Below, in pieces: positions 1-64,000 of a DNA stretch of 64,000 nt; positions within the stretch are counted from its first letter, which is position 1, and the number at the start of each line of letters is the position of its first letter. The translations under genes and the position numbers were made by a program. The notes beneath the pieces are model-generated. The model had not been told where the DNA came from. It saw only the letters and a list, made by a program, of their open reading frames with translations, and made no database searches. The stretch is from Thermonema rossianum DSM 10300 (GTDB lineage Bacteria > Bacteroidota > Bacteroidia > Cytophagales > Thermonemataceae): assembly GCF_000426825.1 (NCBI RefSeq), contig NZ_AUGC01000013.1:1-64000 (forward strand). The letters are read 5' to 3'.

Positions 1-40
1 GTCGCAATCCTTCTTTTAATGGTAGATGCGCTGTGTGAGA
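1..40. repeat. Possible terminal CRISPR-type repeat at the window edge
   Basis: The first bases begin GTCGCAATCC and continue TTCTTTTAATGG, ending near TGTGTGAGA at about base 40. This has the look of the 36-40 base repeats of many Bacteroidota CRISPR arrays, which often start GTYGCAATCC, carry an A+T-rich middle with an AATGG core and end in GAGA or GAAAC. Only one copy is present and no second copy was found in the window, so an array cannot be shown. If real, it is the last repeat of an array lying to the left. It could equally be ordinary intergenic DNA. Confidence 0.22.
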
Positions 41-464
41 TAGCTATATAAGTCGCTTATTTTCAGTGTTTTATGTATTCAAAATTGCACAAAGTGGCAA
101 TTTTTCCAATGTGACTGGAATTTTAAACAGAATTTTCTTAAAGAAAATCAAAAATTCACCAAACAATATGTCAAAGATCGTGCTTTGCCGGGCTTCCGTT
201 CGTCGGGCGGGTCGAAAAATGCGCAGGCATTCGTCGTGTAAAAACAGCCGTTCGTCCAAAATGTCAGCGCACAGCTGTCATGTTTCTTTGGCTGCCGCCC
301 ATGCGGAAAGCCACTTGCAAAGTGAAGGCATTTTAATTATTTTTTTCATAAGATCAAATCTTTTTTTAATTTTTTTGAAAAAGTCAATACATCCGGCCGC
401 AAAGACCGGCAGCAACACTGGCACAAAAGCCGGCACGTGCGTATCTTTTGCCCAAAAACACGCA
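41..464. other. Intergenic stretch upstream of the PhzF-like gene
   Basis: This is A+T-rich DNA with no convincing gene. The PhzF reading frame stays open back to base 66, but the added 133 residues are rich in Ser, Arg, Lys and Phe and look like nothing in the family, so I treat them as non-coding. The part around 320-390 has T-runs and A-runs consistent with a promoter region, but I could not place a clean promoter motif. Confidence 0.5.
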
Positions 465-1274
465 ATGGAAGCACTTCTTTTCCAAGTCAATGCCTTCACA
501 CATCGGCCTTTTGGGGGCAATCCGGCGGCAGTGTGCCTGACAGCTGCGCCCTTCCCCACTTCGCTTATGCAAGCCATAGCCGCCGAAATGAACCTTTCGG
601 AAACGGCTTTTGTGCATCCTTTAGCCGGCGGGCACTATGCCCTGCGCTGGTTTACGCCCACCACCGAAGTGGCTCTCTGCGGGCATGCCACACTTGCCAC
701 AGCCCACGTGCTGCTCTCGGAAATAGAAACGGAAGCAGCAAGGGAAGAAGTAAACTTTGAAACACAAAGTGGTTTGCTTACTGTGAAAAAGCAACGAGAC
801 GGTTACGCGATGCTGTTTCCGGCTTTGCCATGCGAAGCCATAGACGTGCCCGAAGGCTTGACGCAGGCACTCAATGCAAGCGTGAAGGCTTGTTTTCGCA
901 GCACTTTCGATTTGGTGGTTGAGCTCGAAGACGAAGCAGCGGTGCGCAGCTGTACGCCCCGGCTCGAAGCGCTTGCCGCTTTTCCCTACCGCGGGGTCAT
1001 TGTTACGGCGGCCGGGCAGCCCCCTTTTGATTTTGTGTCGCGCTTTTTCGGTCCCAATTGCGGGGTGGCGGAAGATCCGGTCACGGGCTCGGCGCACTGT
1101 GCATTGGCGCCCCTGTGGGCAGCCCGCCTGCAAAAAACGTCTCTACGAGCCTTCCAGGCATCGAAGCGTGGGGGCATCGTAGAGACGGAACTGCTTGGTG
1201 AACAGGTGATACTCCAAGGGGCAGCCGTAACCATTTGGACCGGGCGGCTGCAGCCGCATATTCTGCCCGCTTAG
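465..1274 (+). CDS. PhzF family isomerase/epimerase-like protein
   Basis: Cytosolic protein of 269 residues in the PhzF superfamily (diaminopimelate-epimerase fold), which catalyses isomerisation through a conserved acid/base Glu. Visible family marks are GNPAAVC near residue 18, the SETAFV segment carrying the catalytic-type Glu, CGHATLATAHVL, and the late AEDPVTGSAHCAL motif. The start at 465 is chosen because MEALLFQVNAF is the usual N-terminus; the frame is open further upstream without homology. It converges on the acyl-CoA dehydrogenase gene, and the two coding ends overlap by four bases. The substrate is unknown: most members outside phenazine clusters have no assigned reaction, and no phenazine genes are nearby. 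Confidence 0.9.
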   Translation: MEALLFQVNAFTHRPFGGNPAAVCLTAAPFPTSLMQAIAAEMNLSETAFVHPLAGGHYALRWFTPTTEVALCGHATLATAHVLLSEIETEAAREEVNFETQSGLLTVKKQRDGYAMLFPALPCEAIDVPEGLTQALNASVKACFRSTFDLVVELEDEAAVRSCTPRLEALAAFPYRGVIVTAAGQPPFDFVSRFFGPNCGVAEDPVTGSAHCALAPLWAARLQKTSLRAFQASKRGGIVETELLGEQVILQGAAVTIWTGRLQPHILPA

Positions 1275-2758
1275 CCCAAAAGGCTTTGCAGTTTCATGGC
1301 TACACTCATGTCGCCTTGCACTTTTATCTTGCCTGCCATGAAGGCATTCATGGGGTTCAGCTCGCCTTTGAGCAGGGCTTGCATGTCTTCGGGGCTGATG
1401 AATATGGTGCAGGCGGCTTCGCGGTCTTCTTCGCTCACCGTGTTGGTGCCGCCGGTGCCGTCAATCAGCAGTTTTTTGCTGCCGAAGTCGAACTTCAGGC
1501 TTGTGCCCAAAGAGCCTTGTGCGGCACGTTGCCGGATGGCATGCATCACTTCGTCCAATACCGAAGCGGCGGCGGCTTCGCGGGCGGTTTGAGGCTTGGG
1601 GTTTTCGTATTTTTTATCGTCGATAAGTATTTTGGCAAGTATCTCGCGCATGATTTCCGAGGTGCCCCCGCCAATGGTAAGGATGCGCACGTCGCGGTAC
1701 ACGCGTGCCACTTTGTAGTCTTCTATGTAGCCATAGCCGCCAAACATCTGCAGGCACTCATAAGCGGCTTTGTTTGCCAGCTCGGTGGCTTGCAGCTTGG
1801 CAATGCTACACTCCTTCACCGCATACTTGCCTTCGTTTTGCAGGCGGCTGCAGTAGTAAACATACTGTTTGATGACTTCGGTTTCGGCATGCAGTTGTGC
1901 CATGCGGTGGCGCAATACCTGAAATTTGTTGATGGGGCGCCCGAAGGCTTGGCGCTCGCTCATGTATTTGAGGGTGTAATCGATGAGGGCTTCGGTGCCT
2001 GCCACGGCGCCGATGGCGCCCACCAGGCGCTCCAGCTGCAGGCCGTCCATAAGGTAATAGAAGCCCTTGCCTTCTTCACCGATGAGGTTTTCTGCCGGCA
2101 CCTTCACATCTTCAAAAAAGAGTTCGGCGGTGTCGGAGGCATGCCAGCCCAGTTTGTTGAGTTTGTTTTTGGTGATGCCGGGGCTGTCGAGGTCCACCAC
2201 TATCAGCGAAAAACCATTGATACCGGCTTCGGGATTGGTCTTCACCACCAGCACAATGTAGTCGCCATAAATGCCGTTGGAAATGAAGGTCTTCTGCCCG
2301 TTGATGATGTAGTGGTCGCCTTGACGCACGGCACGGGTTTGTATGTTTGCCACGTCGGAACCGGCGCCGGGTTCGGTAATGCCGATGGCTGAAATCATTT
2401 CGCCCTTGATGACCGGCACCAAGTATTTTTGTTTGAGCGCTTCCGAACCAAATTTGTAAACGTAGGTGGAAGACATGTATTGCGTGACGGTGGGAATGAC
2501 GCCAAAGCCGCCGGAAAATACTTTTGAGATTTCTTCGCAAAAGACCACGCTGTAGAAGAAGTCCAAGCCTGCCCCGCCGTATTGCGCGGGATAGTGCAAG
2601 CCTAAGAATCCCTGCTCACCAAATTTTTTCCATATTTCTTTGGGTACTCTTTGTTGTGCCTCCCATTCGTCTATATAAGGCACCACTTCCTTTTGCAAAA
2701 ACTGTTTCAGAGCGTCCCGAAACAGCTCGTGCTCTTCGGTAAAATAATATTCTTTCAT
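1271..2758 (-). CDS. Acyl-CoA dehydrogenase fused to an SCP2 sterol-carrier domain
   Basis: FAD-dependent acyl-CoA dehydrogenase of 495 residues, last gene of the leftward TetR operon, so probably the alpha,beta-dehydrogenation step for the acyl-CoA made by the synthetase just upstream (19 bases away). Residues 1 to about 380 are the dehydrogenase: N-terminal helical part, ITEPGAGSDVANIQTRA flavin/substrate loop, QAFGRPINKFQ, and the C-terminal MFGGYGYIEDY and GGGTSEIMREILA signatures. Residues about 395-495 look like an SCP2 domain (GTSLKFDF, DGTGGTNTVSEEDREAA, then MNAFMAGKIKVQGDM near the end), a lipid or acyl-CoA binding fold. Ordinary acyl-CoA dehydrogenases are about 380 residues, so the fusion accounts for the extra length. 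Substrate chain type is unknown. Confidence 0.92.
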   Translation of the reverse strand: MKEYYFTEEHELFRDALKQFLQKEVVPYIDEWEAQQRVPKEIWKKFGEQGFLGLHYPAQYGGAGLDFFYSVVFCEEISKVFSGGFGVIPTVTQYMSSTYVYKFGSEALKQKYLVPVIKGEMISAIGITEPGAGSDVANIQTRAVRQGDHYIINGQKTFISNGIYGDYIVLVVKTNPEAGINGFSLIVVDLDSPGITKNKLNKLGWHASDTAELFFEDVKVPAENLIGEEGKGFYYLMDGLQLERLVGAIGAVAGTEALIDYTLKYMSERQAFGRPINKFQVLRHRMAQLHAETEVIKQYVYYCSRLQNEGKYAVKECSIAKLQATELANKAAYECLQMFGGYGYIEDYKVARVYRDVRILTIGGGTSEIMREILAKILIDDKKYENPKPQTAREAAAASVLDEVMHAIRQRAAQGSLGTSLKFDFGSKKLLIDGTGGTNTVSEEDREAACTIFISPEDMQALLKGELNPMNAFMAGKIKVQGDMSVAMKLQSLLG

Positions 2759-2777
2759 TGCTTTTTTTGTTTTTATT

Positions 2778-4481
2778 TCACAACCATATAACAGTTTCTT
2801 CTTTCATAAGCCATTGCTCGTAATAGTCGCCGTAGTGGATGTCTATCTGGCGGCGGCGTATTTTTAAGGTAGGGGTCAACAGGCTGTTGTCCACACTCCA
2901 CGCTTCGGTCGTAAGCACTGCCTTGGCTATTTTTTGATGGGTAGGCAGGGGCTCGTTGATGCGCTCCAGCAACTCCCGGATGGCTTGTTCTACCACCTGC
3001 GGCTCTTCTTTTTGTCCCATTTCGGAAAGAGAAATGAGCACAAGCGGCTGGAGTTGCCCCAAGCCCACCACGCACACCTGCTCGGCATAGGGCAGCTTGC
3101 CAAACTGCTCTTCAAGCGGACCGGGATAAATGAACATGCCTTTGGCTGTTTTGAAAGCGTCGCTCAGGCGCCCGGTGATTTTCAAAAAGCCTTCTTCGTC
3201 TATTTCGCCGCAGTCGCCGGTGTGCAGCCAGCCGTCGCGTATGACTTCGGCGGTTTTTTCGGGCTCTTTGAAATAACCTTCCATCAGCCATTCGGCGCGC
3301 ATGAGTATTTCACCGGTGCCGGGGTCTATTTTCAGCTCTACTTCGGTAAGGGGCTTGCCTACGGTGCCCGGTTTGTTGCGGTCGCGCGGCATGATGCAGC
3401 AGCCGGCACAGTTCTCGGTCATGCCGTACACATCGCGCACAAAAACGCCCAAGTCCATAAACCATTGTTTCACGGCATCGGGGGTTTGGGCGGCGCCGGT
3501 CAGGGCGAGTTCTACCTTCGAAAGCCCCAGCTTTTTACGGATGATTTTTTTGAGCAGGCTGCCTATCAGCGGCAGGCGCGTGAGTGTGTTGTATTTTTTT
3601 TCGCCAAAGCGCTCCAGGATGCCCAAGCGGAATTTCTGCCAGATGCGCGGCACACCAAAGAAGAGGGTGGGTTGGGTGTCTTGCAGGTTTTCCAGAAAAG
3701 TGTCGATGGATTCGGCAAAAGAGATGGTTCCGCCCAAGTACAGGCAGGCCATCTCAATGGCCATGCGCTCGGCAATATGGTTGAGGGGCAGGTAAGAAAA
3801 GAAACGCCCTTCGCTCAATGCAAAGAGTCCTATGTCGTTGTGGCGCAACTCGCTTTCAAGAAAGAGGGCGGGCGAGCGAAATTTCAACATGACGCCTTTG
3901 GGGGTACCGGTGGTGCCGGAAGTAAACAGGATGGTCCAAAGGTCGTCGCGGGTGGGTTCATACACTTCTTGCAAGGGCTCGTGTGTGTGCAGCAGTTCGT
4001 CCCACGCCTTGCCGTCTTCTACTTTGGAATTGCCGGGGTAGTGCGGGAAGTGTATGATTTGAATGTGTGCGGGTACCGCTTCGCGTACTTTCTGCCAATA
4101 GCCTTCGTCGAGCTTGCCCACAAACAGGTGGGTTACTTCGCTCTTTTCGAGCACGGTGCGCAGGTCGTGTGCCGCCAGGTTGGCATAAAAAGGCACCGAC
4201 ACCGCCCCGCTCATCATAATAGCCAGGTCCGAGAGAATCCAGTGGTAGCAGTTTTTCGACAGAATGCCTACCAGGCTGCCTTTGCCTACGCCCATGGCAC
4301 GAAGGGCAGCCGCCATGCGCCGGGCTTCGTCGCCGGCTTGTGCCCAAGTGATGGTTTTCCATTGCTTGCCAAAAGGCTGCCGCATGAAAACGGCATTGGG
4401 TTTTTCTTTCTCCCACTTCAGGAAATAGTGCAGCTGAGTGGGCAGTGTCTGCACAACGGGCGTGGTAAGGGTCTCTTTCAT
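2778..4481 (-). CDS. AMP-dependent acyl-CoA synthetase (long-chain fatty acid:CoA ligase type)
   Basis: Protein of 567 residues that activates a carboxylic acid to its acyl-CoA using ATP. The AMP-binding P-loop TILFTSGTTGTPKGVML lies near residue 190, VYGMTENCAGC forms the adenylate motif, and GWLHTGDCGEIDEEGFLKITGR precedes the hinge. FKTAKGMFIYPGPLEEQF carries the A10-like region. The overall form resembles the FadD15/long-chain group seen in Bacteroidota and mycobacteria. It sits 12 bases downstream of the SDR gene and 19 bases upstream of the dehydrogenase in the same operon, so it probably supplies the pathway's starting acyl-CoA. The substrate cannot be read from sequence. Confidence 0.92.
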   Translation of the reverse strand: MKETLTTPVVQTLPTQLHYFLKWEKEKPNAVFMRQPFGKQWKTITWAQAGDEARRMAAALRAMGVGKGSLVGILSKNCYHWILSDLAIMMSGAVSVPFYANLAAHDLRTVLEKSEVTHLFVGKLDEGYWQKVREAVPAHIQIIHFPHYPGNSKVEDGKAWDELLHTHEPLQEVYEPTRDDLWTILFTSGTTGTPKGVMLKFRSPALFLESELRHNDIGLFALSEGRFFSYLPLNHIAERMAIEMACLYLGGTISFAESIDTFLENLQDTQPTLFFGVPRIWQKFRLGILERFGEKKYNTLTRLPLIGSLLKKIIRKKLGLSKVELALTGAAQTPDAVKQWFMDLGVFVRDVYGMTENCAGCCIMPRDRNKPGTVGKPLTEVELKIDPGTGEILMRAEWLMEGYFKEPEKTAEVIRDGWLHTGDCGEIDEEGFLKITGRLSDAFKTAKGMFIYPGPLEEQFGKLPYAEQVCVVGLGQLQPLVLISLSEMGQKEEPQVVEQAIRELLERINEPLPTHQKIAKAVLTTEAWSVDNSLLTPTLKIRRRQIDIHYGDYYEQWLMKEETVIWL

Positions 4482-4493
4482 GGCTTTTTTATT

Positions 4494-5279
4494 TTAGTTG
4501 AGTTTAAACATATCGCCCCACAAGCGCTGCCCCCCATCGATATAGATGGTTTCACCGGTGATGTAAGCAGCCATGGGCGTAAGCAGAAAAGCCACCAAAA
4601 AGGCTACCTCCTCTACCTTGCCCAAGCGCTTGAGGGGTATGGTTTCGGCAATGCCTTGTTTGATGCTTTCGGGGTATTGTTCCAAGCCGGTGGATTGTAT
4701 GATACCGGGTGCCACGGCATTGACACGGATGCCGTAGCGGCTCCATTCCACAGCCAGCGTTTTGGTCATGTTGTCCACGCCGGCACGCGCGGCGCCCGTG
4801 TGCATCATGCCCGGAAAGCCGCGGTATATGTTGGCAATGATATTGACAATGCTGCCGCTTTTTTGTGGAATAAAGAAGCGGTTTGCCATGGTATAAGTCA
4901 TATTCCAGGTGCCGTTGAGGTTGTTGTTGACCACTGCCTGAAAGCCCTTCGGGCTGATCTGTTCGGCAGGGGCAGGAAACTGCCCGCCGGCATTGTTCAC
5001 CAGGAAATCGAGGCGTGCGTAACGCCCGGCAACAAAGTCTGCCAGAGCTTTGGCTTGTTCGGGCTCGCGTATGTCGCAGGTTTTGTAGCATACTTCTCCC
5101 AAAGCGGCCAGGCTTCCGGCGGCGGCCTGCAGCTTTTCTTCCTTCCTTCCACTGATGCACACGGTAGCGCCCATATTCAAGAGCTGTTTGGCGATGGCGT
5201 AGCCTATGCCGCTGCCCCCACCGGTTACGATGGCTATTTTTCCTTTCAGTAAGTCACTGTTAAACATAAACTTACGCAT
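4494..5279 (-). CDS. Short-chain dehydrogenase/reductase, enoyl-CoA reductase-like
   Basis: Rossmann-fold NAD(P)-dependent oxidoreductase of 261 residues. The cofactor motif TGGGSGIG is at about residue 19, NNAG near residue 93, and the IDGGQ C-terminal signature is present. The usual YxxxK catalytic pair is absent: where YSASK is normally seen the sequence reads HTGAARAGVDNMTK. This pattern, with GGQFPAPAEQISPKG, is typical of the peroxisomal trans-2-enoyl-CoA reductase and 2,4-dienoyl-CoA reductase branch of the SDR family, fitting an operon that handles acyl-CoAs. The start overlaps the end of the BKACE gene by eight bases, suggesting translational coupling; an alternative ATG is at 5267. 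Confidence 0.9.
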   Translation of the reverse strand: MRKFMFNSDLLKGKIAIVTGGGSGIGYAIAKQLLNMGATVCISGRKEEKLQAAAGSLAALGEVCYKTCDIREPEQAKALADFVAGRYARLDFLVNNAGGQFPAPAEQISPKGFQAVVNNNLNGTWNMTYTMANRFFIPQKSGSIVNIIANIYRGFPGMMHTGAARAGVDNMTKTLAVEWSRYGIRVNAVAPGIIQSTGLEQYPESIKQGIAETIPLKRLGKVEEVAFLVAFLLTPMAAYITGETIYIDGGQRLWGDMFKLN

Positions 5280-6141
5280 TTTTTAGCGATAAATTCAACA
5301 TTTGCCTTGCTTCGGCAACGGTTGCCGGCTCACGGCCCAAGGTGCGCACCAGCTTGGCAGCGGCTTCGACCAGCTCGCCATTCGATTTTGCCATGGCGCC
5401 TTCGGGCAAATAGAAGTTGTCTTCCAGCCCTACGCGTATGTGCCCGCCAATGGTGATGGCAGCCGCAGCCAGCGCCCACTGCTTGCGCCCAATGCCGATG
5501 ACCTGCCAATGCGAGCCGGCAGGCACGCTGCGCGCCTGATGCAACAGGTTTTCGGTGGTAGCCGGAATGCCGCCCAACACGCCCATGACGAAGCTGAACA
5601 CGTAGGGTGGTTTCAAAATGCCCATGTCTATGAAAGGCATGGCATTGTTGATATGCCCGCAGTCGAATACTTCCATTTCGGGCAAGGTGCCGGCTTCGTT
5701 CATGCGCTCCAAAAAGAAGCGTATATCCTTGAATGGGTTTTGAAAGACAAAGTCATGATAGAACTGCTTGGTTTTGGGCGAATAAATGGCGTAGTTCATC
5801 GAGCCCATGTTGAGTGCGGCCATGTCGGGTTTCAGTGCCGAAATATGGTGGATGCGCTCTTCTTTGGAAATGCCAATGGCACCGGTCGAGAAGTTGATGA
5901 TGACGTCGGGGCAACGCTTGCGCACTTCGTCGTAAATGCGCCGGTAGGTTTCTATGTCGTAGGCCGGCGCACCGTTGTCTTGCCGGGCGTGAATGTGCAA
6001 GATAGCCGCACCGGCTTCCACGGCACGGCGCCCTTCTTCGGCTATTTCTTCGGGTGTGTAAGGAATATAGGGGCATTGGTCGCGCGTGGCCAGCACGCCC
6101 GTCAGTGCCGCGGTAATCACTACTTTTTTGTCAGATGCCAT
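5272..6141 (-). CDS. BKACE family (DUF849) beta-keto acid cleavage enzyme
   Basis: Cytosolic TIM-barrel protein of 289 residues. The family is typified by 3-keto-5-aminohexanoate cleavage enzyme, which condenses a beta-keto acid with acetyl-CoA to give acetoacetate and a new acyl-CoA. Visible marks are VVITAALTGVLATRDQCPYI, the metal-binding AGAAILHIHARQ (two His), DVIINFSTGAIG, and the late GGHIRVGLEDNFYL. The start at 6141 (MASDKKVV) is preferred over one 28 residues further up, because the longer form adds a low-complexity leader that overlaps the enoyl-CoA hydratase gene. It is in the middle of the acyl-CoA operon, where it may replace an HMG-CoA lyase-type cleavage step; that role is inferred. 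Confidence 0.92.
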   Translation of the reverse strand: MASDKKVVITAALTGVLATRDQCPYIPYTPEEIAEEGRRAVEAGAAILHIHARQDNGAPAYDIETYRRIYDEVRKRCPDVIINFSTGAIGISKEERIHHISALKPDMAALNMGSMNYAIYSPKTKQFYHDFVFQNPFKDIRFFLERMNEAGTLPEMEVFDCGHINNAMPFIDMGILKPPYVFSFVMGVLGGIPATTENLLHQARSVPAGSHWQVIGIGRKQWALAAAAITIGGHIRVGLEDNFYLPEGAMAKSNGELVEAAAKLVRTLGREPATVAEARQMLNLSLKNA

Positions 6142-6163
6142 AGTTATCGGGGGTTTTGTGGGT

Positions 6164-6979
6164 TTAGTGTCCTTTCCATTGGGGTTTTCTTTTTTCCTTA
6201 AATGCCCGTATGCCTTCACGGGCATCTTCGGTTTGCAACAGCTGCATGAGCCTGCTGTTCAGCTCTTCGTGAGAGAGCCGGGGCAAGTGGTGATATACTT
6301 CAATGCCTGCTTGCATGGCCGTGGGGGCACCTTCGCGCAATTGCGCAACCAGCGCCTGCACTTTGGGTAACACCTCTTCGGGCTGCTCCACCACATGAGT
6401 AACCAATCCACAAGCCAACAGTTGGGCAGCTGTGCGCTCTTCGCCCAACAGGCACCAGTTCAATGCCTGACGGGCAGGCATAAAACCGGCAAGGGCTTTC
6501 ATCACCTGAAAGGGAAAAAGCCCGCGCTTTACTTCGGGCAAAGAAAAACGCACCTGTTGGTGGGCTACTGCAAAGGTACTTGCCGCTACCAGCAGCAGGC
6601 CGCCGGCCAGCACATCGCCGGTAATGGCAGAAATCAAGGGCTTGGTAAAACTTTCGAATAGCTCATGCACTACCAAAGGGCGTTGTGCCGCGGGCACCGT
6701 CGATTGATGCTCGATGCCCCCCATCATGGCTTTCAGGTCGGCACCGGCACAAAAGACCGGTCCCCGGGCGCTCAGCACCACAAAGCGCAGTTGCCGGTTG
6801 TTTTGCGCATAAGCCAGTGCGTAAGCCAGCTCATTCAGCATCACCGGGTTGAGTGCATTGCGGCGCCCGGGGTGGTTGAGCACCACCTGCAGGCGGTCGT
6901 CTTCTTCGTGGCATTCAATAAAATGCCAGCGGTAGCGCTGCAGCGCGTCATCGGCTATTTCGGGAAAATAAGCATTCAT
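6164..6979 (-). CDS. Enoyl-CoA hydratase/isomerase family protein
   Basis: Crotonase-fold protein of 271 residues, likely hydrating an enoyl-CoA (for instance a methylglutaconyl-type CoA) made by the carboxylase encoded just upstream. Seen: the N-terminal LNHPGRRNALNPVMLNEL, the oxyanion-hole segment GPVFCAGADLKAMMGG, then AITGDVLAGGLLLVAASTFAVAH. The start codon overlaps the stop of the biotin carboxylase gene by four bases (ATGA form), so the two are translationally coupled. The C-terminus (KEKRKPQWKG) follows the usual F-x-EKRxPxW ending of the family. Exact substrate unknown; the neighbouring carboxylase pair argues for a carboxylated branched enoyl-CoA. Confidence 0.92.
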   Translation of the reverse strand: MNAYFPEIADDALQRYRWHFIECHEEDDRLQVVLNHPGRRNALNPVMLNELAYALAYAQNNRQLRFVVLSARGPVFCAGADLKAMMGGIEHQSTVPAAQRPLVVHELFESFTKPLISAITGDVLAGGLLLVAASTFAVAHQQVRFSLPEVKRGLFPFQVMKALAGFMPARQALNWCLLGEERTAAQLLACGLVTHVVEQPEEVLPKVQALVAQLREGAPTAMQAGIEVYHHLPRLSHEELNSRLMQLLQTEDAREGIRAFKEKRKPQWKGH

Positions 6980-9036
6980 GGTTGTTCTTCTTTTTCGGCG
7001 GTTTGGGTTTCACCGGCAGGTTCTATATGAATGAGGCGGGTACCGGCTTCTATGCTCGCCCCTTCCTGTACATAAACTTCTTGCACAATGCCATCGCTTT
7101 TTGCGTGGATTTGGTTTTCCATTTTCATGGACACGAAAACCAACAAAGGCTGCCCTTTCTTCACATGGTCGCCGGGCTTTACCAACAGGCGCGTCACCTG
7201 TCCGGGCATTTCTGCCTGATAGCTGCCTTCGGGCAGTTCGGTTTCCAGGTCGGGGAAACGGGGCAGCAAAAAAGCCTCAGCGCTTCCGTGCATCGCCTGC
7301 CACACCACATAGCGTTGGTTTTCGGGGCTGGTTTCCACGGGGATGAGTGCCACACGCTGCCCTTCCCATTCAAACACCACCTCTTCCAGACCGGCACTTA
7401 GCAGACGTGCGGTGCCTTCCCAGCCTTCGCCCTTGCAAAAGAAAAGGCTGTCCGACAGGGGCTTGTATTCTACCGTAATGATTTGCCCCCCTATCTTCCA
7501 TCCATAAGGCAAGGTTGGTTGTGGCACGTTGCGCCAATTGGGCAGCAAGGCGGGAAGCAAAGCCCGTTGCCTGCAGGCAAGGGTTGCCCGCCATAGGCTC
7601 AAACCTACTGCCCAAGTACGCAGTAAGGGCAAAGGCAGGCGGCGCCCGGCTTCCAAAAGGTCGTTTCTTTGGTCCAAAAAGCGGGTATGATAGTTGCCTG
7701 CCACGAAGCCGGCATCGGTGCAGAGGGCACGCAGAAAGTCCAGATTGTGCCGCACGCCCACACACAACATCTGCCCCAGGGCATAATGCAGGCGGCGCAG
7801 GGCTTCGTGGCGTTCGCCGGCATGCACAATGATTTTGGCAAGCATGGAATCGTAATAAGGCGACACTTCGCAACCACTCTCTATGCCGCTATCGACACGC
7901 AGGTAAGGCAAAGAGGGCACTTGCCAGCGGTGAATGGTGCCGGTAGAAGGACGGAAATCCTCTGCCGGGTCTTCGGCATACAAACGGGCTTCGATGGCAT
8001 AGCCATGCCTTTGTATCGTTTCTTGCGCATAAGGAAAAGGCTCGCCCGCCGCAATGCGTATCTGCCACTCTACCAAATCCAGCCCGGTGATGGCTTCGGT
8101 AACGGGGTGTTCTACCTGCAGGCGGGTGTTTACTTCCAGAAAATAAAACTCGCCCTTGCCCACGTAGATAAACTCCACGGTGCCGGCGTTGTCGTAGTTC
8201 AATGCCTTTGCTGCTTTCACCGCTGCGGCGCCCATTGCCTGCCGCTCTTCCTCACTCAGCACCGGTGACGGCGATTCCTCAATGATTTTTTGATAGCGCC
8301 GCTGAATGCTGCACTCCCGCTCGAACAAATGCACCACATGCCCGTGCCGGTCGCCCAAAATCTGAAATTCAATATGGCGGGCGGTTTCAAAATATTTTTC
8401 CAGCAAGAGTTCATCGTCGCCAAAGGCATTGAGCGCCTCACGGCGTGCCGCCTCGAAAGCCTCTTCAAAAGCAGCAGGTGCATGCACAATGCGCATGCCC
8501 TTGCCGCCGCCGCCTGCCGCTGCTTTCAGCAAGACCGGATAACCGATGGTTCCGGCGGCTTGCTTCATCTCTTCGCACGAAGCCCCACGCTTGCGGAAGC
8601 CGGGCACCGTGGGCACGCCTTGGGCTTCCATCAGGGCTTTGGCATTGGACTTAGAGCCCATTTGTTCGATGGCATCGGCATGCGGACCAATGAAAAGCAG
8701 GGGTGCCCCGCCCGCTTCCACGCGCTGTTGCGACAGCTGTGCCACCGCCCGGGCAAAGGCAGCATTTTCCGACAAAAAACCATAGCCGGGATGGATGGCA
8801 TCGACTCCCGCGCTCAAGGCAATGTTTAATATTTTTTCGATGTTCAGATAACTTTCGGCGGGGGTGTTCCCTCCCAAAACATAGGCTTCGTCGGCTTCTG
8901 CCACGAAAGGCATAAGGCGGTCGGCATCGCTGTAAACAGCCACGGTAGCAATGCCCATACGGCGGCAGGTGCGTATGATGCGGCGGGCTATTTCGCCCCG
9001 GTTGGCAATCAATATTTTTTTTATGTCGTGCTTCAT
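6976..9036 (-). CDS. Acyl-CoA carboxylase alpha subunit (biotin carboxylase plus BCCP)
   Basis: Protein of 686 residues that carboxylates its own biotin with ATP and bicarbonate, for transfer by the beta subunit encoded just upstream. Order: biotin carboxylase N-terminal domain (KILIANRGEIARRIIRTCRR), ATP-grasp with KAAAGGGGKGMRIVH, ECSIQRRYQKIIEESPSP, EVNTRLQVEHPVTE, a middle linking domain, and a C-terminal biotinyl domain from about residue 615. The biotin site is VSMKMEN with Lys638; the residues before MKM are Val-Ser rather than the common Glu-Ala. Start at 9036 is chosen because MKHDIKKILIANRG is the normal N-terminus and leaves 13 bases after the beta gene. Size and fusion suit a methylcrotonyl- or propionyl-CoA type enzyme. 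Confidence 0.94.
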   Translation of the reverse strand: MKHDIKKILIANRGEIARRIIRTCRRMGIATVAVYSDADRLMPFVAEADEAYVLGGNTPAESYLNIEKILNIALSAGVDAIHPGYGFLSENAAFARAVAQLSQQRVEAGGAPLLFIGPHADAIEQMGSKSNAKALMEAQGVPTVPGFRKRGASCEEMKQAAGTIGYPVLLKAAAGGGGKGMRIVHAPAAFEEAFEAARREALNAFGDDELLLEKYFETARHIEFQILGDRHGHVVHLFERECSIQRRYQKIIEESPSPVLSEEERQAMGAAAVKAAKALNYDNAGTVEFIYVGKGEFYFLEVNTRLQVEHPVTEAITGLDLVEWQIRIAAGEPFPYAQETIQRHGYAIEARLYAEDPAEDFRPSTGTIHRWQVPSLPYLRVDSGIESGCEVSPYYDSMLAKIIVHAGERHEALRRLHYALGQMLCVGVRHNLDFLRALCTDAGFVAGNYHTRFLDQRNDLLEAGRRLPLPLLRTWAVGLSLWRATLACRQRALLPALLPNWRNVPQPTLPYGWKIGGQIITVEYKPLSDSLFFCKGEGWEGTARLLSAGLEEVVFEWEGQRVALIPVETSPENQRYVVWQAMHGSAEAFLLPRFPDLETELPEGSYQAEMPGQVTRLLVKPGDHVKKGQPLLVFVSMKMENQIHAKSDGIVQEVYVQEGASIEAGTRLIHIEPAGETQTAEKEEQP

Positions 9037-9049
9037 GGCTTGTGGATGG

Positions 9050-10651
9050 TTACATGCGGAAAACTCCATAGGTATTGGATGGGCGAATGGATGCATTGTT
9101 CACTACCGAAAGACAAATGCCCAGGTAGTCGCGGGTCAGGCGCGGGTCAATCACACCATCGTCCCATGCTTGGGCGGTGCTGTACCATGCGCTCGAAGTC
9201 TTTTCTATTTCCTGCATCAGGTGTTGGCGCAGCATGGCGGCTTGCTGCTCGTCGAAGGGCATGCCTGCTTTGGCAGCGGCTTGTCTTTGAATAATCTCCA
9301 TGACACCGGCCAGCTGTTCGGGTCCCATCACGGCAATGCGGCTGTTGGGATAGCTCAACAGAAAGCGCGGACGGTAAGCCCGCCCCGCCATGGCGTAGTT
9401 GCCGGCTCCGTAAGAAGCCCCCACCATGAGCGTAATATGCGGCACCTCGCTGTTCGAAACGGCATTGATAAGCTTGGCGCCATGTTTGATAATGCCTTCT
9501 TGCTCATATTGCTTGCCCACCATGAAACCGGTGATGTTCTGTAAGAAAAGAATGGGTTTTTCTTCGCGGTTGCACAGCTCTATGAAGTGCGCCCCCTTGT
9601 TGGCGGAATCGGAAAACAAAACGCCGTTGTTGGCAATAATGCCTACCGGATAGCCGTGAATTTCAGCCCAGCCGGTCACCAGGGTGCGCCCCCACAAAGG
9701 CTTGAACTCCAAAAAGCGCGAATCGTCCACGATGCGGGCAATCAGCTCCCGCATATCGAAGGGGTATTTGGGGTCGGGCGGCACCAGCTGTATGATCTCT
9801 TCTGCCGGATAGCGTGGCGGTTTAGGGCTGTGCCGCGGCACAAAGTGCGGGCGGGGCGGGCGCAGCTGCGCCACCAATTCGCGTGCCTTACGGATGGCAT
9901 CCAGTTCGTTCTCGGCAAGGTAGTCGGCAACGCCCGATTGGGTGGCATGCATCTCGGCACCGCCCAGACTTTCTTCATCCACTATTTCATTGGTTGCCAT
10001 CTTTACCAAAGGCGGCCCCGCCAGGAACACTTTGGCTTGGTTGCGCACAAAGATGGTGTAATCGCTCATGCCGGGCACATAAGCCCCTCCGGCAGTGGCA
10101 TTTCCCATCACCACCGAAATGGTGGGAATGCCCATTTTTGAACGTTGGGTAATTTCACGAAAGATGGCACCGCCATAGTTGAATATCTTGGCTTGCTCGG
10201 GCAGGTTCGCCCCTGCCGACTCCACAAAATTAATCACCGGCAGTGCATTCTCTCTTGCAATCTCATTGAGCCGCAAGCTTTTCTGCAAGGTAGGCAGGTC
10301 AATGGCTCCGCCTTTTTCCGTGCCTACGTTCGAAGTAATCATGGTCCAGCGTCCGCAAACCAAGCCAATGCCCCCCACGGTGGTTCCCCCGGGCGAAGAG
10401 CTTTTGGCGCCCAGCCCGGCCAGTGGCAACAGCTCCAAGAAAGGCGAGCCTTCATCCAACACATACTCTATGCGTTCGCGAGCCAACAGCTTGCCCTGCT
10501 TGCGTGCCTTTTGTATGTGCTTTTCTTTACCTTGAAAAAGGCAGGCTTCATAATGTTTTTGCAACTCCTCGAGCAGCTGTTGCATTTGTGCGGCATGTTG
10601 CCGTGTGGTTTCGGTGGGTTGCCAACGGCTTTTCAATACAGGCATCATCAT
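9050..10651 (-). CDS. Acyl-CoA carboxylase beta subunit (methylcrotonyl-CoA carboxylase-like)
   Basis: Carboxyltransferase of 533 residues that moves carboxyl from biotin to an acyl-CoA. N-terminal half: KARKQGKLLARERIEYVLDEG and FVESAGANLPEQA, then IPTISVVMGNATAGGAYVPGM. C-terminal half: RTLVTGWAEIHGYPVGIIANNG, ENITGFMVG-like LQNITGFMVGKQYE, and GASYGAGNYAMAGRAYRPRF. The length near 535 and the C-terminal NTYGVFRM resemble methylcrotonyl-CoA and geranyl-CoA carboxylase beta chains more than propionyl-CoA carboxylase (about 510). It directly follows the TetR regulator with a four-base overlap, so it is the first enzyme gene of the operon. Substrate is inferred from these length and ending features only. 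Confidence 0.93.
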   Translation of the reverse strand: MMMPVLKSRWQPTETTRQHAAQMQQLLEELQKHYEACLFQGKEKHIQKARKQGKLLARERIEYVLDEGSPFLELLPLAGLGAKSSSPGGTTVGGIGLVCGRWTMITSNVGTEKGGAIDLPTLQKSLRLNEIARENALPVINFVESAGANLPEQAKIFNYGGAIFREITQRSKMGIPTISVVMGNATAGGAYVPGMSDYTIFVRNQAKVFLAGPPLVKMATNEIVDEESLGGAEMHATQSGVADYLAENELDAIRKARELVAQLRPPRPHFVPRHSPKPPRYPAEEIIQLVPPDPKYPFDMRELIARIVDDSRFLEFKPLWGRTLVTGWAEIHGYPVGIIANNGVLFSDSANKGAHFIELCNREEKPILFLQNITGFMVGKQYEQEGIIKHGAKLINAVSNSEVPHITLMVGASYGAGNYAMAGRAYRPRFLLSYPNSRIAVMGPEQLAGVMEIIQRQAAAKAGMPFDEQQAAMLRQHLMQEIEKTSSAWYSTAQAWDDGVIDPRLTRDYLGICLSVVNNASIRPSNTYGVFRM

Positions 10652-11271
10652 GGCGTATCGGTTTGAATGAGTTTTTCGATTTTACTTTTCCCTTTTTCGG
10701 TAGCATAAGGCAGCAGCAGATGCCACATGCGCAAGCGTGCCTCCTGCCAGTTGTCGGCTTGGCGCCGGATGGCCTGCTGCATGGGAAAAAAGAAAAGCAC
10801 CATCCACAGCGTATGTGCCAGGCTGTCGTATCCCTCGGGGCGGGCTTGCAAGTTGCCGGCGCCCACGGCATAGTCCAGCATGCCCTTCAGGTAGGCAATA
10901 TGTGCTTCTATGTGCGCACGCAGGGCATTGGCTACGTCCTCGCTTTCGTGGGCTACGTCGAGGGTGTTCAGATAAAAAAAGCGGAAGCGGTACGTCAGCT
11001 CCAGAATGGCTTGCGTTTTTTCATGGGCATGCTCGAAAGTAGGCAATTGCAACACCGCCGATAAATGCTGTCTGCGTTCTTCTTCCAGCTGCTCGTAAAG
11101 AGCCTGCAGGATGCTCTCCTTCGATTTGAAATGATAGGCAAGGTTGCCGGGACTCATGCCCGCCGCTTCGGCAATATCTTTCATACTGACTTGCGCAAAA
11201 CCTTGCCGGTTGAATAAATCCAGTGCCGCCTCCAATATTCTTTCCTTGGTACTCGTCTTTGATAGAAGCAT
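10648..11271 (-). CDS. TetR/AcrR family transcriptional regulator
   Basis: Repressor-type protein of 207 residues. The N-terminal helix-turn-helix domain spans about residues 8-55 (TKERILEAALDLFNRQGFAQVSMKDIAEAAG split over the HTH, then GNLAYHFKSKESILQALYEQ), typical of TetR. The C-terminal two-thirds are helical and would bind a ligand, perhaps an acyl-CoA. It is the first gene of an eight-gene leftward operon and overlaps the carboxylase gene by four bases, so it very likely regulates that operon together with itself. An imperfect palindrome lies eight bases upstream of its start. Fatty-acid operons in many bacteria use TetR repressors of this kind. Confidence 0.93.
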   Translation of the reverse strand: MLLSKTSTKERILEAALDLFNRQGFAQVSMKDIAEAAGMSPGNLAYHFKSKESILQALYEQLEEERRQHLSAVLQLPTFEHAHEKTQAILELTYRFRFFYLNTLDVAHESEDVANALRAHIEAHIAYLKGMLDYAVGAGNLQARPEGYDSLAHTLWMVLFFFPMQQAIRRQADNWQEARLRMWHLLLPYATEKGKSKIEKLIQTDTP

Positions 11272-11278
11272 AGACAGA

Positions 11279-11296
11279 TTAGAAATTAAATTCTAA
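11279..11296. promoter_or_regulatory. Candidate TetR operator
   Basis: An 18-base near-palindrome, TTAGAA then a six-base centre ATTAAA then TTCTAA, sits eight bases upstream of the TetR start codon. The six-base arms match perfectly. TetR repressors usually bind such sites over their own promoter, so this is a likely autoregulatory operator for the acyl-CoA operon. The sequence is A+T-rich, so a chance match is possible. Confidence 0.4.
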
Positions 11297-11649
11297 AATA
11301 CAGACTTATTATAATGTTTTATTTCAAAATATAAAAATTTTGTACAACTTTTTTACGGTTTTTTCATAAAAAGCAGGCACAAGCGGAATTTACTGTGCCG
11401 GACAAAAGGTGGTGCAGCCCACCGGTTCGAAACGAAGCATGTCATTTCCCGCTTGCGCTCGAAGTGACAAGGGAAGAAAACGAAACGACAAAGGGAAAAT
11501 GGTCGAAAAGGTAAGATTAAACGCACGAAAGGATAAAGGGTAGCTCAAAACAACAGACAGAAGGCAAGGAAGCGCAAAAAAAGATGGTTGAAGTACGAAG
11601 CACCGGGCTTGCTTGTTTCCCTGGCCAATGCCCCGCCAAAGCAAATAAA
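11297..11649. other. Intergenic region with a degenerate repeat copy
   Basis: No gene is convincing here. A 99-residue frame on the minus strand (11390-11689) runs through the repeat and the terminator and looks spurious. Bases about 11443-11472 hold one copy of the GATTTCTC...TTCGAAATGACAA repeat family (here CATTTCCCGCTTGCG then CTCGAAGTGACAAGG). Bases 11297-11390 are A+T-rich and must contain the promoter of the leftward TetR operon. Confidence 0.5.
11443..11472 (+). repeat. Dispersed GATTTCTC/TTCGAAATGACAA-type element, copy 1
   Basis: A diverged copy of an intergenic element found again four times at 18.26-18.53 kb. Here it reads ATTTCCCGCTTGCG followed by CTCGAAGTGACAAGG. It lies between two genes that point left. 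Its similarity to the other copies is about two-thirds by eye, so it may be an old copy. Confidence 0.45.
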
Positions 11650-11674
11650 AAAGCGGACTTTGCCGGTCCGCTTT
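11650..11674. terminator. Intrinsic terminator after the RIC/YtfE gene
   Basis: Perfect nine-base arms AAAGCGGAC and GTCCGCTTT around a seven-base loop. In the leftward direction the right arm is followed by a T-run (TTTTTTATTTGC), the normal form of a Rho-independent terminator. It ends the transcript of the nitric-oxide stress genes, whose last stop codon is at 11703. The other strand also has CCTTTT after it, so it may work both ways. Confidence 0.8.
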
Positions 11675-11702
11675 CCTTTTATGCTGCACGCTGTAAAGCG
11701 CT

Positions 11703-12437
11703 TTACACGGTTTCGCCTCTTAACTGTGCCTCTAAATCAATGGCTTTCGGAAAAAGCAAGTTGTTTTCCAGATGGATGTGCATCAGCAGGTTTTTTATGA
11801 AGTCGTTCAGCAGGGCATACACCGCTTTGAAGGTGTTGCAGGCATCGGCCGGCGGGCTAAAATGGTTGGTAATCTGTTGCAGACGTTTGAGCCGCTGCCC
11901 TTCCTCCTCGTGTTCGGCTTCCATGACATGCACCGGGTTGCGCACGGAACCAAAGGGGGGCATATCGGGCACCGTTCCTTCGGCAGCTGCTTTTTCAAGT
12001 TTTTGGATATAGGGGAAAAGCATCAACTCTTCTTTCTTCATATGCACAACCAGATGGTCAGCCATGCTTTCCCAGATTTGCTGCACTTCGGCAAGCTCGG
12101 GATGGCGCCCCCCATGTACTTGCACTACCTTTGCCAGCAAAGGACGAATTTGCGGGATTTGTGCTTCCACAAAAGCATGGTGGTTGTCTAAAATGAAGCG
12201 AATAAGCTCTGTAGCAGACCACTTGCTGAAGTCATGTGTTTCTTCTTCGTCTTTCTGCAAAGCCTGCAGTTCTTCCACCACCGTAGATACCGGCACACCG
12301 GCTTTGGTGCAGGCCGTTTCCAATGATTGCTTGCCTCCACAACAGAAATCAAGCCCCCACTTTTGAAAAACCGTTGCACGCCGTGGGTCTTCATTGACCA
12401 ACTCGCCCAGTGTCTTTTGATTCAGGTCTGTCATCAT
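11703..12437 (-). CDS. ric: Iron-sulfur cluster repair di-iron protein (RIC/YtfE/ScdA family)
   Basis: Cytosolic protein of 244 residues that helps restore iron-sulfur clusters damaged by nitric oxide or oxidants. The short N-terminal ScdA_N domain carries the family motif DFCCGGKQSLETAC (residues about 30-43). The C-terminal part is a hemerythrin-like four-helix bundle with His and Glu ligands in NHHAFVEAQIPQI, HMKKEELMLFPYI, HVMEAEHEEEGQ and HIHLENNLLFP. It follows the truncated globin gene by 53 bases and the Rrf2 regulator beyond, forming a compact nitric-oxide response set. The start at MMTDLNQKT matches the family. Confidence 0.93.
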   Translation of the reverse strand: MMTDLNQKTLGELVNEDPRRATVFQKWGLDFCCGGKQSLETACTKAGVPVSTVVEELQALQKDEEETHDFSKWSATELIRFILDNHHAFVEAQIPQIRPLLAKVVQVHGGRHPELAEVQQIWESMADHLVVHMKKEELMLFPYIQKLEKAAAEGTVPDMPPFGSVRNPVHVMEAEHEEEGQRLKRLQQITNHFSPPADACNTFKAVYALLNDFIKNLLMHIHLENNLLFPKAIDLEAQLRGETV

Positions 12438-12490
12438 AGCTTTGTCATTTAAAGGTGAAAGGATTGGGACGACTTTTTATGCTTGCATCG

Positions 12491-12880
12491 TTACATCAAA
12501 GGTTGCGAACCATGCTCGCGGTGAAATTTTATCTTGCTCCAGAACATCATTGCCATGCGCCCGGCACGCCATTTGGCTTCTTCGGCTTTGGGTCCTTCAA
12601 AAAGACCATCCACGGTTTCGTTGAACAGCTGCACCCAGCGGTTGAAGTGCTCCTCGCCTACGGGCATATGGGCATGTGGCAGAAAAGGACTGCCTTGGTA
12701 GGTGCGTTTATCCAACAAAACCGTCTCCCAAAAGCGATACATTTTTTCCAAGTGCTCCGGCCACCGGTCCCGAATCACACCGTTGAAAATTCCTCCCAAC
12801 AAGGGGTCCACACGCACTTGCGCATAAAAGCTATCTACCATCTGCTCTATGTCACCGCGGTTTTGAATGTCGCTTTTCAT
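12491..12880 (-). CDS. Truncated hemoglobin (2/2 globin, group III-like)
   Basis: Heme protein of 129 residues, shorter than classical globins, probably binding O2 or NO in the cytosol. Seen: DIEQMVDSFYAQVRVDPLLGGIFN (B and E helix region, with the FYxxVRxDPLLG pattern), YRFWETVLLDKRTYQGSPFLPHAHMPVGEEHFNRW, which holds the likely proximal His and the group III HMPVG-type loop, and a C-terminal WRAGRMAMMFWSKI helix. The start at 12880 (MKSDIQNR) is preferred over one 18 residues upstream. Placed between a Cys-rich Rrf2 regulator and the RIC repair gene, its job is probably nitric-oxide handling. Confidence 0.9.
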   Translation of the reverse strand: MKSDIQNRGDIEQMVDSFYAQVRVDPLLGGIFNGVIRDRWPEHLEKMYRFWETVLLDKRTYQGSPFLPHAHMPVGEEHFNRWVQLFNETVDGLFEGPKAEEAKWRAGRMAMMFWSKIKFHREHGSQPLM

Positions 12881-12934
12881 AAAAGGATATTTTTGTCTTT
12901 TTTTAAACAAAAAAAGAGAAGTTTTTGTCACCAA

Positions 12935-13390
12935 TCAATGACTTTCGTCATCCTCGGAAGAGAAACGCAGGCGCGCGCCGGCATCGACTACCTCAGTAGC
13001 TGCCTTGCGGATAGTTGTCTGCTGCAGGCTTTTTTTCAGTGCATCCCGCAAGCCCACTACTTGATAATGCAAAGGGCAAGGGTTTTGACTGCTGCAAACA
13101 GGCAGCCCCAACACGCAGCTGTTAAAATAAGCCTCTCCCTCGAAAAGCGTAACTATTTCGTAGAGCGAGCGCTTTTGTTGAGATGCTGACATACTAAATC
13201 CGCCTTTTTTTCCGCGCAATGAGTCCACCAGGCCCGCACGCGCCAGCCGCTGCAATACTTTCGAAGCAAAAGCTTCGGGGATGTCGGTGGCTTCTGCCAC
13301 TTCCTTTACCGCCACGCGTTTTCCTTCCATGCTGCACTTGGCTATATATACGGCCGCACGCATGGCATATTCACAAGCTTTTGAAAACAT
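12935..13390 (-). CDS. Rrf2 family regulator with iron-sulfur type cysteines (NsrR/IscR-like)
   Basis: Winged-helix DNA-binding protein of 151 residues. The N-terminus MFSKACEYAMRAAVYIA and the wing segment DSLRGKKGGFSMS are typical of Rrf2. Three cysteines at 92, 99 and 105 followed by His108 (CVLGLPVCSSQNPCPLH) match the iron-sulfur binding pattern of NsrR and IscR, so the protein can probably sense nitric oxide or cluster status. It lies 54 bases upstream of the globin gene and is co-directional with it and with RIC. The gap to the PorP-like gene upstream is only 14 bases, so transcription may also read in from that pair. Confidence 0.9.
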   Translation of the reverse strand: MFSKACEYAMRAAVYIAKCSMEGKRVAVKEVAEATDIPEAFASKVLQRLARAGLVDSLRGKKGGFSMSASQQKRSLYEIVTLFEGEAYFNSCVLGLPVCSSQNPCPLHYQVVGLRDALKKSLQQTTIRKAATEVVDAGARLRFSSEDDESH

Positions 13391-13404
13391 TTTTTCCGCA
13401 CTTT

Positions 13405-14499
13405 TTAAGGTTCAGGGGACTCGGGTAGCTCTTCAATGTCGTCCTCTCCCCAATCGTCATTGATAATAAAATCGTCGAACTTATTCAGTTTCTTTACTCT
13501 GCCCAGCGTTTTCTTCAAACCAATGGAAAACTCGGTAGTGCCCAGCATGTCCATGCCCGGCATCGCCGAAGGCAGTGTGTAGTCATAAGCAAACTGAAAA
13601 TTGACAGTGGTGCTGCTCACTGCCACCAGCAGAGCAGTGCGCCCCGCTTGATGATAACGCAGCCCCAGCCCTATGCTGCCGCTGCGAAACAGACGCCCAC
13701 TGTTCTCAGAGAAATGATAACGGTACCAGCCGCCGGCTTGATAAGCTGCCATGCCGGCCTGCTTGGTCAGGTAGAAAGTAGGCGAAAACGAGTGCCGGAA
13801 TCCTTTCGCCTGCTTCAAGGGGAACAGACGCGCTTCGGCAGCCAACTGCCAGCCCACGGCCTGCCGGCTTTCCAACACCGAGCTTTGGCTTATGTCCGGA
13901 CGGTTTAAATCATACACACCGACAGAAATCCAATAGCGGTCATGCACCGATTGTTCTTCCGGGCGGCGCCACAATGCTCCCACATTCACAGACCAGGACG
14001 AAACCGGCGCCGTACTCAAATATTCTGTTTGCAGGGGTTGCCCCTGTGGGTCATAAGCCGTGATTTGCTCACCACTCAAACGGCGGCTTTGCCAGCCGGC
14101 TTCCACGCCTATGCCCAGGCGCTGTTTGCCTATGTGCCATTGATAAGCAAAAGCCAAACGCAGGCTGTTTTGTTTCAGCTGCAGGCGGTCGCCTTGGGTA
14201 TCGTCCAAAAACAGCAGCCCAAGGGTGGCATAATGATGCACGGCCGTGTCGCCCTGCACGCGCAAAAAAGGATACTGCAAACGAAACAGGCTGCTTCGAT
14301 AGGGACTGTCCATTTGCATCCATTGCCGGCGGTTTTGCAAGGCAAAGAGCGCTTCTTCGCCTTGCAGAATGGCTGCCGGCGAAAGCGCCGCTCCGTTTTG
14401 TTCGTACAAGCTCCAAGGAATTGACTGTGCATAGCCACACACGACCACAGCCGGCCACCAAAGACAAGAAAACAAAAGAGTGCGTAGCGTGTTCTTCAT
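13405..14499 (-). CDS. PorP/SprF family type IX secretion outer-membrane protein
   Basis: Outer-membrane beta-barrel of 364 residues with a signal peptide (MKNTLRTLLFSCLWWPAVVVCGYAQS). PorP/SprF proteins help the type IX system export adhesin-like proteins. Family marks: the opening SLYEQNGAALSPAAIL, resembling the Y-N-P-A-x-x-G start of the family, then HHYATLGLLFLDDTQG and many strands ending in aromatic residues, and late TTEFSIGLKKTLG. An acidic tail (DDWGEDDIEELPES) follows the barrel, which is unusual. Start 14499 is chosen for the signal peptide. Its partner is probably the CHU_C-domain protein encoded four bases upstream. Confidence 0.85.
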   Translation of the reverse strand: MKNTLRTLLFSCLWWPAVVVCGYAQSIPWSLYEQNGAALSPAAILQGEEALFALQNRRQWMQMDSPYRSSLFRLQYPFLRVQGDTAVHHYATLGLLFLDDTQGDRLQLKQNSLRLAFAYQWHIGKQRLGIGVEAGWQSRRLSGEQITAYDPQGQPLQTEYLSTAPVSSWSVNVGALWRRPEEQSVHDRYWISVGVYDLNRPDISQSSVLESRQAVGWQLAAEARLFPLKQAKGFRHSFSPTFYLTKQAGMAAYQAGGWYRYHFSENSGRLFRSGSIGLGLRYHQAGRTALLVAVSSTTVNFQFAYDYTLPSAMPGMDMLGTTEFSIGLKKTLGRVKKLNKFDDFIINDDWGEDDIEELPESPEP

Positions 14500-14503
14500 A
14501 GTC

Positions 14504-14881
14504 TCAGGGTTGAAGGTAAAACGAACCATGTTTTTTGCCTTGACGGTCTTGCAGGGCTTGCCCACCGGTAAAGGTGCCCTCTATCGTCCATACATACACA
14601 CCGGCCGGGGCAGGCTGCCCGTTGAGCTTGCCATCCCATCCACGGTCGCGTGCTTCCTGCCAGGAAGTGGTTTCATAACAGAGCATGCCTTGACGGTTGT
14701 AAATGCGCAAATGGAAATCCTGCACGCCCTCGCCGTAGGCTTTGAAAAAGTCGTTGTTTCCGTCGCCATTGGGCGTAAAGACCGTGGGAAAGGCTATCCA
14801 CTCGTTGCTTTGCGCCTGCACGCTCCGGGGCCATGCCCAGCTCAACAGGCTCAACACCACAAAAAAGAAGATTTCACGCAT
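14504..14881 (-). CDS. Small secreted protein consisting of a CHU_C (gliding-motility) C-terminal domain
   Basis: Protein of 125 residues: signal peptide (residues 1 to about 23, ending SVQAQS) followed almost at once by a type-B T9SS C-terminal domain. Family marks are FPTVFTPNGDGNNDFFKAYG, then LRIYNRQGMLCYETTSW, GWDGKLNGQPAPAGVYVWTI, and FYLQP at the end. This domain usually forms the last 90 residues of very large surface proteins such as SprB. Here it stands nearly alone, so the gene may be a remnant or a real mini-cargo. It is directly upstream of a PorP/SprF gene, the usual partner of type-B cargo, which supports it being functional. Confidence 0.85.
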   Translation of the reverse strand: MREIFFFVVLSLLSWAWPRSVQAQSNEWIAFPTVFTPNGDGNNDFFKAYGEGVQDFHLRIYNRQGMLCYETTSWQEARDRGWDGKLNGQPAPAGVYVWTIEGTFTGGQALQDRQGKKHGSFYLQP

Positions 14882-14908
14882 AAACCATGCTATTTTATGC
14901 TTTTCTTG

Positions 14909-14935
14909 CCGGAAGGGACAAAATGTCCCCTTCGG
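14909..14935. repeat. 27-base hairpin repeat, copy 1 (3' of parB)
   Basis: Arms CCGGAAGGGACA and TGTCCCCTTCGG around the loop AAA; eleven of twelve positions pair (one is a G-T wobble). It starts four bases after the parB stop codon. Two near-identical copies are at 18609 and 24191, each just 3' of a gene and in the same orientation relative to that gene. No T-run follows the stem in the parB direction, so it is not a standard terminator. Confidence 0.75.
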
Positions 14936-14939
14936 AAAA

Positions 14940-15800
14940 TTATCCTTGTAAAAGCTTTTTGACCTGCAGCAAAAGTGTCTCGTCTTCCACCTGCTTGAGC
15001 AGCTGCATCACTTCGGCTTTCAGCCGGCTTACTTTGTCTTTTTTCGGGGCGGGGCTTGTCTTCCGTTTGTTTTTACTGCCCGCTTGTTTTGTGGGGGATT
15101 GCAGAAGCGTTTCACGCAGCTGTGCCACTTCGGCCTCGCTCATTTTGGGCACTTGGCGCAATACTTTCGCCGGCACTTTCAGCTCGCCTTTCAGTATTTT
15201 ATTTTTCAGCCCGGGCATGCCTTCGCTCAGGCGGTCCAAGCCTTCGGCATACTGTCCATCGCGTTTGATGGTCTTGTCGGACACCTTAAACACATTTGCC
15301 AGCTTTTCGGCAGTAGAACCTTCTTCTTTGGGTTGTTCTTCTGCCTGCCCGGCAAACTGCTTGAGATTGGCAATGTTGCCGCTTTTTTGTTTGAAGCGGT
15401 TGTACTGATAGCCTCGCAGGTAAGCCATTTCTTCCTTGGTCAGGTTGCGCTTGCCCAGCTGGTTGTTCACCATCCAGTCTTTGACTGCTTCTATATTTTC
15501 AAACTCACGCAGCTCTATTTTGAAAGGCAATTTGTGCCTTTGACAAATGCCATAGCGGTGGTGTCCGTCGATAAGCACATAGCGCTGTGCCCGGCTGTCT
15601 TTCCACACCACCAGCGGGTCGCGGCATCCTTCCTCCAAAATATTTTGCTCAAGCTGCTTATACTCTTCATCACTCAAAGGACGGATGAGGTCGCGCAACT
15701 CATCCAGAATCTCGATATGCTCTTTGATATATACTTCGGTATGTTCTACCTCCTGTTGCGCCGTTTGCAACAAGGCTGCAAATTTCTTTTTCTTGCTCAT
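14940..15800 (-). CDS. parB: ParB-type partition protein
   Basis: Protein of 286 residues in the ParB/Spo0J superfamily. The N-terminal nuclease-like domain has LIRPLSDEEYKQLEQNI, then DPLVVWKD and LIDGHHRYGICQRH, the ParB box. The middle part (EEMAYLRGYQYNRFKQ, VFKVSDKTIKRD) carries a helix-turn-helix, and the C-terminus is Lys-rich then helical with Leu repeats (LKAEVMQLLKQVEDETLLLQ) and would dimerise. It lies 27 bases after parA in the same direction. Together with the adjacent iterons and Rep gene this is the stable-inheritance module of the replicon. The arrangement is of plasmid type; a chromosomal ParB would normally sit with gidAB-type genes. Confidence 0.88.
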   Translation of the reverse strand: MSKKKKFAALLQTAQQEVEHTEVYIKEHIEILDELRDLIRPLSDEEYKQLEQNILEEGCRDPLVVWKDSRAQRYVLIDGHHRYGICQRHKLPFKIELREFENIEAVKDWMVNNQLGKRNLTKEEMAYLRGYQYNRFKQKSGNIANLKQFAGQAEEQPKEEGSTAEKLANVFKVSDKTIKRDGQYAEGLDRLSEGMPGLKNKILKGELKVPAKVLRQVPKMSEAEVAQLRETLLQSPTKQAGSKNKRKTSPAPKKDKVSRLKAEVMQLLKQVEDETLLLQVKKLLQG

Positions 15801-15827
15801 TCTGCTCTGCTTGTTATTTTGGGTGGT

Positions 15828-16595
15828 TTAAGAAGTGGTTTGTGCCAAACGGGTGGCTGCTTCTACCTCTTTGGCAAGCTGCATGTAATCCTCTGCGCCA
15901 TAGCAGTGGGGATTATAGCTGAAAATATCTTGATGCATGGCAGAGGCTTCGGTCAGTGCCACATTGCTGCGGATCACCGTATCGAAAACCTTGCCCTTGT
16001 AAATGCTGCGCACCTGCTCCACAATAGAGCGGCGAATGACCGTGTGGTCCACTTGTGTAAGCAACATGCCGGCTACCTCCAGCTTTGGATTCAGGTTTTT
16101 GCGCAGCTCATCAATCAAGTTCAAAATGGTTTGCAAGCCTTTGGTGGCAAGGTATTCTGCCTGCACGACAACCAACACCTCCGAAGCAGCTATCAGTGCA
16201 TTGATGGTTAGAATGGAAAGACTCGGGGGGCAATCGATGAGCACATAGTCATAAGCGTTTTTAACGCCCTCTAAGGCTTCTTTCAGGCGGAAGTAACCAT
16301 TGACATCATTTTTCAGGCGAAGTTCCGCCTCAGACAGCTCTAAATCGGCCGGCGCTATATGCAAACCTTCGTCAAGTATCTCCACAGGCAAAGGTTCCGA
16401 TTCACAAATGGCATGGTAAAGATTCCGGGCGGGTTCCTCCAAGCCCACATGCTGCGTCAGGTTGGCTTGGGGGTCGATGTCAACCAATAGCACACGTTTG
16501 CCCATGAGCGAAAGGGCTTTTCCCAAATTGAGCGTGCTGGTGGTTTTGCCCACACCGCCTTTATGATTGACCACGGCTATAATTCTTGGCTGCAT
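15828..16595 (-). CDS. parA: ParA-type partition ATPase
   Basis: Walker-type ATPase of 255 residues that positions plasmid copies with ParB. Seen: the deviant Walker A motif KGGVGKTTSTLNLG at residue 12, VLLVDIDPQANLTQHVG (Walker A-prime), YVLIDCPPSLSILTINALIAA (Walker B) and EYLATKGLQTILNL. The size and the lack of an N-terminal helix-turn-helix domain suggest a small ParA (type Ib-like or Soj-like). It is divergent from the rep gene, with the origin between them. Three palindromes within 260 bases upstream of the start are candidate operators or centromere sites. Confidence 0.93.
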   Translation of the reverse strand: MQPRIIAVVNHKGGVGKTTSTLNLGKALSLMGKRVLLVDIDPQANLTQHVGLEEPARNLYHAICESEPLPVEILDEGLHIAPADLELSEAELRLKNDVNGYFRLKEALEGVKNAYDYVLIDCPPSLSILTINALIAASEVLVVVQAEYLATKGLQTILNLIDELRKNLNPKLEVAGMLLTQVDHTVIRRSIVEQVRSIYKGKVFDTVIRSNVALTEASAMHQDIFSYNPHCYGAEDYMQLAKEVEAATRLAQTTS

Positions 16596-16734
16596 AGAAT
16601 TTCAAGATTTCGCTTGTTCGATACACTCCTCAATATTAGAAAAAAAATCTGATAACTCCCTCTGCTTTTACTGAATTGTACAAAACAAAGACTGCCTTTC
16701 AAGCCCTTTGGAAAAGGCGGATGGCGTGCTCGAA

Positions 16735-16751
16735 ACTTTCACTTTGAAAGT
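16735..16751. promoter_or_regulatory. Palindrome upstream of parA, candidate parS or operator
   Basis: Perfect seven-base arms ACTTTCA and TGAAAGT with a three-base centre CTT. It is 140 bases upstream of the parA start. Partition loci often have ParA/ParB sites here, but the sequence does not match the chromosomal parS consensus. Confidence 0.35.
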
Positions 16752-16816
16752 CAAAGCTGCGCAGACTGATTCTTCCCCTTTTCGAAAGAAAAAAAAGACA
16801 CAAAATTGAAAGACAA

Positions 16817-16855
16817 CACAATATTGTGAATATTGATATATACTTGAGTATATAT
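16817..16855. promoter_or_regulatory. Two adjacent palindromes upstream of parA
   Basis: First, a perfect 12-base palindrome CACAATATTGTG at 16817-16828. Eight bases later, nine-base arms ATATATACT and AGTATATAT around TG at 16836-16855. They lie between the parA start and the A+T-rich strip. They could be ParB-binding (centromere) sites, a parA operator, or a Rep or host-factor site. Confidence 0.4.
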
Positions 16856-16938
16856 TGTAGGGGTATTTTTTACAAAAAATTTTGTTTTTTTATTTTTTTT
16901 AAAATTATATATGGTTGATATTTTTAACTTTTGTTAAA

Positions 16939-16955
16939 TAACACTTTTCATAAGC
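16939..16955 (+). repeat. Isolated upstream iteron
   Basis: TAACACTTTTCATAAGC, one mismatch from the array consensus TAACACTTTTTATAAGC and in the same direction. It lies at the right border of the A+T-rich strip, 174 bases before the first tandem copy. A distant single iteron could take part in looping or fix the opening site. Confidence 0.8.
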
Positions 16956-17112
16956 AAAAGGACGCTGTTTAAGGGCGTGAGCATTTTATGGAAGAGGTGC
17001 CGGCATTGTTGTTGATGCCTGCTTTAGAATTTTATTTTGATGCAACAGTGTTGCAAAATGCTTGTAAGTATTTGTAAATGAGAAACTTTGCACTTCAAAG
17101 CAACCGCTTAAA

Positions 17113-17236
17113 TAACACTTTTTATAAGCGAACTAACACTTTTTATAAGCGAACTAACACTTTTTATAAGCCTAAATAACACTTTTTATAAGTCAAACTA
17201 ACACTTTTTATAAGCGAACTAACACTTTTTATAAGC
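17113..17236 (+). repeat. Six tandem iterons of the replication origin
   Basis: Six direct copies of TAACACTTTTTATAAGC start at 17113, 17134, 17155, 17177, 17199 and 17220. All are identical except the fourth, which ends in T. Start-to-start spacing is 21 or 22 bases, two turns of the helix, so Rep would bind on one face. The four- or five-base linkers are mostly GAAC. The rep gene follows in the same direction, so these are very likely the sites for the Rep_3 initiator, serving origin opening and copy control. Confidence 0.93.
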
Positions 17237-17346
17237 CTTTGCTTTGGGATTCAAAGTTTGTTTGACACCGCCTTTTTTTCTGTTTTTGAAAAATTGTATT
17301 TTTTTGACTTACTTTCCCTATTGAATAAGCCAAGAGGCTGTTTTAT

Positions 17347-18255
17347 ATGAAGTTGGAAAAAATCAATGAACGCACGGAAGTGCGGCAGCATAATTTCCTG
17401 ACGGAGGCGCGTTATGAGATGACAGCCTGCGAAATGGATATTTTATTTTGCTTGCTCAACGAGATTCGCGAGGATGAAAGCCGCAATTTCTATCAGCTGA
17501 AAGTAAAGGAAATAGAGCTGCTCACCGGACGCCAGTGGAACTATCAACAGTGCCGGGAATCTACTTTTCGCCTTGCCGAGCGGGTATTTGAGGTTATCAA
17601 TGAAAACGGCAACTTGCTTCAATTTAGTTTGGTTTCTACGGCAGAGTATAAAATGGGGGAAGGCATCATAGAGCTGGAGGTATCGCCCAAGGTGATTCCT
17701 TATCTTTATGAGCTGAAGAAGAACTACACGGCTTTTCGCTTGTTGGCGTCACTGCGTTTTACTTCGAAGTATGCCAAGCGTTTTTATTTGTATTGTTCGC
17801 GATGGAAAGATGTGGGCAGTTTCACCACGACCATAGATGAGTTGAAAATCAAGCTGAAGCTCAAAGATCCGAAGCGCAAGAAAGAAAAGTATGTGCAGGT
17901 TCGCCAGTTCGTGGACAAGGTGTTGGAGGTGGCTGTGCAAGAAATCAACGAAGTGTCGGAGCTGATGGTGCAATATACGCTTATCAAAGAGGGGCGCAAA
18001 TACACCAAAGTGCGTTTTAATATTGAGCGAAAAAAAGACGTGGCCGAGGAGGCGCTTGTCGATGAGCGGCAATTGCGGGCACATGCGCTGTTGAAGGAAA
18101 TGGGCATTACGCGCCCCGATTATGTGAAAGCGGTGCTTAGCAGCGAAGATAAAATGAAGGCGCTTTTTAAATGGAACTATGAACGCAAACAGGGAAAATT
18201 GGGGAAATTGGAAAATCCATCCGGTCATTTGTTGAAAGTGTTGGGCTTGGTTTGA
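17347..18255 (+). CDS. Rep_3 family replication initiator protein
   Basis: Plasmid initiator of 302 residues, the RepB/RepE-like family with two winged-helix domains. N-terminal features are QHNFLTEARYEMTACEMDIL and LNEIREDESRNFYQLKVKEI, a layout common to Bacteroidota Rep_3 proteins. The second domain includes RFTSKYAKRFYLYCSRWKDV and the DNA-contact part TIDELKIKLKLKD followed by a basic stretch KRKKEKY. It is directly downstream of seven iterons and divergent from parAB. The C-terminal 60 residues (KALFKWNYERKQGKLGKLENP) are an extra module seen in some initiators. It defines this molecule as carrying a plasmid-type replicon. Confidence 0.92.
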   Translation: MKLEKINERTEVRQHNFLTEARYEMTACEMDILFCLLNEIREDESRNFYQLKVKEIELLTGRQWNYQQCRESTFRLAERVFEVINENGNLLQFSLVSTAEYKMGEGIIELEVSPKVIPYLYELKKNYTAFRLLASLRFTSKYAKRFYLYCSRWKDVGSFTTTIDELKIKLKLKDPKRKKEKYVQVRQFVDKVLEVAVQEINEVSELMVQYTLIKEGRKYTKVRFNIERKKDVAEEALVDERQLRAHALLKEMGITRPDYVKAVLSSEDKMKALFKWNYERKQGKLGKLENPSGHLLKVLGLV

Positions 18256-18259
18256 AAAG

Positions 18260-18297
18260 GTTTTTCACCTTGCTGTGCTTCATTCGACATGACAAAA
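18260..18297 (+). repeat. Dispersed TTCGAAATGACAA-type element, copy 2
   Basis: Reads TTTTTCACCTTGCTG then TGCTTCATTCGACATGACA, ending AAAGG. The 3' half (TTCGACATGACAAAAG) is identical to that of the copy at 18496. It starts five bases after the rep stop codon. Confidence 0.55.
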
Positions 18298-18320
18298 GGC
18301 AAATTTGCTTCGATGAGCTT

Positions 18321-18359
18321 GCGATTTCTCACCTCACTGCGTTCGGTTCGAAATGACAA
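18321..18359 (+). repeat. Dispersed TTCGAAATGACAA-type element, copy 3
   Basis: Reads GCGATTTCTCACCTCACTG then CGTTCGGTTCGAAATGACAA. With the inverted copy at 18444 it forms a large imperfect inverted repeat with a spacer of about 85 bases, resembling a MITE-like or REP-like pair. Confidence 0.6.
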
Positions 18360-18443
18360 CAAAGAGATGGTTTGTTTTTTAAGCCATTGTTTTTTTAACA
18401 CCTAAATTATGACTTTTTGAGCTTTTTTGTTCGTCTTCTTCTC

Positions 18444-18472
18444 TTGTCATTTCGAGGGCAAGCGAGAAATCT
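18444..18472 (-). repeat. Dispersed TTCGAAATGACAA-type element, copy 4 (inverted)
   Basis: Reads on the plus strand TTGTCATTTCGAGGG then CAAGCGAGAAATC, the reverse complement of the family form GATTTCTCGCTTG...TCGAAATGACAA. It faces copy 3. Confidence 0.6.
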
Positions 18473-18495
18473 TTTTTAAAGAAAGGCTTGGCTTG

Positions 18496-18529
18496 ATGAG
18501 ATGTCTCACTTCGTTCGACATGACAAAAG
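18496..18529 (+). repeat. Dispersed TTCGAAATGACAA-type element, copy 5
   Basis: Reads GATGAGATGTCTCACTT then CGTTCGACATGACAAAAG. It shares its second half exactly with copy 2. Confidence 0.55.
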
Positions 18530-18608
18530 ATAAACTTACTTTTTACTTTGAAGCGGCAGGCCTTTCCGTGCTTGGAAAGCGCTTACCGGCTGCTCGTTGA
18601 CTCTTCTA

Positions 18609-18635
18609 CCGGAAAGGACAAAGTGTCCCCTTCGA
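18609..18635. repeat. 27-base hairpin repeat, copy 2 (3' of FkbM gene)
   Basis: Arms CCGGAAAGGACA and TGTCCCCTTCGA around AAG. It begins five bases after the stop codon of the leftward FkbM methyltransferase gene, in the same orientation relative to the gene as the parB copy. Confidence 0.7.
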
Positions 18636-18640
18636 GCTGT

Positions 18641-19564
18641 TTACATTTGTTGCTCATCGATGAAATACAGGTTGGTGAGGACATAGCCTGCCAGGCGGTA
18701 GGCGTGTGCGTGCAGATGCTGTACGATGCGGTTGGCCTGTGGTTGCAGCGGGTCGAAATGCTCATCTTCTATGACTATCAGTCGCGGGCGATATCTTTCA
18801 AGGTCTAAAGAAAGCAGCACGTCGTAGTCGTGCTCTTCGGCATCGATGGAAAGGAAGTCGAAGTGTGCCGGGCAGTGGCAGGCGTCGAGAATATCGGTAA
18901 GGCGCCGGCTGCGCAAATGGTGCACTTGTTCTATGTTCTGTGCTATTTCTTGTGTGAGCATGCGCTCTATATAGGTTTTATCGGCTGAAGAAAGCACATC
19001 GTTGCTTAGTTCCACGAAATCCACTTCGCCTGTTTGGTTCGATACGAAGGCATGCACGGCAATATCGCGGGGGCGGTAGTACTTAAAAAGGCGAATCAGG
19101 CGCGGGTTGGCATCGATGCATATGCCGCGCCAGCCTTGACGGTACAGAGTAAAAGAGTTGGAGATAAAAACCGGGTGGTTGCATCCTACTTCCACGTAAA
19201 AACCACGATAGCCAAAAGGGGGCTTTAGCAGCGACTCAATCAGGCGATCTTCACCGGTAAAGGCATAGCTAAGGCGGGCCGACCGCCCAAAGAAGGGGCG
19301 CAGCGCCGACAGGGAAGCGTAACGCAACACACGCAGCAGGGACCAAAGGGGCGAGTGCCGGGTAAAGAACTGCCGGAAGCTGTGACGGACTTCCTGCCAT
19401 GCCAGCGCCCACGAGAGAAAGAATGCCCGGCGGAAAGCTTTTTGATAGAGCAGCCGTGCGCGCCAGTGTTTTATGGACCGCTTGACTTGATGAAACCACA
19501 GACCGGAAGCCATAAGTATGGATGGTTTATGAATCCGAAAAAAGAAAATCCGGGGCATGAACAC
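18641..19564 (-). CDS. FkbM family SAM-dependent methyltransferase
   Basis: Protein of 307 residues. The C-terminal 190 residues are the FkbM methyltransferase domain: FYVEVGCNHPVFISNSFTLY with the SAM-binding loop, GWRGICIDANPRLI, then FDFLSIDAEEHDYDVLLSLD and LIVIEDEH. FkbM enzymes usually O-methylate sugars or natural products. The first 110 residues are basic and rich in aromatic residues with no clear domain, and might touch the membrane. The start is uncertain: ATGs are also at 19558 and 19513. It follows the TonB-dependent protein gene by 35 bases; there is no visible link in function. Acceptor unknown. Confidence 0.85.
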   Translation of the reverse strand: MFMPRIFFFRIHKPSILMASGLWFHQVKRSIKHWRARLLYQKAFRRAFFLSWALAWQEVRHSFRQFFTRHSPLWSLLRVLRYASLSALRPFFGRSARLSYAFTGEDRLIESLLKPPFGYRGFYVEVGCNHPVFISNSFTLYRQGWRGICIDANPRLIRLFKYYRPRDIAVHAFVSNQTGEVDFVELSNDVLSSADKTYIERMLTQEIAQNIEQVHHLRSRRLTDILDACHCPAHFDFLSIDAEEHDYDVLLSLDLERYRPRLIVIEDEHFDPLQPQANRIVQHLHAHAYRLAGYVLTNLYFIDEQQM

Positions 19565-19599
19565 CGCCCCGGAAAGCCAAGATACTATTTTTGGGTGAA

Positions 19600-22011
19600 T
19601 CAGCGGCTGCGTTGCTTGATGTCGCCACTGTCTATGTTGATGTCTTGTGAGCGTAAGCCGCGGTTGCCCAGTTCCACGCGCAGGCTGAGTGAAAGCCGGC
19701 GGCTGTCGTTGTAGTTATAGAATGACCAGTTTTGATTGCCGGAGGTGCCGCCCCCTTCGTAGGCATAGCCTTTCCATATGTCGGACACGGAGGCACGAAG
19801 GGTGTAGCGCCCATGTGTATAGGAAGCGCCTACGTCCAGACCGTGCAGGCTGTTGATGCGTATATTGCCTTCGTAAAGCGGACCGGGTATATAGGTGAAG
19901 TCGGCGGTGAGGGATAATTTTCTGTTGCCGGTATCGATAAGTTGCAGGCTTTGGTTCAGTTCAAAATACCAAAATCCGTAGTTACGTTTCAAAAATGCGT
20001 ATTCGTTGCGCGGCAGGGTGCGTTCGTGTTGGTAGAGGGCAGTAAGCGAGACCGTCCATTTTTCGCTTAGGGGCAGGCCGCCGGCAATGCCTATATTCCA
20101 TTGCCGTTTGTCACCGTAATTGTCGCGATAAAGGTAGGTTTCGTTGTTTTGGTTGGAGAGGGTGAGCTGTGCGTTGTCGTTTTCGATGTAGCTATAGTTG
20201 CCAATCAGGGCAATGGCACCACCAAACACGTAGTAAAGGTCGGAAGACAGGGTGTAAGAAGGTTGTAGGAAAGGGTTTTCTTGTTGGTACCAGTCCCGGG
20301 CCAGGTAATAACGGATGGGGTTCAGTTGCCAGAATGCCGGGCGTTGCATGCTTCCTTTTATACTCAGCGAAAACTGATGCATGTCGGAGGGGGCATAGAG
20401 TACCGAGAGGTTGGGCATCCAATAGCGGTATTCGTTGTTGAAAAGGCGCTGTTCGCTGCTGAATCCTTCGTTGATGGTGCGGTCGTATTTAACACCCAAG
20501 TCTGTTTGGAAACGCTCAGACCAATTGGCTTTCCAGCTGATGAAAGGGGTAAAATACCACTCGTTGAAGTCGTATATGAAGGAGCGTCCGGGATTGTTTT
20601 GATAGTTGTTGGCTTCTTTGTCGAACCAATCGACGACGGAGGCAGTGCGTGTGAGTGCGGAGTAAAAGCCTGCCTGTAAGCTCATTTTTTCGTTGAGCAT
20701 GGCAAGGTAGTCTATCCGGCCATAGAGCGAGCTTTGGTTTTGGGCTACGTCTTGGCGGAAGTCCCAAACTGAACTGCCGTTGTTGCCGTCGAGCTCAACC
20801 AAAGAGTGCCGGTGTTGGGCAGATTCCGAAAACAAGGTACTGAATGTCAATGATAATTTGTTTTTTTGTTCCTTTCCATGACGGAAAGCATACTGAATAT
20901 CGGCGCTGCCACTTTTGGAAAACTCTTTTTCCGTGGTGTTGGTATATCCGCTTTCTGTGATGCTGTATGCGCCATTTTGCAGCGCGCCATATTCGTTGTA
21001 ACTGTAGCTGTTGTTGGGGTCGAAATGGTTAGTGTTGTAGGAGGCATTGCCCGATAGCTGCAGTTCGTGCTGCTCTTGCCAAGAGCGGGCAGTGCTCAGG
21101 TTTATGCCATTTTTCCAGCTGTTGTTTTTTTCGCGGGAGTCGAATACCTTCACCAGACTTTGCTTGTCTTGGGGCAACTCGAAGCGTTGGTCTATGGTCT
21201 GCCCGTAGCGGCTTAGTTGGCTGTAGGCAGAAGCTTGTATTTGCCATGTTTTGTGTTGAATGAGGTTGGCAAAGAGGCCGGGGGTGTTATACATGCCTTG
21301 TTGGTCTCTGAGTGTCAGATAGTATTTGGTCAGCAGCTTATTGGTTTTAAAATATATTTTGACAATGGCCGTGTCGCCCCCTTCGTCATATTCGGCGCCG
21401 GGCGCCATGATGATTTCTATACGGTCGATTTCTTCGGCAGGCATGCTTTCAAGGAGCATCTGAATCTGTTGGGCTGACAACAGGCTTCGTTTGCCGTTGA
21501 TGTAGTACACCGTTTGGCTTTTGCCCAAGACCTGAGGCAGTCCTTCGCCTTGTTTTTTGAGCAGAGGCAGGCGTTTCAGTGCTTCCTGCGTGGTCATGCC
21601 ACGCAGTGCTTCAGGATTTTGCCAGGTGGCAGTCAGGCGGCCGGCGCCCATGTCTATTGCCGGGCGGCTTGCGGTGATGGTTACTTCTTGTAGCTGAAGG
21701 TCGGAACGCAGGGTGATGTCCACATGGTGGTCTTGTTGCAGCTCAAGCCACTGACCGAAGGTTTGATAACCAACAAACTCTACTTGTAAGTAATAACGCC
21801 CCTTGTTGGGGAGTGTAAGAGAAAAGTTGCCTTGTTCGTCGGTGGTGGTGCCGGTTTCGAACTGTAGCGAATCGGATACCAGCACCGTGGCATAAGGCAG
21901 TTTTTGAAGGCTGTCTTGCACGCTGCCGCTAAGGGTAATGCCTTGTGCATGGATAAGAGCAGGAAATAAAACGTAACTGATGAGTGTCAGTAAAAAGTTG
22001 GGCTTTTTCAT
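19600..22011 (-). CDS. TonB-dependent receptor-like outer-membrane beta-barrel protein
   Basis: Protein of 803 residues with a signal peptide (MKKPNFLLTLISYVLFPALIHAQG). After it comes a carboxypeptidase regulatory-like domain (GSVQDSLQKLPYATVLVSD, FVGYQTFGQWLEL), then a plug domain (LQLQEVTITASRPAIDM, TQEALKRLPLLKKQGEGLPQ, VYYINGKRSLLSAQQIQMLL, EIIMAPGAEYDEGGDTAIVK), then a long barrel of the outer-membrane beta-barrel family 3 type. This family belongs with TonB-dependent proteins without the usual SusD partner. Start 22011 is chosen over one eleven residues up because it opens the signal peptide. Substrate unknown. Confidence 0.88.
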   Translation of the reverse strand: MKKPNFLLTLISYVLFPALIHAQGITLSGSVQDSLQKLPYATVLVSDSLQFETGTTTDEQGNFSLTLPNKGRYYLQVEFVGYQTFGQWLELQQDHHVDITLRSDLQLQEVTITASRPAIDMGAGRLTATWQNPEALRGMTTQEALKRLPLLKKQGEGLPQVLGKSQTVYYINGKRSLLSAQQIQMLLESMPAEEIDRIEIIMAPGAEYDEGGDTAIVKIYFKTNKLLTKYYLTLRDQQGMYNTPGLFANLIQHKTWQIQASAYSQLSRYGQTIDQRFELPQDKQSLVKVFDSREKNNSWKNGINLSTARSWQEQHELQLSGNASYNTNHFDPNNSYSYNEYGALQNGAYSITESGYTNTTEKEFSKSGSADIQYAFRHGKEQKNKLSLTFSTLFSESAQHRHSLVELDGNNGSSVWDFRQDVAQNQSSLYGRIDYLAMLNEKMSLQAGFYSALTRTASVVDWFDKEANNYQNNPGRSFIYDFNEWYFTPFISWKANWSERFQTDLGVKYDRTINEGFSSEQRLFNNEYRYWMPNLSVLYAPSDMHQFSLSIKGSMQRPAFWQLNPIRYYLARDWYQQENPFLQPSYTLSSDLYYVFGGAIALIGNYSYIENDNAQLTLSNQNNETYLYRDNYGDKRQWNIGIAGGLPLSEKWTVSLTALYQHERTLPRNEYAFLKRNYGFWYFELNQSLQLIDTGNRKLSLTADFTYIPGPLYEGNIRINSLHGLDVGASYTHGRYTLRASVSDIWKGYAYEGGGTSGNQNWSFYNYNDSRRLSLSLRVELGNRGLRSQDINIDSGDIKQRSR

Positions 22012-22160
22012 ACTTAAACTGAAGTAAATGGTTTTAAGATTCACACTTGTTTTCTTTTATAGATGCAGAAACAGGAAGGAGGGTTGCCCGGGAGTGAATA
22101 ATTTTAAAGACCTGTACAAAGGTGTTGAAATTTTTTTAAAAAATACTTGTGTGATTTTTT

Positions 22161-22168
22161 TATGTTTG
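22161..22168 (+). promoter_or_regulatory. Candidate promoter -7 box for the HTTM cassette
   Basis: TATGTTTG fits the Bacteroidota -7 consensus TAnnTTTG exactly and lies 43 bases before the first start codon at 22212. The -33 part is only T-rich (TTTT), so the match is partial. Confidence 0.4.
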
Positions 22169-22211
22169 TGATACCACATATTTATAGTTGTTAACTAAAA
22201 AACAAAGTGTT

Positions 22212-22637
22212 ATGCATCAAAGGAAAAGCTTTTCCATTGTATGGGTCGTTGCCTTTTTAAGCGCTTTGGGCTTAGTATCAAGCTTTGTGTTGCCACAGAA
22301 GAAAAACATGGCTTCCTTAAAAGATGCAGTGAAGCTTCAGGAAGTATCCGATACCTTGATCTGCTTTAAAGAATTTGTCTCAAAAGAAGATTGGAGCAGA
22401 CTTAAAAAGCTCACTTACAAAGGAAAATTGCAAGTAGCAGTAGTGGTGCAAAAAAGCCATACATTGGCTGCAAGAGCAAAGACCAAATCGTCGGTAGCTC
22501 ATAGTAGTTTTATATTCAAGCAGGCTACCAAAAGAACACGTGCGGTGATGAAAGTTCAATCTGCGGAAATGAGCCGGGAGGCAGCTTCCGCCCTTGATGA
22601 AATATTGAAAAAATATGAACATGCGCCATGTGAATAG
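22212..22637 (+). CDS. Small protein with N-terminal membrane anchor, HTTM cassette gene 1
   Basis: I do not recognise this 141-residue protein. One hydrophobic segment (residues about 7-26, SIVWVVAFLSALGLVSSFVL) could be a signal anchor. The rest is soluble, rich in Lys, Ser and Ala, with a helical C-terminus (EAASALDEILKKYEHAPCE). Two cysteines are seen, one in TLICFKEF and one next to the last residue. The start at 22212 (MHQRKSFS) is preferred over one eight residues up. Its end overlaps the next gene by 23 bases, so the two are probably made together. Alternatives are a lipoprotein-like factor or a substrate of the HTTM enzyme two genes on. Confidence 0.65.
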   Translation: MHQRKSFSIVWVVAFLSALGLVSSFVLPQKKNMASLKDAVKLQEVSDTLICFKEFVSKEDWSRLKKLTYKGKLQVAVVVQKSHTLAARAKTKSSVAHSSFIFKQATKRTRAVMKVQSAEMSREAASALDEILKKYEHAPCE

Positions 22638-23226
22638 TCGTGATGCCATGTCCATAAAGCAGTGTTTACAGTTGTTGTTTTGCTTTGCAATACTTCTTGG
22701 CATTGTTTTGAACAACATCAAACTGGGCTTGGATGGATACTATACCTTTTATTACGGTGAGGAAAAGGCTGAAGAGAACATTGTGTACAGATTTGCAAGG
22801 TATTGTACGGATTTGCCGGGCTGCGCGCAGTGGTATCAGCTGACAGGCATGGCAACGGGTTATGGTTTCTTTTCGCCTAATGTTGCCAGCGATTTTGTGG
22901 TGCTGTTCGAGCTGAAAGATGCAAATGGGCAGGTCTATAAAACGCTTGAAACACCTTTGATTCAAAGCAAAGAGGGCAATATGCGTTTCTATACCTTTTT
23001 GGGGGTGTACATGGACAAAATATTAAGCAAAGAAGAAAATAAAGTACCTGATAAATATGAGCGCCTTTTGGATGTTATGTTGAAGCAGTTGGGATTTTAT
23101 GTAAAAAGGCATACCGGTGCACAAAGCGTAGGCGTAAGCTTGTATTTGTATGACTATCCTTCGTTGAGAGAATTTCAGCTGTTCAAAAAACCAAGATTGA
23201 TTTTATTACAAAAATACGACTTATGA
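22615..23226 (+). CDS. Membrane-anchored protein of unknown function, HTTM cassette gene 2
   Basis: Protein of 203 residues with one N-terminal membrane helix (CLQLLFCFAILLGIVLN) and an exported domain. That domain begins ARYCTDLPGCAQWYQLTGMATGYGFFSPNVASDFVVLFEL, and GYGFFSPNV looks like a conserved motif of proteins found beside HTTM genes. I know no assigned function. It overlaps gene 1 by 23 bases and the HTTM gene by four bases, so all three are likely translationally coupled. The first ATG may not be used; another is at 22648 (MSIKQC). Confidence 0.72.
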   Translation: MNMRHVNSRDAMSIKQCLQLLFCFAILLGIVLNNIKLGLDGYYTFYYGEEKAEENIVYRFARYCTDLPGCAQWYQLTGMATGYGFFSPNVASDFVVLFELKDANGQVYKTLETPLIQSKEGNMRFYTFLGVYMDKILSKEENKVPDKYERLLDVMLKQLGFYVKRHTGAQSVGVSLYLYDYPSLREFQLFKKPRLILLQKYDL

Positions 23227-24161
23227 AGTCCATCATACCGTTTTTCTTTGGCTTCAGAAGCTATATGGGGCAAGCCATGGTTTTTTTTCGTATGGCAATG
23301 GGCATATTGTTTTCCCTTCATTTTTTGGCGGCTTTGCCTGACTTCGAGCGCTTGTTTTCTACAAACGGCATATTGCCCACCGATATTTTGGATCTATATG
23401 CTACGGAATACATCATCACATTGCCCGGCATCGTTTCTTTTCTGACAAACTATGGTATAAGCCAGCCGCTTGCTTTGTGGATGTTTAAGGTTTTGTATTT
23501 GGGGCTGTCTCTATGTATTGCAGTGGGTTTTTTTAGCCGTTGGGCAGCGGCTTTGCTGCTGTTTTTACATGCTGCGTGGATGCAAGGTGCCACACTGTAT
23601 TTTTATGGGGTAGATTACTTTGAGTCCATGGCGTTGTTTTATTTGGTGTTGTTTCCTGCTGACAGCGCTTATTCTTTACGTGCAATGATAGGCAAACCGC
23701 AGACAGAAGCAATGAGAAGGGCAACGCCTTACTTTCGTACTTTCCAAATACATGTAGTTTTGGTTTATTTTTTTTCCGGCTTGGAAAAAATTGTTGGTTT
23801 CAACTGGCGAAACGGGGAGTCAGTATGGAAAGCATTTCACTTGTACCATCTAAACCGTGATTTTGCTTGGGATTTTAGCTTCATATCGGATTACCATTGG
23901 CTGTGGGTGCTTATGGGGTGGGGTGTGGTGATAGTGGAACTGTTTTATCCTGTATTCATTGTGTGGCATAAGAGCCGCCGGCTGTGGTTATGGGCTACCA
24001 TAGCTTTCCATCTTGGCATTGCCTTGGTTTTAAACCTCTATTTTTTTGCAGCCACGATGATAGCCTGGAACCTAACAGCTTTTTACTTCGTGGATGCACA
24101 CAAGTTTGGGGGGAAAGCCATGCCACAGGCAAGTAAACTCAAATTTGAAGAAAGCATTTGA
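23223..24161 (+). CDS. HTTM domain membrane protein
   Basis: Integral membrane protein of 312 residues with several hydrophobic segments. It belongs to the HTTM (horizontally transferred transmembrane) family, related to vitamin K-dependent gamma-carboxylase. Marks: N-terminal FRMAMGILFSLHFLAALPDFERLF, then NYGISQPLALWMFKVLYLGLSLCIAVGFFSRWAAALLLF, YGVDYFESMALFYLVLFPAD, and HVVLVYFFSGLEKIVGFNWRNGESVW. It lacks the long C-terminal lumen domain of true carboxylases, so carboxylase activity cannot be assumed. Its start overlaps gene 2 by four bases. The three-gene set is tightly coupled and ends with a repeat hairpin at 24191. Confidence 0.85.
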   Translation: MKSIIPFFFGFRSYMGQAMVFFRMAMGILFSLHFLAALPDFERLFSTNGILPTDILDLYATEYIITLPGIVSFLTNYGISQPLALWMFKVLYLGLSLCIAVGFFSRWAAALLLFLHAAWMQGATLYFYGVDYFESMALFYLVLFPADSAYSLRAMIGKPQTEAMRRATPYFRTFQIHVVLVYFFSGLEKIVGFNWRNGESVWKAFHLYHLNRDFAWDFSFISDYHWLWVLMGWGVVIVELFYPVFIVWHKSRRLWLWATIAFHLGIALVLNLYFFAATMIAWNLTAFYFVDAHKFGGKAMPQASKLKFEESI

Positions 24162-24190
24162 AGGACTGGGGTTTTTATAGAGCGCTACAT

Positions 24191-24217
24191 CCGAAGGGGA
24201 CATTTTGTCCCTTTCGG
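24191..24217. repeat. 27-base hairpin repeat, copy 3 (3' of HTTM gene)
   Basis: Arms CCGAAGGGGACA and TGTCCCTTTCGG around TTT; twelve positions pair with one G-T wobble. It begins 29 bases after the HTTM stop codon and lies in the opposite orientation on the plus strand to copies 1 and 2, which keeps the same orientation relative to the upstream gene. Confidence 0.75.
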
Positions 24218-24257
24218 TGTTTTTATGCTTCTTTGGAAGAGTTTCAAGCATTGAAAG

Positions 24258-25175
24258 ATGAAAATCAGCGTCATTATTCCCACTTATAACGGAAAAGAAC
24301 GTTTGTTGCGCTGTCTGGAGGCACTCAAGCAGCAGAGCCGCCTGCCCGATGAGGTAATTGTGAGTATCGACGGCTCTACGGATGCAACAGCCGAAGCCCT
24401 TGCTCATTGGAATGCGGCGGGCTTGCCGCTGCAATGGATAGAAGCGCCTAATGGTGGGCGGGCAGTGGCACGCAACCGCGGCGCACGCATGGCGCAAGGT
24501 GAACTGCTCATTTTTTTGGACGATGACGTGCGCCTTATTCCCCAAGGTATTGCCATGCATGAAGCACATCACCGGCGGTTTGAAAACAGTATTCTGGTAG
24601 GAGCTACCTTGGAAGAAGAGGCACTGTTGCGCACCGATATGCACCGGTATAAGGCTTATTTGAGCCGCTTGTGGCTGAAGCCTTTGGTTGCATATGCCAC
24701 ACAACCGATGCCGGCAGGCAAGGTGTTTTTGGCAGCCGCCAACATGTCCATGCCCCGCCAAGTATTTGAGCAACTGGGAGGCTTTGATGAGCGTCTGCGC
24801 GATGCCGAAGATTATGACTTGGGCGTGCGTGCCGTGCAGGCGGGGGTGCCTGTTTACTTCAATTACGACTTGATTGCTTGGCATGACGATTGGATCACCT
24901 GTGCTTCTTACATCCGGCGCATCCGGCAATACCAGGCAGCACAAGAACAGCTGCAGAGATTGAAGCCCGGGCTTCACGCACGCAATCCTTATGCGTATCG
25001 CCCGGCAAGAGGGTGGCGGCGTTTGGCTTATCGCTTCTTTTCGCATCCGGTGTGGGTGCAATGGATTGACCGCGAGGTGTTCTGGATACGAAGGCTGCCC
25101 CGTGCATTGCGTTACCGCCTTTATGATTGGGTCATTATGGCGCAGGCAGTGCATTTTCCGGAGGCAGCGCCGTAA
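24258..25175 (+). CDS. Glycosyltransferase family 2 protein
   Basis: Protein of 305 residues with a GT-A fold. Seen at the N-terminus: ISVIIPTYNGKERLLRCLEALKQQ, VIVSIDGSTDATAEAL, and PNGGRAVARNRGARMAQGELLIFLDDDVRLIP, including the Asp-rich DDD motif for metal and nucleotide-sugar binding. A later GGFDERLRDAEDYDLGVRAVQAG has the ED catalytic-type pair. It probably adds sugars to envelope polysaccharide or lipid on the inner face of the membrane. It lacks clear membrane segments. Substrate unknown. It stands alone, downstream of the HTTM cassette and hairpin. Confidence 0.92.
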   Translation: MKISVIIPTYNGKERLLRCLEALKQQSRLPDEVIVSIDGSTDATAEALAHWNAAGLPLQWIEAPNGGRAVARNRGARMAQGELLIFLDDDVRLIPQGIAMHEAHHRRFENSILVGATLEEEALLRTDMHRYKAYLSRLWLKPLVAYATQPMPAGKVFLAAANMSMPRQVFEQLGGFDERLRDAEDYDLGVRAVQAGVPVYFNYDLIAWHDDWITCASYIRRIRQYQAAQEQLQRLKPGLHARNPYAYRPARGWRRLAYRFFSHPVWVQWIDREVFWIRRLPRALRYRLYDWVIMAQAVHFPEAAP

Positions 25176-25343
25176 TAGCAAAAAATATTGGCATTGCCTT
25201 AGTACCGGCATCTAAGCTTTCTTCTTTTCCGGTAAAAACCGCTAAAAAAGAGGCGTTTTTGTATTGATTATATGAAAATATGTTCTTATTATTGTGTAAA
25301 ACTATGATTTTTTATTTTGAAATAAAGAAAAACAAAGAAAGCT

Positions 25344-26537
25344 ATGGAAAAACATCAAGTGCTTATTATTGGCGGCGGGAATGCCGGTATTTCGGTAGCG
25401 GCGCAGTTGTTGCGCAAGCGTCCTAAGTTGGATATTGCCATTGTGGAGCCTTCCGACAAACACTACTACCAACCTGCCTGGACGCTGGTGGGCGGGGGCG
25501 ATTATGATGTGAACGACACGGTGCGCCCGGAGGCATCGGTGATGCCCAAAAAAGCCAAATGGATTAAAGACAAAGCCGAGGGTTTTGAACCGGAAAACAA
25601 TTTGGTGCACCTGGCAAGCGGGAAAAAAGTAGCTTATGATTTCATGGTGGTGTGCCCCGGCATACAATTGCGCTGGGAATGGGTAGAAGGCCTGGAGGAA
25701 ACACTCGGAAAGAACGGCGTAACAAGCAACTACCGTTTCGACTTGGCGCCTTACACCTTCGAGTGCATTCGAAACTTTCAAGGCGGCACGGCTTTGTTTA
25801 CCAATCCCGGCACGCCCATCAAGTGCGGAGGGGCACCGCAAAAAATTATGTATTTGGCATGTGACTACTGGCGAAAGCATGGAGTGCTTGATAAAGCCGA
25901 CGTGCATTTCTGTACGGCGGGCGGGGTGATTTTCGGCGTGAAGAAATATGCCGAGACGCTCATGAAGGTAGTCAATCGTTATGGCATTCATTTGGATTTC
26001 AAGCACAATTTGGTGGCTATAGACGGAGCAAGGAAAGAAGCTACTTTTGAAGTGACCCAAGCAGACGGCAGCAAAGAGAAGAAGGTCATGCACTTCGACA
26101 TGATACATGTGACACCGCCGCAGAGTGCGCCGGACTTTATTCGAAACAGCCCCCTTGCCGATGCCAACGGCTGGGTAGATGTGGACAAACACACTTTACA
26201 GCATAAGAAATATGCCAACATATTCGGCATAGGCGATGCAAGTAACACGCCCAATGCCAAGACGGGGGCAGCCATACGCAAGCAGGCACCGGTGCTGGTG
26301 CAAAACCTGCTGGATGTCATGGATGGCAAGCAGCCTTCGGCTTCGTATAACGGCTATGGCTCTTGTCCGCTGGTGACCGGTTATGGTAAGCTGGTACTGG
26401 CAGAGTTTGACTACAACAACAATCCTATAGAAACCTTCCCCTTCGATCAGTCGAAAGAGCGTTGGACGATGTATCAGCTCAAAAAGTACATTTTGCCTTG
26501 GCTCTATTGGAATAAAATTTTGAAAGGTACCGCATAG
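25344..26537 (+). CDS. sqr: Sulfide:quinone oxidoreductase (type II-like flavoprotein)
   Basis: FAD-dependent membrane-associated oxidoreductase of 397 residues that oxidises sulfide and passes electrons to quinone. The FAD-binding motif VLIIGGGNAGISVAAQLL is at residue 7, YYQPAWTLVGGG follows, and FGIGDASNTPNAKTGAAIRKQ is the second FAD motif. Two cysteines, Cys161 (TPIKCGGAPQK) and Cys341 (GYGSCPLVTGYGKL), are placed like the redox pair of mitochondrial-type (type II) SQR, which lack the third cysteine of type I. It is a single gene, convergent with sbcC and separated by a two-way terminator. Sulfide detoxification is the likely role. Confidence 0.88.
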   Translation: MEKHQVLIIGGGNAGISVAAQLLRKRPKLDIAIVEPSDKHYYQPAWTLVGGGDYDVNDTVRPEASVMPKKAKWIKDKAEGFEPENNLVHLASGKKVAYDFMVVCPGIQLRWEWVEGLEETLGKNGVTSNYRFDLAPYTFECIRNFQGGTALFTNPGTPIKCGGAPQKIMYLACDYWRKHGVLDKADVHFCTAGGVIFGVKKYAETLMKVVNRYGIHLDFKHNLVAIDGARKEATFEVTQADGSKEKKVMHFDMIHVTPPQSAPDFIRNSPLADANGWVDVDKHTLQHKKYANIFGIGDASNTPNAKTGAAIRKQAPVLVQNLLDVMDGKQPSASYNGYGSCPLVTGYGKLVLAEFDYNNNPIETFPFDQSKERWTMYQLKKYILPWLYWNKILKGTA

Positions 26538-26557
26538 GTTGTACTGTGTGCTCATAT

Positions 26558-26586
26558 AAAAAGCAGGCAAATCATGCCTGCTTTTT
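26558..26586. terminator. Bidirectional intrinsic terminator between sqr and sbcC
   Basis: Perfect eleven-base arms AAAAAGCAGGC and GCCTGCTTTTT around a seven-base loop. Convergent genes end on both sides, and T-runs follow the stem in both directions. Confidence 0.9.
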
Positions 26587-26590
26587 GTTT

Positions 26591-29500
26591 TTATGAAGCG
26601 AAATCGGTGCCTGCCAACTGAATATAACTGCCTTTGTGGGCGTTGTGTGTAGCTATGAGTGCCGTTCTGATGCGCTCTCGCATAGACTGCACGTGAGAGA
26701 TTACACCGATGACTTTGCCCTCGCAAGCCAGCTGTTCAAGTACGTTCATCACTTCGAAGAGGGTTTTCTCGTCGAGGCTGCCAAAGCCTTCATCTATGAA
26801 AAAGAAATGCTGCTGTATGCGATGGGTATCTTGTAGCAGCTCGGAGAGCGCCAAAGCAAGGCTCAACGATAAAATAAAACGCTGCCCGCCCGAGAGGCTT
26901 TCGAGGGGGCGCGTGTATTGGTTCAGGCGGTCACAGATTTGGATTTCTATTTTGTTGTTTTCTGTGGTGATCTCAACTGACAATGCATTGTTGGTAAGTT
27001 GCTCAAAGTGTTTGTTGGCTAAGCTGTTGACTTTATTCAGGTAGTTTCCGAGTACGAAGTTCAGGAAGCCGTTGCCGTCGTTGAGTTTGTTTATTCTTTC
27101 CCATATTTCCAGCGTTTTCCTGCTTTTCTCATACGACTCCATAAGCTGCTTTTTCTTATTGAGCCTTTCTTCCATGGCTTTTATAACTTCCGAAATCCGT
27201 CCTTTCTCTTCTTGCAAGTGCTTAACTTCCTGTTTTATTTCTTTATACTGCCGGCGGAGTTGTGCTCGCTCTTCAGCTGATTCGGGTACACTGAGCGCCT
27301 GCCGGGCTTTTTGAATGTCTTGTAACTGCTTGTTCAAAGCTTCGTGTCTACTACGCAAAGTATCTCTTTGGCGTATGTTGTTTTGAATGCTTTGCTTTTC
27401 ATTGAGTATTTGTTGCACCTCTTCTTCTGTGCCGAACAGCTCGCTGTATGTTTGCAGCAACTGCCGTATGCTTTGCTCAATGTCGCTTATCTCTTTTTTC
27501 AAAGTGACGATGCTGTCTTGAATACTCTTGAGCTGTCCTTCTTCCGTATGTTGATCTTTTTCTATTTGCTCCAGCTGCTCTTTGGCTTGATTGCAGGCAG
27601 TTTCTGCTTCTTGATATTCCCTGTGAATTGCTTGTACGTGTTTCTCTAACTCCTCTATGCTTTTGTTTTGATATTCAGGGTGCTGCGTTTCGTATGCTTC
27701 TATTTCTTCTTGAAGCCGCTGTATGGTATTATGTAATTCCTGGATAATGCCTTCCTGCTTGGCAATGTGTTGGGCTTTTTCCTGTTCTTCTTTTTGTATT
27801 TTCTCTTTTTCTGCATTCAGTTGCAGAAGCGTTTTCTCATTCTCTTTTAGTTCATTTTGCTTTTGCTCTACCTGCTGTATAATGTCAGCCAACATTTTGT
27901 TGAAGGCGTCTTTTTCGCGGGGGGGCTCGCCCCCGGGAAGTGGAAGTGCCGGAAAGTCGCCGGCTTTGGTTTGGTTATAGGTTTCTATGCCACTTATGAA
28001 AAGTGTTTTTAAATTGTAGAGGTGGTTCAATTCTTCCTGCATGTGCTGCATTTTTTGTGATATATCTTTTAATAAAGAAGCTTGTTGTTGCAGCTCTTCA
28101 TGAGATATTGAGTGGATGCTAAGGTTTTCGGTGACATGTTCTGTTGAGCCGCATAGAGGGCAGGGCTCACCGGCTTTAAGGTTTTGCCGCAAGCTGCGCA
28201 GCTTCATTTCAGTTTTTGTGCTGATAAGCAGCTCTTGTAGGCTTTGATTCAAGTGTGCAAAGCTGCATTCTTTTACCGCCTTTTTTAACAGCGTGGATAA
28301 GTGTTTGTTTTCGGGCTTGTCTATTTGTTTTAGCCTGCCTGCCAGGCTTTTGTAAAGCTTCTTGCATTCTTCGTGTTTTGTGTAGTAGTCGTAAGAAAAA
28401 GTCTTTAAGTTCTGCAATTGTTGGATAAGTACCGGCAGATTTGTTGCCTCCAGTTGCTTGATGTTTGCCTCTGTTGCCTGGATGCGTTGCAACAGCTCTT
28501 GAAGCTTTTTGTCTATATGCTTGCGCTCTGATATCTGCTTTTTCTGTTCTTGCTTTTGCGATTCTATGTTTTTTTGGGCTTTCTGTAGCTCTCGATGCCA
28601 CTTAATGTATGTTTCCAAATGGCTGATATTCTGCATCTTTTTTGATAACCCCTCATAACGCACCTTGGATGCTTGGTATTTGGTTTTGTATTCTTGTATC
28701 TTTTGTTGTCTGTCTTGTATGCTTTGTGCGAGTTGCCGGGCTTTTTCCTGGTTTACTTTCAGGCTTTCCCTCTTTTGGTCGCGAATATTTAAAGGTCTTT
28801 CGAAATGCTCTTGTGCTATTTGCAAACGCTCTTGCTGCGTGTCGAGATTTTGAGGAAGCTGCGCCAGGCTGCTTTCTATTTCGGAAAGCTCTTTTTGCAG
28901 TTTTTCCAGCTCTTGTTCTTTTATCCGGGCAAGCTCTATTTGTTTTACGCGCTCTTCCAGTTGTCCGGCTTCGGCTTGCCGGCCGGTAAGCCGTTTCAAA
29001 AGCTGCTCTTCTTCGCTTTTTTTCTGTTGAAGGGTTTCTTCATTGACGTCTTCGTATTCAGCCAGACGGCTTTTGTTGTTTTCAAAGCTTTGCCGGGCTT
29101 CCTTGAGCTTTTCTTTTGCTTTTTCTTTTATCTTTTCATAAATGTTTAAATCGAAAATCTCCCTTAAGAAATCACTTCTTTTAGATGGCTGCTCTTTAAT
29201 AAACTTATCGAAATTACCCTGTGGCAAAACAATGGTGCGGGTGAAATGTTCTATTGGTATGTTTTTCAAAGCAGCTTGCTCTTCGCCTTTCTTTTCATCG
29301 AGTGCTTGCCATTCTTGCTTTCCTTGGTTGAAACTCTCCCAAAGGGCTCTGCCCCGGGCTTCCGTGCCGTGATAACGATAATAGTTTTTGTCTGCTGAAC
29401 CTTCGTAGTCGTCTTCTTGAAATAAAGTGCCGGTTTTCTTTTTTCGCTTTCTTGCCTGCACACCGAGGCGGTAGGTGAAAGCATAAATGTGCGTGTCAAA

Positions 29501-29749
29501 GCCCCGGAAAATAAACTCTATGGTTAATTCATCGCTATGGCGGTTGATAAGATGCTTGATGCTCTTTTGGCTGCCACGCAGTGCCTTTCCATAGAGGGCT
29601 ATACTGATGGCTTCGAGCAGGGTGGACTTCCCGGCGCCGGTATCCCCGAAAATGCCGAATAAGCCGGCATTACTTAATTCGCTGAAGTCGATGTGTTGCT
29701 CTTCTTTGTAAGAAGCCAGTCCCTTAAAGTGCAAATAAAGTGGTTGCAT
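26591..29749 (-). CDS. sbcC: SbcC-type exonuclease subunit (SMC-like ATPase)
   Basis: Large SMC/Rad50-like protein of 1052 residues, the ATPase arm of the SbcCD nuclease that cuts DNA hairpins and broken ends. The Walker A motif GDTGAGKSTLLEAISIALYG is at residue 35, and a C-terminal ABC signature (LSGGQRFILSLSLALALSE) with Walker B (FFFIDEGFGSLDE) closes the head. Between them are two long coiled coils rich in Gln, Glu and Lys, with a zinc-hook CPLC (AGEPCPLCGSTEH) near residue 530, close to the middle. It starts six bases after sbcD, in the same operon. Placing it on a replicon with an iteron origin is unusual. Confidence 0.93.
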   Translation of the reverse strand: MQPLYLHFKGLASYKEEQHIDFSELSNAGLFGIFGDTGAGKSTLLEAISIALYGKALRGSQKSIKHLINRHSDELTIEFIFRGFDTHIYAFTYRLGVQARKRKKKTGTLFQEDDYEGSADKNYYRYHGTEARGRALWESFNQGKQEWQALDEKKGEEQAALKNIPIEHFTRTIVLPQGNFDKFIKEQPSKRSDFLREIFDLNIYEKIKEKAKEKLKEARQSFENNKSRLAEYEDVNEETLQQKKSEEEQLLKRLTGRQAEAGQLEERVKQIELARIKEQELEKLQKELSEIESSLAQLPQNLDTQQERLQIAQEHFERPLNIRDQKRESLKVNQEKARQLAQSIQDRQQKIQEYKTKYQASKVRYEGLSKKMQNISHLETYIKWHRELQKAQKNIESQKQEQKKQISERKHIDKKLQELLQRIQATEANIKQLEATNLPVLIQQLQNLKTFSYDYYTKHEECKKLYKSLAGRLKQIDKPENKHLSTLLKKAVKECSFAHLNQSLQELLISTKTEMKLRSLRQNLKAGEPCPLCGSTEHVTENLSIHSISHEELQQQASLLKDISQKMQHMQEELNHLYNLKTLFISGIETYNQTKAGDFPALPLPGGEPPREKDAFNKMLADIIQQVEQKQNELKENEKTLLQLNAEKEKIQKEEQEKAQHIAKQEGIIQELHNTIQRLQEEIEAYETQHPEYQNKSIEELEKHVQAIHREYQEAETACNQAKEQLEQIEKDQHTEEGQLKSIQDSIVTLKKEISDIEQSIRQLLQTYSELFGTEEEVQQILNEKQSIQNNIRQRDTLRSRHEALNKQLQDIQKARQALSVPESAEERAQLRRQYKEIKQEVKHLQEEKGRISEVIKAMEERLNKKKQLMESYEKSRKTLEIWERINKLNDGNGFLNFVLGNYLNKVNSLANKHFEQLTNNALSVEITTENNKIEIQICDRLNQYTRPLESLSGGQRFILSLSLALALSELLQDTHRIQQHFFFIDEGFGSLDEKTLFEVMNVLEQLACEGKVIGVISHVQSMRERIRTALIATHNAHKGSYIQLAGTDFAS

Positions 29750-29755
29750 ATTTGG

Positions 29756-30991
29756 TTATGAGTTTTTTATTTCATTCAACAAATCAGCAAAAGCCCGTAA
29801 AATTTCACCGGAGGGGGCTTCACCACGATGTGCTTGGGGGTAGTATTCTTCGAAATACTCGTGTGGTTTCTTTAGTTGGAAAGTTGTGTTATCGATGGGC
29901 GTGCCGTCGTTTGCCGGCCGGCTGGCCGGCAGCTGCCAACTGATAAAGTGCGGGAACTGCTCTTGCAGCTCTTTGAGTAGCGAAGGGGTGGGCATGGTCT
30001 GAAAATTGACATGCACCCAACCGTCTGCGTGGGCTTGCAGCTGCTCTTTGACCGTTTCACTTGCCTCCGCTTCCAAAACCAGCAGCCGCCTGCCGGCAGC
30101 TAAGCTTATCTCTTCGATTTGAGGCTTTTGTTCGGGAAGCAGCTCCACGACCACCACCTTCTTTTCATATTTGCTTTCGTCGAAGCTGTAGGCTAAGGGG
30201 CTGCCGCTGTAACGTATATGAGAAGCTGTGACTTCATGGGGGCGGTGCAGGTGCCCCAAGGCTACGTATTGCACGTTTTCCGGGAATATATCGGCTTTGA
30301 GGGCATAGCTGCCACCAATAGAAAGCCTGTGTTCTGCTTCACTTTCCTGCTCGTCTTCGGCAGCCTTGCCCGAGCGGATGATAAACTGATGAGCTGCCAA
30401 AAGGCAAATGCCCCCGGGGCTGCACTGCCCGGCAAGTGTGTGCCAGTAATCTTTCAGGTAGTCGTAAAGGGCATTGCCCGAATCAGACTCCAAACGGCGA
30501 TTGAGGCGTATTTCATCGGCAAAGGGGGTGGCAATGATTTGCACGGGGTAGGGGAATGCCGGATGATGGAAAACAAACAAGTCTTGTGCTGCTTTGGCCA
30601 ATGTCCATTCGCCTATGGTTCCATTCGTTATTTCTTTGATGGCTTCGCCTTTTTCCGGATGCCCATGTGCCAAAATACCGTGCAGGCTGCCCATGATCGA
30701 CAGGTTTTGGATGCGTGCCGGCGAGTCGTGGTTGCCGGCAATGAGCAGCACAAGCCGCTTGCCGCCCTTGCTCAGCTGCAAAAGACCTTTTTGCAGCACG
30801 CTTTCAGCTTCGATGCTGGGTGTGTATTTGTCATAAATATCACCGGCAACAAGCACGATATCCACCGCTTCTCGCTCGGCAATGGAGGCGAGTTCCTGCA
30901 GAAATTCTTTTTGCTCTTCCAACCGGCTTTTTCCTTTAAGCGACTTACCTATGTGCCAGTCGGCAGTATGCAATACTTTCAGGCTGCGCAT
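29756..30991 (-). CDS. sbcD: SbcD-type exonuclease subunit
   Basis: Metallophosphoesterase nuclease of 411 residues, partner of SbcC. Motifs in order: VLHTADWHIGKSL (Asp and His metal ligands), VLVAGDIYDKYTPS, LIAGNHDSPAR, and VALGHLHRPHEVTA late in the catalytic domain. The C-terminal 90 residues form the capping and SbcC-binding part. Its promoter lies in the 110 bases between it and the rightward OmpA gene. The N-terminal MRSLKVLHTADWHIG is the usual start. Confidence 0.93.
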   Translation of the reverse strand: MRSLKVLHTADWHIGKSLKGKSRLEEQKEFLQELASIAEREAVDIVLVAGDIYDKYTPSIEAESVLQKGLLQLSKGGKRLVLLIAGNHDSPARIQNLSIMGSLHGILAHGHPEKGEAIKEITNGTIGEWTLAKAAQDLFVFHHPAFPYPVQIIATPFADEIRLNRRLESDSGNALYDYLKDYWHTLAGQCSPGGICLLAAHQFIIRSGKAAEDEQESEAEHRLSIGGSYALKADIFPENVQYVALGHLHRPHEVTASHIRYSGSPLAYSFDESKYEKKVVVVELLPEQKPQIEEISLAAGRRLLVLEAEASETVKEQLQAHADGWVHVNFQTMPTPSLLKELQEQFPHFISWQLPASRPANDGTPIDNTTFQLKKPHEYFEEYYPQAHRGEAPSGEILRAFADLLNEIKNS

Positions 30992-31099
30992 GCTTAGTGT
31001 AGTTTTTTATGAAAGATATATGAAATGCTCTAAATACAAAGTTTGGGTGGTATCATTTTTGATGAATGCTATTTCAAAATTTTAAAAAAATAAAGATTT

Positions 31100-33523
31100 A
31101 TGAGGTATAAATTACTCTCTTTTTTTGTTTTCTGCTGCTCAATGCTTGCGAGTGAGGCACTGCGCGCCCAAAACTATTGGGGTCTGCACAGCAGCAACTA
31201 CAGCCCCTTGACCGGTGTGCACCTCCAGCCCGCCGATATTGTAGATGCACGCACAAAATTTCAGCTGTTGTTTGTAGGCGCCAATATGGACATAAACAAC
31301 AACTATTTAGGGTTGGAGCGCAGCACTTTCTGGAAGTTCGATTACAACAACAGCGACTTCCGGGAAAATTTAGATGGCAAGCCCAAGCGTGCACTTCTCA
31401 ATATGGACATGCAAGCCATGGGGCTGATGTTGAGCCTGTCGCCCAAAAGCGCGCTGGCATTGATGCCCAGGGTGCGCACCTTTCTGAATTTCGACGACAT
31501 AGACGAGCCCACAGCCCGTTTGATTTATAAAAGCTTCAATAGCCCGGATTTATGGCAAACTACCATTGCCGACGACCATGTATCGGGGCAAGCGCACGTG
31601 TGGGCTGAGTATGGCTTGACCTATGGGCGCATTTTGTTCGATAAAGGCGAGCATTTCCTGAAAGCTGCCGGTACGCTCAAGCTTTTGCAAGGGTTGGGTT
31701 CTGCTTATATGTATGCCAACGATTTTCGCTATGAATTTACCAATCAGGATGTCGTTTCCGTGTTTCAAACAGAATTCAGTTACGGGCATTCCGATAACTT
31801 CAGCTTGTCGGAAACGCCTTCTTACCGCTTCGTGGCGAAGCCTTCGGTAGGTTTTGATTTTGGGGTGGTGTATGAATGGCGTCCCGACTATCAAATGTAT
31901 CGCTATGAAATGGATGGAGAAGAAAACTTGCCCGACCGCGCCAAAAACCAATACCGCGCCAAGGTGGGGCTTTCACTCACCGACTTGGGACGCATACGTT
32001 ACAACAAAAGCCCCGATAGCCGCAACTTTACGGCAGATATTCAAAACTGGGACATATCGCAAGAACAAATCAATGATGTTAACGATATAGACCAAATCAT
32101 AAAAAACCGCTTTACCTATACCGAAGCGCAAGGCGAATACAAAATGAACCTGCCTACAGCCTTGAACTTGCAAGCCGACTACCTTTTTACGCAAGGCATT
32201 GGCATTAACTTTACTGCTTCATGGGCTTTGAAACAAGGCGTGAAAGACATAGACAAAAACCATTACATAACTACTTATGCCCTGACGCCGCGTTTTGAAA
32301 GCAAAAGGTATGGTTTGTATCTGCCTTTGAGTGTGCATGCCAATACAGGCTTCAATGCCGGTATAGCTGCTCGCATAGGTCCTGTGTTTTTTGGCTCGCG
32401 TGACCTGATCAGCAACTTGGCGCTTAGCAATGAAGTGCGGGGGGCTAACTTTTATTTGGGCATTAGCATCCGTGCCTTTCATAAAAAACCGAAAGACCGC
32501 GACGGCGATAAGGTGTCAGATAAGTTGGACCAATGCGTGAGCGTGCCGGGTGTGTGGGAGTTTCGCGGCTGCCCCGACAGCGATGGCGACCACGTACCCG
32601 ATACAGAAGATGCCTGCCCGCAACTGGCCGGGTTGCCACAGTTCAATGGTTGCCCCGACAGCGACTCCGACGGCGTGCCCGACAGCGAAGACGAATGCCC
32701 GCAGCAAGCCGGCTCGCGTCAGTTCAACGGCTGCCCCGACAGCGACTCCGACGGCGTGGAAGACCGTGTGGACGAGTGCCCGCTTGAGCCCGGTTTTGAG
32801 CAATTCCGCGGCTGCCCCGACAGTGACCTGGACAATGTGCCTGACAAAGACGATGCCTGCCCCGATGTGTATGGCGATGTGAACCATAAAGGTTGCCCCG
32901 ACACCGACGGCGACGGACTGTATGACCATGAAGACGGCTGCCCCGAAGTGTATGGCGACATAGCCAACGGAGGATGCCCCTATGTGGACCGCGACGGTGA
33001 CGGCATCAAAGACATCGATGATAAGTGCCCTGAAATTGCCGGACCGGCAGAAAACGACGGTTGTCCTTATAACGACATGGATGGCGACGGCGTGCCCGAT
33101 GCTTTTGACAAATGCCCTTCTACGCCCGGTCCTAAGGAAAATAACGGCTGCCCGAAACTCGAGAAAGAAGAAGAAGAAATCTTAAAAACTGCTTTTGATA
33201 ACTTGGAGTTCGAATCCGGCAGTGCCACCATCAAAACCTCTTCCTACAGTGCCCTGGTAGAGCTGGCCAATTTGTTGAAGCGCAAGCCCGGATGGCGCCT
33301 GCTTGTAGAAGGGCACACCGATAATGTGGGAAGCCGTGCCAATAACATCAAGCTCTCGGAACGAAGAGCACAGGCAGTAAAAGACTTCCTTGTAGAGCAG
33401 GGGATAGAGCCCGCACGTATCGTAACTAAAGGATGGGGACCTGACCGCCCCATAGCGCCCAATACGACGCCCGAAGGCAGACAGAAAAACCGGCGGGTAG
33501 AGTTTACCATTTTGTTTGAATAA
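31100..33523 (+). CDS. OmpA family outer-membrane protein with thrombospondin type 3 repeats
   Basis: Protein of 807 residues with a signal peptide (MRYKLLSFFVFCCSMLASEALRAQN). Residues about 25-460 form a beta-barrel part of the DUF5723 type (WGLHSSNYSPLTGVHLQPADI, EVRGANFYLGISIR). Then come about ten Ca-binding thrombospondin type 3 repeats (GCPDSDGDHVPDTEDACP and the like) at residues about 465-690, and a C-terminal OmpA peptidoglycan-binding domain (LLVEGHTDNVGSRANNIKLSERR split over it, KGWGPDRPIAPN). It would link the outer membrane to peptidoglycan with a long Ca-stiffened stalk in the periplasm. It is a single gene with a terminator right after it. Confidence 0.9.
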   Translation: MRYKLLSFFVFCCSMLASEALRAQNYWGLHSSNYSPLTGVHLQPADIVDARTKFQLLFVGANMDINNNYLGLERSTFWKFDYNNSDFRENLDGKPKRALLNMDMQAMGLMLSLSPKSALALMPRVRTFLNFDDIDEPTARLIYKSFNSPDLWQTTIADDHVSGQAHVWAEYGLTYGRILFDKGEHFLKAAGTLKLLQGLGSAYMYANDFRYEFTNQDVVSVFQTEFSYGHSDNFSLSETPSYRFVAKPSVGFDFGVVYEWRPDYQMYRYEMDGEENLPDRAKNQYRAKVGLSLTDLGRIRYNKSPDSRNFTADIQNWDISQEQINDVNDIDQIIKNRFTYTEAQGEYKMNLPTALNLQADYLFTQGIGINFTASWALKQGVKDIDKNHYITTYALTPRFESKRYGLYLPLSVHANTGFNAGIAARIGPVFFGSRDLISNLALSNEVRGANFYLGISIRAFHKKPKDRDGDKVSDKLDQCVSVPGVWEFRGCPDSDGDHVPDTEDACPQLAGLPQFNGCPDSDSDGVPDSEDECPQQAGSRQFNGCPDSDSDGVEDRVDECPLEPGFEQFRGCPDSDLDNVPDKDDACPDVYGDVNHKGCPDTDGDGLYDHEDGCPEVYGDIANGGCPYVDRDGDGIKDIDDKCPEIAGPAENDGCPYNDMDGDGVPDAFDKCPSTPGPKENNGCPKLEKEEEEILKTAFDNLEFESGSATIKTSSYSALVELANLLKRKPGWRLLVEGHTDNVGSRANNIKLSERRAQAVKDFLVEQGIEPARIVTKGWGPDRPIAPNTTPEGRQKNRRVEFTILFE
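32497..33160 (+). repeat. In-gene thrombospondin type 3 repeats
   Basis: About ten copies of a 20-30 residue Asp-rich unit (GCPDSDxDGVPDxxDxCP) inside the OmpA-like gene. Some neighbouring DNA units (around 32650-32760) are almost identical, pointing to recent duplication. Confidence 0.85.
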
Positions 33524-33543
33524 GTTTGCACTTCCTTGAGTTT

Positions 33544-33576
33544 ATCCCGTCTTGGCTTTTGCTTGCCGGACGGGAT
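33544..33576 (+). terminator. Intrinsic terminator after the OmpA gene
   Basis: Perfect eight-base arms ATCCCGTC and GACGGGAT around a 17-base loop, then TTTTATTTTTG. The stem starts 20 bases after the OmpA stop codon. Confidence 0.85.
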
Positions 33577-33626
33577 TTTTATTTTTGTAGATAATTCAAA
33601 CGTAAAAAAACAGAACTTATACCGCT

Positions 33627-34223
33627 ATGAAATACCTGGTGCTTGATTTGGAGCTTACCGGGCCCGACCTGGGCTATCACGATATGATTCAAATAGGGGC
33701 TGTGCTTTGCGATGCGCAATGGAACGAGCAAAGCCATTTTTTGAGCAATGTATATCCCGAAAATCCCGAAGCCATTTCGCAGCGTTCGGAAGAAATACAC
33801 GGCTTGTCTATTTATGACTTGGAGGATGCCCCGGCACGTTATGAAGTGCTTGAGTCTTTTGAGCAGTGGGTCCGGCAGACACTCGGACGCAACGAATACG
33901 CCAGCTTAAAAGACGTCATACTTTGCGGGCAAGGAGTGCTTACCGACGTCAATTTTTTGAAGTGGGCATTTGAAGAAGAGAACATAGACTGGCCCTTTTC
34001 CTACAAAATCCTTGACCTGATGAGCCTTAGCCTTTTGATGTACAAGGTGTTGAAAAACAACGGCAAAAAGGTGCCCAAATCTCATAGTTTGGATGCCGTT
34101 GCCGCCATGTTCGGTTTAAGCCGCGATGGTGAAGAGCACAATGCTTTGGAAGATGCCCGCTTGACGGCCGCTTGTTTCAAAGCCTATTGGGAAATAGCCG
34201 ATAATTTGAAGTTGGAAGAGTAA
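33627..34223 (+). CDS. DEDDh 3'-5' exonuclease (RNase T/DnaQ-like)
   Basis: Protein of 198 residues with the exonuclease fold. The first motif YLVLDLELTGPDLGYHDMIQIGAV has the Asp-x-Glu pair, the middle part VILCGQGVLTDVNFLKWAFEEE supplies the second acidic motif, and SLDAVAAMFGLSRDGEEHNALEDARLTAACF holds the HxxxxD end motif (H..NALEDA). It could trim DNA or RNA; the substrate is unclear. It is followed after 16 bases, in the same direction, by the small CARF-like gene, so the two are likely co-transcribed. Confidence 0.88.
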   Translation: MKYLVLDLELTGPDLGYHDMIQIGAVLCDAQWNEQSHFLSNVYPENPEAISQRSEEIHGLSIYDLEDAPARYEVLESFEQWVRQTLGRNEYASLKDVILCGQGVLTDVNFLKWAFEEENIDWPFSYKILDLMSLSLLMYKVLKNNGKKVPKSHSLDAVAAMFGLSRDGEEHNALEDARLTAACFKAYWEIADNLKLEE

Positions 34224-34239
34224 AAAAACAACAAAACAT

Positions 34240-34626
34240 ATGCTTATTAACTTTTCTCAATTGCCGCTTGTACAATGGAGTGCCGCACAAAAAGAATATG
34301 CCATCCGGCACTATGGCAAAATAGAAGAGGTGAGCTTTCCCGAGGTGCCCGTCGAAGCCGATGTGTCCTATGTGGAAGATTTGGCAGAGCGTTGCTTCTT
34401 ACGTATCACGGCTTTGATTGAAGAATTGGGCAAAAACAAAGACGAAGTGACCATACTCGTACGGGGCGAGCCCTCGCTTTCTTTTGCCGTAGTGCGCATG
34501 CTACAGAAGGAAGGTTACACATGTGTGGTAGATGCCACGGAAAGGCGTAAGCGTTTCCGTGAAGATGGTTCCGTAGAAGTAACTTATGAGTTTTACCGTT
34601 TCAGAGAATACCCGCAGCTGCTATAG
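34240..34626 (+). CDS. Small Rossmann/CARF-like protein (family sometimes labelled CRISPR-associated)
   Basis: Protein of 128 residues that matches, in layout, a small family with an N-terminal LIN-(F/L)-S-x-x-P...QWS...Q pattern (MLINFSQLPLVQWSAAQ), a VSFPEVPVEAD segment, a middle ILVRGEPSLSFAVVRMLQ and a C-terminal FYRFREY. From memory such proteins are often labelled CRISPR-associated and may bind cyclic oligonucleotides, but I have no assigned role for them. It has no nuclease motif I can see and lies directly after the DEDDh exonuclease gene. No cas genes are in the window. Its end overlaps the convergent glycosyltransferase gene by six bases. Confidence 0.55.
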   Translation: MLINFSQLPLVQWSAAQKEYAIRHYGKIEEVSFPEVPVEADVSYVEDLAERCFLRITALIEELGKNKDEVTILVRGEPSLSFAVVRMLQKEGYTCVVDATERRKRFREDGSVEVTYEFYRFREYPQLL

Positions 34627-35745
34627 GCGATACAGCGCCTGCAGGCGATCAAGCATAAGCCCTAAATCGAAAAGCTCGGCAACCTTCTTTTGGCCGTTTT
34701 CAATCACCTTTTGCCGCAACACTTGGTCGGTGAGCAGCCGGTGCATGCCTTCCGTAATGGCTTCGTGATTACGGTAAGGCACTACCCAGGCATTTTCTTC
34801 ATGCACAATGAAATCATGTGCAATGCCCGACAGCGTGAACACTGAAGGAATGCCACAGGCCAATGCTTCTACATACGTTTGCCCAAAGGCTTCTATCCGG
34901 GCGTTAACAGGCACGTGAACATACACATGAAAAAGACGGTAGAGCGCTGCCAAATCTTCTTCAAAAGGGATTTCCGTATAATTTTTAGAAGGCAAATGTT
35001 TTTGCAGGAGCCGGTGAATGGTGGCTGCATAGTCGCCGCGGGCATTGGCCAATACAAGATGCGCCTGCGGGTATTGTTGGTGCAGCTGCGCAAAGGCCGG
35101 AATGATGTATTGTATGCCTTTTAAGTGTATATACCGGGCAATGACACCTATTACTGGAAAAGCATCTGCCGGAATGCCATGCCGCCGGCGCACGGCTTCC
35201 ACCCGCTCTTGGGAGCAATGTGCCAAGCTTTGCAGGTCGAAGCCATGATGGATAAGGTGCACTTTCCTTTTGGGCACTTTTTCCATAGCACACAGCACTT
35301 CTTCCACATTGCGGCTGATAGCTACGATGTCGGTAGCCAAGGCATTGAGCAGGCGGTCATACCAAACGGCGCGCGGAAAATACTCATGGTGAAAAGTAGA
35401 ATGGTGGCGGGTGTAGATGCGTTGCCGGATACCGGCAGCCTTGGCAGCGCTCAAGCCAAGCAAAGAGGCATCGAAGAGGTGGGTGTGTACCACCAAAGGG
35501 CGATGCCTGTGCAAGTAGAAAAACAACTGCCACCAGAGGCGCGGATAGCTCTTTTTTCCATGTAGAGGGTAGTGGGTCACCTGGAAACGGTGCGCTTGCA
35601 GAAACGCTTGCAAAGCCGTGTGGGGGCTCGAATTGAGCAGTATAAAAGCAGGCTCTATGCCTCTTGCTCTTAAACCAAGGGCTGTCCACTCAAAAGCGAG
35701 TGATTTATGGATGTCTGAAATGATATATACGACCTGATGCTTCAT
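34621..35745 (-). CDS. Glycosyltransferase family 4 protein
   Basis: Protein of 374 residues of the GT-B fold. N-terminal domain: VYIISDIHKSLAFEWTALGLRARGIEPAF and VVHTHLFDASLLGLSAAKAAGI. C-terminal domain: PVIGVIARYIHLKGIQYIIPAFAQL, then EAFGQTYVEALACGIPSVFTLSGIA, which carries the EX7E motif of the family. It probably adds a sugar during envelope or exopolysaccharide synthesis. It lies nine bases after the SDR gene (35754) in the same direction, so they may form a pair. Substrate unknown. Confidence 0.9.
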   Translation of the reverse strand: MKHQVVYIISDIHKSLAFEWTALGLRARGIEPAFILLNSSPHTALQAFLQAHRFQVTHYPLHGKKSYPRLWWQLFFYLHRHRPLVVHTHLFDASLLGLSAAKAAGIRQRIYTRHHSTFHHEYFPRAVWYDRLLNALATDIVAISRNVEEVLCAMEKVPKRKVHLIHHGFDLQSLAHCSQERVEAVRRRHGIPADAFPVIGVIARYIHLKGIQYIIPAFAQLHQQYPQAHLVLANARGDYAATIHRLLQKHLPSKNYTEIPFEEDLAALYRLFHVYVHVPVNARIEAFGQTYVEALACGIPSVFTLSGIAHDFIVHEENAWVVPYRNHEAITEGMHRLLTDQVLRQKVIENGQKKVAELFDLGLMLDRLQALYRL

Positions 35746-35753
35746 GAATAGAT

Positions 35754-36446
35754 TTAAGGTGTTGACACCGAAACCGGCAGTATTTTACCATTGAAGAAGC
35801 GATGCCCGTGCAGGCAAAAATCCGCAATGAATGCAGCCATTTCGTCTGCACTCAAAGGCGCTTTATAGTCCGGAAAGGCTGTTTGCAGCATTTCGGTTTG
35901 CACCGCCCCCAATGCCAGACAGTTGACGGCAATGCCTGCTTCCTGCCACTCTTGTGCCAGGCATTCGCTCAAGGTGGCCAAGGCTGCTTTGGATGCACTA
36001 TATACCGCCAAGCCCGGAAATTTTTGGCTTCCTTGAAAGCCCCCCATGCTGCCAATGGTTACCACATGACTGCCCGCTCCAAGATAGGGGCGAAGCAGCT
36101 GCAACAGAAGTACGGCACCGGTGAAGTTGACATGGATTTGGTTGATTATATCTAAATAACTTTGTAGTTCAAAGCTTTTGTTTACCAGATAGCCTGCATT
36201 GTATATGAGCCGGTCCAGTTGTTGAGTATGCTGTTCTGCAAGCCACTTTTGCAGGCGTGGCGCTTCTTTCTGCATATTTCCCAGATCGATTGACAGAAAA
36301 GAGAACTGTTGGGGATATTGCCGTTCCAGTTGTTTCAAACTATCGGTATGCCTGCTCAAAGCCAGTACATGGTGTTGTTGCTGCAGCAGCAGGCGGCACA
36401 GAGCCGCACCAATGCCCCGGGAAGCACCGGCTATCAGTATTTTCAT
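35754..36446 (-). CDS. Short-chain dehydrogenase/reductase
   Basis: NAD(P)-dependent oxidoreductase of 230 residues. Cofactor motif ILIAGASRGIGAALC at residue 3, NAG in RLIYNAGYLV, catalytic Ser in VTIGSMGG, and the YSASK catalytic pair in YSASKAALATL. Start 36446 (MKILIAG) is chosen because the longer frame adds a basic, unrelated leader. It is transcribed with the glycosyltransferase gene after it. Substrate unknown. Confidence 0.9.
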   Translation of the reverse strand: MKILIAGASRGIGAALCRLLLQQQHHVLALSRHTDSLKQLERQYPQQFSFLSIDLGNMQKEAPRLQKWLAEQHTQQLDRLIYNAGYLVNKSFELQSYLDIINQIHVNFTGAVLLLQLLRPYLGAGSHVVTIGSMGGFQGSQKFPGLAVYSASKAALATLSECLAQEWQEAGIAVNCLALGAVQTEMLQTAFPDYKAPLSADEMAAFIADFCLHGHRFFNGKILPVSVSTP

Positions 36447-36540
36447 GCTTTTATGTTTTGTGGGTGAATGTGATGATGGCTTTTCTGCAAAGTAAAACAA
36501 AAAACTTTCACTTTTCTTTCGATACCATGTTTAAAAAGCA

Positions 36541-36564
36541 AAGCGGGACACAGGGTTCCCGCTT
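36541..36564 (-). terminator. Intrinsic terminator after the phenylalanine hydroxylase gene
   Basis: Perfect eight-base arms AAGCGGGA and TCCCGCTT around an eight-base loop. In the leftward direction it is followed by TTGCTTTTTAAA. It lies 35 bases past the hydroxylase stop codon. Confidence 0.75.
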
Positions 36565-36598
36565 GAGGTCAGTTTTTATGAACAATTGGTGTTCTCTG

Positions 36599-38356
36599 TT
36601 AGCTAATGGCTACGTTGGGAATGAGTGCCAGCCCGTCGTGAATGAGTTTGGCTAAATGGCTATGCTGTTGAGCCATTTCTTTGAGTTTCTCTTCCAGCTT
36701 TTGTGCCAGTTGGTTCATGCCGTCTTGAGTGGCAGCCACTTCCAGCATTTCCAGCAGCAGGAGCCACACCTCTTCCCGTTTCATGAAGTTTTGCGCTTCT
36801 TTCCAAATGTTTTGCAATTGACTTGCTTCTCTTCTGCCCTCTCTGATGTCGCGTACGGCTTGATAAAGTGCATGTAGCGCACGGTTTTGTTCGTCGTATT
36901 GCGGGCGGTGCGTTTTTTCTTCCGGCACCGGATAGAAAAGCTCAAAGCCTTCGGGGTCGGCAGGTCCGGAGAAGACACTCACCACCGTTTCGCCTACACA
37001 AAGGTCGTACACGCCCCATGCAGGCTCGAATAAACGTTTGCCGTTCATTTCCACACTGCACTCATCAAAGCTCATCAAGATGATTTCACCACGGCTGTTG
37101 CGCCGTACATTCAGCAGGCGCCCTTCTACTACCACGCCGCTGCGGTATTCAAGACGGCAGCGCCTGCCTTCTTCTATACCTAAGGCACGCAGGTCGCCAT
37201 AACTCATTTTGCCGATGGGTTGGTCGGTTTGTTTGAGCAGCCCTATGGGCGTGCCATATCCTTCGGCATGGTAGTCTTTGTCATGCCCAATGAGCAAGCG
37301 CCCGTTGTAGCTAAGCATGGTAGGTCCTTGGGTGCGCAGGTAGGCCGGGGTGCCGGTGTTGTCGGCAAGCACTTCTACGAAGGTGCCCGATATCTGCACA
37401 CCGTTGTTGAGCTGTGCAGTAGCCGTATTTTTCGATTCAATGGCTTTCTGCAGGCCATACATGCCGCCACGCCGCAGTGCCATGGTATCGGCAAACTGAT
37501 CCAAAACTTCCGATAAGTAATGGAAGCTCGGAGTCACAAAAAGTTGTGGTTGGGGCTTGGTAATATCAAACGATACGTCGGCGGCTTCAATGCTGTATGG
37601 CAGTTTTTTTACCTTATCACTCATACACCACACACTCTCGCCAATAGAAGAGAGCAGTCCCGCACCATATATTTTAGGATTTTTCAAGTCGCCAATAAGA
37701 CCATACTCTACTGTCCACCAGTGCAGGTTACGGATGCGCGCCATCTCGGATGGCTCGCCCATGTTGGCTTCTATTTCTTTGATACGCTCTTCGGCTTCGG
37801 CTATTTCGTGCGGCGGCGTATTGGGATCTTCTTTAATGATAGACAGGTGACGAATGGCTTCATACAAGGCATAGTCTTGCGCTGAAGACAGTGCTTTGCT
37901 GCCTATCAGTCCAAAATAACGCAGGTATTCGGCATAAGCCGGGTCGGCAATGATGGGGGCATGCCCGGCCGCTTCGTGGATGATATCGGGCGCGGGGGTG
38001 TACTCTATGTGCTTGAGTTGCCGTATGTCGGCGGCAATTACCAGCACGTTATAGGCTTGAAATTCCATAAAGGCAGCGGGAGGAATGAAACCGTCCACGG
38101 TGACGGCAGCCCATCCTATTTTGCCCAGTATTTCATTCATTTCGTCAATATGGGGGATTTTGTCTATGGTAATCCCCGTTTTGCGCAAGCCTTCTATATA
38201 TGATTCGTGGGCAACATGTTGCAAATAGTTATAGTTCTGACGCATGACATAGCGCCATACGGCATGGTCCAAAGCGGTGTATCGGTCGTATTCCTGATCA
38301 ACAATAAAGGCTTTCAGGTGTTTAGGCAGGCGTTCTATAATTTTATTTGGTTTCAT
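36599..38356 (-). CDS. Phenylalanine 4-monooxygenase (aromatic amino acid hydroxylase), long form
   Basis: Pterin- and iron-dependent hydroxylase of 585 residues, likely converting phenylalanine to tyrosine. The catalytic domain has the iron ligands His127 and His132 in PAPDIIHEAAGHAPII and Glu217 in WWTVEYGL; DGFIPPAAFMEFQAYNVLVIA and SIGESVWCMSD are also typical. About 300 residues follow the catalytic domain (from about residue 310). They include short strand-rich stretches such as LRTQGPTMLSYNGRLLIGHD, and end in a helical tail (AQKLEEKLKEMAQQHSHLAKLIHDG). Usual bacterial enzymes have about 270-300 residues, so this is the long type found in several Bacteroidota. It is preceded by its own promoter region of about 95 bases. 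Confidence 0.9.
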   Translation of the reverse strand: MKPNKIIERLPKHLKAFIVDQEYDRYTALDHAVWRYVMRQNYNYLQHVAHESYIEGLRKTGITIDKIPHIDEMNEILGKIGWAAVTVDGFIPPAAFMEFQAYNVLVIAADIRQLKHIEYTPAPDIIHEAAGHAPIIADPAYAEYLRYFGLIGSKALSSAQDYALYEAIRHLSIIKEDPNTPPHEIAEAEERIKEIEANMGEPSEMARIRNLHWWTVEYGLIGDLKNPKIYGAGLLSSIGESVWCMSDKVKKLPYSIEAADVSFDITKPQPQLFVTPSFHYLSEVLDQFADTMALRRGGMYGLQKAIESKNTATAQLNNGVQISGTFVEVLADNTGTPAYLRTQGPTMLSYNGRLLIGHDKDYHAEGYGTPIGLLKQTDQPIGKMSYGDLRALGIEEGRRCRLEYRSGVVVEGRLLNVRRNSRGEIILMSFDECSVEMNGKRLFEPAWGVYDLCVGETVVSVFSGPADPEGFELFYPVPEEKTHRPQYDEQNRALHALYQAVRDIREGRREASQLQNIWKEAQNFMKREEVWLLLLEMLEVAATQDGMNQLAQKLEEKLKEMAQQHSHLAKLIHDGLALIPNVAIS

Positions 38357-38452
38357 GGGTGCAAGATTTAAAGATGGATGCTTATTCTTCTACAAATATG
38401 CATATTTTTTCTTTGAAAATCAATAAACACAAAAGCCCTGCTCTCTTTTCCA

Positions 38453-39547
38453 TTAACGTGGACGATAGACGTTTAGTGCCTCTGCCACATAGGTTATTTC
38501 CTGTGGGCTAAGTTCCGGAAACAGGGGTAAGCTTACACAGTGGGCGGCGTGGTATTCGGCTTGGGGGCAGTGGGCTGTTTCGCTACGAAAGACAGCCTGT
38601 TGGTGGCAGCACACGGGATAGTGTATGCCGTAACCAATGCCTTTTTTATCAAGGTATTTCAAAAAATGATGCCTGTCGGGTACCTGCACCACGCACAAGT
38701 GGTAAGCCGGGCGGCAATTGGGAGGTTCTTGCGGAAAACGGATGTAAGGTGTATCGACAGCCCGGCGGTAGGTAGTTACAATCTCTTGCTTTCGTTTTAT
38801 CCATTCGTCCAGAAAGGGGAGTTTGGCTTCCAAGATGGCGGCTTCCAGAGCGCCCATACGGAAGTTATAACCTGCTACTTCGTGGTAGTACTTTTGCACA
38901 TTGCCTTGGTTGCGCAAGGCACGAAGCAAATGCCGGTGGGCTGGATCTTTGAAAGCAATTGCCCCGCCTTCGCCGGCAGTGCCCAAGTTTTTGGTGGGGT
39001 AGAAGCTAAAGGCTGCCATATCGCCGAAGCTGCCGGCTTTTTGTTGCCCTATTTGCGTACCAAAAGCTTGGGCTGCGTCTTCAATCAGCCACAGGCCATG
39101 TACCTGACAAAAACGGGCAATGGTGTTGATGTCGCAGGGGATGCCATAGAGATGCACTGCCAACACCGCTTTGGTGTGGGGTGTCAGCAGGTGGGGCAGC
39201 TGTTGCGGGTCCATTTGCCAGCTGTATGGATCTATGTCGGCGAATACAGGGCGCGCGCCCGTTTGTCTGATTGCTGCCGCACAAGCAGCATAAGTGTTGG
39301 CAGGCAAAATCACTTCATCGCCTTTGCCTATATTGAGGGCTTTGAGTGCCAAAAATAAAGCGGCGGTGCCACTATTGACTGCGAGCACATGGGGCACGCC
39401 GCAAATTGCTGCCAGTTTTTGCTCGAGTGTGGACACGCAGGCTTCACCGCTAAACTGCCCGCTGTCCAGTACTTCCTCGATTTTTGGTAAAAGAATATGT
39501 TTCAGCTTTTGACTTTGCCGGCTTAGGTCAAAAAAAGGCACTCGCAT
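38453..39547 (-). CDS. DegT/DnrJ/EryC1 family aminotransferase
   Basis: PLP-dependent sugar aminotransferase-type protein of 364 residues. Seen: VPFFDLSRQSQKLK at the start, FSGEACVSTLEQKLA, AVNSGTAALFLALKALNIGKGDEVILP, AVHLYGIPCDI, WLIEDAAQAFG, and the Lys motif AFSFYPTKNLGTAGEGGAIAF with the PLP Lys. Such enzymes transaminate nucleotide-linked keto-sugars for surface polysaccharide. Start 39547 (MRVPFFDL) is chosen; the longer frame runs 135 bases into the upstream gene. It follows the S1/P1 nuclease gene by ten bases. The two have no clear shared function. Confidence 0.9.
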   Translation of the reverse strand: MRVPFFDLSRQSQKLKHILLPKIEEVLDSGQFSGEACVSTLEQKLAAICGVPHVLAVNSGTAALFLALKALNIGKGDEVILPANTYAACAAAIRQTGARPVFADIDPYSWQMDPQQLPHLLTPHTKAVLAVHLYGIPCDINTIARFCQVHGLWLIEDAAQAFGTQIGQQKAGSFGDMAAFSFYPTKNLGTAGEGGAIAFKDPAHRHLLRALRNQGNVQKYYHEVAGYNFRMGALEAAILEAKLPFLDEWIKRKQEIVTTYRRAVDTPYIRFPQEPPNCRPAYHLCVVQVPDRHHFLKYLDKKGIGYGIHYPVCCHQQAVFRSETAHCPQAEYHAAHCVSLPLFPELSPQEITYVAEALNVYRPR

Positions 39548-39557
39548 AAAGCGGTAT

Positions 39558-40349
39558 TTAACCATAAATTTCGTTGAGCAGGTAAGCCAAGCGTATGCCT
39601 GCCTTAAGCAATTGCAATTCCACCGTGGGCCAGTTACGATAAAGATAAAGATAGCCCATTTTTTCAGTGTCGCCTGTGTCATATACTTGCGGGCGCAGGG
39701 CTACGCATTCCATTGCCCAGCTGCGTACGTCGCCTTGCAGCCAACTTTCTACTTGTGTTTTATTTACTTGTAAAAGCAGGGCATGCGCCAGCTCTGTATA
39801 GCTCAATTGCTTGTCGTCGATCATTTCGCTGTCCCATACGCGGTGCAGGTTCGATGAGCGCCACATCCACTTTACTTTCACATCATTGCCACCGCGGTCT
39901 TTGCCGGTGCCCACGTGCAAGGGCTGGTGCAAGTCCCCTACCAGATGGACCAGCATTTTCAAATATTCCACTTCCTGGTCTTGTGAAAGCGTATCGCTTT
40001 TCAGGGCAGATACGATGAACTCTATGCGCTCAATCACGTCGCCGTTGGGGTTCTTTTCTGCATCTTCATAGCGCATGCCGTCGGGTATGGTTACCCAGTG
40101 CCAGTCGTGGGTATGGTCATATCGTTCGTCGGAGCGTATTTCGTCCATCCAAGTGCTGCAGAGCGCCAGGTCTTCGGTTTTCAGAAGCTTTTGGAGGCGC
40201 TTCTTTGCTTTCTTATTCAGAAAAGACTGGGCAATGTAACCCACGACCCGGTGCCCGGTTTGTCCCCAAGCCCGCGCTTCCTGAGCGCCCGGCAAGCTTA
40301 AAACTACGAACAGCAGCAGTGTAAAAGTCAGTGTTTGGCGTATTCTCAT
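39558..40349 (-). CDS. S1/P1-type nuclease (secreted zinc nuclease)
   Basis: Protein of 263 residues with a signal peptide (residues 1 to about 27) cut before WGQTGH, the N-terminal Trp being a zinc ligand in this family. Others: HDWHWVTIPDGM, YLKMLVHLVGDLHQPLHVGTGKDRGGND with the zinc-binding His and Asp, and HRVWDSEM. It would cut single-stranded nucleic acid outside the cell or in the periplasm, perhaps for phosphate or nucleoside use. The start opens the signal peptide. Confidence 0.9.
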   Translation of the reverse strand: MRIRQTLTFTLLLFVVLSLPGAQEARAWGQTGHRVVGYIAQSFLNKKAKKRLQKLLKTEDLALCSTWMDEIRSDERYDHTHDWHWVTIPDGMRYEDAEKNPNGDVIERIEFIVSALKSDTLSQDQEVEYLKMLVHLVGDLHQPLHVGTGKDRGGNDVKVKWMWRSSNLHRVWDSEMIDDKQLSYTELAHALLLQVNKTQVESWLQGDVRSWAMECVALRPQVYDTGDTEKMGYLYLYRNWPTVELQLLKAGIRLAYLLNEIYG

Positions 40350-40599
40350 AACTCTTGTGTTTTTTGACAGTTAACAAAAGTAGTAAAAAATTGATAGCAC
40401 TGCCTACTGATACCAGCTTGCTCATGAAGGGTTTTTGTTGATTCATTGCAAAGGTGATATGATGGACTTAAACTTTGTGAACTTGTATAATGTTTTGTTT
40501 TTTGTGCAATTCAATTACATTGAAAATAGCGTATGAATCTGCATAATTATTTGATTTTTAGTAATTGTTTTATTAAAAAAGTATTTTTTTTGAAAAAAA
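40350..40599. other. Gene-free A+T-rich stretch
   Basis: About 250 bases between the divergent nuclease and GLPGLI genes. It must hold the nuclease promoter; I see no repeats or small genes. Its right end carries the promoter at 40601-40631. Confidence 0.6.
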
Positions 40600-40600
40600 C

Positions 40601-40631
40601 TTGCTTAGTATGTTAAATATTGTTATGTTTG
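40601..40631 (+). promoter_or_regulatory. Bacteroidota-type promoter of the GLPGLI-like gene
   Basis: TTG at 40601-40603 and TATGTTTG at 40624-40631 with 20 bases between, matching the TTTG-N19-TAnnTTTG promoter of Bacteroidota with an exact -7 box. Transcription would start near 40638, about 20 bases before the first possible ATG. Confidence 0.65.
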
Positions 40632-40658
40632 TAACATGTACAACTAAAATACTGTTGG

Positions 40659-41405
40659 ATGATGATGGATTTCATGAAAAAAACAGCGTTTATTTTGCTG
40701 GCGGCACTCTTTGGATTGGGGGCACAAGCCCAGCAAAGTGCTACTTTTGAAGGCTTCGTAGCTTATGAATTCGAGATAAAAGATGCGCCTCAAGAGGTGA
40801 AACAGCAGCTTCAGCAAAGCCTGATGGCTGTATGGGTGAAAGGGAAAGAAATGAAAGTAAGCTTGGAGTTGTCGCATTCGGTGCTTTCTACGCTTACCAA
40901 CCTCGAAAACGACGAAGGCTTTTTCTTCATAGAAACCAAAGAACAGTTTCATGAGCGTTTGGCAAAGCCCTTGGGAGGCAAGCCCTGTGTGTATCAAGAA
41001 GAAGCCCACCGCTTGCTGGTGCCTGCCGATAAAAAAGCCGATAACGACAACGACGGCAAGAAACGCCTTGTTTACACCAATGAAACCAAAGAAATTTTAG
41101 GGCACTTATGCCGCAAAGCCATCATCACCCTCGACAACGGCGAGCAGGTGTATGCTTATGTAGCCACAGACATTGACCTGCCCAAAAATGCTTATCATCA
41201 TATTGATTTTCAGTTTTATGGCATTGAAGGTTTGCCCTTGGAGTACGAAGTGGTTGATGAACAAGGCACGCGCATGATTGTGCGCGCTACCCGCCTCGAA
41301 GCGGGCGAAGTGAAGCCCGCAGTATTTAAACTTCCTGCCCAATATGAGCGCACCACGCCCGACAAGTTGGCTGAAATGACTGCTGAGTTGTATCATAAAC
41401 ATTAA
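40659..41405 (+). CDS. GLPGLI/DUF4412-like exported protein
   Basis: Protein of 248 residues with a signal peptide (MKKTAFILLAALFGLGAQAQ). The exported part begins FEGFVAYEFEIKDA. It has the family's TKEILGHLCRKAIITL segment, which recalls the G-x-x-C-x-K-A motif of GLPGLI and DUF4412 proteins, and LPLEYEVV late. A periplasmic role is likely but the function is unknown. Three more ATGs follow the first; the start at 40674 (MKKTAF) may be the real one, as it opens the signal peptide. A strong promoter lies just before it and a terminator after it. Confidence 0.75.
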   Translation: MMMDFMKKTAFILLAALFGLGAQAQQSATFEGFVAYEFEIKDAPQEVKQQLQQSLMAVWVKGKEMKVSLELSHSVLSTLTNLENDEGFFFIETKEQFHERLAKPLGGKPCVYQEEAHRLLVPADKKADNDNDGKKRLVYTNETKEILGHLCRKAIITLDNGEQVYAYVATDIDLPKNAYHHIDFQFYGIEGLPLEYEVVDEQGTRMIVRATRLEAGEVKPAVFKLPAQYERTTPDKLAEMTAELYHKH

Positions 41406-41445
41406 GATTTTTTCATCATCCATCGATTTTCATTAAGACATAATC

Positions 41446-41474
41446 AGAGGCTCTGCCCCTTGGGTGGAGCTTCT
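41446..41474 (+). terminator. Intrinsic terminator after the GLPGLI-like gene
   Basis: Arms AGAGGCTCTGCC and GGTGGAGCTTCT pair at all twelve positions (three G-T wobbles) around a five-base loop, followed by ATTTTTTTATTTTTTG. Confidence 0.8.
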
Positions 41475-41540
41475 ATTTTTTTATTTTTTGCCCACCGGAG
41501 CCAAGCACTTTTAGCATCTTTGTTGAAAAATACATGGCAA

Positions 41541-43448
41541 ATGAAAGTCAAACCTACCGACTATTTCCGGCAGCTGTTGGAAGCCCTGCAGGCAGAAAAA
41601 GAAGAAGCAAGAAGCCGCTTTGTACGTGAAACAAGCCAAAAAACGCTCAAAGAAAGAATAGAGTCCGGCATTTGCCTAAGCCCCGTTCGCTTGGCACAGA
41701 TAGGCTATCAGGGGATGGAAGTATGGTACTTGCATTTCCGCATATTGAACTTACAAGCATCTCATCGCGCCTGGCGTGTGGGCGATGCCGTGCGTGTGTT
41801 GCCAAGGGGCGACGCCTCTTCTATTGAATGCCGCGGGGTAGTCGTGCAATGGGCAGAAGGAAAAGAAATAACAGTGGCTGTTTCGGGGGATCAGCTGCCC
41901 GACTTCTTGGAAGAAGGAGAGCAATATACAGTAGAACAGGTGCCTGACGAGCAGTCTCTGCTTCAGATGGAAAAAGCGCTGCAAGCCTGGCAAAAAGAAG
42001 AAGAATCGAGCAGAATGCATTTATTTGAGGTGTTCTCCGGACAATACACGCCTTCTTTCCGTCAGCCGGAAACAAGCCCCCGTTTGCCGGATTTTTTGAA
42101 CGAAAAGCAGCAGCAGGCCATCCGCAAAATACTGACGGCCAATGAGCTGGCACTGTTGCATGGGCCACCCGGTACGGGTAAAACCAATACGCTGGTGCAA
42201 GCCATAAAAGCAACACTTGAAACAGAAAAGCGGGTATTGGCCACTGCGCCCAGCAACACGGCGGTCGATATTTTGTGTGAGCGCCTCGCAGCCGAGGGCT
42301 TGCGCGTATTGCGCATAGGCCATCCGGCACGCGTCGATGAGCAATTATGGCAATTTACCGTAGATGCTCAAAAGCAAAAACATCCGGACTTCAAGCGCTT
42401 AAAAGAATGGTACCGGCAGGCAGAAGAATACCGTGCTTTGGCAGGTAAGTATAAACGCAGCTATGGCAAGGAAGAGGCCGAACAACGTCGCTTGCTTTAC
42501 CGCGAGGCGCGCAAGGTGCGGCAAGATGCCCAACAGCTGGAAACTCAAATATTGCGCGAGCTGATAGAGCAGGCACAAGTCATATGTGCCACACTGGTAG
42601 GTTGCGCCCATTCTTTACTCGAAGGCATGCATTTCAACACTGTTTTTGTAGATGAGGCGGCACAGGCTTTGGAGCCGGCCATTTGGATTCCACTGATGAA
42701 AGCCGGGCGTCTTATCATGGCGGGTGACCACTGCCAACTGCCGCCTACTGTGCTTTCTGACAGTCCCCGGGCTCAACGCTTGCAGCAGACTCTTTTCGAG
42801 AAATTGATGCATGCGCATCCGGAAGCGGCATGCATGCTGGAGGTACAATACCGTATGCATCCGGCAATTATGGAGTTTCCAAGCCGTCATTTTTATGAAG
42901 GAAAGCTGCAAGCAGCGCCCACGCTTGGCAAGCATATCATGGCTTTGCCGCCTTCCGGAGTGATAACTTTTATAGATACTGCCGGCACCGGTTTTGAAGA
43001 AAAGCAAAATGCCGATGGCAGCTTTTTTAACGAGGGCGAGGCGCGTGTGCTGTGCAAACACCTTGAAGAGGAGTGGGGCAGTGCCCCGGCTTCTGCCCCC
43101 GTGCAGATAGGTGTTATAAGCCCTTACAGTGCACAAGTGGCTCTGTTAAAAGAGTTGCTGCAGGCACAACCGCTGCCTTCGCACATACAATTAAAGATAA
43201 GTACGGTAGATGGTTTTCAGGGGCAAGAGTGCGAAGTGATTTATATTTCCATGGTGCGCAGCAACGAAACGATGGATATTGGCTTTTTGAAAGACATCCG
43301 GCGCATGAATGTCGCCATGACCCGTGCCAAGTATCGCTTGGTGGTCATTGGCGACAGCAGCACCGTGGGCGCTTATCCTTTTTACGAGTCTTTCTTGCAG
43401 TATGTAGAAAGCATAGGTGCCTACCGCAGCGCTTGGGAGTGGATGTAG
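41541..43448 (+). CDS. UPF1/DNA2-like superfamily 1 helicase (IGHMBP2-like)
   Basis: Helicase of 635 residues. Motif I LLHGPPGTGKTNTLVQAI, then ATAPSNTAVDILCERL (Ia), NTVFVDEAAQALEPA (II, DEAA), LIMAGDHCQLPPTVLSD (III), MLEVQYRMHPAIMEFPS (IV), STVDGFQGQECEVIYISMVRSN (V) and MNVAMTRAKYRLVVIGD (VI). The N-terminal 150 residues carry the beta-barrel typical of the SMUBP2/IGHMBP2 branch. It unwinds DNA or RNA duplexes in the cytosol. Start 41541 (MKVKPTDYF) is chosen as it avoids a hydrophobic leader. It is convergent with the amidase gene (one base between the stops). Confidence 0.9.
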   Translation: MKVKPTDYFRQLLEALQAEKEEARSRFVRETSQKTLKERIESGICLSPVRLAQIGYQGMEVWYLHFRILNLQASHRAWRVGDAVRVLPRGDASSIECRGVVVQWAEGKEITVAVSGDQLPDFLEEGEQYTVEQVPDEQSLLQMEKALQAWQKEEESSRMHLFEVFSGQYTPSFRQPETSPRLPDFLNEKQQQAIRKILTANELALLHGPPGTGKTNTLVQAIKATLETEKRVLATAPSNTAVDILCERLAAEGLRVLRIGHPARVDEQLWQFTVDAQKQKHPDFKRLKEWYRQAEEYRALAGKYKRSYGKEEAEQRRLLYREARKVRQDAQQLETQILRELIEQAQVICATLVGCAHSLLEGMHFNTVFVDEAAQALEPAIWIPLMKAGRLIMAGDHCQLPPTVLSDSPRAQRLQQTLFEKLMHAHPEAACMLEVQYRMHPAIMEFPSRHFYEGKLQAAPTLGKHIMALPPSGVITFIDTAGTGFEEKQNADGSFFNEGEARVLCKHLEEEWGSAPASAPVQIGVISPYSAQVALLKELLQAQPLPSHIQLKISTVDGFQGQECEVIYISMVRSNETMDIGFLKDIRRMNVAMTRAKYRLVVIGDSSTVGAYPFYESFLQYVESIGAYRSAWEWM

Positions 43449-43449
43449 G

Positions 43450-45108
43450 TTAGTGTTTTACCAACGGAGGACGCCTTTTATGGTGTTGGGTGAGTTGCTG
43501 ATAGGCGTGGGCTACTTCCAAGATAGCCCCTTCGCCCATCCATCGTCCCAGCAAGCAAATGCTTTGAGGCATGCCACTGTGGCTGAATCCTGTGGGCAAT
43601 ACCACGCAGGGGTGCCCGGTCATGTTGGTAATATAGAGCTGTGAAGAGGCAAAAGAGGGGGCAATCACCACGTCGTATTGCTTCATGAGCTCTTCCATTG
43701 CTTGAATGAGACGGTAACGCAACCGCTGTGCTTGTATGTATTCTACCGCAGGAATGAAACGAGCCATGCGGAAGTAGTTGGGCCACGCTTGTTTGTTTTG
43801 CCGTACCAACTCATCGTCGCGGTTGCTGCGTGTGAGCTCATCGAAAGCGGCGGCAGCTTCTGCCCAAAGGATGAAGGTAATATCGGGGTAGGGGGGCAGG
43901 CTGACGGTGTCGATGTGTGCGCCGGCTTTTAAGAGCGTAGCCACGAAGGCGCTGTCGTTTGCGTAGGTGTTCGAAGAGACAGGTGTGGGCACATAAGCGA
44001 TGCGCAGTCGCCGCCAATCAAGATCGGAACGGTAGCTAAAGGTAGTAGCAATATGGAAAGGGTCGCGTGGATCGTGTGTGGTGGCGTCGTGCAAATAACG
44101 ATACACGATGGCGCAGTCTTCGGCTGAGCGCGCTATGGGACCGATTTTATCCATGGTCCAGCTTAAAGCCATGGCACCAAAGCGACTGACTGCCCCGAAG
44201 GTGGGACGCAAGCCCGTAACGCCGCAAACCGTAGAAGGCGACACAATGGAGCCCAGTGTTTCGGTACCGATGGCAAAAGGAGCCAAGCCGGCAGCTACAG
44301 CGGCAGCCGAGCCCGCCGAAGAACCACTTGAGCCGGTAGCCGGGTTCCAGGGGTTGCGTGTGCGCCCCCCAAACCACACATCGCCCCAAGCCAATGCCCC
44401 CAGCGATACTTTGGCAATGAGAACGGCGCCGGCGGCGTCGAGGCGTTCAATCACGGCGGCGTCGTAGTCGAGTTGCTGCGAACGGTAAGGGGCGGCGCCC
44501 CAGGTAGTCGGGTAATTTTTGGTGGCCAGCAGGTCCTTAGCCACATAAGGGATGCCGTGCAGCAGGCCACGATAGTGCCCTTCGGCCAGTTCGCGGTCGG
44601 CTTGCCGGGCTTTTTGCAGCGCCAGAGCTTCGGTGTAGGTAATGACACAGTGTAGCGTGTCGTCATATTTTTTAAGCCTGTTCAGGAAGAAGCGCGTGAG
44701 CTCTTCGGAGGTGATTTGGCGGGAAAGCAGCAGCGAAGCCAGTTCGCGAATGCTTAAAAAAGCCAGCTTTTCGTCGTTTTTGGGGCGCTTGATTTTGGGG
44801 AGGGCGTCATCTTGGAACACCAGCTCATCTGGCCCTGTATGCGGCGGTACGTAGTTGTCTGGTACCGGATGAAACGTAAATGCCGGTGGCAATTCATTGG
44901 GAAAATCTTGTTCGCGCAATGCCTGAAAGCTTTCTTTTTGCTCTTGAAGGCCGTCCAGCATCGAATCTATTTCCACGGGCGTAAAGGTCAAGCCTATGAG
45001 CTTGGCAGCCGACTGCACGTCGGCAGGTGTGATATCGCTGCTCCACCTGCCCAATACGAAGGCTGAGGCAAGCAATGCAATGAAGAGTAAGAATCGTTTC
45101 ATAAGCAT
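43450..45108 (-). CDS. Amidase signature family enzyme, exported or membrane-anchored
   Basis: Protein of 552 residues. A hydrophobic N-terminus (MKRFLLFIALLASAFVLG) suggests export. The amidase core begins about residue 145 with ELTRFFLNRLKKYDDTLHCVITY, has the catalytic Lys in YVAKDLLATKNYPTT, and the Gly/Ser-rich NPWNPATGSSGSSAGSAAAVAAG with the two Ser of the Ser-Ser-Lys triad. TETLGSIVSPSTVCGVTGLRPTFG follows. Such enzymes hydrolyse amide bonds; the extra 120-residue leader is not recognised. Function outside the cytosol is not known. The substrate cannot be predicted. Confidence 0.88.
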   Translation of the reverse strand: MLMKRFLLFIALLASAFVLGRWSSDITPADVQSAAKLIGLTFTPVEIDSMLDGLQEQKESFQALREQDFPNELPPAFTFHPVPDNYVPPHTGPDELVFQDDALPKIKRPKNDEKLAFLSIRELASLLLSRQITSEELTRFFLNRLKKYDDTLHCVITYTEALALQKARQADRELAEGHYRGLLHGIPYVAKDLLATKNYPTTWGAAPYRSQQLDYDAAVIERLDAAGAVLIAKVSLGALAWGDVWFGGRTRNPWNPATGSSGSSAGSAAAVAAGLAPFAIGTETLGSIVSPSTVCGVTGLRPTFGAVSRFGAMALSWTMDKIGPIARSAEDCAIVYRYLHDATTHDPRDPFHIATTFSYRSDLDWRRLRIAYVPTPVSSNTYANDSAFVATLLKAGAHIDTVSLPPYPDITFILWAEAAAAFDELTRSNRDDELVRQNKQAWPNYFRMARFIPAVEYIQAQRLRYRLIQAMEELMKQYDVVIAPSFASSQLYITNMTGHPCVVLPTGFSHSGMPQSICLLGRWMGEGAILEVAHAYQQLTQHHKRRPPLVKH

Positions 45109-45118
45109 TTTTTGTTAA

Positions 45119-45135
45119 AACGCTCACCGGGCGTT
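45119..45135 (-). terminator. Weak hairpin after rarA
   Basis: Five-base arms AACGC and GCGTT around a seven-base loop, with TTTTAACAAAAAA after it on the minus strand. It is three bases past the rarA stop and may be a weak terminator; the amidase gene follows closely, so read-through is possible. Confidence 0.4.
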
Positions 45136-45137
45136 AT

Positions 45138-46427
45138 TTAGTGTTTATCATAGGGGTAAATGCCCTTCCATAGGGCTTTGAGACGTTCCAAAATGTTCTT
45201 TTCTTTCCCTTGTTCGCCGGGGCGGTAAAAAATGCGCCCCCGCAGCGCATCGGGCAAATAATGTTTTTTTACGAAATGGTTGGGTGCATCGTGCGGATAC
45301 TCATAACCTTCGCCATAGCCCATGCTTTTCATAAGGTGGGTGGGGGCATTGCGCAGGTGCAAAGGCACGGGCAGCTGTGCTGTTTCGGATGCTGCCTGCA
45401 TGGCCTGATTGATAGCCACATAAGAGGCATTGCTTTTGGGCGAACTTGCCAGATAAGTAGCACACTGTGCCAGAATGATGCGTGCTTCGGGCATGCCTGT
45501 TTGCTGCACTGCCTGCAGGGTGCTGTTGGCTAAAATTAATGCTTGCGGATTGGCATTGCCCACGTCTTCCGAAGCAAAAATAAGCATACGGCGGGCAATG
45601 AATAGCGGGTCTTCGCCCCCTTGTAGCATGCGGGCCATGTAGTAAAGTGCGGCATTGGGGTCGCTGCCCCGCATGGACTTGATGAAAGCAGAAATGAGGC
45701 CATAATGCATTTCGCCGTTTTTGTCATAAAGGGGCACTTGTTGTTGCGCAATGCTTTGCACCACTTCGTTGGTAATGACAATGGGCGACTCTTCTTTCAG
45801 ACTTTCTATGCATTGTTCCAACAGATTGAGCAAGCGCCGGGCATCGCCTTGTGCCATGCGCAGCAAGGCTTCGGTTTCTTTCAGCTGCACTTCATGCCGT
45901 TGGAGCAGAGGGTCCCGGGCTATGGCACGCCGGGCAATCTGCAACAAGTCCTGCTCTGAAAGAGGCGATAAAGCATACACTTGACAGCGGGAAAGCAGGG
46001 CATTGTTTACAGAAAAGCCGGGATTTTCGGTGGTGGCACCAATCAGCTTGATGCTGCCTTCTTCTACTGCCTTGAGCAGTGCGTCTTGCTGTGCTTTATT
46101 AAAACGATGTATTTCGTCGATAAACAAGACGGTGGTGCCCCGGCGGGCCGCCTGTTCTATTTGTTGTCTTATCTCTTTTACACCTGCTTCCAAGGCGCTA
46201 AGAGATTGGAAAGGCAAACCACATTGATTTGCCAGCAGACGGGCAAGCGTGGTTTTGCCTGTGCCGGGCGGTCCCCAAAGTATCATGGAGGGCAATAGTT
46301 TACAGTCGATGAGTTTCTGAAGACTACCTTTTTCACCTATTAAATGACTTTGACCTACAAAGTCAGAGAGGTTTTTGGGACGCATGCGCTCGGCAAGAGG
46401 TGGCATAGTGCTTTGGAATAGTGACAT
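45138..46427 (-). CDS. rarA: Replication-associated recombination protein A (RarA/MgsA)
   Basis: AAA+ ATPase of 429 residues related to clamp loaders, acting at stalled replication forks. Seen: PLAERMRPKNLSDFVGQSHLIG at the start, Walker A ILWGPPGTGKTTLARLLA, the VLFIDEIHRFNKAQQDALL Walker B and sensor 1 GATTENPGFSVNNALLSRC. The C-terminal domain has MRGSDPNAALYYMARMLQGGEDP and ANSTLQAVQQTGMPEARIILAQ, typical of the family. A single gene, upstream of the amidase gene with 29 bases between. Usually a chromosomal gene; here it is on the same molecule as an iteron origin. Confidence 0.94.
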   Translation of the reverse strand: MSLFQSTMPPLAERMRPKNLSDFVGQSHLIGEKGSLQKLIDCKLLPSMILWGPPGTGKTTLARLLANQCGLPFQSLSALEAGVKEIRQQIEQAARRGTTVLFIDEIHRFNKAQQDALLKAVEEGSIKLIGATTENPGFSVNNALLSRCQVYALSPLSEQDLLQIARRAIARDPLLQRHEVQLKETEALLRMAQGDARRLLNLLEQCIESLKEESPIVITNEVVQSIAQQQVPLYDKNGEMHYGLISAFIKSMRGSDPNAALYYMARMLQGGEDPLFIARRMLIFASEDVGNANPQALILANSTLQAVQQTGMPEARIILAQCATYLASSPKSNASYVAINQAMQAASETAQLPVPLHLRNAPTHLMKSMGYGEGYEYPHDAPNHFVKKHYLPDALRGRIFYRPGEQGKEKNILERLKALWKGIYPYDKH

Positions 46428-46849
46428 AGCTCCGTTTAATGCAGGTAAGTTTAAAGTTTTTACGTATCCTGTGTGTTTAAGTGCAAAATAAATGAAAACA
46501 AGCAGCTTTTATACTTTGTTTGCAAAAGTGCATACTTATATTATTTTGATTTTAGGTGTTTTTTCAAAATAAAATTTTGAAATTGCGTTTTTTGCATCCT
46601 TTAACAAAAGGTTGTTTTTGTCAACTTAAAAAGTGGTGCATGTTAACCTTTTTATTACTTCTCTAATTGATCGGGCTTGCGTCTATCAAAAAAAAAGTTG
46701 TATTTGTTTACCGGTGCTTATTGCTTGCCCGCTGCCCTCTCGTTGGTGACCAAAGTTGATCTTCTTTGTCCATTCTTGTTTTATTGAAGAAGCAAAAAGG
46801 AAAAATACAATTATGGTTTTGTTATCACTAACTTTAAAAAGACAAGTAT
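46428..46849. other. Gene-free A+T-rich stretch between rarA and the S8 protease
   Basis: About 420 bases separate two divergent genes. I see no small gene or repeat. A weak promoter-like pair on the plus strand, TTTG at 46519 and TTATTTTG at 46541 (18 bases apart), is possible for the protease gene; it would leave a 300-base leader, so a closer promoter is also likely. It also holds the rarA promoter. Confidence 0.5.
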
Positions 46850-49800
46850 ATGAAACGGTCCATGGTTTTCTCTTTATCTTTAGTGGTAGGTGTCTTGCTG
46901 ACAGGCAACAAACCGGCAAATGCGCAAACAGACGAGCCGGCAAGGCACAATTTGTTGCGCCGTTTAGAGCATCAGGAACAAGCACGCCGGCAGCGTATTG
47001 AACAATTCCGCTTGGCAGGTAAACAAGATTTGGAAGAAAATCGTTTTTCAGCCCCCACCATTTTATATGATATTTTGCCGACCGGCGAGCCCCTCTTCTT
47101 TACCACCTGTAACTTGACAGCTGCGCAAAATGTTGGCACTCACAAGCTATGGACCGGTGGTGAGCTTCAATTAAACTTAGAAGGAAGTAACCTGACCATT
47201 GGACTGTGGGACGCAGGAGCCGTACGCGCTACTCATCAAGAATTTACAGGGCGTGTTAGCCAAATAGACAACGTTGGTTTTCTATATACAAGTGGAAGCA
47301 ACCATGCTACACATGTAAGTGGTACTCTTCTTGCTGCCGGGATAAGCCCACAAGCAAGAGGCATGGCAAAGGAAGCCCGGCTCTGGGCCTACGATTGGAA
47401 CGGCGATGTGCCGGAGATGGCACAGGCTGCGGCGGCGGGCCTTCTGATTTCCAATCACTCCTATGGCTATAGTGCCTGGGGAATGCCCCAATGGATGTTT
47501 GGTTTTTATGACCAATATGCTGCCAATTGGGACGAAATCACCTATACCTTCCCTTATTATCTGCCTGTAAAAGCAGCCGGCAATGATGGCGGCAGTGGAT
47601 ACAATAGTGCTGATGGTGGTTACGATTTATTGTTGGGGGCATCCAACGCAAAAAACGCCTTGGTGGTTGGTGCAGTGTATGGAGACACTTATACCGGTCC
47701 CGAAAGTGTGCGTATTGCTCCTTTTTCTTCTTGGGGTCCTACCGATGACGGGCGTATTAAACCTGACCTGGTAGCGCCCGGTGTGAACCTCTATTCGGCG
47801 GGGGCGGCTGCCGATAATGCCTATGCCTATGGCTCGGGCACTTCCATGGCCACTCCTGTGGTGACCGGCTCGTTGGCTTTGTTGCAGGAATATTACCGGC
47901 GTTTATATGGCAGCTACATGCAGGCAGCTACCTTGCGGGCATTGGTTATTCATACGGCGCGGGAAGCAGGAAGTGCGCCGGGACCTGATTATATCCATGG
48001 ATGGGGCTTGTTGAATGCCGAAAAGGCTGCCCTGACCATTCAGGAAGCGGCCACTACCGGTGGGGCGCTCATCGAGGAGCGCACACTAAACGATGGGGCT
48101 ACGTATGTGTTTAGTGTAACGGCTTTAGGTACTTCTCCCTTGGAGGTGACCATATGCTGGACCGACCCTGCCGGTACGCCGCCACCTACGAATGTGGAGG
48201 ACCCAACGGATTTAATGCTGGTCAATGACTTGGACGTGCGCGTAAGCGACGGAAGTACTACCTACCTGCCCTGGGTGCTTGACCCCGCATTGCCTGCTGC
48301 GGCTGCCACAACCGGCGATAATTTTCGCGACAACGTAGAGAAAATTTATATTGCATCGCCCACACCGGGTGCTACCTATACAATTACTGTGTCTCATAAA
48401 GGCATACTTAGTGGTGGGGCGCAGGATTATTCACTGATAGTAACAGGTATCCTTGCACCAAGTGTTCCTCTTGTCAGCTTCACTGCTAACTTAATGAACA
48501 CTGTTGAAGTGGCAACAAACCCATCCTTGCCGGGCGATTGTAGAGCTTATACCGATATTTTAATTCCCGTAAGAATCACAGGTGTATTAACGCTCGACAA
48601 TACATTGGGAATAACACTTGGAGGCAGTGCCATAGAAGGTGTTGACTACGATGTGATTACGCCCTTTCCTCTTACGCTTTTAGCCGGAATTACCGGCTAT
48701 CAAAATATTATATTGAGAGTGTATGATGATCATGCTACCGAAGCAGCCGAAGAGGTGATAATAACACTCAATATAAATGCAGGGGATGCTTCCTTGGGGG
48801 CTTATCCGTCAATTGTAATTAAGATAGCGGATAACGACTTAGCCCCTGCCCCTCCTGCGACATCCGGTGTATTATTGTTTGAAAATTTTGAAGGAGCGCT
48901 GACAGGGTGGACGGCCTTTTCTAATATAAGCAGTGCCAATAATTGGTATTTGGGCAATAGCTACGTGCTGAACGGTAGCCGGAGTGTGTATATCTCAGAT
49001 GGTACGGGAGTATATGACAAAACAAGCAGTGCCAATGTTCTTTTGATAAGTCCGGTAATAGATGCCACCGCATATCCTTATAGCGATTTGCAGTTAAGCT
49101 TTTTAATGCTTTGTAATGGTGAGGCAGTAGGCAGTACCTATTATGACTATGGTTCAGTGGTTATTTTGGATGAAGCGATGAGTTACTACACGGTGATTGG
49201 AGGGCCCTATCAAGGCATTACCTCCGTAAGTGCTCAAACCATCAACATTCCGGCTCAGTTTAAAGGAACGCGTTTCCGTATTGCCTTTTGGTGGATAAAT
49301 GATGATTTTTGGGGTAGTGACCCGGCTTTTGTAGTAGATGACGTACAAGTGCAGGCACTGCCCTTTGCGGGCACACCCGTGCAATACAGCGTATCTGCCG
49401 ACCCGGCAGGAAACACCTACTATTTTGGTCCGAACGACACACTCTATGTGCGTGACAGCAACAGCGGCAACCTCATAGCGCGCTTGGAAAACCTTTCCGG
49501 CCATAACTATGGCTGCACGCAAGTATATGTGGACAGAGCCGGCACGGGGGCAAGCAACTTTATCGATACCGACCCCGCCAATGCAGCTACGGACAAAACG
49601 CTGCGCATCATTCCTGCCAATAACAACCCCACGGGCAACTACCGCATTCGACTCTACTTCTCGAATGCAGAAATTGCCGGCTGGGAAGCAGCTACAGGCA
49701 AATCATTCACAACCGACATGCAGATAGTCAAGTATCCGGGAGCCATTGCCTCAGCAAGCAATCCCTCTTTGGTATCTTATGCAAGCAGCCTGCAGCGCGG

Positions 49801-50452
49801 CAACTACGGTTTTGCCGACCGCTGGATAGAAGGTACGTTCTTCAACGGCTTTTCGGGCTTTGCCGGGCAAGGCGGTGGCTTTACCCCCCTGCCGGTAGAG
49901 TTGCTCAGCTTGCAGGCCCGGTGGGTGGATAAGCGCCGGGTAGCGCTACAGTGGGAAGTAGTCGAAGACACTCACATAAAAGAATATTGGATAGAGCGCA
50001 GTGTAGGCAAAGAAGCAGCATTTGCGCGGGTGGCAAGCCGCCAAGCAGGCAAAACCTCTGCCCGTGGCGGGCAAGGAATGGTATATGAGGTAAACGATGA
50101 ACCAAACATAACGCTTGACGAGGTACCTTATTATCGCTTGGGCATGAAGACCGTGACCGGAGAGATTTCTTATAGCGAAGTGGTTACACCCGGGGCACGT
50201 GCCTTCGACTTTGCGGTATATCCCACTGTGGTATCCGGCAATGTAACCATAGAGCTGCCTTATTTGTCCGAGTCGGTGCATATCCAATGCATAGACGTTC
50301 ATGGGCGTAGCTTTGACATTGAGCAGGTCAGCTTGTCCGGAGAAGGGAAGCGCATAACAAGCTCGATGGAGCAGCTGCCGGCAGGTGTGTATGTGCTGCA
50401 GTTGCGCTATTCGAATGGGCAGGTGCTGCAGAAAAAGATTGTGAAACGCTAA
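46850..50452 (+). CDS. Secreted S8 (subtilisin-like) protease with T9SS sorting domain
   Basis: Protein of 1200 residues. Signal peptide to about residue 25 (ANAQT). S8 domain with Asp121 in TIGLWDAGAVRATHQEF, His152 in SNHATHVSGT and Ser332 in GSGTSMATPVVTGS; ASNAKNALVVGAVYG lies between. A P-domain-like or fibronectin-like part follows (residues about 400-540), then a Calx-beta-type segment (about 545-665), a MAM/choice-of-anchor J-type domain (LLFENFEGALTGWTAFS, about 675-845), and a T9SS type-A C-terminal domain (VYPTVVSGNVTIELP, ending LQLRYSNGQVLQKKIVKR). It is likely exported by the type IX system and tethered to, or shed from, the cell surface. A terminator follows the gene. Confidence 0.9.
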   Translation: MKRSMVFSLSLVVGVLLTGNKPANAQTDEPARHNLLRRLEHQEQARRQRIEQFRLAGKQDLEENRFSAPTILYDILPTGEPLFFTTCNLTAAQNVGTHKLWTGGELQLNLEGSNLTIGLWDAGAVRATHQEFTGRVSQIDNVGFLYTSGSNHATHVSGTLLAAGISPQARGMAKEARLWAYDWNGDVPEMAQAAAAGLLISNHSYGYSAWGMPQWMFGFYDQYAANWDEITYTFPYYLPVKAAGNDGGSGYNSADGGYDLLLGASNAKNALVVGAVYGDTYTGPESVRIAPFSSWGPTDDGRIKPDLVAPGVNLYSAGAAADNAYAYGSGTSMATPVVTGSLALLQEYYRRLYGSYMQAATLRALVIHTAREAGSAPGPDYIHGWGLLNAEKAALTIQEAATTGGALIEERTLNDGATYVFSVTALGTSPLEVTICWTDPAGTPPPTNVEDPTDLMLVNDLDVRVSDGSTTYLPWVLDPALPAAAATTGDNFRDNVEKIYIASPTPGATYTITVSHKGILSGGAQDYSLIVTGILAPSVPLVSFTANLMNTVEVATNPSLPGDCRAYTDILIPVRITGVLTLDNTLGITLGGSAIEGVDYDVITPFPLTLLAGITGYQNIILRVYDDHATEAAEEVIITLNINAGDASLGAYPSIVIKIADNDLAPAPPATSGVLLFENFEGALTGWTAFSNISSANNWYLGNSYVLNGSRSVYISDGTGVYDKTSSANVLLISPVIDATAYPYSDLQLSFLMLCNGEAVGSTYYDYGSVVILDEAMSYYTVIGGPYQGITSVSAQTINIPAQFKGTRFRIAFWWINDDFWGSDPAFVVDDVQVQALPFAGTPVQYSVSADPAGNTYYFGPNDTLYVRDSNSGNLIARLENLSGHNYGCTQVYVDRAGTGASNFIDTDPANAATDKTLRIIPANNNPTGNYRIRLYFSNAEIAGWEAATGKSFTTDMQIVKYPGAIASASNPSLVSYASSLQRGNYGFADRWIEGTFFNGFSGFAGQGGGFTPLPVELLSLQARWVDKRRVALQWEVVEDTHIKEYWIERSVGKEAAFARVASRQAGKTSARGGQGMVYEVNDEPNITLDEVPYYRLGMKTVTGEISYSEVVTPGARAFDFAVYPTVVSGNVTIELPYLSESVHIQCIDVHGRSFDIEQVSLSGEGKRITSSMEQLPAGVYVLQLRYSNGQVLQKKIVKR

Positions 50453-50484
50453 ACAGCATTATTTCCTTCGTTTCTACCAAGCAG

Positions 50485-50509
50485 AAGCCCTACCGGCGTG
50501 GTGGGGCTT
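50485..50509 (+). terminator. Intrinsic terminator after the S8 protease
   Basis: Arms AAGCCCTACC and GGTGGGGCTT (ten pairs, one G-T wobble) around a five-base loop, then TTTTTTTATAATTTT. Confidence 0.88.
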
Positions 50510-50548
50510 TTTTTATAATTTTGCTCTGTTTAACTATTTGCCGGAGCT

Positions 50549-51160
50549 ATGGCCGTTCGCCTTGTTTTTTATACACTATTGTTCTGCTGCCTGCCCGGGC
50601 TCCTTTATGCACAAGAAAAAGAGCAGGAAATAAAATACGAACGGGAGCAGCGTATAAAAGAAGACAAAGTGCCGCGTCCTGCCTATGTGTGGATACGTTA
50701 CTGCGTTCCTTCGGAGGAACTCAAGGCGCCAAAGTGGTACTATGAAGAAGGCTTAGAGACATACAGCTATGAATGCAAGTTTCGTTTGGGGCACCGGCGA
50801 TACAGCGTAAAGTTCGACAGCACAGGACATTTGGAAGATGTAGAGCTCTTGGTTCGTTTCCGTGACTTGCCCGATAGTCTGCAGTCGCCTGTTCGCAACT
50901 ATCTCACGGAACAATACGCCGCCTGCAAAATAGAAAGGGTGCAATGGCAATACACCGGCGATGCTTCTTGTTTGTGCATGTTGTTCCGGAAAAGAGAAAT
51001 AACGGCAGACGCTTGTGCTGATGTAGCAGTGGAAATGGAAGTCCGCCTTCGCACGCATGAAGGGAAAGAGCTACGCAAAGAGCTGCTTTTTGACCTTCGT
51101 GGCAATCTTTTGAAACAAAGAAAGATAATAGAGCACAAAACTGAAAACATGATTTATTGA
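50549..51160 (+). CDS. Small exported protein, function unknown
   Basis: Protein of 203 residues with a signal peptide (residues 1 to about 20, ending LLYAQ). The mature part is highly charged at first (KEQEIKYEREQRIKED), then contains two repeats of a strand-helix pattern (YSYECKFRLGHRRYSVKFDSTGHLEDVELLVRF and VEMEVRLRTHEGKELRKELLFDLRGNLLKQR) that resembles PepSY-like or BLIP-like folds. I do not recognise a family. It ends two bases before the ATG of the DUF2490 gene, and the two are likely made together in the envelope. Confidence 0.72.
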   Translation: MAVRLVFYTLLFCCLPGLLYAQEKEQEIKYEREQRIKEDKVPRPAYVWIRYCVPSEELKAPKWYYEEGLETYSYECKFRLGHRRYSVKFDSTGHLEDVELLVRFRDLPDSLQSPVRNYLTEQYAACKIERVQWQYTGDASCLCMLFRKREITADACADVAVEMEVRLRTHEGKELRKELLFDLRGNLLKQRKIIEHKTENMIY

Positions 51161-51162
51161 GG

Positions 51163-51825
51163 ATGAGAAAACTGTGGGTTTTTTTACTACTTTACCTTTT
51201 TATGGCTTATCCCGTTTTGGCACAAGATATAAACAGACGTCAGGCGTTGATGGGAGCAGTGAATTTGCACACCCGCCTGAATGATTATTGGAGTTTCAAT
51301 AACAAGTGGGAGCACCGCGCGTTTTATAGCCCTCTACAAAGCGACCGCCAAGATGTGGAACTGTTTGTAAGCCGCAGCATTTCCCTGTCCCAATTGTTGG
51401 GCGGCGGCGTGATGTTGCGTTATGAAATTCAAGACAGACAATGGGTGTACCGTTTTATTCAACAATGGGTATATAAGGGCAAGCTGTTCGCTTGGCAATA
51501 TACCCACCGGTGGCGCCTCGACCAAACAATATCGGCCGGTGAGACCACACGCTGGCGCTTGCGCTACCGTTGGGCAATGCAACGCAGCTTAAGCGGGCGC
51601 CGCCTCGATACGGGCGAACTGTACGCCAAAACTGCTGCCGAAATCTTGGGGCTTTACCGCAATAAACCCGAAGGTGTAGAGTATCGCTTCGTGGCTGTAC
51701 TGGGTTTTCTGAATACCCGGCAATACAAATTTGAGTTGGGCTTGGACTGGCGCCACAGAAACACCTTTGCCGCCGGCAGGCAGGAAATCATTGCCTTTAC
51801 GGCAGCGGCTTATATCGTTTTATAA
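51163..51825 (+). CDS. DUF2490-family outer-membrane beta-barrel protein
   Basis: Protein of 220 residues with a signal peptide (MRKLWVFLLLYLFMAYPVLAQ). It is a small beta-barrel: alternating aromatic strands such as WSFNNKWEHRAFYS, WVYRFIQQWVYKGKLFAWQYTHRWRLDQ, and a C-terminal LDWRHRNTFAAGRQEIIAFTAAAYIVL ending in a hydrophobic residue, as outer-membrane proteins do. The DUF2490 family has no known function. A TTG start six bases upstream would overlap the previous gene; the ATG at 51163 is preferred. It pairs with the exported protein before it. Confidence 0.8.
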   Translation: MRKLWVFLLLYLFMAYPVLAQDINRRQALMGAVNLHTRLNDYWSFNNKWEHRAFYSPLQSDRQDVELFVSRSISLSQLLGGGVMLRYEIQDRQWVYRFIQQWVYKGKLFAWQYTHRWRLDQTISAGETTRWRLRYRWAMQRSLSGRRLDTGELYAKTAAEILGLYRNKPEGVEYRFVAVLGFLNTRQYKFELGLDWRHRNTFAAGRQEIIAFTAAAYIVL

Positions 51826-51900
51826 AAAAGCCACTGACGACGCCGGCAATATCTTTATGTATGTAAAATAAGATTGATTATGTTAAGTAGTATCTTCCTG

Positions 51901-52974
51901 CTACTCAACCACTTTCTTCTCTATGTAACGGGAATTAAGCAAGCCTAAGGCGCCCATGTATTTCAGCTTGAAAGAAACCACATCGCCTACTTTTAAATTT
52001 TCTGGATTATTTCCCAGGTCCAGCACAATCATGTCGGAGCTTGCGCCGGCAAACTGAATGTGCTCGTCGTAGGGAATCAAATAATCGGGTGAGGTTTCAA
52101 GCAAACCTACATCGATGATGGCACGCACGCTTTTTTTTCCGTAGTCTTCTTCTTTTACTTCAAACACTTCGCCCGAAGGGTTGGCTGCCAACTCACCAAT
52201 GGGCACTACCGGTTTTTCTTGTATTTCAATGATTTCGGCGTGCAACTGAAACACATCGTCGTGCATGCCGGGAATGGTTTCTTCCTTGAACAAGTCTAAG
52301 CCGAAGTACAACAGCTCGCCTATGCGAAAGTGATTCACCCCCTTAGGCAACAATTTGCGCTGCAACAGAGGAAAAACCACAGAGGTGCCCCCCGAGACCC
52401 AGGGAATCTGCCGGTTAAACTTGGCTTCTATCAGCTGTTTATACAGTGACAGTTGGATGAGCTTATCATGCGAAGGCATCACACCATATAAGCAGTTGAG
52501 ATTGGCACCGATGCCCACCACTTGTATATTGGGCAAATGGAATACCTGCTCATAGAAGTGCAGGAGATTTTCCCCCAAAACCCCTTCACGCAAGTCGCCC
52601 AACTCAATCATGATGAGTATTTTATGCACTTTGTTTTGCTTTTGGGCTTCTTGTGAAAGCATTTCTATGGTTTTCAGCTCCGTGTTCAAGCTTACGTCCG
52701 CATAACGCACCACATTGGGAATGCTGCGCTTAGCCGGCGGCTTGATATACACGGTTTGTATGCCGGGATTAAGCTCTTTGATGGCTTTCAGGTTGCTGAT
52801 GCGCGAATCGTGCAGCTCTTTTACACCCAGATGCACAATCTCCTGCAAAAAAGGCTTATAGCCACACAACAACTTCGTTACTACCCCCCACTCTATACCA
52901 TGCTTTTTCAGCCGCTTGTCTATGAATTTGTAGTTGCTTTGTAGCTTTTTTCTGTCTAATGTCAATACTGCCAT
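51901..52974 (-). CDS. Alanine/ornithine racemase family PLP enzyme
   Basis: PLP-dependent TIM-barrel enzyme of 357 residues in the alanine racemase fold, closest to the ornithine racemase branch. Seen: VVTKLLCGYKPFLQEIVHLGV with the PLP Lys (in VVTK), HDSRISNLKAIKELNPG, ILIMIELGDLREGVL, and a C-terminal beta domain (VVSFKLKYMGALGLLNSRYIEK). The first residues MAVLTLDRKKLQSNYKFI are normal for the family. It follows the GNAT gene by 19 bases in the same direction. It could racemise a D/L amino acid for the cell wall or for amino-acid use; the substrate is not certain. Confidence 0.85.
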   Translation of the reverse strand: MAVLTLDRKKLQSNYKFIDKRLKKHGIEWGVVTKLLCGYKPFLQEIVHLGVKELHDSRISNLKAIKELNPGIQTVYIKPPAKRSIPNVVRYADVSLNTELKTIEMLSQEAQKQNKVHKILIMIELGDLREGVLGENLLHFYEQVFHLPNIQVVGIGANLNCLYGVMPSHDKLIQLSLYKQLIEAKFNRQIPWVSGGTSVVFPLLQRKLLPKGVNHFRIGELLYFGLDLFKEETIPGMHDDVFQLHAEIIEIQEKPVVPIGELAANPSGEVFEVKEEDYGKKSVRAIIDVGLLETSPDYLIPYDEHIQFAGASSDMIVLDLGNNPENLKVGDVVSFKLKYMGALGLLNSRYIEKKVVE

Positions 52975-52993
52975 GAAACGCTAAGGATTGGTT

Positions 52994-53431
52994 TTACTTT
53001 TGAAAGCGCATTTCCAAATATTTGTTGGTGAACCCCAGGCGCTCATAGAGCCGTTTGGCAGGGTTGTGGGGTTCCACATGCAGGGCAATGCCGCCTTGCA
53101 GTTCTCCGGTCAAGAAAGTGATAATTTGCCGTCCGATACCTTTTCCCCTTTGTGAAGCATCCACTGCCACATACACCAGTATGTTGGCAGGTATGTATTC
53201 ATCCATGCCGGTACGGTTTACGACGGCAACTCCCACCAGTTGCTCTTCTTCTGTGTAGGCTTCTACCAGCATTCCTCCTTTTTCGCCGATATACTCTATT
53301 GCTTTCAATATGGCGCCGGGTTGATCGCCAAATTCACCCAAATGTTTGTAAAGGAAGTCAACCCATACCGGATGCTTGTCTTTGGCTTGTGCTACTTCTT
53401 TGTCTTGAAATACTTTTAAACGAATGCTCAT
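52994..53431 (-). CDS. GNAT family N-acetyltransferase
   Basis: Acetyltransferase of 145 residues. The acetyl-CoA motif VAVDASQRGKGIGRQIITFL (V-x-x-x-x-x-R-G-x-G-I-G) is at residue about 88, followed by IALHVEPHNPAKRLYERLGFTNK, the usual end of the fold. The N-terminal segment is acidic and helical. It is first in a two-gene operon with the racemase, so it may act on an amino acid derivative. Substrate unknown. Confidence 0.88.
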   Translation of the reverse strand: MSIRLKVFQDKEVAQAKDKHPVWVDFLYKHLGEFGDQPGAILKAIEYIGEKGGMLVEAYTEEEQLVGVAVVNRTGMDEYIPANILVYVAVDASQRGKGIGRQIITFLTGELQGGIALHVEPHNPAKRLYERLGFTNKYLEMRFQK

Positions 53432-53588
53432 TTTAATGAAAAATATTTTATAAAAACTTGCTTTTTGAAAGAGTAGTCAAATATGACTTTTTTAATATCA
53501 GTAAAGCTTATTTAAATGCAAAATTAACTAATAATTATATTTTTTCAAAAATCAATAAAAAGAGCGGCTCTCTATTTTCACCCAAAAA

Positions 53589-53620
53589 ACAAAGAGGTCC
53601 GGAAATAAGGACCCCTTTGT
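53589..53620 (-). terminator. Intrinsic terminator after the SusD gene
   Basis: Twelve-base arms ACAAAGAGGTCC and GGACCCCTTTGT (one mismatch) around an eight-base loop. The stem lies 23 bases past the SusD stop codon on the minus strand, followed by TTTTTTGGG. Confidence 0.85.
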
Positions 53621-53642
53621 TTTTCAATATTTGCCGTGAGCG

Positions 53643-55007
53643 TTAGTTGACATTTTCATTGGCGGGCAGCGGGAAAGACTCCCACACATCATCGCCCGGA
53701 CGGTCTATAGGCAGCTGATTCAAACGCCCATAGCGGCGCATGTCTATCCAGCGATGCCCTTCGGCAAAAAGGGCGTAGCGGCGTTGGTTAAGCATCTCGT
53801 CAATCAACTCGCTTTGAGTGGTGCCACCGGCATAATTGCCTAAGCCGGCAGCATTGCGCACGACATTCAATGCGTTGACGGCATCGGTCGTGTTTCCTAA
53901 CTGAATATTGGCTTCTGCATAAATAAGTACCAACTCTTCGGCACGGATAATGGGAATAGGCGCATCATTGGAGCGATACACCCACGTGTCATAAGGACTT
54001 GAAAGTCCATCGGCGCTGAATGCTTCTGCTCGCGTACGTATTTTCCCCGCGTCATCGTTAGGATCTGCACGCTTATCGCCTGTTTCAGCATCTGTCACAA
54101 AAGAAGGGTGAGCAGCCCGCACCTCACCGCCATTGTTCAGAGGTAAATACAGAGGGTTCAACTCATCACCACCGGCAGTAGAAAAGAAGTGCTTAGGTCC
54201 TTTTTGCAAATCTATGCTTTGCAAGTCACTTAATTCGATAGTGCCATTATTGTTTACATCCAAGAAGGAGCCATTGAGTGCGGTGAGCGCACCGGTCCAA
54301 TCTTCACGGTACACGGCTACCCGTGCTGCCAAAGCACGATTAAACTGCCGGAAAGTAGGCGGTGTATCAAAGCCATCGAAGCCGGTACTCAAATCAAAGG
54401 CAAACTCACTACCTGCATTGCTTAAATCATTGGCGGCTTCATCAAGTAAATTGGCAATGTACTGAAATGCTTCGCTCTTAGACACCACCGGTCCCAAATT
54501 GTCCGGGTCTTTTACATCTACACGGATGCCATTTTCATTTTGCATGTTGAGCACCAGCAACAATTGATAAGCTATGATGGTTTTGGCAAAGCCCCGGTAA
54601 CCATTCTTTTGTGCATCGGTAAGTGGGGCGGTGGTGTTGTCCACACCATCGAGTAGATAATAGCAATTGCGGATGACACGGTATCGCTCATAGTAAGGCC
54701 CGGTAGTATAGAAGGTATTGTTATCCAAGGTACTGCTTCCTTTTCCTAAGAGGTCACCGGTAAATCGAGGGTCGGAAGCCGAATAGCGGTAATACTCCCG
54801 CCCAATCAAGGCAACGGCATCATAGTAAGTGCCCAAGCGATTGCGCATGCCGGCTTCTATGCCGGACACCAGGTTTTGCAGTTCAGCCACCGTAGGGTTA
54901 TTCACCAAATCGACAGTAGGGTTGTTCGGGTCTTTGAGTTGGTCCAATTGGCAGCCTGTTATCATGAGCATGCCAACGACAAGAAAAATATATAACGTTC
55001 GTTTCAT
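53643..55007 (-). CDS. SusD/RagB-type outer-membrane lipoprotein
   Basis: Nutrient-binding lipoprotein of 454 residues. The signal peptide ends with the lipobox-like MLMITGC (Cys19), so it is lipidated at the surface. The helix-rich SusD fold includes VSGIEAGMRNRLGTYYDAVALIGREYYRYSA, ADPNDDAGKIRTRAEAFSADG and IPIIRAEELVLIYAEANIQLG, plus the C-terminal LLNQRRYALFAEGHRWIDMRRYGRLNQLP-type end (EMLNQRRYALFAEGHRWIDMRRYG). It works with SusC to import a large ligand, perhaps a glycan or peptide. It lies 18 bases after the SusC gene. Confidence 0.93.
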   Translation of the reverse strand: MKRTLYIFLVVGMLMITGCQLDQLKDPNNPTVDLVNNPTVAELQNLVSGIEAGMRNRLGTYYDAVALIGREYYRYSASDPRFTGDLLGKGSSTLDNNTFYTTGPYYERYRVIRNCYYLLDGVDNTTAPLTDAQKNGYRGFAKTIIAYQLLLVLNMQNENGIRVDVKDPDNLGPVVSKSEAFQYIANLLDEAANDLSNAGSEFAFDLSTGFDGFDTPPTFRQFNRALAARVAVYREDWTGALTALNGSFLDVNNNGTIELSDLQSIDLQKGPKHFFSTAGGDELNPLYLPLNNGGEVRAAHPSFVTDAETGDKRADPNDDAGKIRTRAEAFSADGLSSPYDTWVYRSNDAPIPIIRAEELVLIYAEANIQLGNTTDAVNALNVVRNAAGLGNYAGGTTQSELIDEMLNQRRYALFAEGHRWIDMRRYGRLNQLPIDRPGDDVWESFPLPANENVN

Positions 55008-55025
55008 GGTTATTCGAATTTAGAG

Positions 55026-57995
55026 TTAGAACTTGAAGCCCACATGGAAATACACACGACGTGCCGAGGGGAAGGGAGCTACTTCCACACCGGTAGAAAG
55101 GCCACCGGCACCAAAGTTGGACACCTCGGGGTCATAGCTGCGGTATTTAAAGAAGTTCAGCATATTATAGCCGGATACTCCAAGGCGAATGCCTTTTACA
55201 AACTTCCCGCCAAAAAGGGCAGTAAGTTGCTCTTCGCGGAAGTTGTAGAACAAACCTACTTCACGCAAACGGATGTAGGAGGCATCTTCTACAAAGGGGG
55301 CTGCCGACACACCCAATTGCGATTTACGGTAATCGCCATTGTTCAAGGTGCCACTTGGGTCAAGGTCACGGTCGTCATAATCGGGCGAGGTATTTGAGAG
55401 GTCAAACAATAGGAAGGTTAAATTGATGTTGTCGCCGCCTTTTTTCCAATGCCACAGAAAAGAAAGCTCCCAGTTCTTATAGTTGATGAAGTTTTGCCAT
55501 GACATTTGGAAGTCGGGGGTTGCATCGCCAAACACCTTCAGGCCGGTTTGGGGGTCGCCATTGGGGTCTATGCCCACAATTTGTGTAGGACTTTTGCCTT
55601 CCTCGATGCGGAAAGTACCCAGTGTGGCACCAAATGCACCGGTATTGAATGCCGGCACGTCGAGGCGCGTCACAAGTCCACGGTTGCGCCACCAGTTGAT
55701 GGATGTGTTCCATTCGAAATCGCCGCTCTTTACCACCTGTGCCCGCAAGCCCAGTTCTATACCTTTGTTTTGCAGCTCTGCGGCATTTTTTATTTCCACT
55801 GCAAAACCGGAAGAAGCAGGTGCTTGTGCTGTCAACAAAAGGTCTTTGGCTGTTTTGATGTAGTAGTTGGCTTCAAAAGAAATGCGGCCATCCAAGAAGC
55901 CCAACTCGGTTCCTATTTCCAGCTCGGTTTGGCGCTCGGGTCCAATGGTTGTATTGCCACGCGTGCCGCCTACCAGTGAGCCGGCAAGTCCGTCTATAAG
56001 GGTGTTGCCCAGCGAGGTAAAAGTAGAGCCGAAATTGGCAAAGCGCCCGGCTTCGCCATAGGCAGCACGCAGCTTCCATTGACTGACAGCCGCCACATTC
56101 CAAAAGGCAAAATTATGTATGTTAATAGCCATGTTGGCACGCGGGAAGTAGTAGAGCTTATTGGCATCTCCGTTATTGGAAGATTTGTCGGCACGAATAC
56201 CTACCGTAGCGATAATCTTATCATCGAAGTTGACCTCTTCCTGTATGTAGTAGCCGAAGTCTTTTTCAGGAACCACGGTTTGATCCAAGGCAAAAGACCC
56301 GGCTTGGTCCACATTGGTTTGCGAGCCAATCAACTGAGTAGCCGTGGCCAAAATGGTGTTCCGGTAAAAATCCAAATACAACAAACCGGCTTGAGTAGCA
56401 AAAGATAGTTTGTTGTTCGGGAAAAACTCATGCACCAAAAAGCCTTGAAAGGTCTTGTTGATTAGGTTGGTATTTCCCTGAATAGAGGCGCCATTGGTGC
56501 CATTGCCATTTTTTTGGAACTGTAATTCGCGCGGGAAAATGGCCTGTGTGAACAGTGTGTAGGTGTCCAAACCGGCAGTACCTACAAATTTCAGCTGTGA
56601 TTTACGCGACTGATATAGTTGCGCATCCAAGGTAGCCCCCATCACAAAGCGGCGCACCGACTCATTGTTGGTGACCAAATCACGGGTTTGCAAAAAGTTT
56701 GAAGGCGCATAAGGGTTGTTCGGGTAGTTGCCGTTGGCATCGGGGAATAAATAGGCCCAAGGGTAAGTAGATATGTAGGAGATACCCATGGTTGTACCGG
56801 AGTTGTCGTTATTGAAGAAGCCCCGGTCTGCCGAGCTCTGAATGTAGTTAGCCCCCATAGACAGCTTCACTTTGTCTGTGATGTCATGAGCTACATTCAA
56901 GCGAAGCGCTGTCTTTAAGTAACCGGTGTTTTTCACAATCCCTTCTTCGTCTTTTCTCAGAAACGAGCTGTAAAAGGTAGTTTTTTCATTTCCGCCCGAT
57001 ACACTTAAATAAGTATTCATTAAGCGTCCTTTATAGCCGTACAACTCTTTTTCGTAATCAAAAATCTGCCCGGCGGCTTTAGCCGCTTGGAAGTTGGCAA
57101 GCTCGGCAGGCACATATTGTTGCACCTTTTGCTCATCCCACTGGCGCTGCCCCAAGGGGTTGATCATAGACGTTTGTCCTATGTTTTGCTCAAAATTGAT
57201 ACGCAAGCCGTCTTGTCCGCGCTTGGTATTGATGATAATTACCCCCGCGGCAGCCCGTGAACCGTAGATAGCAGAGGCTGAGGGTCCCTTCAAAATTTCG
57301 ATAGACTCAATGTCCTCGGGCACGATATCAGCGATCCGGTTGGAAGGGTTGTCTTGATTCGATTGACTCCCGCCCGCTGCTGCTTTCGATACCACATTTA
57401 AGCCTGCCGGAATCGAGGAGTTGTCAACATACACCCCATCGATGATAAAGAGCGGTTGCGAGCTTCCTGTAATGGAGGTAAGACCACGCAAACGGACGGA
57501 AATACCTCCACCCGGCGCACCGGAGTTGGCTACGATATTGGCTCCTGTAAATTTACCATATAAGGCACCGTCTACAGTTTGAGGCATGGTTACGCCGGTC
57601 AGTTCTTGTGCGGTCAGCTTAGGTACTGAGGTCGCAAGGTTCGCCCTTTTGGTCTGCGATGCCAAACCGGAAATCACCACTTCTTCCAAACCGGCAATAT
57701 CTTCTTTTAAGACCACATCTATATTGCTCGTGGAAGAGGTAACCGGTATTTCGGCCTCTTTGTAGCCAATGAAAGAGACCACCAAGACACCTTCGGCAGC
57801 AGGCAATGTAAGCTCAAAGGCTCCGTTCATGTCGGTAACCGTACCTACCGATGAGGAGCCTTTCAAATAAACGCTGGCACCGGGCAATGCTTTGCCGGAC
57901 TGATCTTTTACCGTGCCTCGCACGGTATGCTGGGCATAGGCATGTGCTGCACACAGCCACAGCATCGTGAAGAGGAGTGTTAATCTTTGTTTCAT
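55026..57995 (-). CDS. SusC/RagA family TonB-dependent transporter
   Basis: Outer-membrane transporter of 989 residues, the channel partner of SusD. Signal peptide (MKQRLTLLFTMLWLCAAHAYAQH), then a carboxypeptidase-like domain (GTVKDQSGKALPGASVYLKGSS), a TonB-box-like stretch, plug (SQPLFIIDGVYVDNSSIP, ESIEILKGPSASAIYGSRAAAGVIIINTKRGQ) and a large barrel. It would draw on TonB energy to import a glycan or peptide. Start 57995 is chosen because the longer frame adds an AT-rich leader. Substrate not known, as no glycosidase or protease genes flank the pair. Confidence 0.94.
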   Translation of the reverse strand: MKQRLTLLFTMLWLCAAHAYAQHTVRGTVKDQSGKALPGASVYLKGSSSVGTVTDMNGAFELTLPAAEGVLVVSFIGYKEAEIPVTSSTSNIDVVLKEDIAGLEEVVISGLASQTKRANLATSVPKLTAQELTGVTMPQTVDGALYGKFTGANIVANSGAPGGGISVRLRGLTSITGSSQPLFIIDGVYVDNSSIPAGLNVVSKAAAGGSQSNQDNPSNRIADIVPEDIESIEILKGPSASAIYGSRAAAGVIIINTKRGQDGLRINFEQNIGQTSMINPLGQRQWDEQKVQQYVPAELANFQAAKAAGQIFDYEKELYGYKGRLMNTYLSVSGGNEKTTFYSSFLRKDEEGIVKNTGYLKTALRLNVAHDITDKVKLSMGANYIQSSADRGFFNNDNSGTTMGISYISTYPWAYLFPDANGNYPNNPYAPSNFLQTRDLVTNNESVRRFVMGATLDAQLYQSRKSQLKFVGTAGLDTYTLFTQAIFPRELQFQKNGNGTNGASIQGNTNLINKTFQGFLVHEFFPNNKLSFATQAGLLYLDFYRNTILATATQLIGSQTNVDQAGSFALDQTVVPEKDFGYYIQEEVNFDDKIIATVGIRADKSSNNGDANKLYYFPRANMAINIHNFAFWNVAAVSQWKLRAAYGEAGRFANFGSTFTSLGNTLIDGLAGSLVGGTRGNTTIGPERQTELEIGTELGFLDGRISFEANYYIKTAKDLLLTAQAPASSGFAVEIKNAAELQNKGIELGLRAQVVKSGDFEWNTSINWWRNRGLVTRLDVPAFNTGAFGATLGTFRIEEGKSPTQIVGIDPNGDPQTGLKVFGDATPDFQMSWQNFINYKNWELSFLWHWKKGGDNINLTFLLFDLSNTSPDYDDRDLDPSGTLNNGDYRKSQLGVSAAPFVEDASYIRLREVGLFYNFREEQLTALFGGKFVKGIRLGVSGYNMLNFFKYRSYDPEVSNFGAGGLSTGVEVAPFPSARRVYFHVGFKF

Positions 57996-58052
57996 AGTAG
58001 ATATATTTTTGTTTTTTGAAAAGTAAAAAATTTTATTCCATAAAAACAAAAA

Positions 58053-58078
58053 AGCGCAACATATTTTATGCCGCGCTT
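58053..58078 (-). terminator. Hairpin terminator after the YceI gene
   Basis: On the minus strand AAGCGC and GCGCTT pair around a 15-base centre (with CATA and ATATG also able to pair), followed by TTTTGTTTTTA. It lies between the YceI stop and the SusC start. Confidence 0.55.
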
Positions 58079-58102
58079 ACAGTAGTTAAAAAAGCGTTGT
58101 TT

Positions 58103-58657
58103 TTATGTCTGTGCGAATAATTTTTGATAAGCCTCTTCGGTCACCAACTCACAAACAATGCGCAAGCACACCTCATGCCCTATGAGATAAGCGCCATTTT
58201 GTAGCAGGTTATTCCATTTCAGCCCCCATAAAAGCCTATTGAGTTTACCCTCTGCCATAAAGCCCAAACGATCATTGCCCCATGGATCCACTTGTAACCC
58301 CCTGTATTGCGCATGCAGGGTAAAGGGCAACGCTTTCCCTTTAATTGTCAAGGTGCCCTCAATGTCATAAGGACGGTTGCCTTTGGGCACAAAACGATTG
58401 CTTTCAAAAGTCATATAGGGGAAATGCGCTGCATCGAAAAAATCGGCGGAACGCAAGTGCTCATCCCTTGCTTCATTATTGGTAAAAATACTGGCCGTTT
58501 CGATGCGTGCACTCAATTGAGCCTTGTCAAACTCTAAAGCAGGTACTTTCAAGGTGCCGTCGAAGTGGCGGAAGATGCCACTCACTTCGCCTATCACCAT
58601 GTGAGGTACAGTAAACTCCACCAATGCATGAGCCGGATCTACTTTCCACGTTTTCAT
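58103..58657 (-). CDS. YceI-like family protein
   Basis: Protein of 184 residues with the YceI lipocalin-like fold that can bind isoprenoid or other lipid-like molecules. Marks: WKVDPAHALVEFTVPHMVIGEVSGIFRHFDGTL, HLRSADFFDAAHFPYMTFES and FTLHAQYRGLQVDPWGNDRLGF. Most YceI proteins are periplasmic, but no signal peptide is seen here, so it is probably cytosolic. It stands alone between the M4 protease and SusC. Function unknown. Confidence 0.9.
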   Translation of the reverse strand: MKTWKVDPAHALVEFTVPHMVIGEVSGIFRHFDGTLKVPALEFDKAQLSARIETASIFTNNEARDEHLRSADFFDAAHFPYMTFESNRFVPKGNRPYDIEGTLTIKGKALPFTLHAQYRGLQVDPWGNDRLGFMAEGKLNRLLWGLKWNNLLQNGAYLIGHEVCLRIVCELVTEEAYQKLFAQT

Positions 58658-58749
58658 AGGTCAAGCTTATTTTAGTTAAAACAACAATCAGTGTTGCAAC
58701 ACTGATTTGCTTTTTTTAGTTTTTTAATGACCACTTGCCCTATAAAAAA

Positions 58750-58770
58750 ACCGGGGAAATTTTCCCCGGT
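58750..58770 (-). terminator. Intrinsic terminator after the M4 protease
   Basis: Perfect arms ACCGGGGAAA and TTTCCCCGGT around one base, followed on the minus strand by TTTTTTTATAG. It lies 28 bases past the protease stop. Confidence 0.88.
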
Positions 58771-58797
58771 CAAAACAAACTATTTCACAAAACACGT

Positions 58798-61700
58798 TTA
58801 TTGTTTCACTAACTTATATTGACTTACACCCAGCTCGTTTTGCACTTCTACAATATAGATACCTGCTTGCAGCTGTCGTACATCCAAGGTGCAGTTATTG
58901 CCTGTGGCCACCTGACGCAGCACTTCTGCACCACGCAGGTCAAGCACACGCACCAGGCTGCCGCTTTCTACCGACCCCGGTACCAATTGCACAGTATAAG
59001 TGGCGGGGTTAGGATACAAAGCAGCAAATTGAACATCGCCTTGCAAGCTACCGCTGCGTAGAGCCACTTCTTGTGCCCCTATTCCAAACGCATTGCCAAT
59101 GCTTACGGTATAGTCTTCCACTTCGCCATAGCTGAAGCTGCCGCAGCTGCTTGCATAGCTACCATACTTCATGGATACACGCATGCGGGTAGTGCCGGTA
59201 ATGGCTGAAGTAGGCACGGTGAAGTCGCCATAAAGTTGGCCTGCACTGCTTGAGCTGCCCTCTACAATTACCTCATCGGCATCAAACGAGCCATTGCCGT
59301 CAAAGTCTATCCATATGCGCCAGTAAACGGTATATCGTGTGCTTCTATAACCTGCACTTATATAAAGACGCTCGGTAGCTCCTTTGGTGATAGTAGCCGT
59401 CTTGGAGGTGTAATCACCATAACCACCATCTTTACCGGTTGTGTTGGTCATGTTGTTCAAACCAACGTAATCAATCCAGAAGTAATAATCGTTGTTTCCG
59501 TTTGCCGAGCAGTAAGATGAAGGCGGCGGGGTGCTGCCCGAAGTGGTAAAGGTGTAAGAAGAAGAGTAATTGGAGGTGCTGCCGCTGCACTGTGTACGCA
59601 CCTGGAACTCATATTGAGTGGAAGCACTCAGCCCACTTACGTTCAAAGAAGTAGAAGTGGTGCTGGTGGTAGTCCAAGTAGAAGACGAGGTGGCTTTATA
59701 ACGCACATCGTAACCGGCTGCACCTGACACGGCTCCCCAGCTGAGTGTGGCACTCGAAGAAGTAATGTTCGAAGCACTCAAGCCGGCAGGCGTATTACAG
59801 GGTGCCGGTGCCGAACCCGAAAACTCCACAGTATAGTCTTCTACTTCACCATATGAGAATGTTTCGCAAGAGGTAGGTTGTCCGTTGTATTTCATGGAAA
59901 TACGCATGCGGGTAGTGCCCGAAGCAGACGTGGGCACAGTGAAGCTGCCGCTGACGGTTGTTTTGCTTCCGCCCGAAGAATACACCAGCTCGCCACTGTC
60001 ATCGAAGCTGCCGTTACCGTTGTAGTCTATCCAGATTCTCCAGTATTCAGTGTAAGAGGAGCTTGAAAAACCGGGGGTAAGACTTACATTCACCGAAGCG
60101 CCGGGCGCCAAGGTGATGGTCTTAGAGGTAAAGTCAGTATATCCGGCGGCACCGGAGCTATTGGTAAAGCTGCCTACATTTACTTGTGCTATCCATTCGT
60201 AGCTGCTGTTGTTTCCTTGGCTGTTGCAGTACGAAGTACCACCGCCGCCACCATTGTAGGCACTGCCTACACCTACGGCATACCAGGCATTGGTAGTTTG
60301 AATTTCTTCGTTCGAACCGGCACCGTACAAGTCTTTAGCCGCCTGAATGGTAGCCGTACGGGCATCTGCATATTTGGAAGAAGAGGTCAGGTAAACACTG
60401 ATGGCACGGAAGGCGATTTTTTCTGCTTTTTCAATGCCAATACCTGTCACGTTGTAAGAGTTGCCGATGTCGTTGGTACCGGATTTCCCTACAGAAAGGA
60501 TATAGAACCAATGGTTCAACACACCACTGTTGGTATGCACACCGCCATTGTCGCCGGAGCCGCTGTACCAGTTGGTACCTTTGTAGGTGTCGGGTTGTCC
60601 CTCTTGTTTGGGATTGCTCATGGAGCGCAATGCCACATGTCCGGAACGGCGCTCAATGTCTTCGCCTATCAACCAAATGGATTTTTCAGGGGCTGCATGG
60701 TATTCTACACAAGCCGCCCAAATATCGGAGTAGCCTTCGTTGAGCGCTCCCGATTCGTAAGAATAGGTAAGGTTGGCAGTATAGGTGGTCACTGCATGCC
60801 CAATTTCATGCGCTGCTACATCCAAAGAAGTGAGTGCATCGAAATAGGTGCCACTGCCATCGCCGTAAGTCATGCGCTGGCCATCCCAGAAGGCATTGTC
60901 ATAATTGGAAGAATAATGCACATAAGATTTGATGGCGGCGCCGTTGCCGTCGAAGCTGTTGCGCCCATGTACGTTCTTCCAATAGTCATAGGTCATTTGT
61001 GCGCCCCAGTGTGCATCCAAGGCAGCATTGTCTTTGGCTGCGTTGTTCCACTCGGCACTGGTCCAGTTGTTGTCGTTATCTACAAAATCAACTGCGCTGT
61101 TATAGTTGGTGCTTTGATTGAGGTCATAGGTTAAAATACCGTTACCGCGCGAATAATCACGCAAGCGGAAGCTGCCATTGTAGCTGTCGGTAGTAATGCT
61201 GCGGCTGCCACTGTATCGTGTAGCAGCTGTACCCGTAGCCACTGCGTGCTTAATAATCGGGTCTTTGCGCACAATTTGCCCGCTTTGTGCATCAACATAC
61301 ACGTAGTCGCGTGCCAGCGGCTCGGCAGTATAGATATCGAACTTATACGCCAGTGCATAAGCTTTTTTGCCTGCCAAGGCAGGGTCTGTTTTCACAATCA
61401 CCAGCTCACCCTTGGGCGCCGGCACCTCGGGGTCGAGGTTCCACATCATGCGGCGCGCCTGCAGTTGGCGCAATGCGTTGTCTAAAGCTTGCTTTTCACT
61501 CAAGCGGGCTTTGGTGCTTACGCCTTCCACCGGCTCGTAATGTCCGTTGAGCAATTGAATATATGCCCCCTTGATGTGTGCATAATATTCCGCATGCTCT
61601 ACTTTAATCCCTTGGTAGTAAAGCTGATATTTTTGATGCACGAACCCTTCGCCATCGGGGTTTACCTGCATCAAACGCATTTCTTCGCCTTGACGCATGG

Positions 61701-61899
61701 AGAGTACCGAACGAAAGAGCTCGGGCATCGATTGACGTTGGGAAAGCAGCTGCCCCACTTCAAACTCGATGAAGGTGGGCGTGCCGGTTTCATCATCTAC
61801 TTCTACACGGCGCACTTGGTCTTTTTGTGCGTAAACGCTTGTGTAGCTACCTCCTGCCAGAAGGAAAGCCAACACAGCGGGCAAGTATAACTTTTTCAT
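58798..61899 (-). CDS. Secreted M4 (thermolysin-like) metalloprotease with GEVED and T9SS domains
   Basis: Protein of 1033 residues. Signal peptide to about residue 25; FTP/PepSY propeptide to about 210; M4 catalytic domain with His364, Glu365 and His368 in VAAHEIGHAV and Glu388 in GALNEGYSDIW. Then a first GEVED domain (YCNSQGNNSSYEWIAQV, ending SYGEVEDYTVEFSG), a fibronectin type III domain (residues about 690-775, GLSASNITSSSATLSWG), a second GEVED domain (ending SYGEVEDYTVSIG), and a T9SS type-A sorting domain (YPNPATYTVQLVPG, ending VSQYKLVKQ). The protein would be exported through the type IX system. The start at 61899 opens the signal peptide. Confidence 0.93.
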   Translation of the reverse strand: MKKLYLPAVLAFLLAGGSYTSVYAQKDQVRRVEVDDETGTPTFIEFEVGQLLSQRQSMPELFRSVLSMRQGEEMRLMQVNPDGEGFVHQKYQLYYQGIKVEHAEYYAHIKGAYIQLLNGHYEPVEGVSTKARLSEKQALDNALRQLQARRMMWNLDPEVPAPKGELVIVKTDPALAGKKAYALAYKFDIYTAEPLARDYVYVDAQSGQIVRKDPIIKHAVATGTAATRYSGSRSITTDSYNGSFRLRDYSRGNGILTYDLNQSTNYNSAVDFVDNDNNWTSAEWNNAAKDNAALDAHWGAQMTYDYWKNVHGRNSFDGNGAAIKSYVHYSSNYDNAFWDGQRMTYGDGSGTYFDALTSLDVAAHEIGHAVTTYTANLTYSYESGALNEGYSDIWAACVEYHAAPEKSIWLIGEDIERRSGHVALRSMSNPKQEGQPDTYKGTNWYSGSGDNGGVHTNSGVLNHWFYILSVGKSGTNDIGNSYNVTGIGIEKAEKIAFRAISVYLTSSSKYADARTATIQAAKDLYGAGSNEEIQTTNAWYAVGVGSAYNGGGGGTSYCNSQGNNSSYEWIAQVNVGSFTNSSGAAGYTDFTSKTITLAPGASVNVSLTPGFSSSSYTEYWRIWIDYNGNGSFDDSGELVYSSGGSKTTVSGSFTVPTSASGTTRMRISMKYNGQPTSCETFSYGEVEDYTVEFSGSAPAPCNTPAGLSASNITSSSATLSWGAVSGAAGYDVRYKATSSSTWTTTSTTSTSLNVSGLSASTQYEFQVRTQCSGSTSNYSSSYTFTTSGSTPPPSSYCSANGNNDYYFWIDYVGLNNMTNTTGKDGGYGDYTSKTATITKGATERLYISAGYRSTRYTVYWRIWIDFDGNGSFDADEVIVEGSSSSAGQLYGDFTVPTSAITGTTRMRVSMKYGSYASSCGSFSYGEVEDYTVSIGNAFGIGAQEVALRSGSLQGDVQFAALYPNPATYTVQLVPGSVESGSLVRVLDLRGAEVLRQVATGNNCTLDVRQLQAGIYIVEVQNELGVSQYKLVKQ

Positions 61900-61939
61900 A
61901 CCATTAAGTTTTTGGTGAATTAATAAGCCTTCGATTCTG

Positions 61940-61970
61940 CAAGTGTAAAAATATTTTTTCATGCAACAAA
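61940..61970 (-). promoter_or_regulatory. Bacteroidota-type promoter of the M4 protease
   Basis: On the minus strand TTTG (61970-61967) then exactly 19 bases then TACACTTG (61947-61940), one mismatch from TAnnTTTG. Transcription would start near 61933, 34 bases before the start codon. Confidence 0.75.
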
Positions 61971-62038
61971 AGTCACACAGAACTTTTTTTGGAAATTTTC
62001 ACCAAATACAGTCATAAGAATTTCTTTCAAATAAAAAT

Positions 62039-62089
62039 CCCCCTCAAAGTTTGCCCATAGCGTACAAAAGCAGGGCAAACCGGAGGGGG
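62039..62089 (-). terminator. Intrinsic terminator after the ABC-2 permease
   Basis: Two-part stem: outer CCCCCTC with GAGGGGG, inner GTTTGCCC with GGGCAAAC, followed on the minus strand by ATTTTTATTT. It starts 33 bases past the permease stop. Confidence 0.88.
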
Positions 62090-62121
62090 CCAATCAGCTT
62101 AATGTTAAACTTGCACGCACG

Positions 62122-63273
62122 CTACATGTGCTGCCCGCGTTTTTGCAGACGATACACCGCCAGGCAAGCCAAGACACCATAAACCGGTACTTGCACGGCA
62201 AGTGTCAGCCAGGCACCGGCTGCTTCTTGTGGCGGCGCACCCATCACACCTACCACACGGTAAATCTCCAGAAAAGGCGTAAGAGGCAAACACTGCGCTA
62301 TGTATTGTATGACTTGTGGCATTTGACTCAAAGGATACGTAAAACCACTCAACACAAAACTGGGCGTGGCCACTACCATCAAAACCTCCGTTGCTTTCAG
62401 CTGATTGGGCAGGGCAGCACTCACCAGCACACCCAAAGACGAAGCAGCCAACACCATCAATAAAGCGGCTGCCGACACCTCGGGCAGGTGCGCCGGCAAA
62501 GGCACCCGGAAGATGCTAAAAAACAAACCATACAACAGCCAAATGCCTGCCGACATGAGCAAGTAAGGCACCGTCTTTACCGACAGCCAATAAGCCGCAG
62601 ACTTACGCAGGGGAAGCAGCTCACGCTGCCAGCTTCCCCCTTCCCATTCGGCAGCCATGCTCAGCGCCAAAGCCAAAAGCAAGACCTGCTGCAGGATGGT
62701 AGCCAGCATGCCCGGATATAAGAAAAAGGCATAATTGGCACTTTCATTGAAACGGCGGTGATAAAAAACCCGCACCGGCTGAAATTCTTGCAAGGCAATG
62801 GCTTCGGCTTTTCCCTGTTTTTTGAGACCTTCTATGCTCAAACCGGCGTTGAAAGTACCCAGTGCCTGCTGCAAAGCACGTGCCGCATAATTGGCGGTCA
62901 AAATATTGGCTGTGTTGATTTCAACCACTATTTCCGGCTGACGTTTATACAGAATATCAGCCTCGAAGTTATCCGGAATGATCACCAGTGCATGCACGCG
63001 CGGCATGTGGGCGGGGGCTTGGCTGCGCGAAGGCAAAACAGCTACCACTTTTAGTGTTTCGGTGTCATCTATCATGTCAATCACCTTTTGGCTCAAAGGC
63101 GAATGGTCTTCATCCACGATAGCCACCGGCAAGTGGTTCACTTTGCCGTCTTGATAGACCAAACCCAGCAGGACGGCATAAAACAAAGGTGCCCCCAAAA
63201 AGATAACACGCAAAACACTGTTGTTCCAAAACAGGCGGAACTCCCGCCCAATCAGTTTCATCCATTGCTTCAT
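62122..63273 (-). CDS. ABC-2 type transporter permease
   Basis: Integral membrane protein of 383 residues. An N-terminal cytoplasmic segment and one membrane helix (VLRVIFLGAPLFYAVLLGLVY) are followed by a periplasmic domain (residues about 45-165, AIVDEDHSPLSQKVIDMIDD) and five C-terminal membrane helices (NYAFFLYPGMLATILQQVLLLALAL, YLLMSAGIWLLYGLFFSIFRV and others). It resembles YhhJ/YadH-type exporters for drugs or lipids. The start codon overlaps the stop of the membrane-fusion protein by one base in ATGA form. No ABC ATPase gene is in the window, so the motor may be encoded off-window or may be absent. Confidence 0.9.
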   Translation of the reverse strand: MKQWMKLIGREFRLFWNNSVLRVIFLGAPLFYAVLLGLVYQDGKVNHLPVAIVDEDHSPLSQKVIDMIDDTETLKVVAVLPSRSQAPAHMPRVHALVIIPDNFEADILYKRQPEIVVEINTANILTANYAARALQQALGTFNAGLSIEGLKKQGKAEAIALQEFQPVRVFYHRRFNESANYAFFLYPGMLATILQQVLLLALALSMAAEWEGGSWQRELLPLRKSAAYWLSVKTVPYLLMSAGIWLLYGLFFSIFRVPLPAHLPEVSAAALLMVLAASSLGVLVSAALPNQLKATEVLMVVATPSFVLSGFTYPLSQMPQVIQYIAQCLPLTPFLEIYRVVGVMGAPPQEAAGAWLTLAVQVPVYGVLACLAVYRLQKRGQHM

Positions 63274-64000
63274 GGCTTCCAAATCACGGTTTGATGAGTT
63301 AACAACTGCTTGGCAGCTTCAGCATCTACTGCCTTCATTTTTACTTCATAGAGATACTCGCTCAGCTCATACTGCGGATAAGCACTGCTTGCCGTGGCAT
63401 AGGCAGGCAGCTGACGAATGCTTGTAATGCGCGCCTTTAGGATGCCGCCACTATGAGGCAGCTGCAGCTGCACTTCCTCGCCCGGGCGATGCTTGACAGC
63501 CACGGCTTCGGGCACCGATACACGGAAATATGTCTCGTTGAGGCTGTAGCCGCGGAACAAAGCATAACCGGGCAATGCCAGCTCGCCTTTATGCAACGCA
63601 ATGGTTTCTATGCTCATGTGCTCAGGTGCCAACAACACACGCTCTTTTTCGGCGATGGCTACCTCCTGCAAAGCGCCTTCCACCTGCTCTTTTTGCCCCA
63701 AGGCTGCCAGTTTCTTTTCTGCCCTCACGCCTTTTTTCACTTCTTCGAGGGCAGCCGATGCCGCCTGCCATTGGGCATATGCCAACTGGTATTTGGTGAA
63801 GGCTTCGTCAAAAGCTTGGGGGGCTATCAAAGAGTCCTGCGCCAAAGCTTCCAAACGTTTGAGCGTTTTGCGTGCAAACTCATATTGCTCTTTGGCTGCC
63901 TTATACTGCGCCTCCACGCGCTCCAGCTGCTCTTTGGTAGCACCGTTCAATGCCATTTGATATTGAGCATCGGCGGCTTGCAGCAAACCTTCCACTTGTT
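63270..64000 (-). CDS. HlyD-type membrane-fusion protein (partial, start off-window)
   Basis: About 243 C-terminal residues of a periplasmic adaptor. Residues seen first form a long coiled-coil hairpin (KEQLERVEAQYKAAKEQYEFARKTLKRLE, then KYQLAYAQWQAASAALEEVKKG), then the lipoyl-like half (VLLAPEHMSIETIALHKGELALPGYALF), then a beta-barrel part (FRVSVPEAVAVKHRPGEEVQLQLPHSGGILKARITSI). It would link the ABC-2 permease to an outer-membrane channel. The frame continues past the right edge; the GTG at 63995 is internal and should not be read as the start. It is coupled to the permease gene. Confidence 0.85.
   Translation of the reverse strand, partial: QVEGLLQAADAQYQMALNGATKEQLERVEAQYKAAKEQYEFARKTLKRLEALAQDSLIAPQAFDEAFTKYQLAYAQWQAASAALEEVKKGVRAEKKLAALGQKEQVEGALQEVAIAEKERVLLAPEHMSIETIALHKGELALPGYALFRGYSLNETYFRVSVPEAVAVKHRPGEEVQLQLPHSGGILKARITSIRQLPAYATASSAYPQYELSEYLYEVKMKAVDAEAAKQLLTHQTVIWKP

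What the first reader, a model, noticed from the sequence alone, without database searches (positions are those of the whole stretch)
14940..18255. Iteron-type replication origin with parAB and a Rep_3 initiator
Seven copies of a 17-base iteron, six at 21-22 base spacing, lie between divergent parA and rep genes, with a 75-base A+T-only strip next to the outlying copy. This is what a plasmid origin looks like, yet the flanking 60 kb carries metabolic, repair and secretion genes of chromosomal kind. The molecule is probably a megaplasmid or chromid, or a chromosome that took up a replicon. A lone iteron 174 bases from the array is not a common layout and suggests DNA looping.
Basis: partly seen in the sequence, partly recalled or inferred. 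Interest (0 to 1): 0.78.

Follow-up and report, generated by a model that had tools for sequence, protein, structure and literature searches.

The report
Conserved 74-kb plasmid's replication origin
This is the likely start point for copying a roughly 74,000-base circular plasmid that two related bacterial species have kept since they split; it belongs to a known plasmid type, but its initiator-binding sites seem to sit unusually far from the strand-opening element seen in its relatives.

Summary
Seven 17-base iterons (6 at 21-22 bp spacing plus one 174 bp upstream) lie between divergent parA and a Rep_3 initiator gene. The "A+T-only" strip is really 91% A+T over 75 bp. The window is most of a 73,867-bp contig that almost certainly closes into a circle. 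Its two ends are the two halves of one CRISPR array. A 59,284-bp contig in a sister species is a circular permutation of it, and each contig bridges the other's ends. So this is a plasmid of about 74 kb, too small for a megaplasmid. It has chromid-like traits: chromosome-like composition, divergence equal to the chromosome's, and the genus's only SbcCD. It carries no rRNA or tRNA, and no gene on it was shown to be essential. Outlying iterons are common in related plasmids. Here the palindrome is 296 bp from the array (297 in the sister), with the lone iteron in between. Either the origin is split, or a second conserved palindrome near the canonical position does the opening.

The parts
17347..18255 (+). 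rep: Rep_3-family initiator, 302 aa, two winged-helix domains (Rep3_N, Rep3_C)
   Evidence: Pfam PF01051 104.7 bits (cut-off 22.4) and PF21205 42.9 bits (cut-off 21.1); profile of 13 relatives matches RepE of F (1rep, 2z9o, E 1e-25), pi of R6K (2nra, E 1e-17) and a Rep winged-helix domain (1hkq); 94% aa identity in the sister species
15828..16595 (-). parA: ParA/Soj-type partition ATPase, 255 aa, divergent from rep
   Evidence: PF13614 184 bits; solved ParA/Soj relatives at E 1e-51 and weaker
14940..15800 (-). parB: ParB-like partition protein, 286 aa
   Evidence: PF02195 E 3e-4 (below cut-off), TIGR00180 E 5e-7 (below cut-off); tblastn relatives annotated 'ParB N-terminal domain' next to ParA on Cytophagales plasmids
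17113..17236 (+). iteron array: six 17-bp iterons at 17113, 17134, 17155, 17177, 17199, 17220
   Evidence: six iterons at 21-22 bp also in the sister species
16939..16955 (+). lone iteron TAACACTTTTCATAAGC, 174 bp start-to-start upstream of the array
   Evidence: sister has TGACACTTCTCATAAGC, also exactly 174 bp from its array, although the 157-bp spacer is only 59% identical with no gaps
16784..16895 (.). near-invariant block: strongest non-coding conservation upstream of the lone iteron; contains palindrome A and other inverted repeats; candidate opening element / host-factor site
   Evidence: 93.8% identity between the two species, against 59-74% for the spacer, parA-side and rep-leader segments
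16817..16828 (.). palindrome A, CACAATATTGTG, of the CACAANNTTGTG origin module shared with other Cytophagales Rep_3 plasmids
   Evidence: exact palindrome upstream of rep in 13 of 31 loci, 0.02 expected; 0 hits in 380 kb of this chromosome
16865..16939 (.). A+T-rich strip (90.7% A+T), candidate DNA-unwinding region
   Evidence: 0.005% of 60-bp windows of the plasmid are as unstable or more so
17041..17055 (.). palindrome B, TGCAACAGTGTTGCA, conserved in the sister, 71-72 bp before the array; alternative opening-element position
   Evidence: local conservation peak (0.9) inside an otherwise diverged spacer
1..37 (+). leader-side half of a CRISPR array at the contig end; the trailer half is at the other end (C12:73753-73867); marks circular closure

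Best explanation
This is the replication and partition region of a stable, low-copy-type circular plasmid of about 74 kb, vertically inherited with its host. Rep (winged-helix Rep_3 initiator) binds the six-iteron array (inferred from family). Together with host proteins at the upstream conserved block, it opens A+T-rich DNA between parA and the array and loads the replisome (inferred). The lone iteron, held at exactly 174 bp from the array in two species, is a second Rep site. Rep bound there and at the array can pair by looping within one molecule, or handcuffing between molecules, and so tie initiation to Rep concentration and copy number (inferred, by analogy with F incC and V. cholerae ori2). 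ParA and ParB, encoded divergently, segregate the copies (inferred). Shown here: gene identities, iterons, circular topology, co-divergence with the chromosome, and conservation of the lone iteron, its spacing and the upstream block.
For: Rep_3 with both winged-helix domains over cut-off and RepE/pi structural relatives. Iterons far above chance and specific to this locus. The same 21-22 bp iteron architecture just upstream of rep in plasmid relatives. The same divergent gene order in Runella slithyformis pRUNSL01, a complete 107-kb circular plasmid, with two outlying iterons and a six-iteron array, and on a contig of another genus of the family. Closure: contig ends are trailer and leader halves of one CRISPR array, the intact chromosomal array on C2 shows the same flanks, and no other contig has an open array end. 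Sister contig G001:C6 is circularly permuted and each contig bridges the other's ends. Plasmid/sister nucleotide identity of 78.5% equals chromosome/sister 77-81.5%. dnaA is on another contig. The 174-bp distance is identical in both species despite a 59%-identical spacer. Looping between outlying and origin iterons is described for F (PMC13028717) and handcuffing for V. cholerae ori2 (PMC6090056).
Against: Rep binding, copy number and looping are not measured; 'low copy' rests only on the presence of parAB. No parS was identified. The circle is inferred from two draft assemblies, not from a closed assembly or reads. DnaA-box evidence is weak: one 1-mismatch site, ATATTCACA, near 16825 in both species.
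Confidence: 0.85

Rival explanations
1. Split origin: the near-invariant block with palindrome A is the functional opening module, and the iteron array has been set back from it by about 210 bp. The lone iteron is the module-proximal Rep site and initiation needs Rep-mediated looping to bring the array to the module, so the loop is activating rather than only inhibitory.
For: The module sits 77-93 bp before the array in the relatives, including 8 of 8 held-out plasmids, but 296/297 bp here, with the lone iteron at +122/+123 from palindrome A. The block is 93.8% conserved. The module profile finds this block as best hit in both plasmids; 1 of 200 shuffles of each intergenic region scores as high.
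Against: The profile match is weak here (6.2 and 7.6 bits) and rests mostly on the palindrome; the repeat part alone is not found. Palindrome B lies near the canonical position.
Confidence: 0.4
2. Canonical origin in disguise: palindrome B (17041-17055) and the DNA after it replaced the ancestral module at the usual distance from the array. Palindrome A and the lone iteron upstream are only regulatory (copy control, parA operator or parS).
For: Palindrome B is conserved in both species and 71-73 bp before the array, about one helical turn nearer than the usual 83. Several relatives carry outlying iterons upstream of the module, about 230-260 bp before the array.
Against: B does not have the CACAANNTTGTG sequence, is not found in the other loci, and the DNA after it has diverged between the two species, whereas block A is near-invariant.
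Confidence: 0.4
3. A small chromid: the replicon is indispensable because it carries core genes no longer on the chromosome.
For: Plasmid-type rep/par genes; tetranucleotide signature correlation 0.956-0.969 with the chromosome mean, inside the chromosome's own range 0.885-0.978; the only SbcD in both species is on it, with SbcD on chromosomal or unplaced contigs in three other genomes of the family; the only RarA in this genome is on it.
Against: No rRNA or tRNA genes. Isocitrate dehydrogenase is a third copy beside two chromosomal ones. The sister has no RarA at all, so RarA is dispensable. SbcCD is not generally essential (established knowledge). Average chromid size in PMC12456017 is 1.98 Mb, though the range goes down to 0.04 Mb.
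Confidence: 0.3
4. The region is part of the chromosome (an integrated plasmid).
For: Chromosome-like genes and composition; the assembly is a draft.
Against: Mutual bridging of contig ends in two species and CRISPR-half closure.
Confidence: 0.03

Closest known systems
Runella slithyformis DSM 19594 plasmid pRUNSL01 (NC_015693, 107 kb, circular)
   Same: parB-parA divergent from a Rep_3 gene; six-iteron array at 21-22 bp just upstream of rep; outlying iterons upstream; a related palindrome/TATTTG module
   Different: Iteron sequence differs (CGACAGAATCCTCGT); two outliers instead of one; the module lies about 90 bp from the array and the outliers are on its far side
Hymenobacter/Pontibacter/Rufibacter Rep_3 plasmids (e.g. 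NZ_CP141185, NZ_CP012644)
   Same: Rep 39-48% identical, iterons mostly ending in TTTTATAAG at 21-22 bp, CACAANNTTGTG module upstream of the array
   Different: Module-array distance 77-93 bp instead of 296; many Hymenobacter origins carry several inverted outliers; no close relative of this ParA found within the fetched flanks, except one
F plasmid RepE/oriS/incC
   Same: Winged-helix Rep_3 initiator, iterons, outlying iterons proposed to loop to the origin
   Different: F incC has five iterons downstream of repE; here a single iteron lies upstream of the array
rrn plasmids of Persicobacteraceae (PMC10645730)
   Same: Long-maintained Rep_3 plasmids with parAB in Cytophagales; Persicobacter and Aureibacter plasmids carry relatives of this ParB
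   Different: No rRNA operon here

Membership tests
Rep_3 iteron plasmid | Initiator with Rep3 WH1 and WH2 domains | tested here: met
   both Pfam domains over the curated cut-offs; RepE/pi matched by profile
Rep_3 iteron plasmid | Direct repeats (iterons) beside rep at about two-helical-turn spacing | tested here: met
Rep_3 iteron plasmid | Separate circular replicon | tested here: met
   CRISPR-half closure and circular permutation against the sister contig; inferred from drafts, not a closed assembly
Rep_3 iteron plasmid | Initiator binds the iterons and drives replication | not testable with these tools
   needs EMSA and a mini-replicon assay
ParABS partition system | ParA Walker-type ATPase | tested here: met
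ParABS partition system | ParB DNA-binding partner encoded with parA | tested here: inconclusive
   below Pfam and NCBIfam cut-offs; relatives annotated ParB next to ParA; single-sequence structure model too poor to use, pLDDT 48.5
ParABS partition system | parS centromere | tested here: inconclusive
   conserved palindromes at 16817-16828 and 16836-16855 are candidates only
Chromid | Plasmid-type replication and partition | tested here: met
Chromid | Nucleotide composition like the chromosome | tested here: met
Chromid | Carries core genes found on chromosomes of other species | tested here: inconclusive
   sole SbcCD; no rRNA/tRNA; IDH redundant; essentiality untested
Megaplasmid | Size at least 0.1-0.35 Mb or 5% of the genome (thresholds quoted in PMC12456017) | tested here: not met
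   73,867 bp, 2.5% of 2.95 Mb

The most novel reading that the evidence does not exclude
A split Rep_3 origin: the strand-opening module and the iteron array, held 77-93 bp apart in the other Cytophagales Rep_3 origins measured, are separated by 296-297 bp in this genus. A single iteron in between, at an exactly conserved 174 bp from the array, is needed to bridge them by an activating Rep loop.
Probability: 0.35. Interest if true: 0.6.

Novelty: new member of a known kind. Interest (0 to 1): 0.42.

Why it matters
It documents a 59-74 kb plasmid that co-diverged with its chromosome in two species and holds the genus's only SbcCD, a case for studying how plasmids become permanent. It also exposes an apparently undescribed conserved origin module (CACAANNTTGTG plus TATTTG repeats, fixed 77-93 bp before the iterons) shared by Cytophagales Rep_3 plasmids. 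That could help map unwinding elements and build vectors for a poorly served bacterial order. If the split origin is real, it offers a natural test of whether an outlying iteron can activate rather than inhibit initiation.

Tried and rejected
16S rRNA placement: not found in the assembly; three small contigs read entirely as N, so rrn location cannot be judged, but C12 and the sister contig contain no N and no Rfam hit. Isocitrate dehydrogenase as a plasmid-only core enzyme: rejected, two chromosomal IDHs exist. Promoter search with the Bacteroidota motif TTG-N18-22-TAnnTTTG in the intergenic region: nothing conserved in both species. DnaA boxes: only a 1-mismatch site. AlphaFold of ParB from a single sequence: pLDDT 48.5, discarded, no fold search run. 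Cas genes next to the chromosomal array with the same repeat: none found in 8 ORFs. Literature on a Cytophagales Rep_3 origin module: nothing found in two searches of the open library, which does not exclude subscription papers.
Full report
Observation. Seven copies of TAACACTTTTTATAAGC lie at 16939 and at 17113, 17134, 17155, 17177, 17199 and 17220, all on the + strand, five exact and two with one mismatch. Chance expectation is 0.04 in the window; in the 2.95-Mb draft the only other hit with up to 2 mismatches is one with 2. They lie between parA (15828-16595, -) and rep (17347-18255, +), with parB (14940-15800, -) beyond parA. The A+T strip is 90.7% A+T over 75 bp, not A+T-only.

Genes. Rep matches Rep3_N and Rep3_C above curated cut-offs. 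A profile of 13 relatives matches RepE of F, pi of R6K and a further Rep winged-helix domain among solved structures. ParA is a Soj-type ATPase. ParB is below the Pfam and NCBIfam cut-offs, but its relatives are annotated ParB next to ParA on Persicobacteraceae plasmids. A single-sequence structure model was too poor to use.

The molecule. The window is bases 1-64000 of a 73,867-bp contig, C12. Two independent lines say it is a circle. First, its ends are a CRISPR repeat: the 3' end holds the trailer-side hairpin plus two repeats, and the 5' end holds a repeat plus the leader. The intact chromosomal array on C2 has the same flanks in the same order, and no other contig has an open array end. 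Second, the sister species' contig G001:C6 (59,284 bp) is collinear with C12 but circularly permuted. It runs through C12's end/start junction (46876 to 46954), while C12 runs through G001:C6's end/start junction (11385 to 12775). One end of G001:C6 encodes what looks like a transposase fragment (identification by eye), which would explain the assembly break.

Plasmid, megaplasmid or chromid. At 74 kb (2.5% of the assembly) it is below the megaplasmid thresholds quoted in PMC12456017. Nucleotide identity to the sister is 78.5% on the plasmid and 77.2-81.5% on three chromosomal stretches, so it has co-diverged with the host. Its tetranucleotide signature correlates 0.956-0.969 with the chromosome mean, inside the chromosome's own range. 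DnaA is on contig C2. There is no rRNA or tRNA on either plasmid. SbcD is encoded only on the plasmid in both species and on other contigs in three family members, one of them a multi-megabase contig. RarA is only on the plasmid here and absent from the sister. The plasmid isocitrate dehydrogenase is a third copy. I call it a stable, chromid-like plasmid, not a demonstrated chromid.

The lone iteron. Outlying iterons are common among relatives. Most of the Hymenobacter origins examined carry 3-7 inverted copies upstream of the array (about 300-950 bp before it); others have one or two about 230-260 bp upstream; two have further copies downstream of rep. But the lone iteron is under constraint here. 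Both species have it exactly 174 bp from the array, although the 157-bp spacer is only 59% identical and has no gaps, and both share the T-to-C change in its core.

A conserved origin module. The most conserved non-coding DNA upstream of the lone iteron is 16784-16895 (93.8%). It holds CACAATATTGTG. The pattern CACAANNTTGTG occurs upstream of rep in 13 of 31 Rep_3 loci (0.02 expected) and 0 times in 380 kb of this chromosome. In relatives it is followed by two or three (A/T)TATTTGT repeats and a TTGTAGGG-like end. A profile trained on ten loci, without the window's genus, found the module in all eight held-out plasmids at 12.7-61.5 bits. The best of 80 shuffles scored 8.7; a control model of the rep leader found essentially nothing, and a model of the DNA just upstream of the module found a weaker signal in four of the eight. 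Start of module to first array iteron is 77-93 bp in these loci (for L004 and Runella, where the script mis-set the array start, it is about 80-90 bp read by hand). The loci share ancestry, so they are not independent draws.

What differs here. In the window's genus the palindrome is 296 bp (297 in the sister) from the array and the lone iteron is 122/123 bp from it. The profile match is weak (6.2 and 7.6 bits; 1 of 200 shuffles as good in each) and rests mainly on the palindrome. A second palindrome, TGCAACANTGTTGCA at 17041-17055, is conserved in both species 71-73 bp before the array, and the DNA after it in this species looks by eye like the repeats, but it is not found in other loci. Either the origin is split, or palindrome B marks the opening site and block A plus the lone iteron are regulatory. 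I cannot separate these by sequence and rate them about equally.

Mechanism. Shown: anatomy, conservation, topology, co-divergence. Inferred from the family: Rep monomers bind the array cooperatively, host factors assist, A+T-rich DNA opens, helicase loads (PMC4980987). Inferred by analogy: the lone iteron pairs with the array through Rep, as proposed for F incC-oriS loops (PMC13028717) and for V. cholerae ori2 handcuffing (PMC6090056). ParAB segregates the copies.

Known versus new. The replicon is a new member of the Rep_3 iteron plasmids of Cytophagales. Its closest full layout match is Runella pRUNSL01. Long-term maintenance of Rep_3 plasmids with parAB in this order is known from the Persicobacteraceae rrn plasmids (PMC10645730). 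I found no description of the module in the open library. The possible split origin is the most novel reading.

Noticed in passing
C12:1-37 and C12:73753-73867 (window 1-37 and L032 end): The plasmid carries a CRISPR array (37-nt repeat) with a leader like that of a chromosomal array (C2:15730-17006); no cas gene was recognised among the plasmid proteins scanned, and the sister plasmid lacks the array.
   Followed up: partly
window 26591-30991: SbcCD on the plasmid is the only SbcD in both species of the genus; three other genomes of the family have it on other contigs.
   Followed up: yes
window 45138-46427: The only RarA/MgsA of this genome is on the plasmid; the sister has none.
   Followed up: yes
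window 1271-11271: Conserved cluster: acyl-CoA dehydrogenase with SCP2 domain, AMP-binding ligase, SDR, beta-keto acid cleavage enzyme, biotin-dependent carboxylase subunits and a TetR regulator; looks like an acyl-CoA degradation pathway.
   Followed up: partly
window 11703-13390: Likely nitrosative-stress cluster: Fe-S repair di-iron protein (RIC), possible truncated globin (no NCBIfam match, call by eye), Rrf2 regulator; it coincides with the sister contig's break.
   Followed up: no
L032:5965-7401 (C12:69965-71401): A 478-aa isocitrate dehydrogenase on the plasmid, 95% identical in the sister, beside two different chromosomal isocitrate dehydrogenases.
   Followed up: yes
L063-L071, L116-L123, L114 upstream of rep: Shared origin module (CACAANNTTGTG palindrome plus TATTTG repeats) 77-93 bp before the iteron array in Cytophagales Rep_3 plasmids.
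   Followed up: yes
L004 (1501+910 to +1501) and L005 (1501+947 to +1250): Further copies of the iteron core downstream of rep at larger spacing (about 55-160 bp), like an incC region.
   Followed up: no
G000:C11:60525-61043 (L044, L085): A second Soj-like ParA in a stretch of low G+C (0.444); may mark another mobile element.
   Followed up: no
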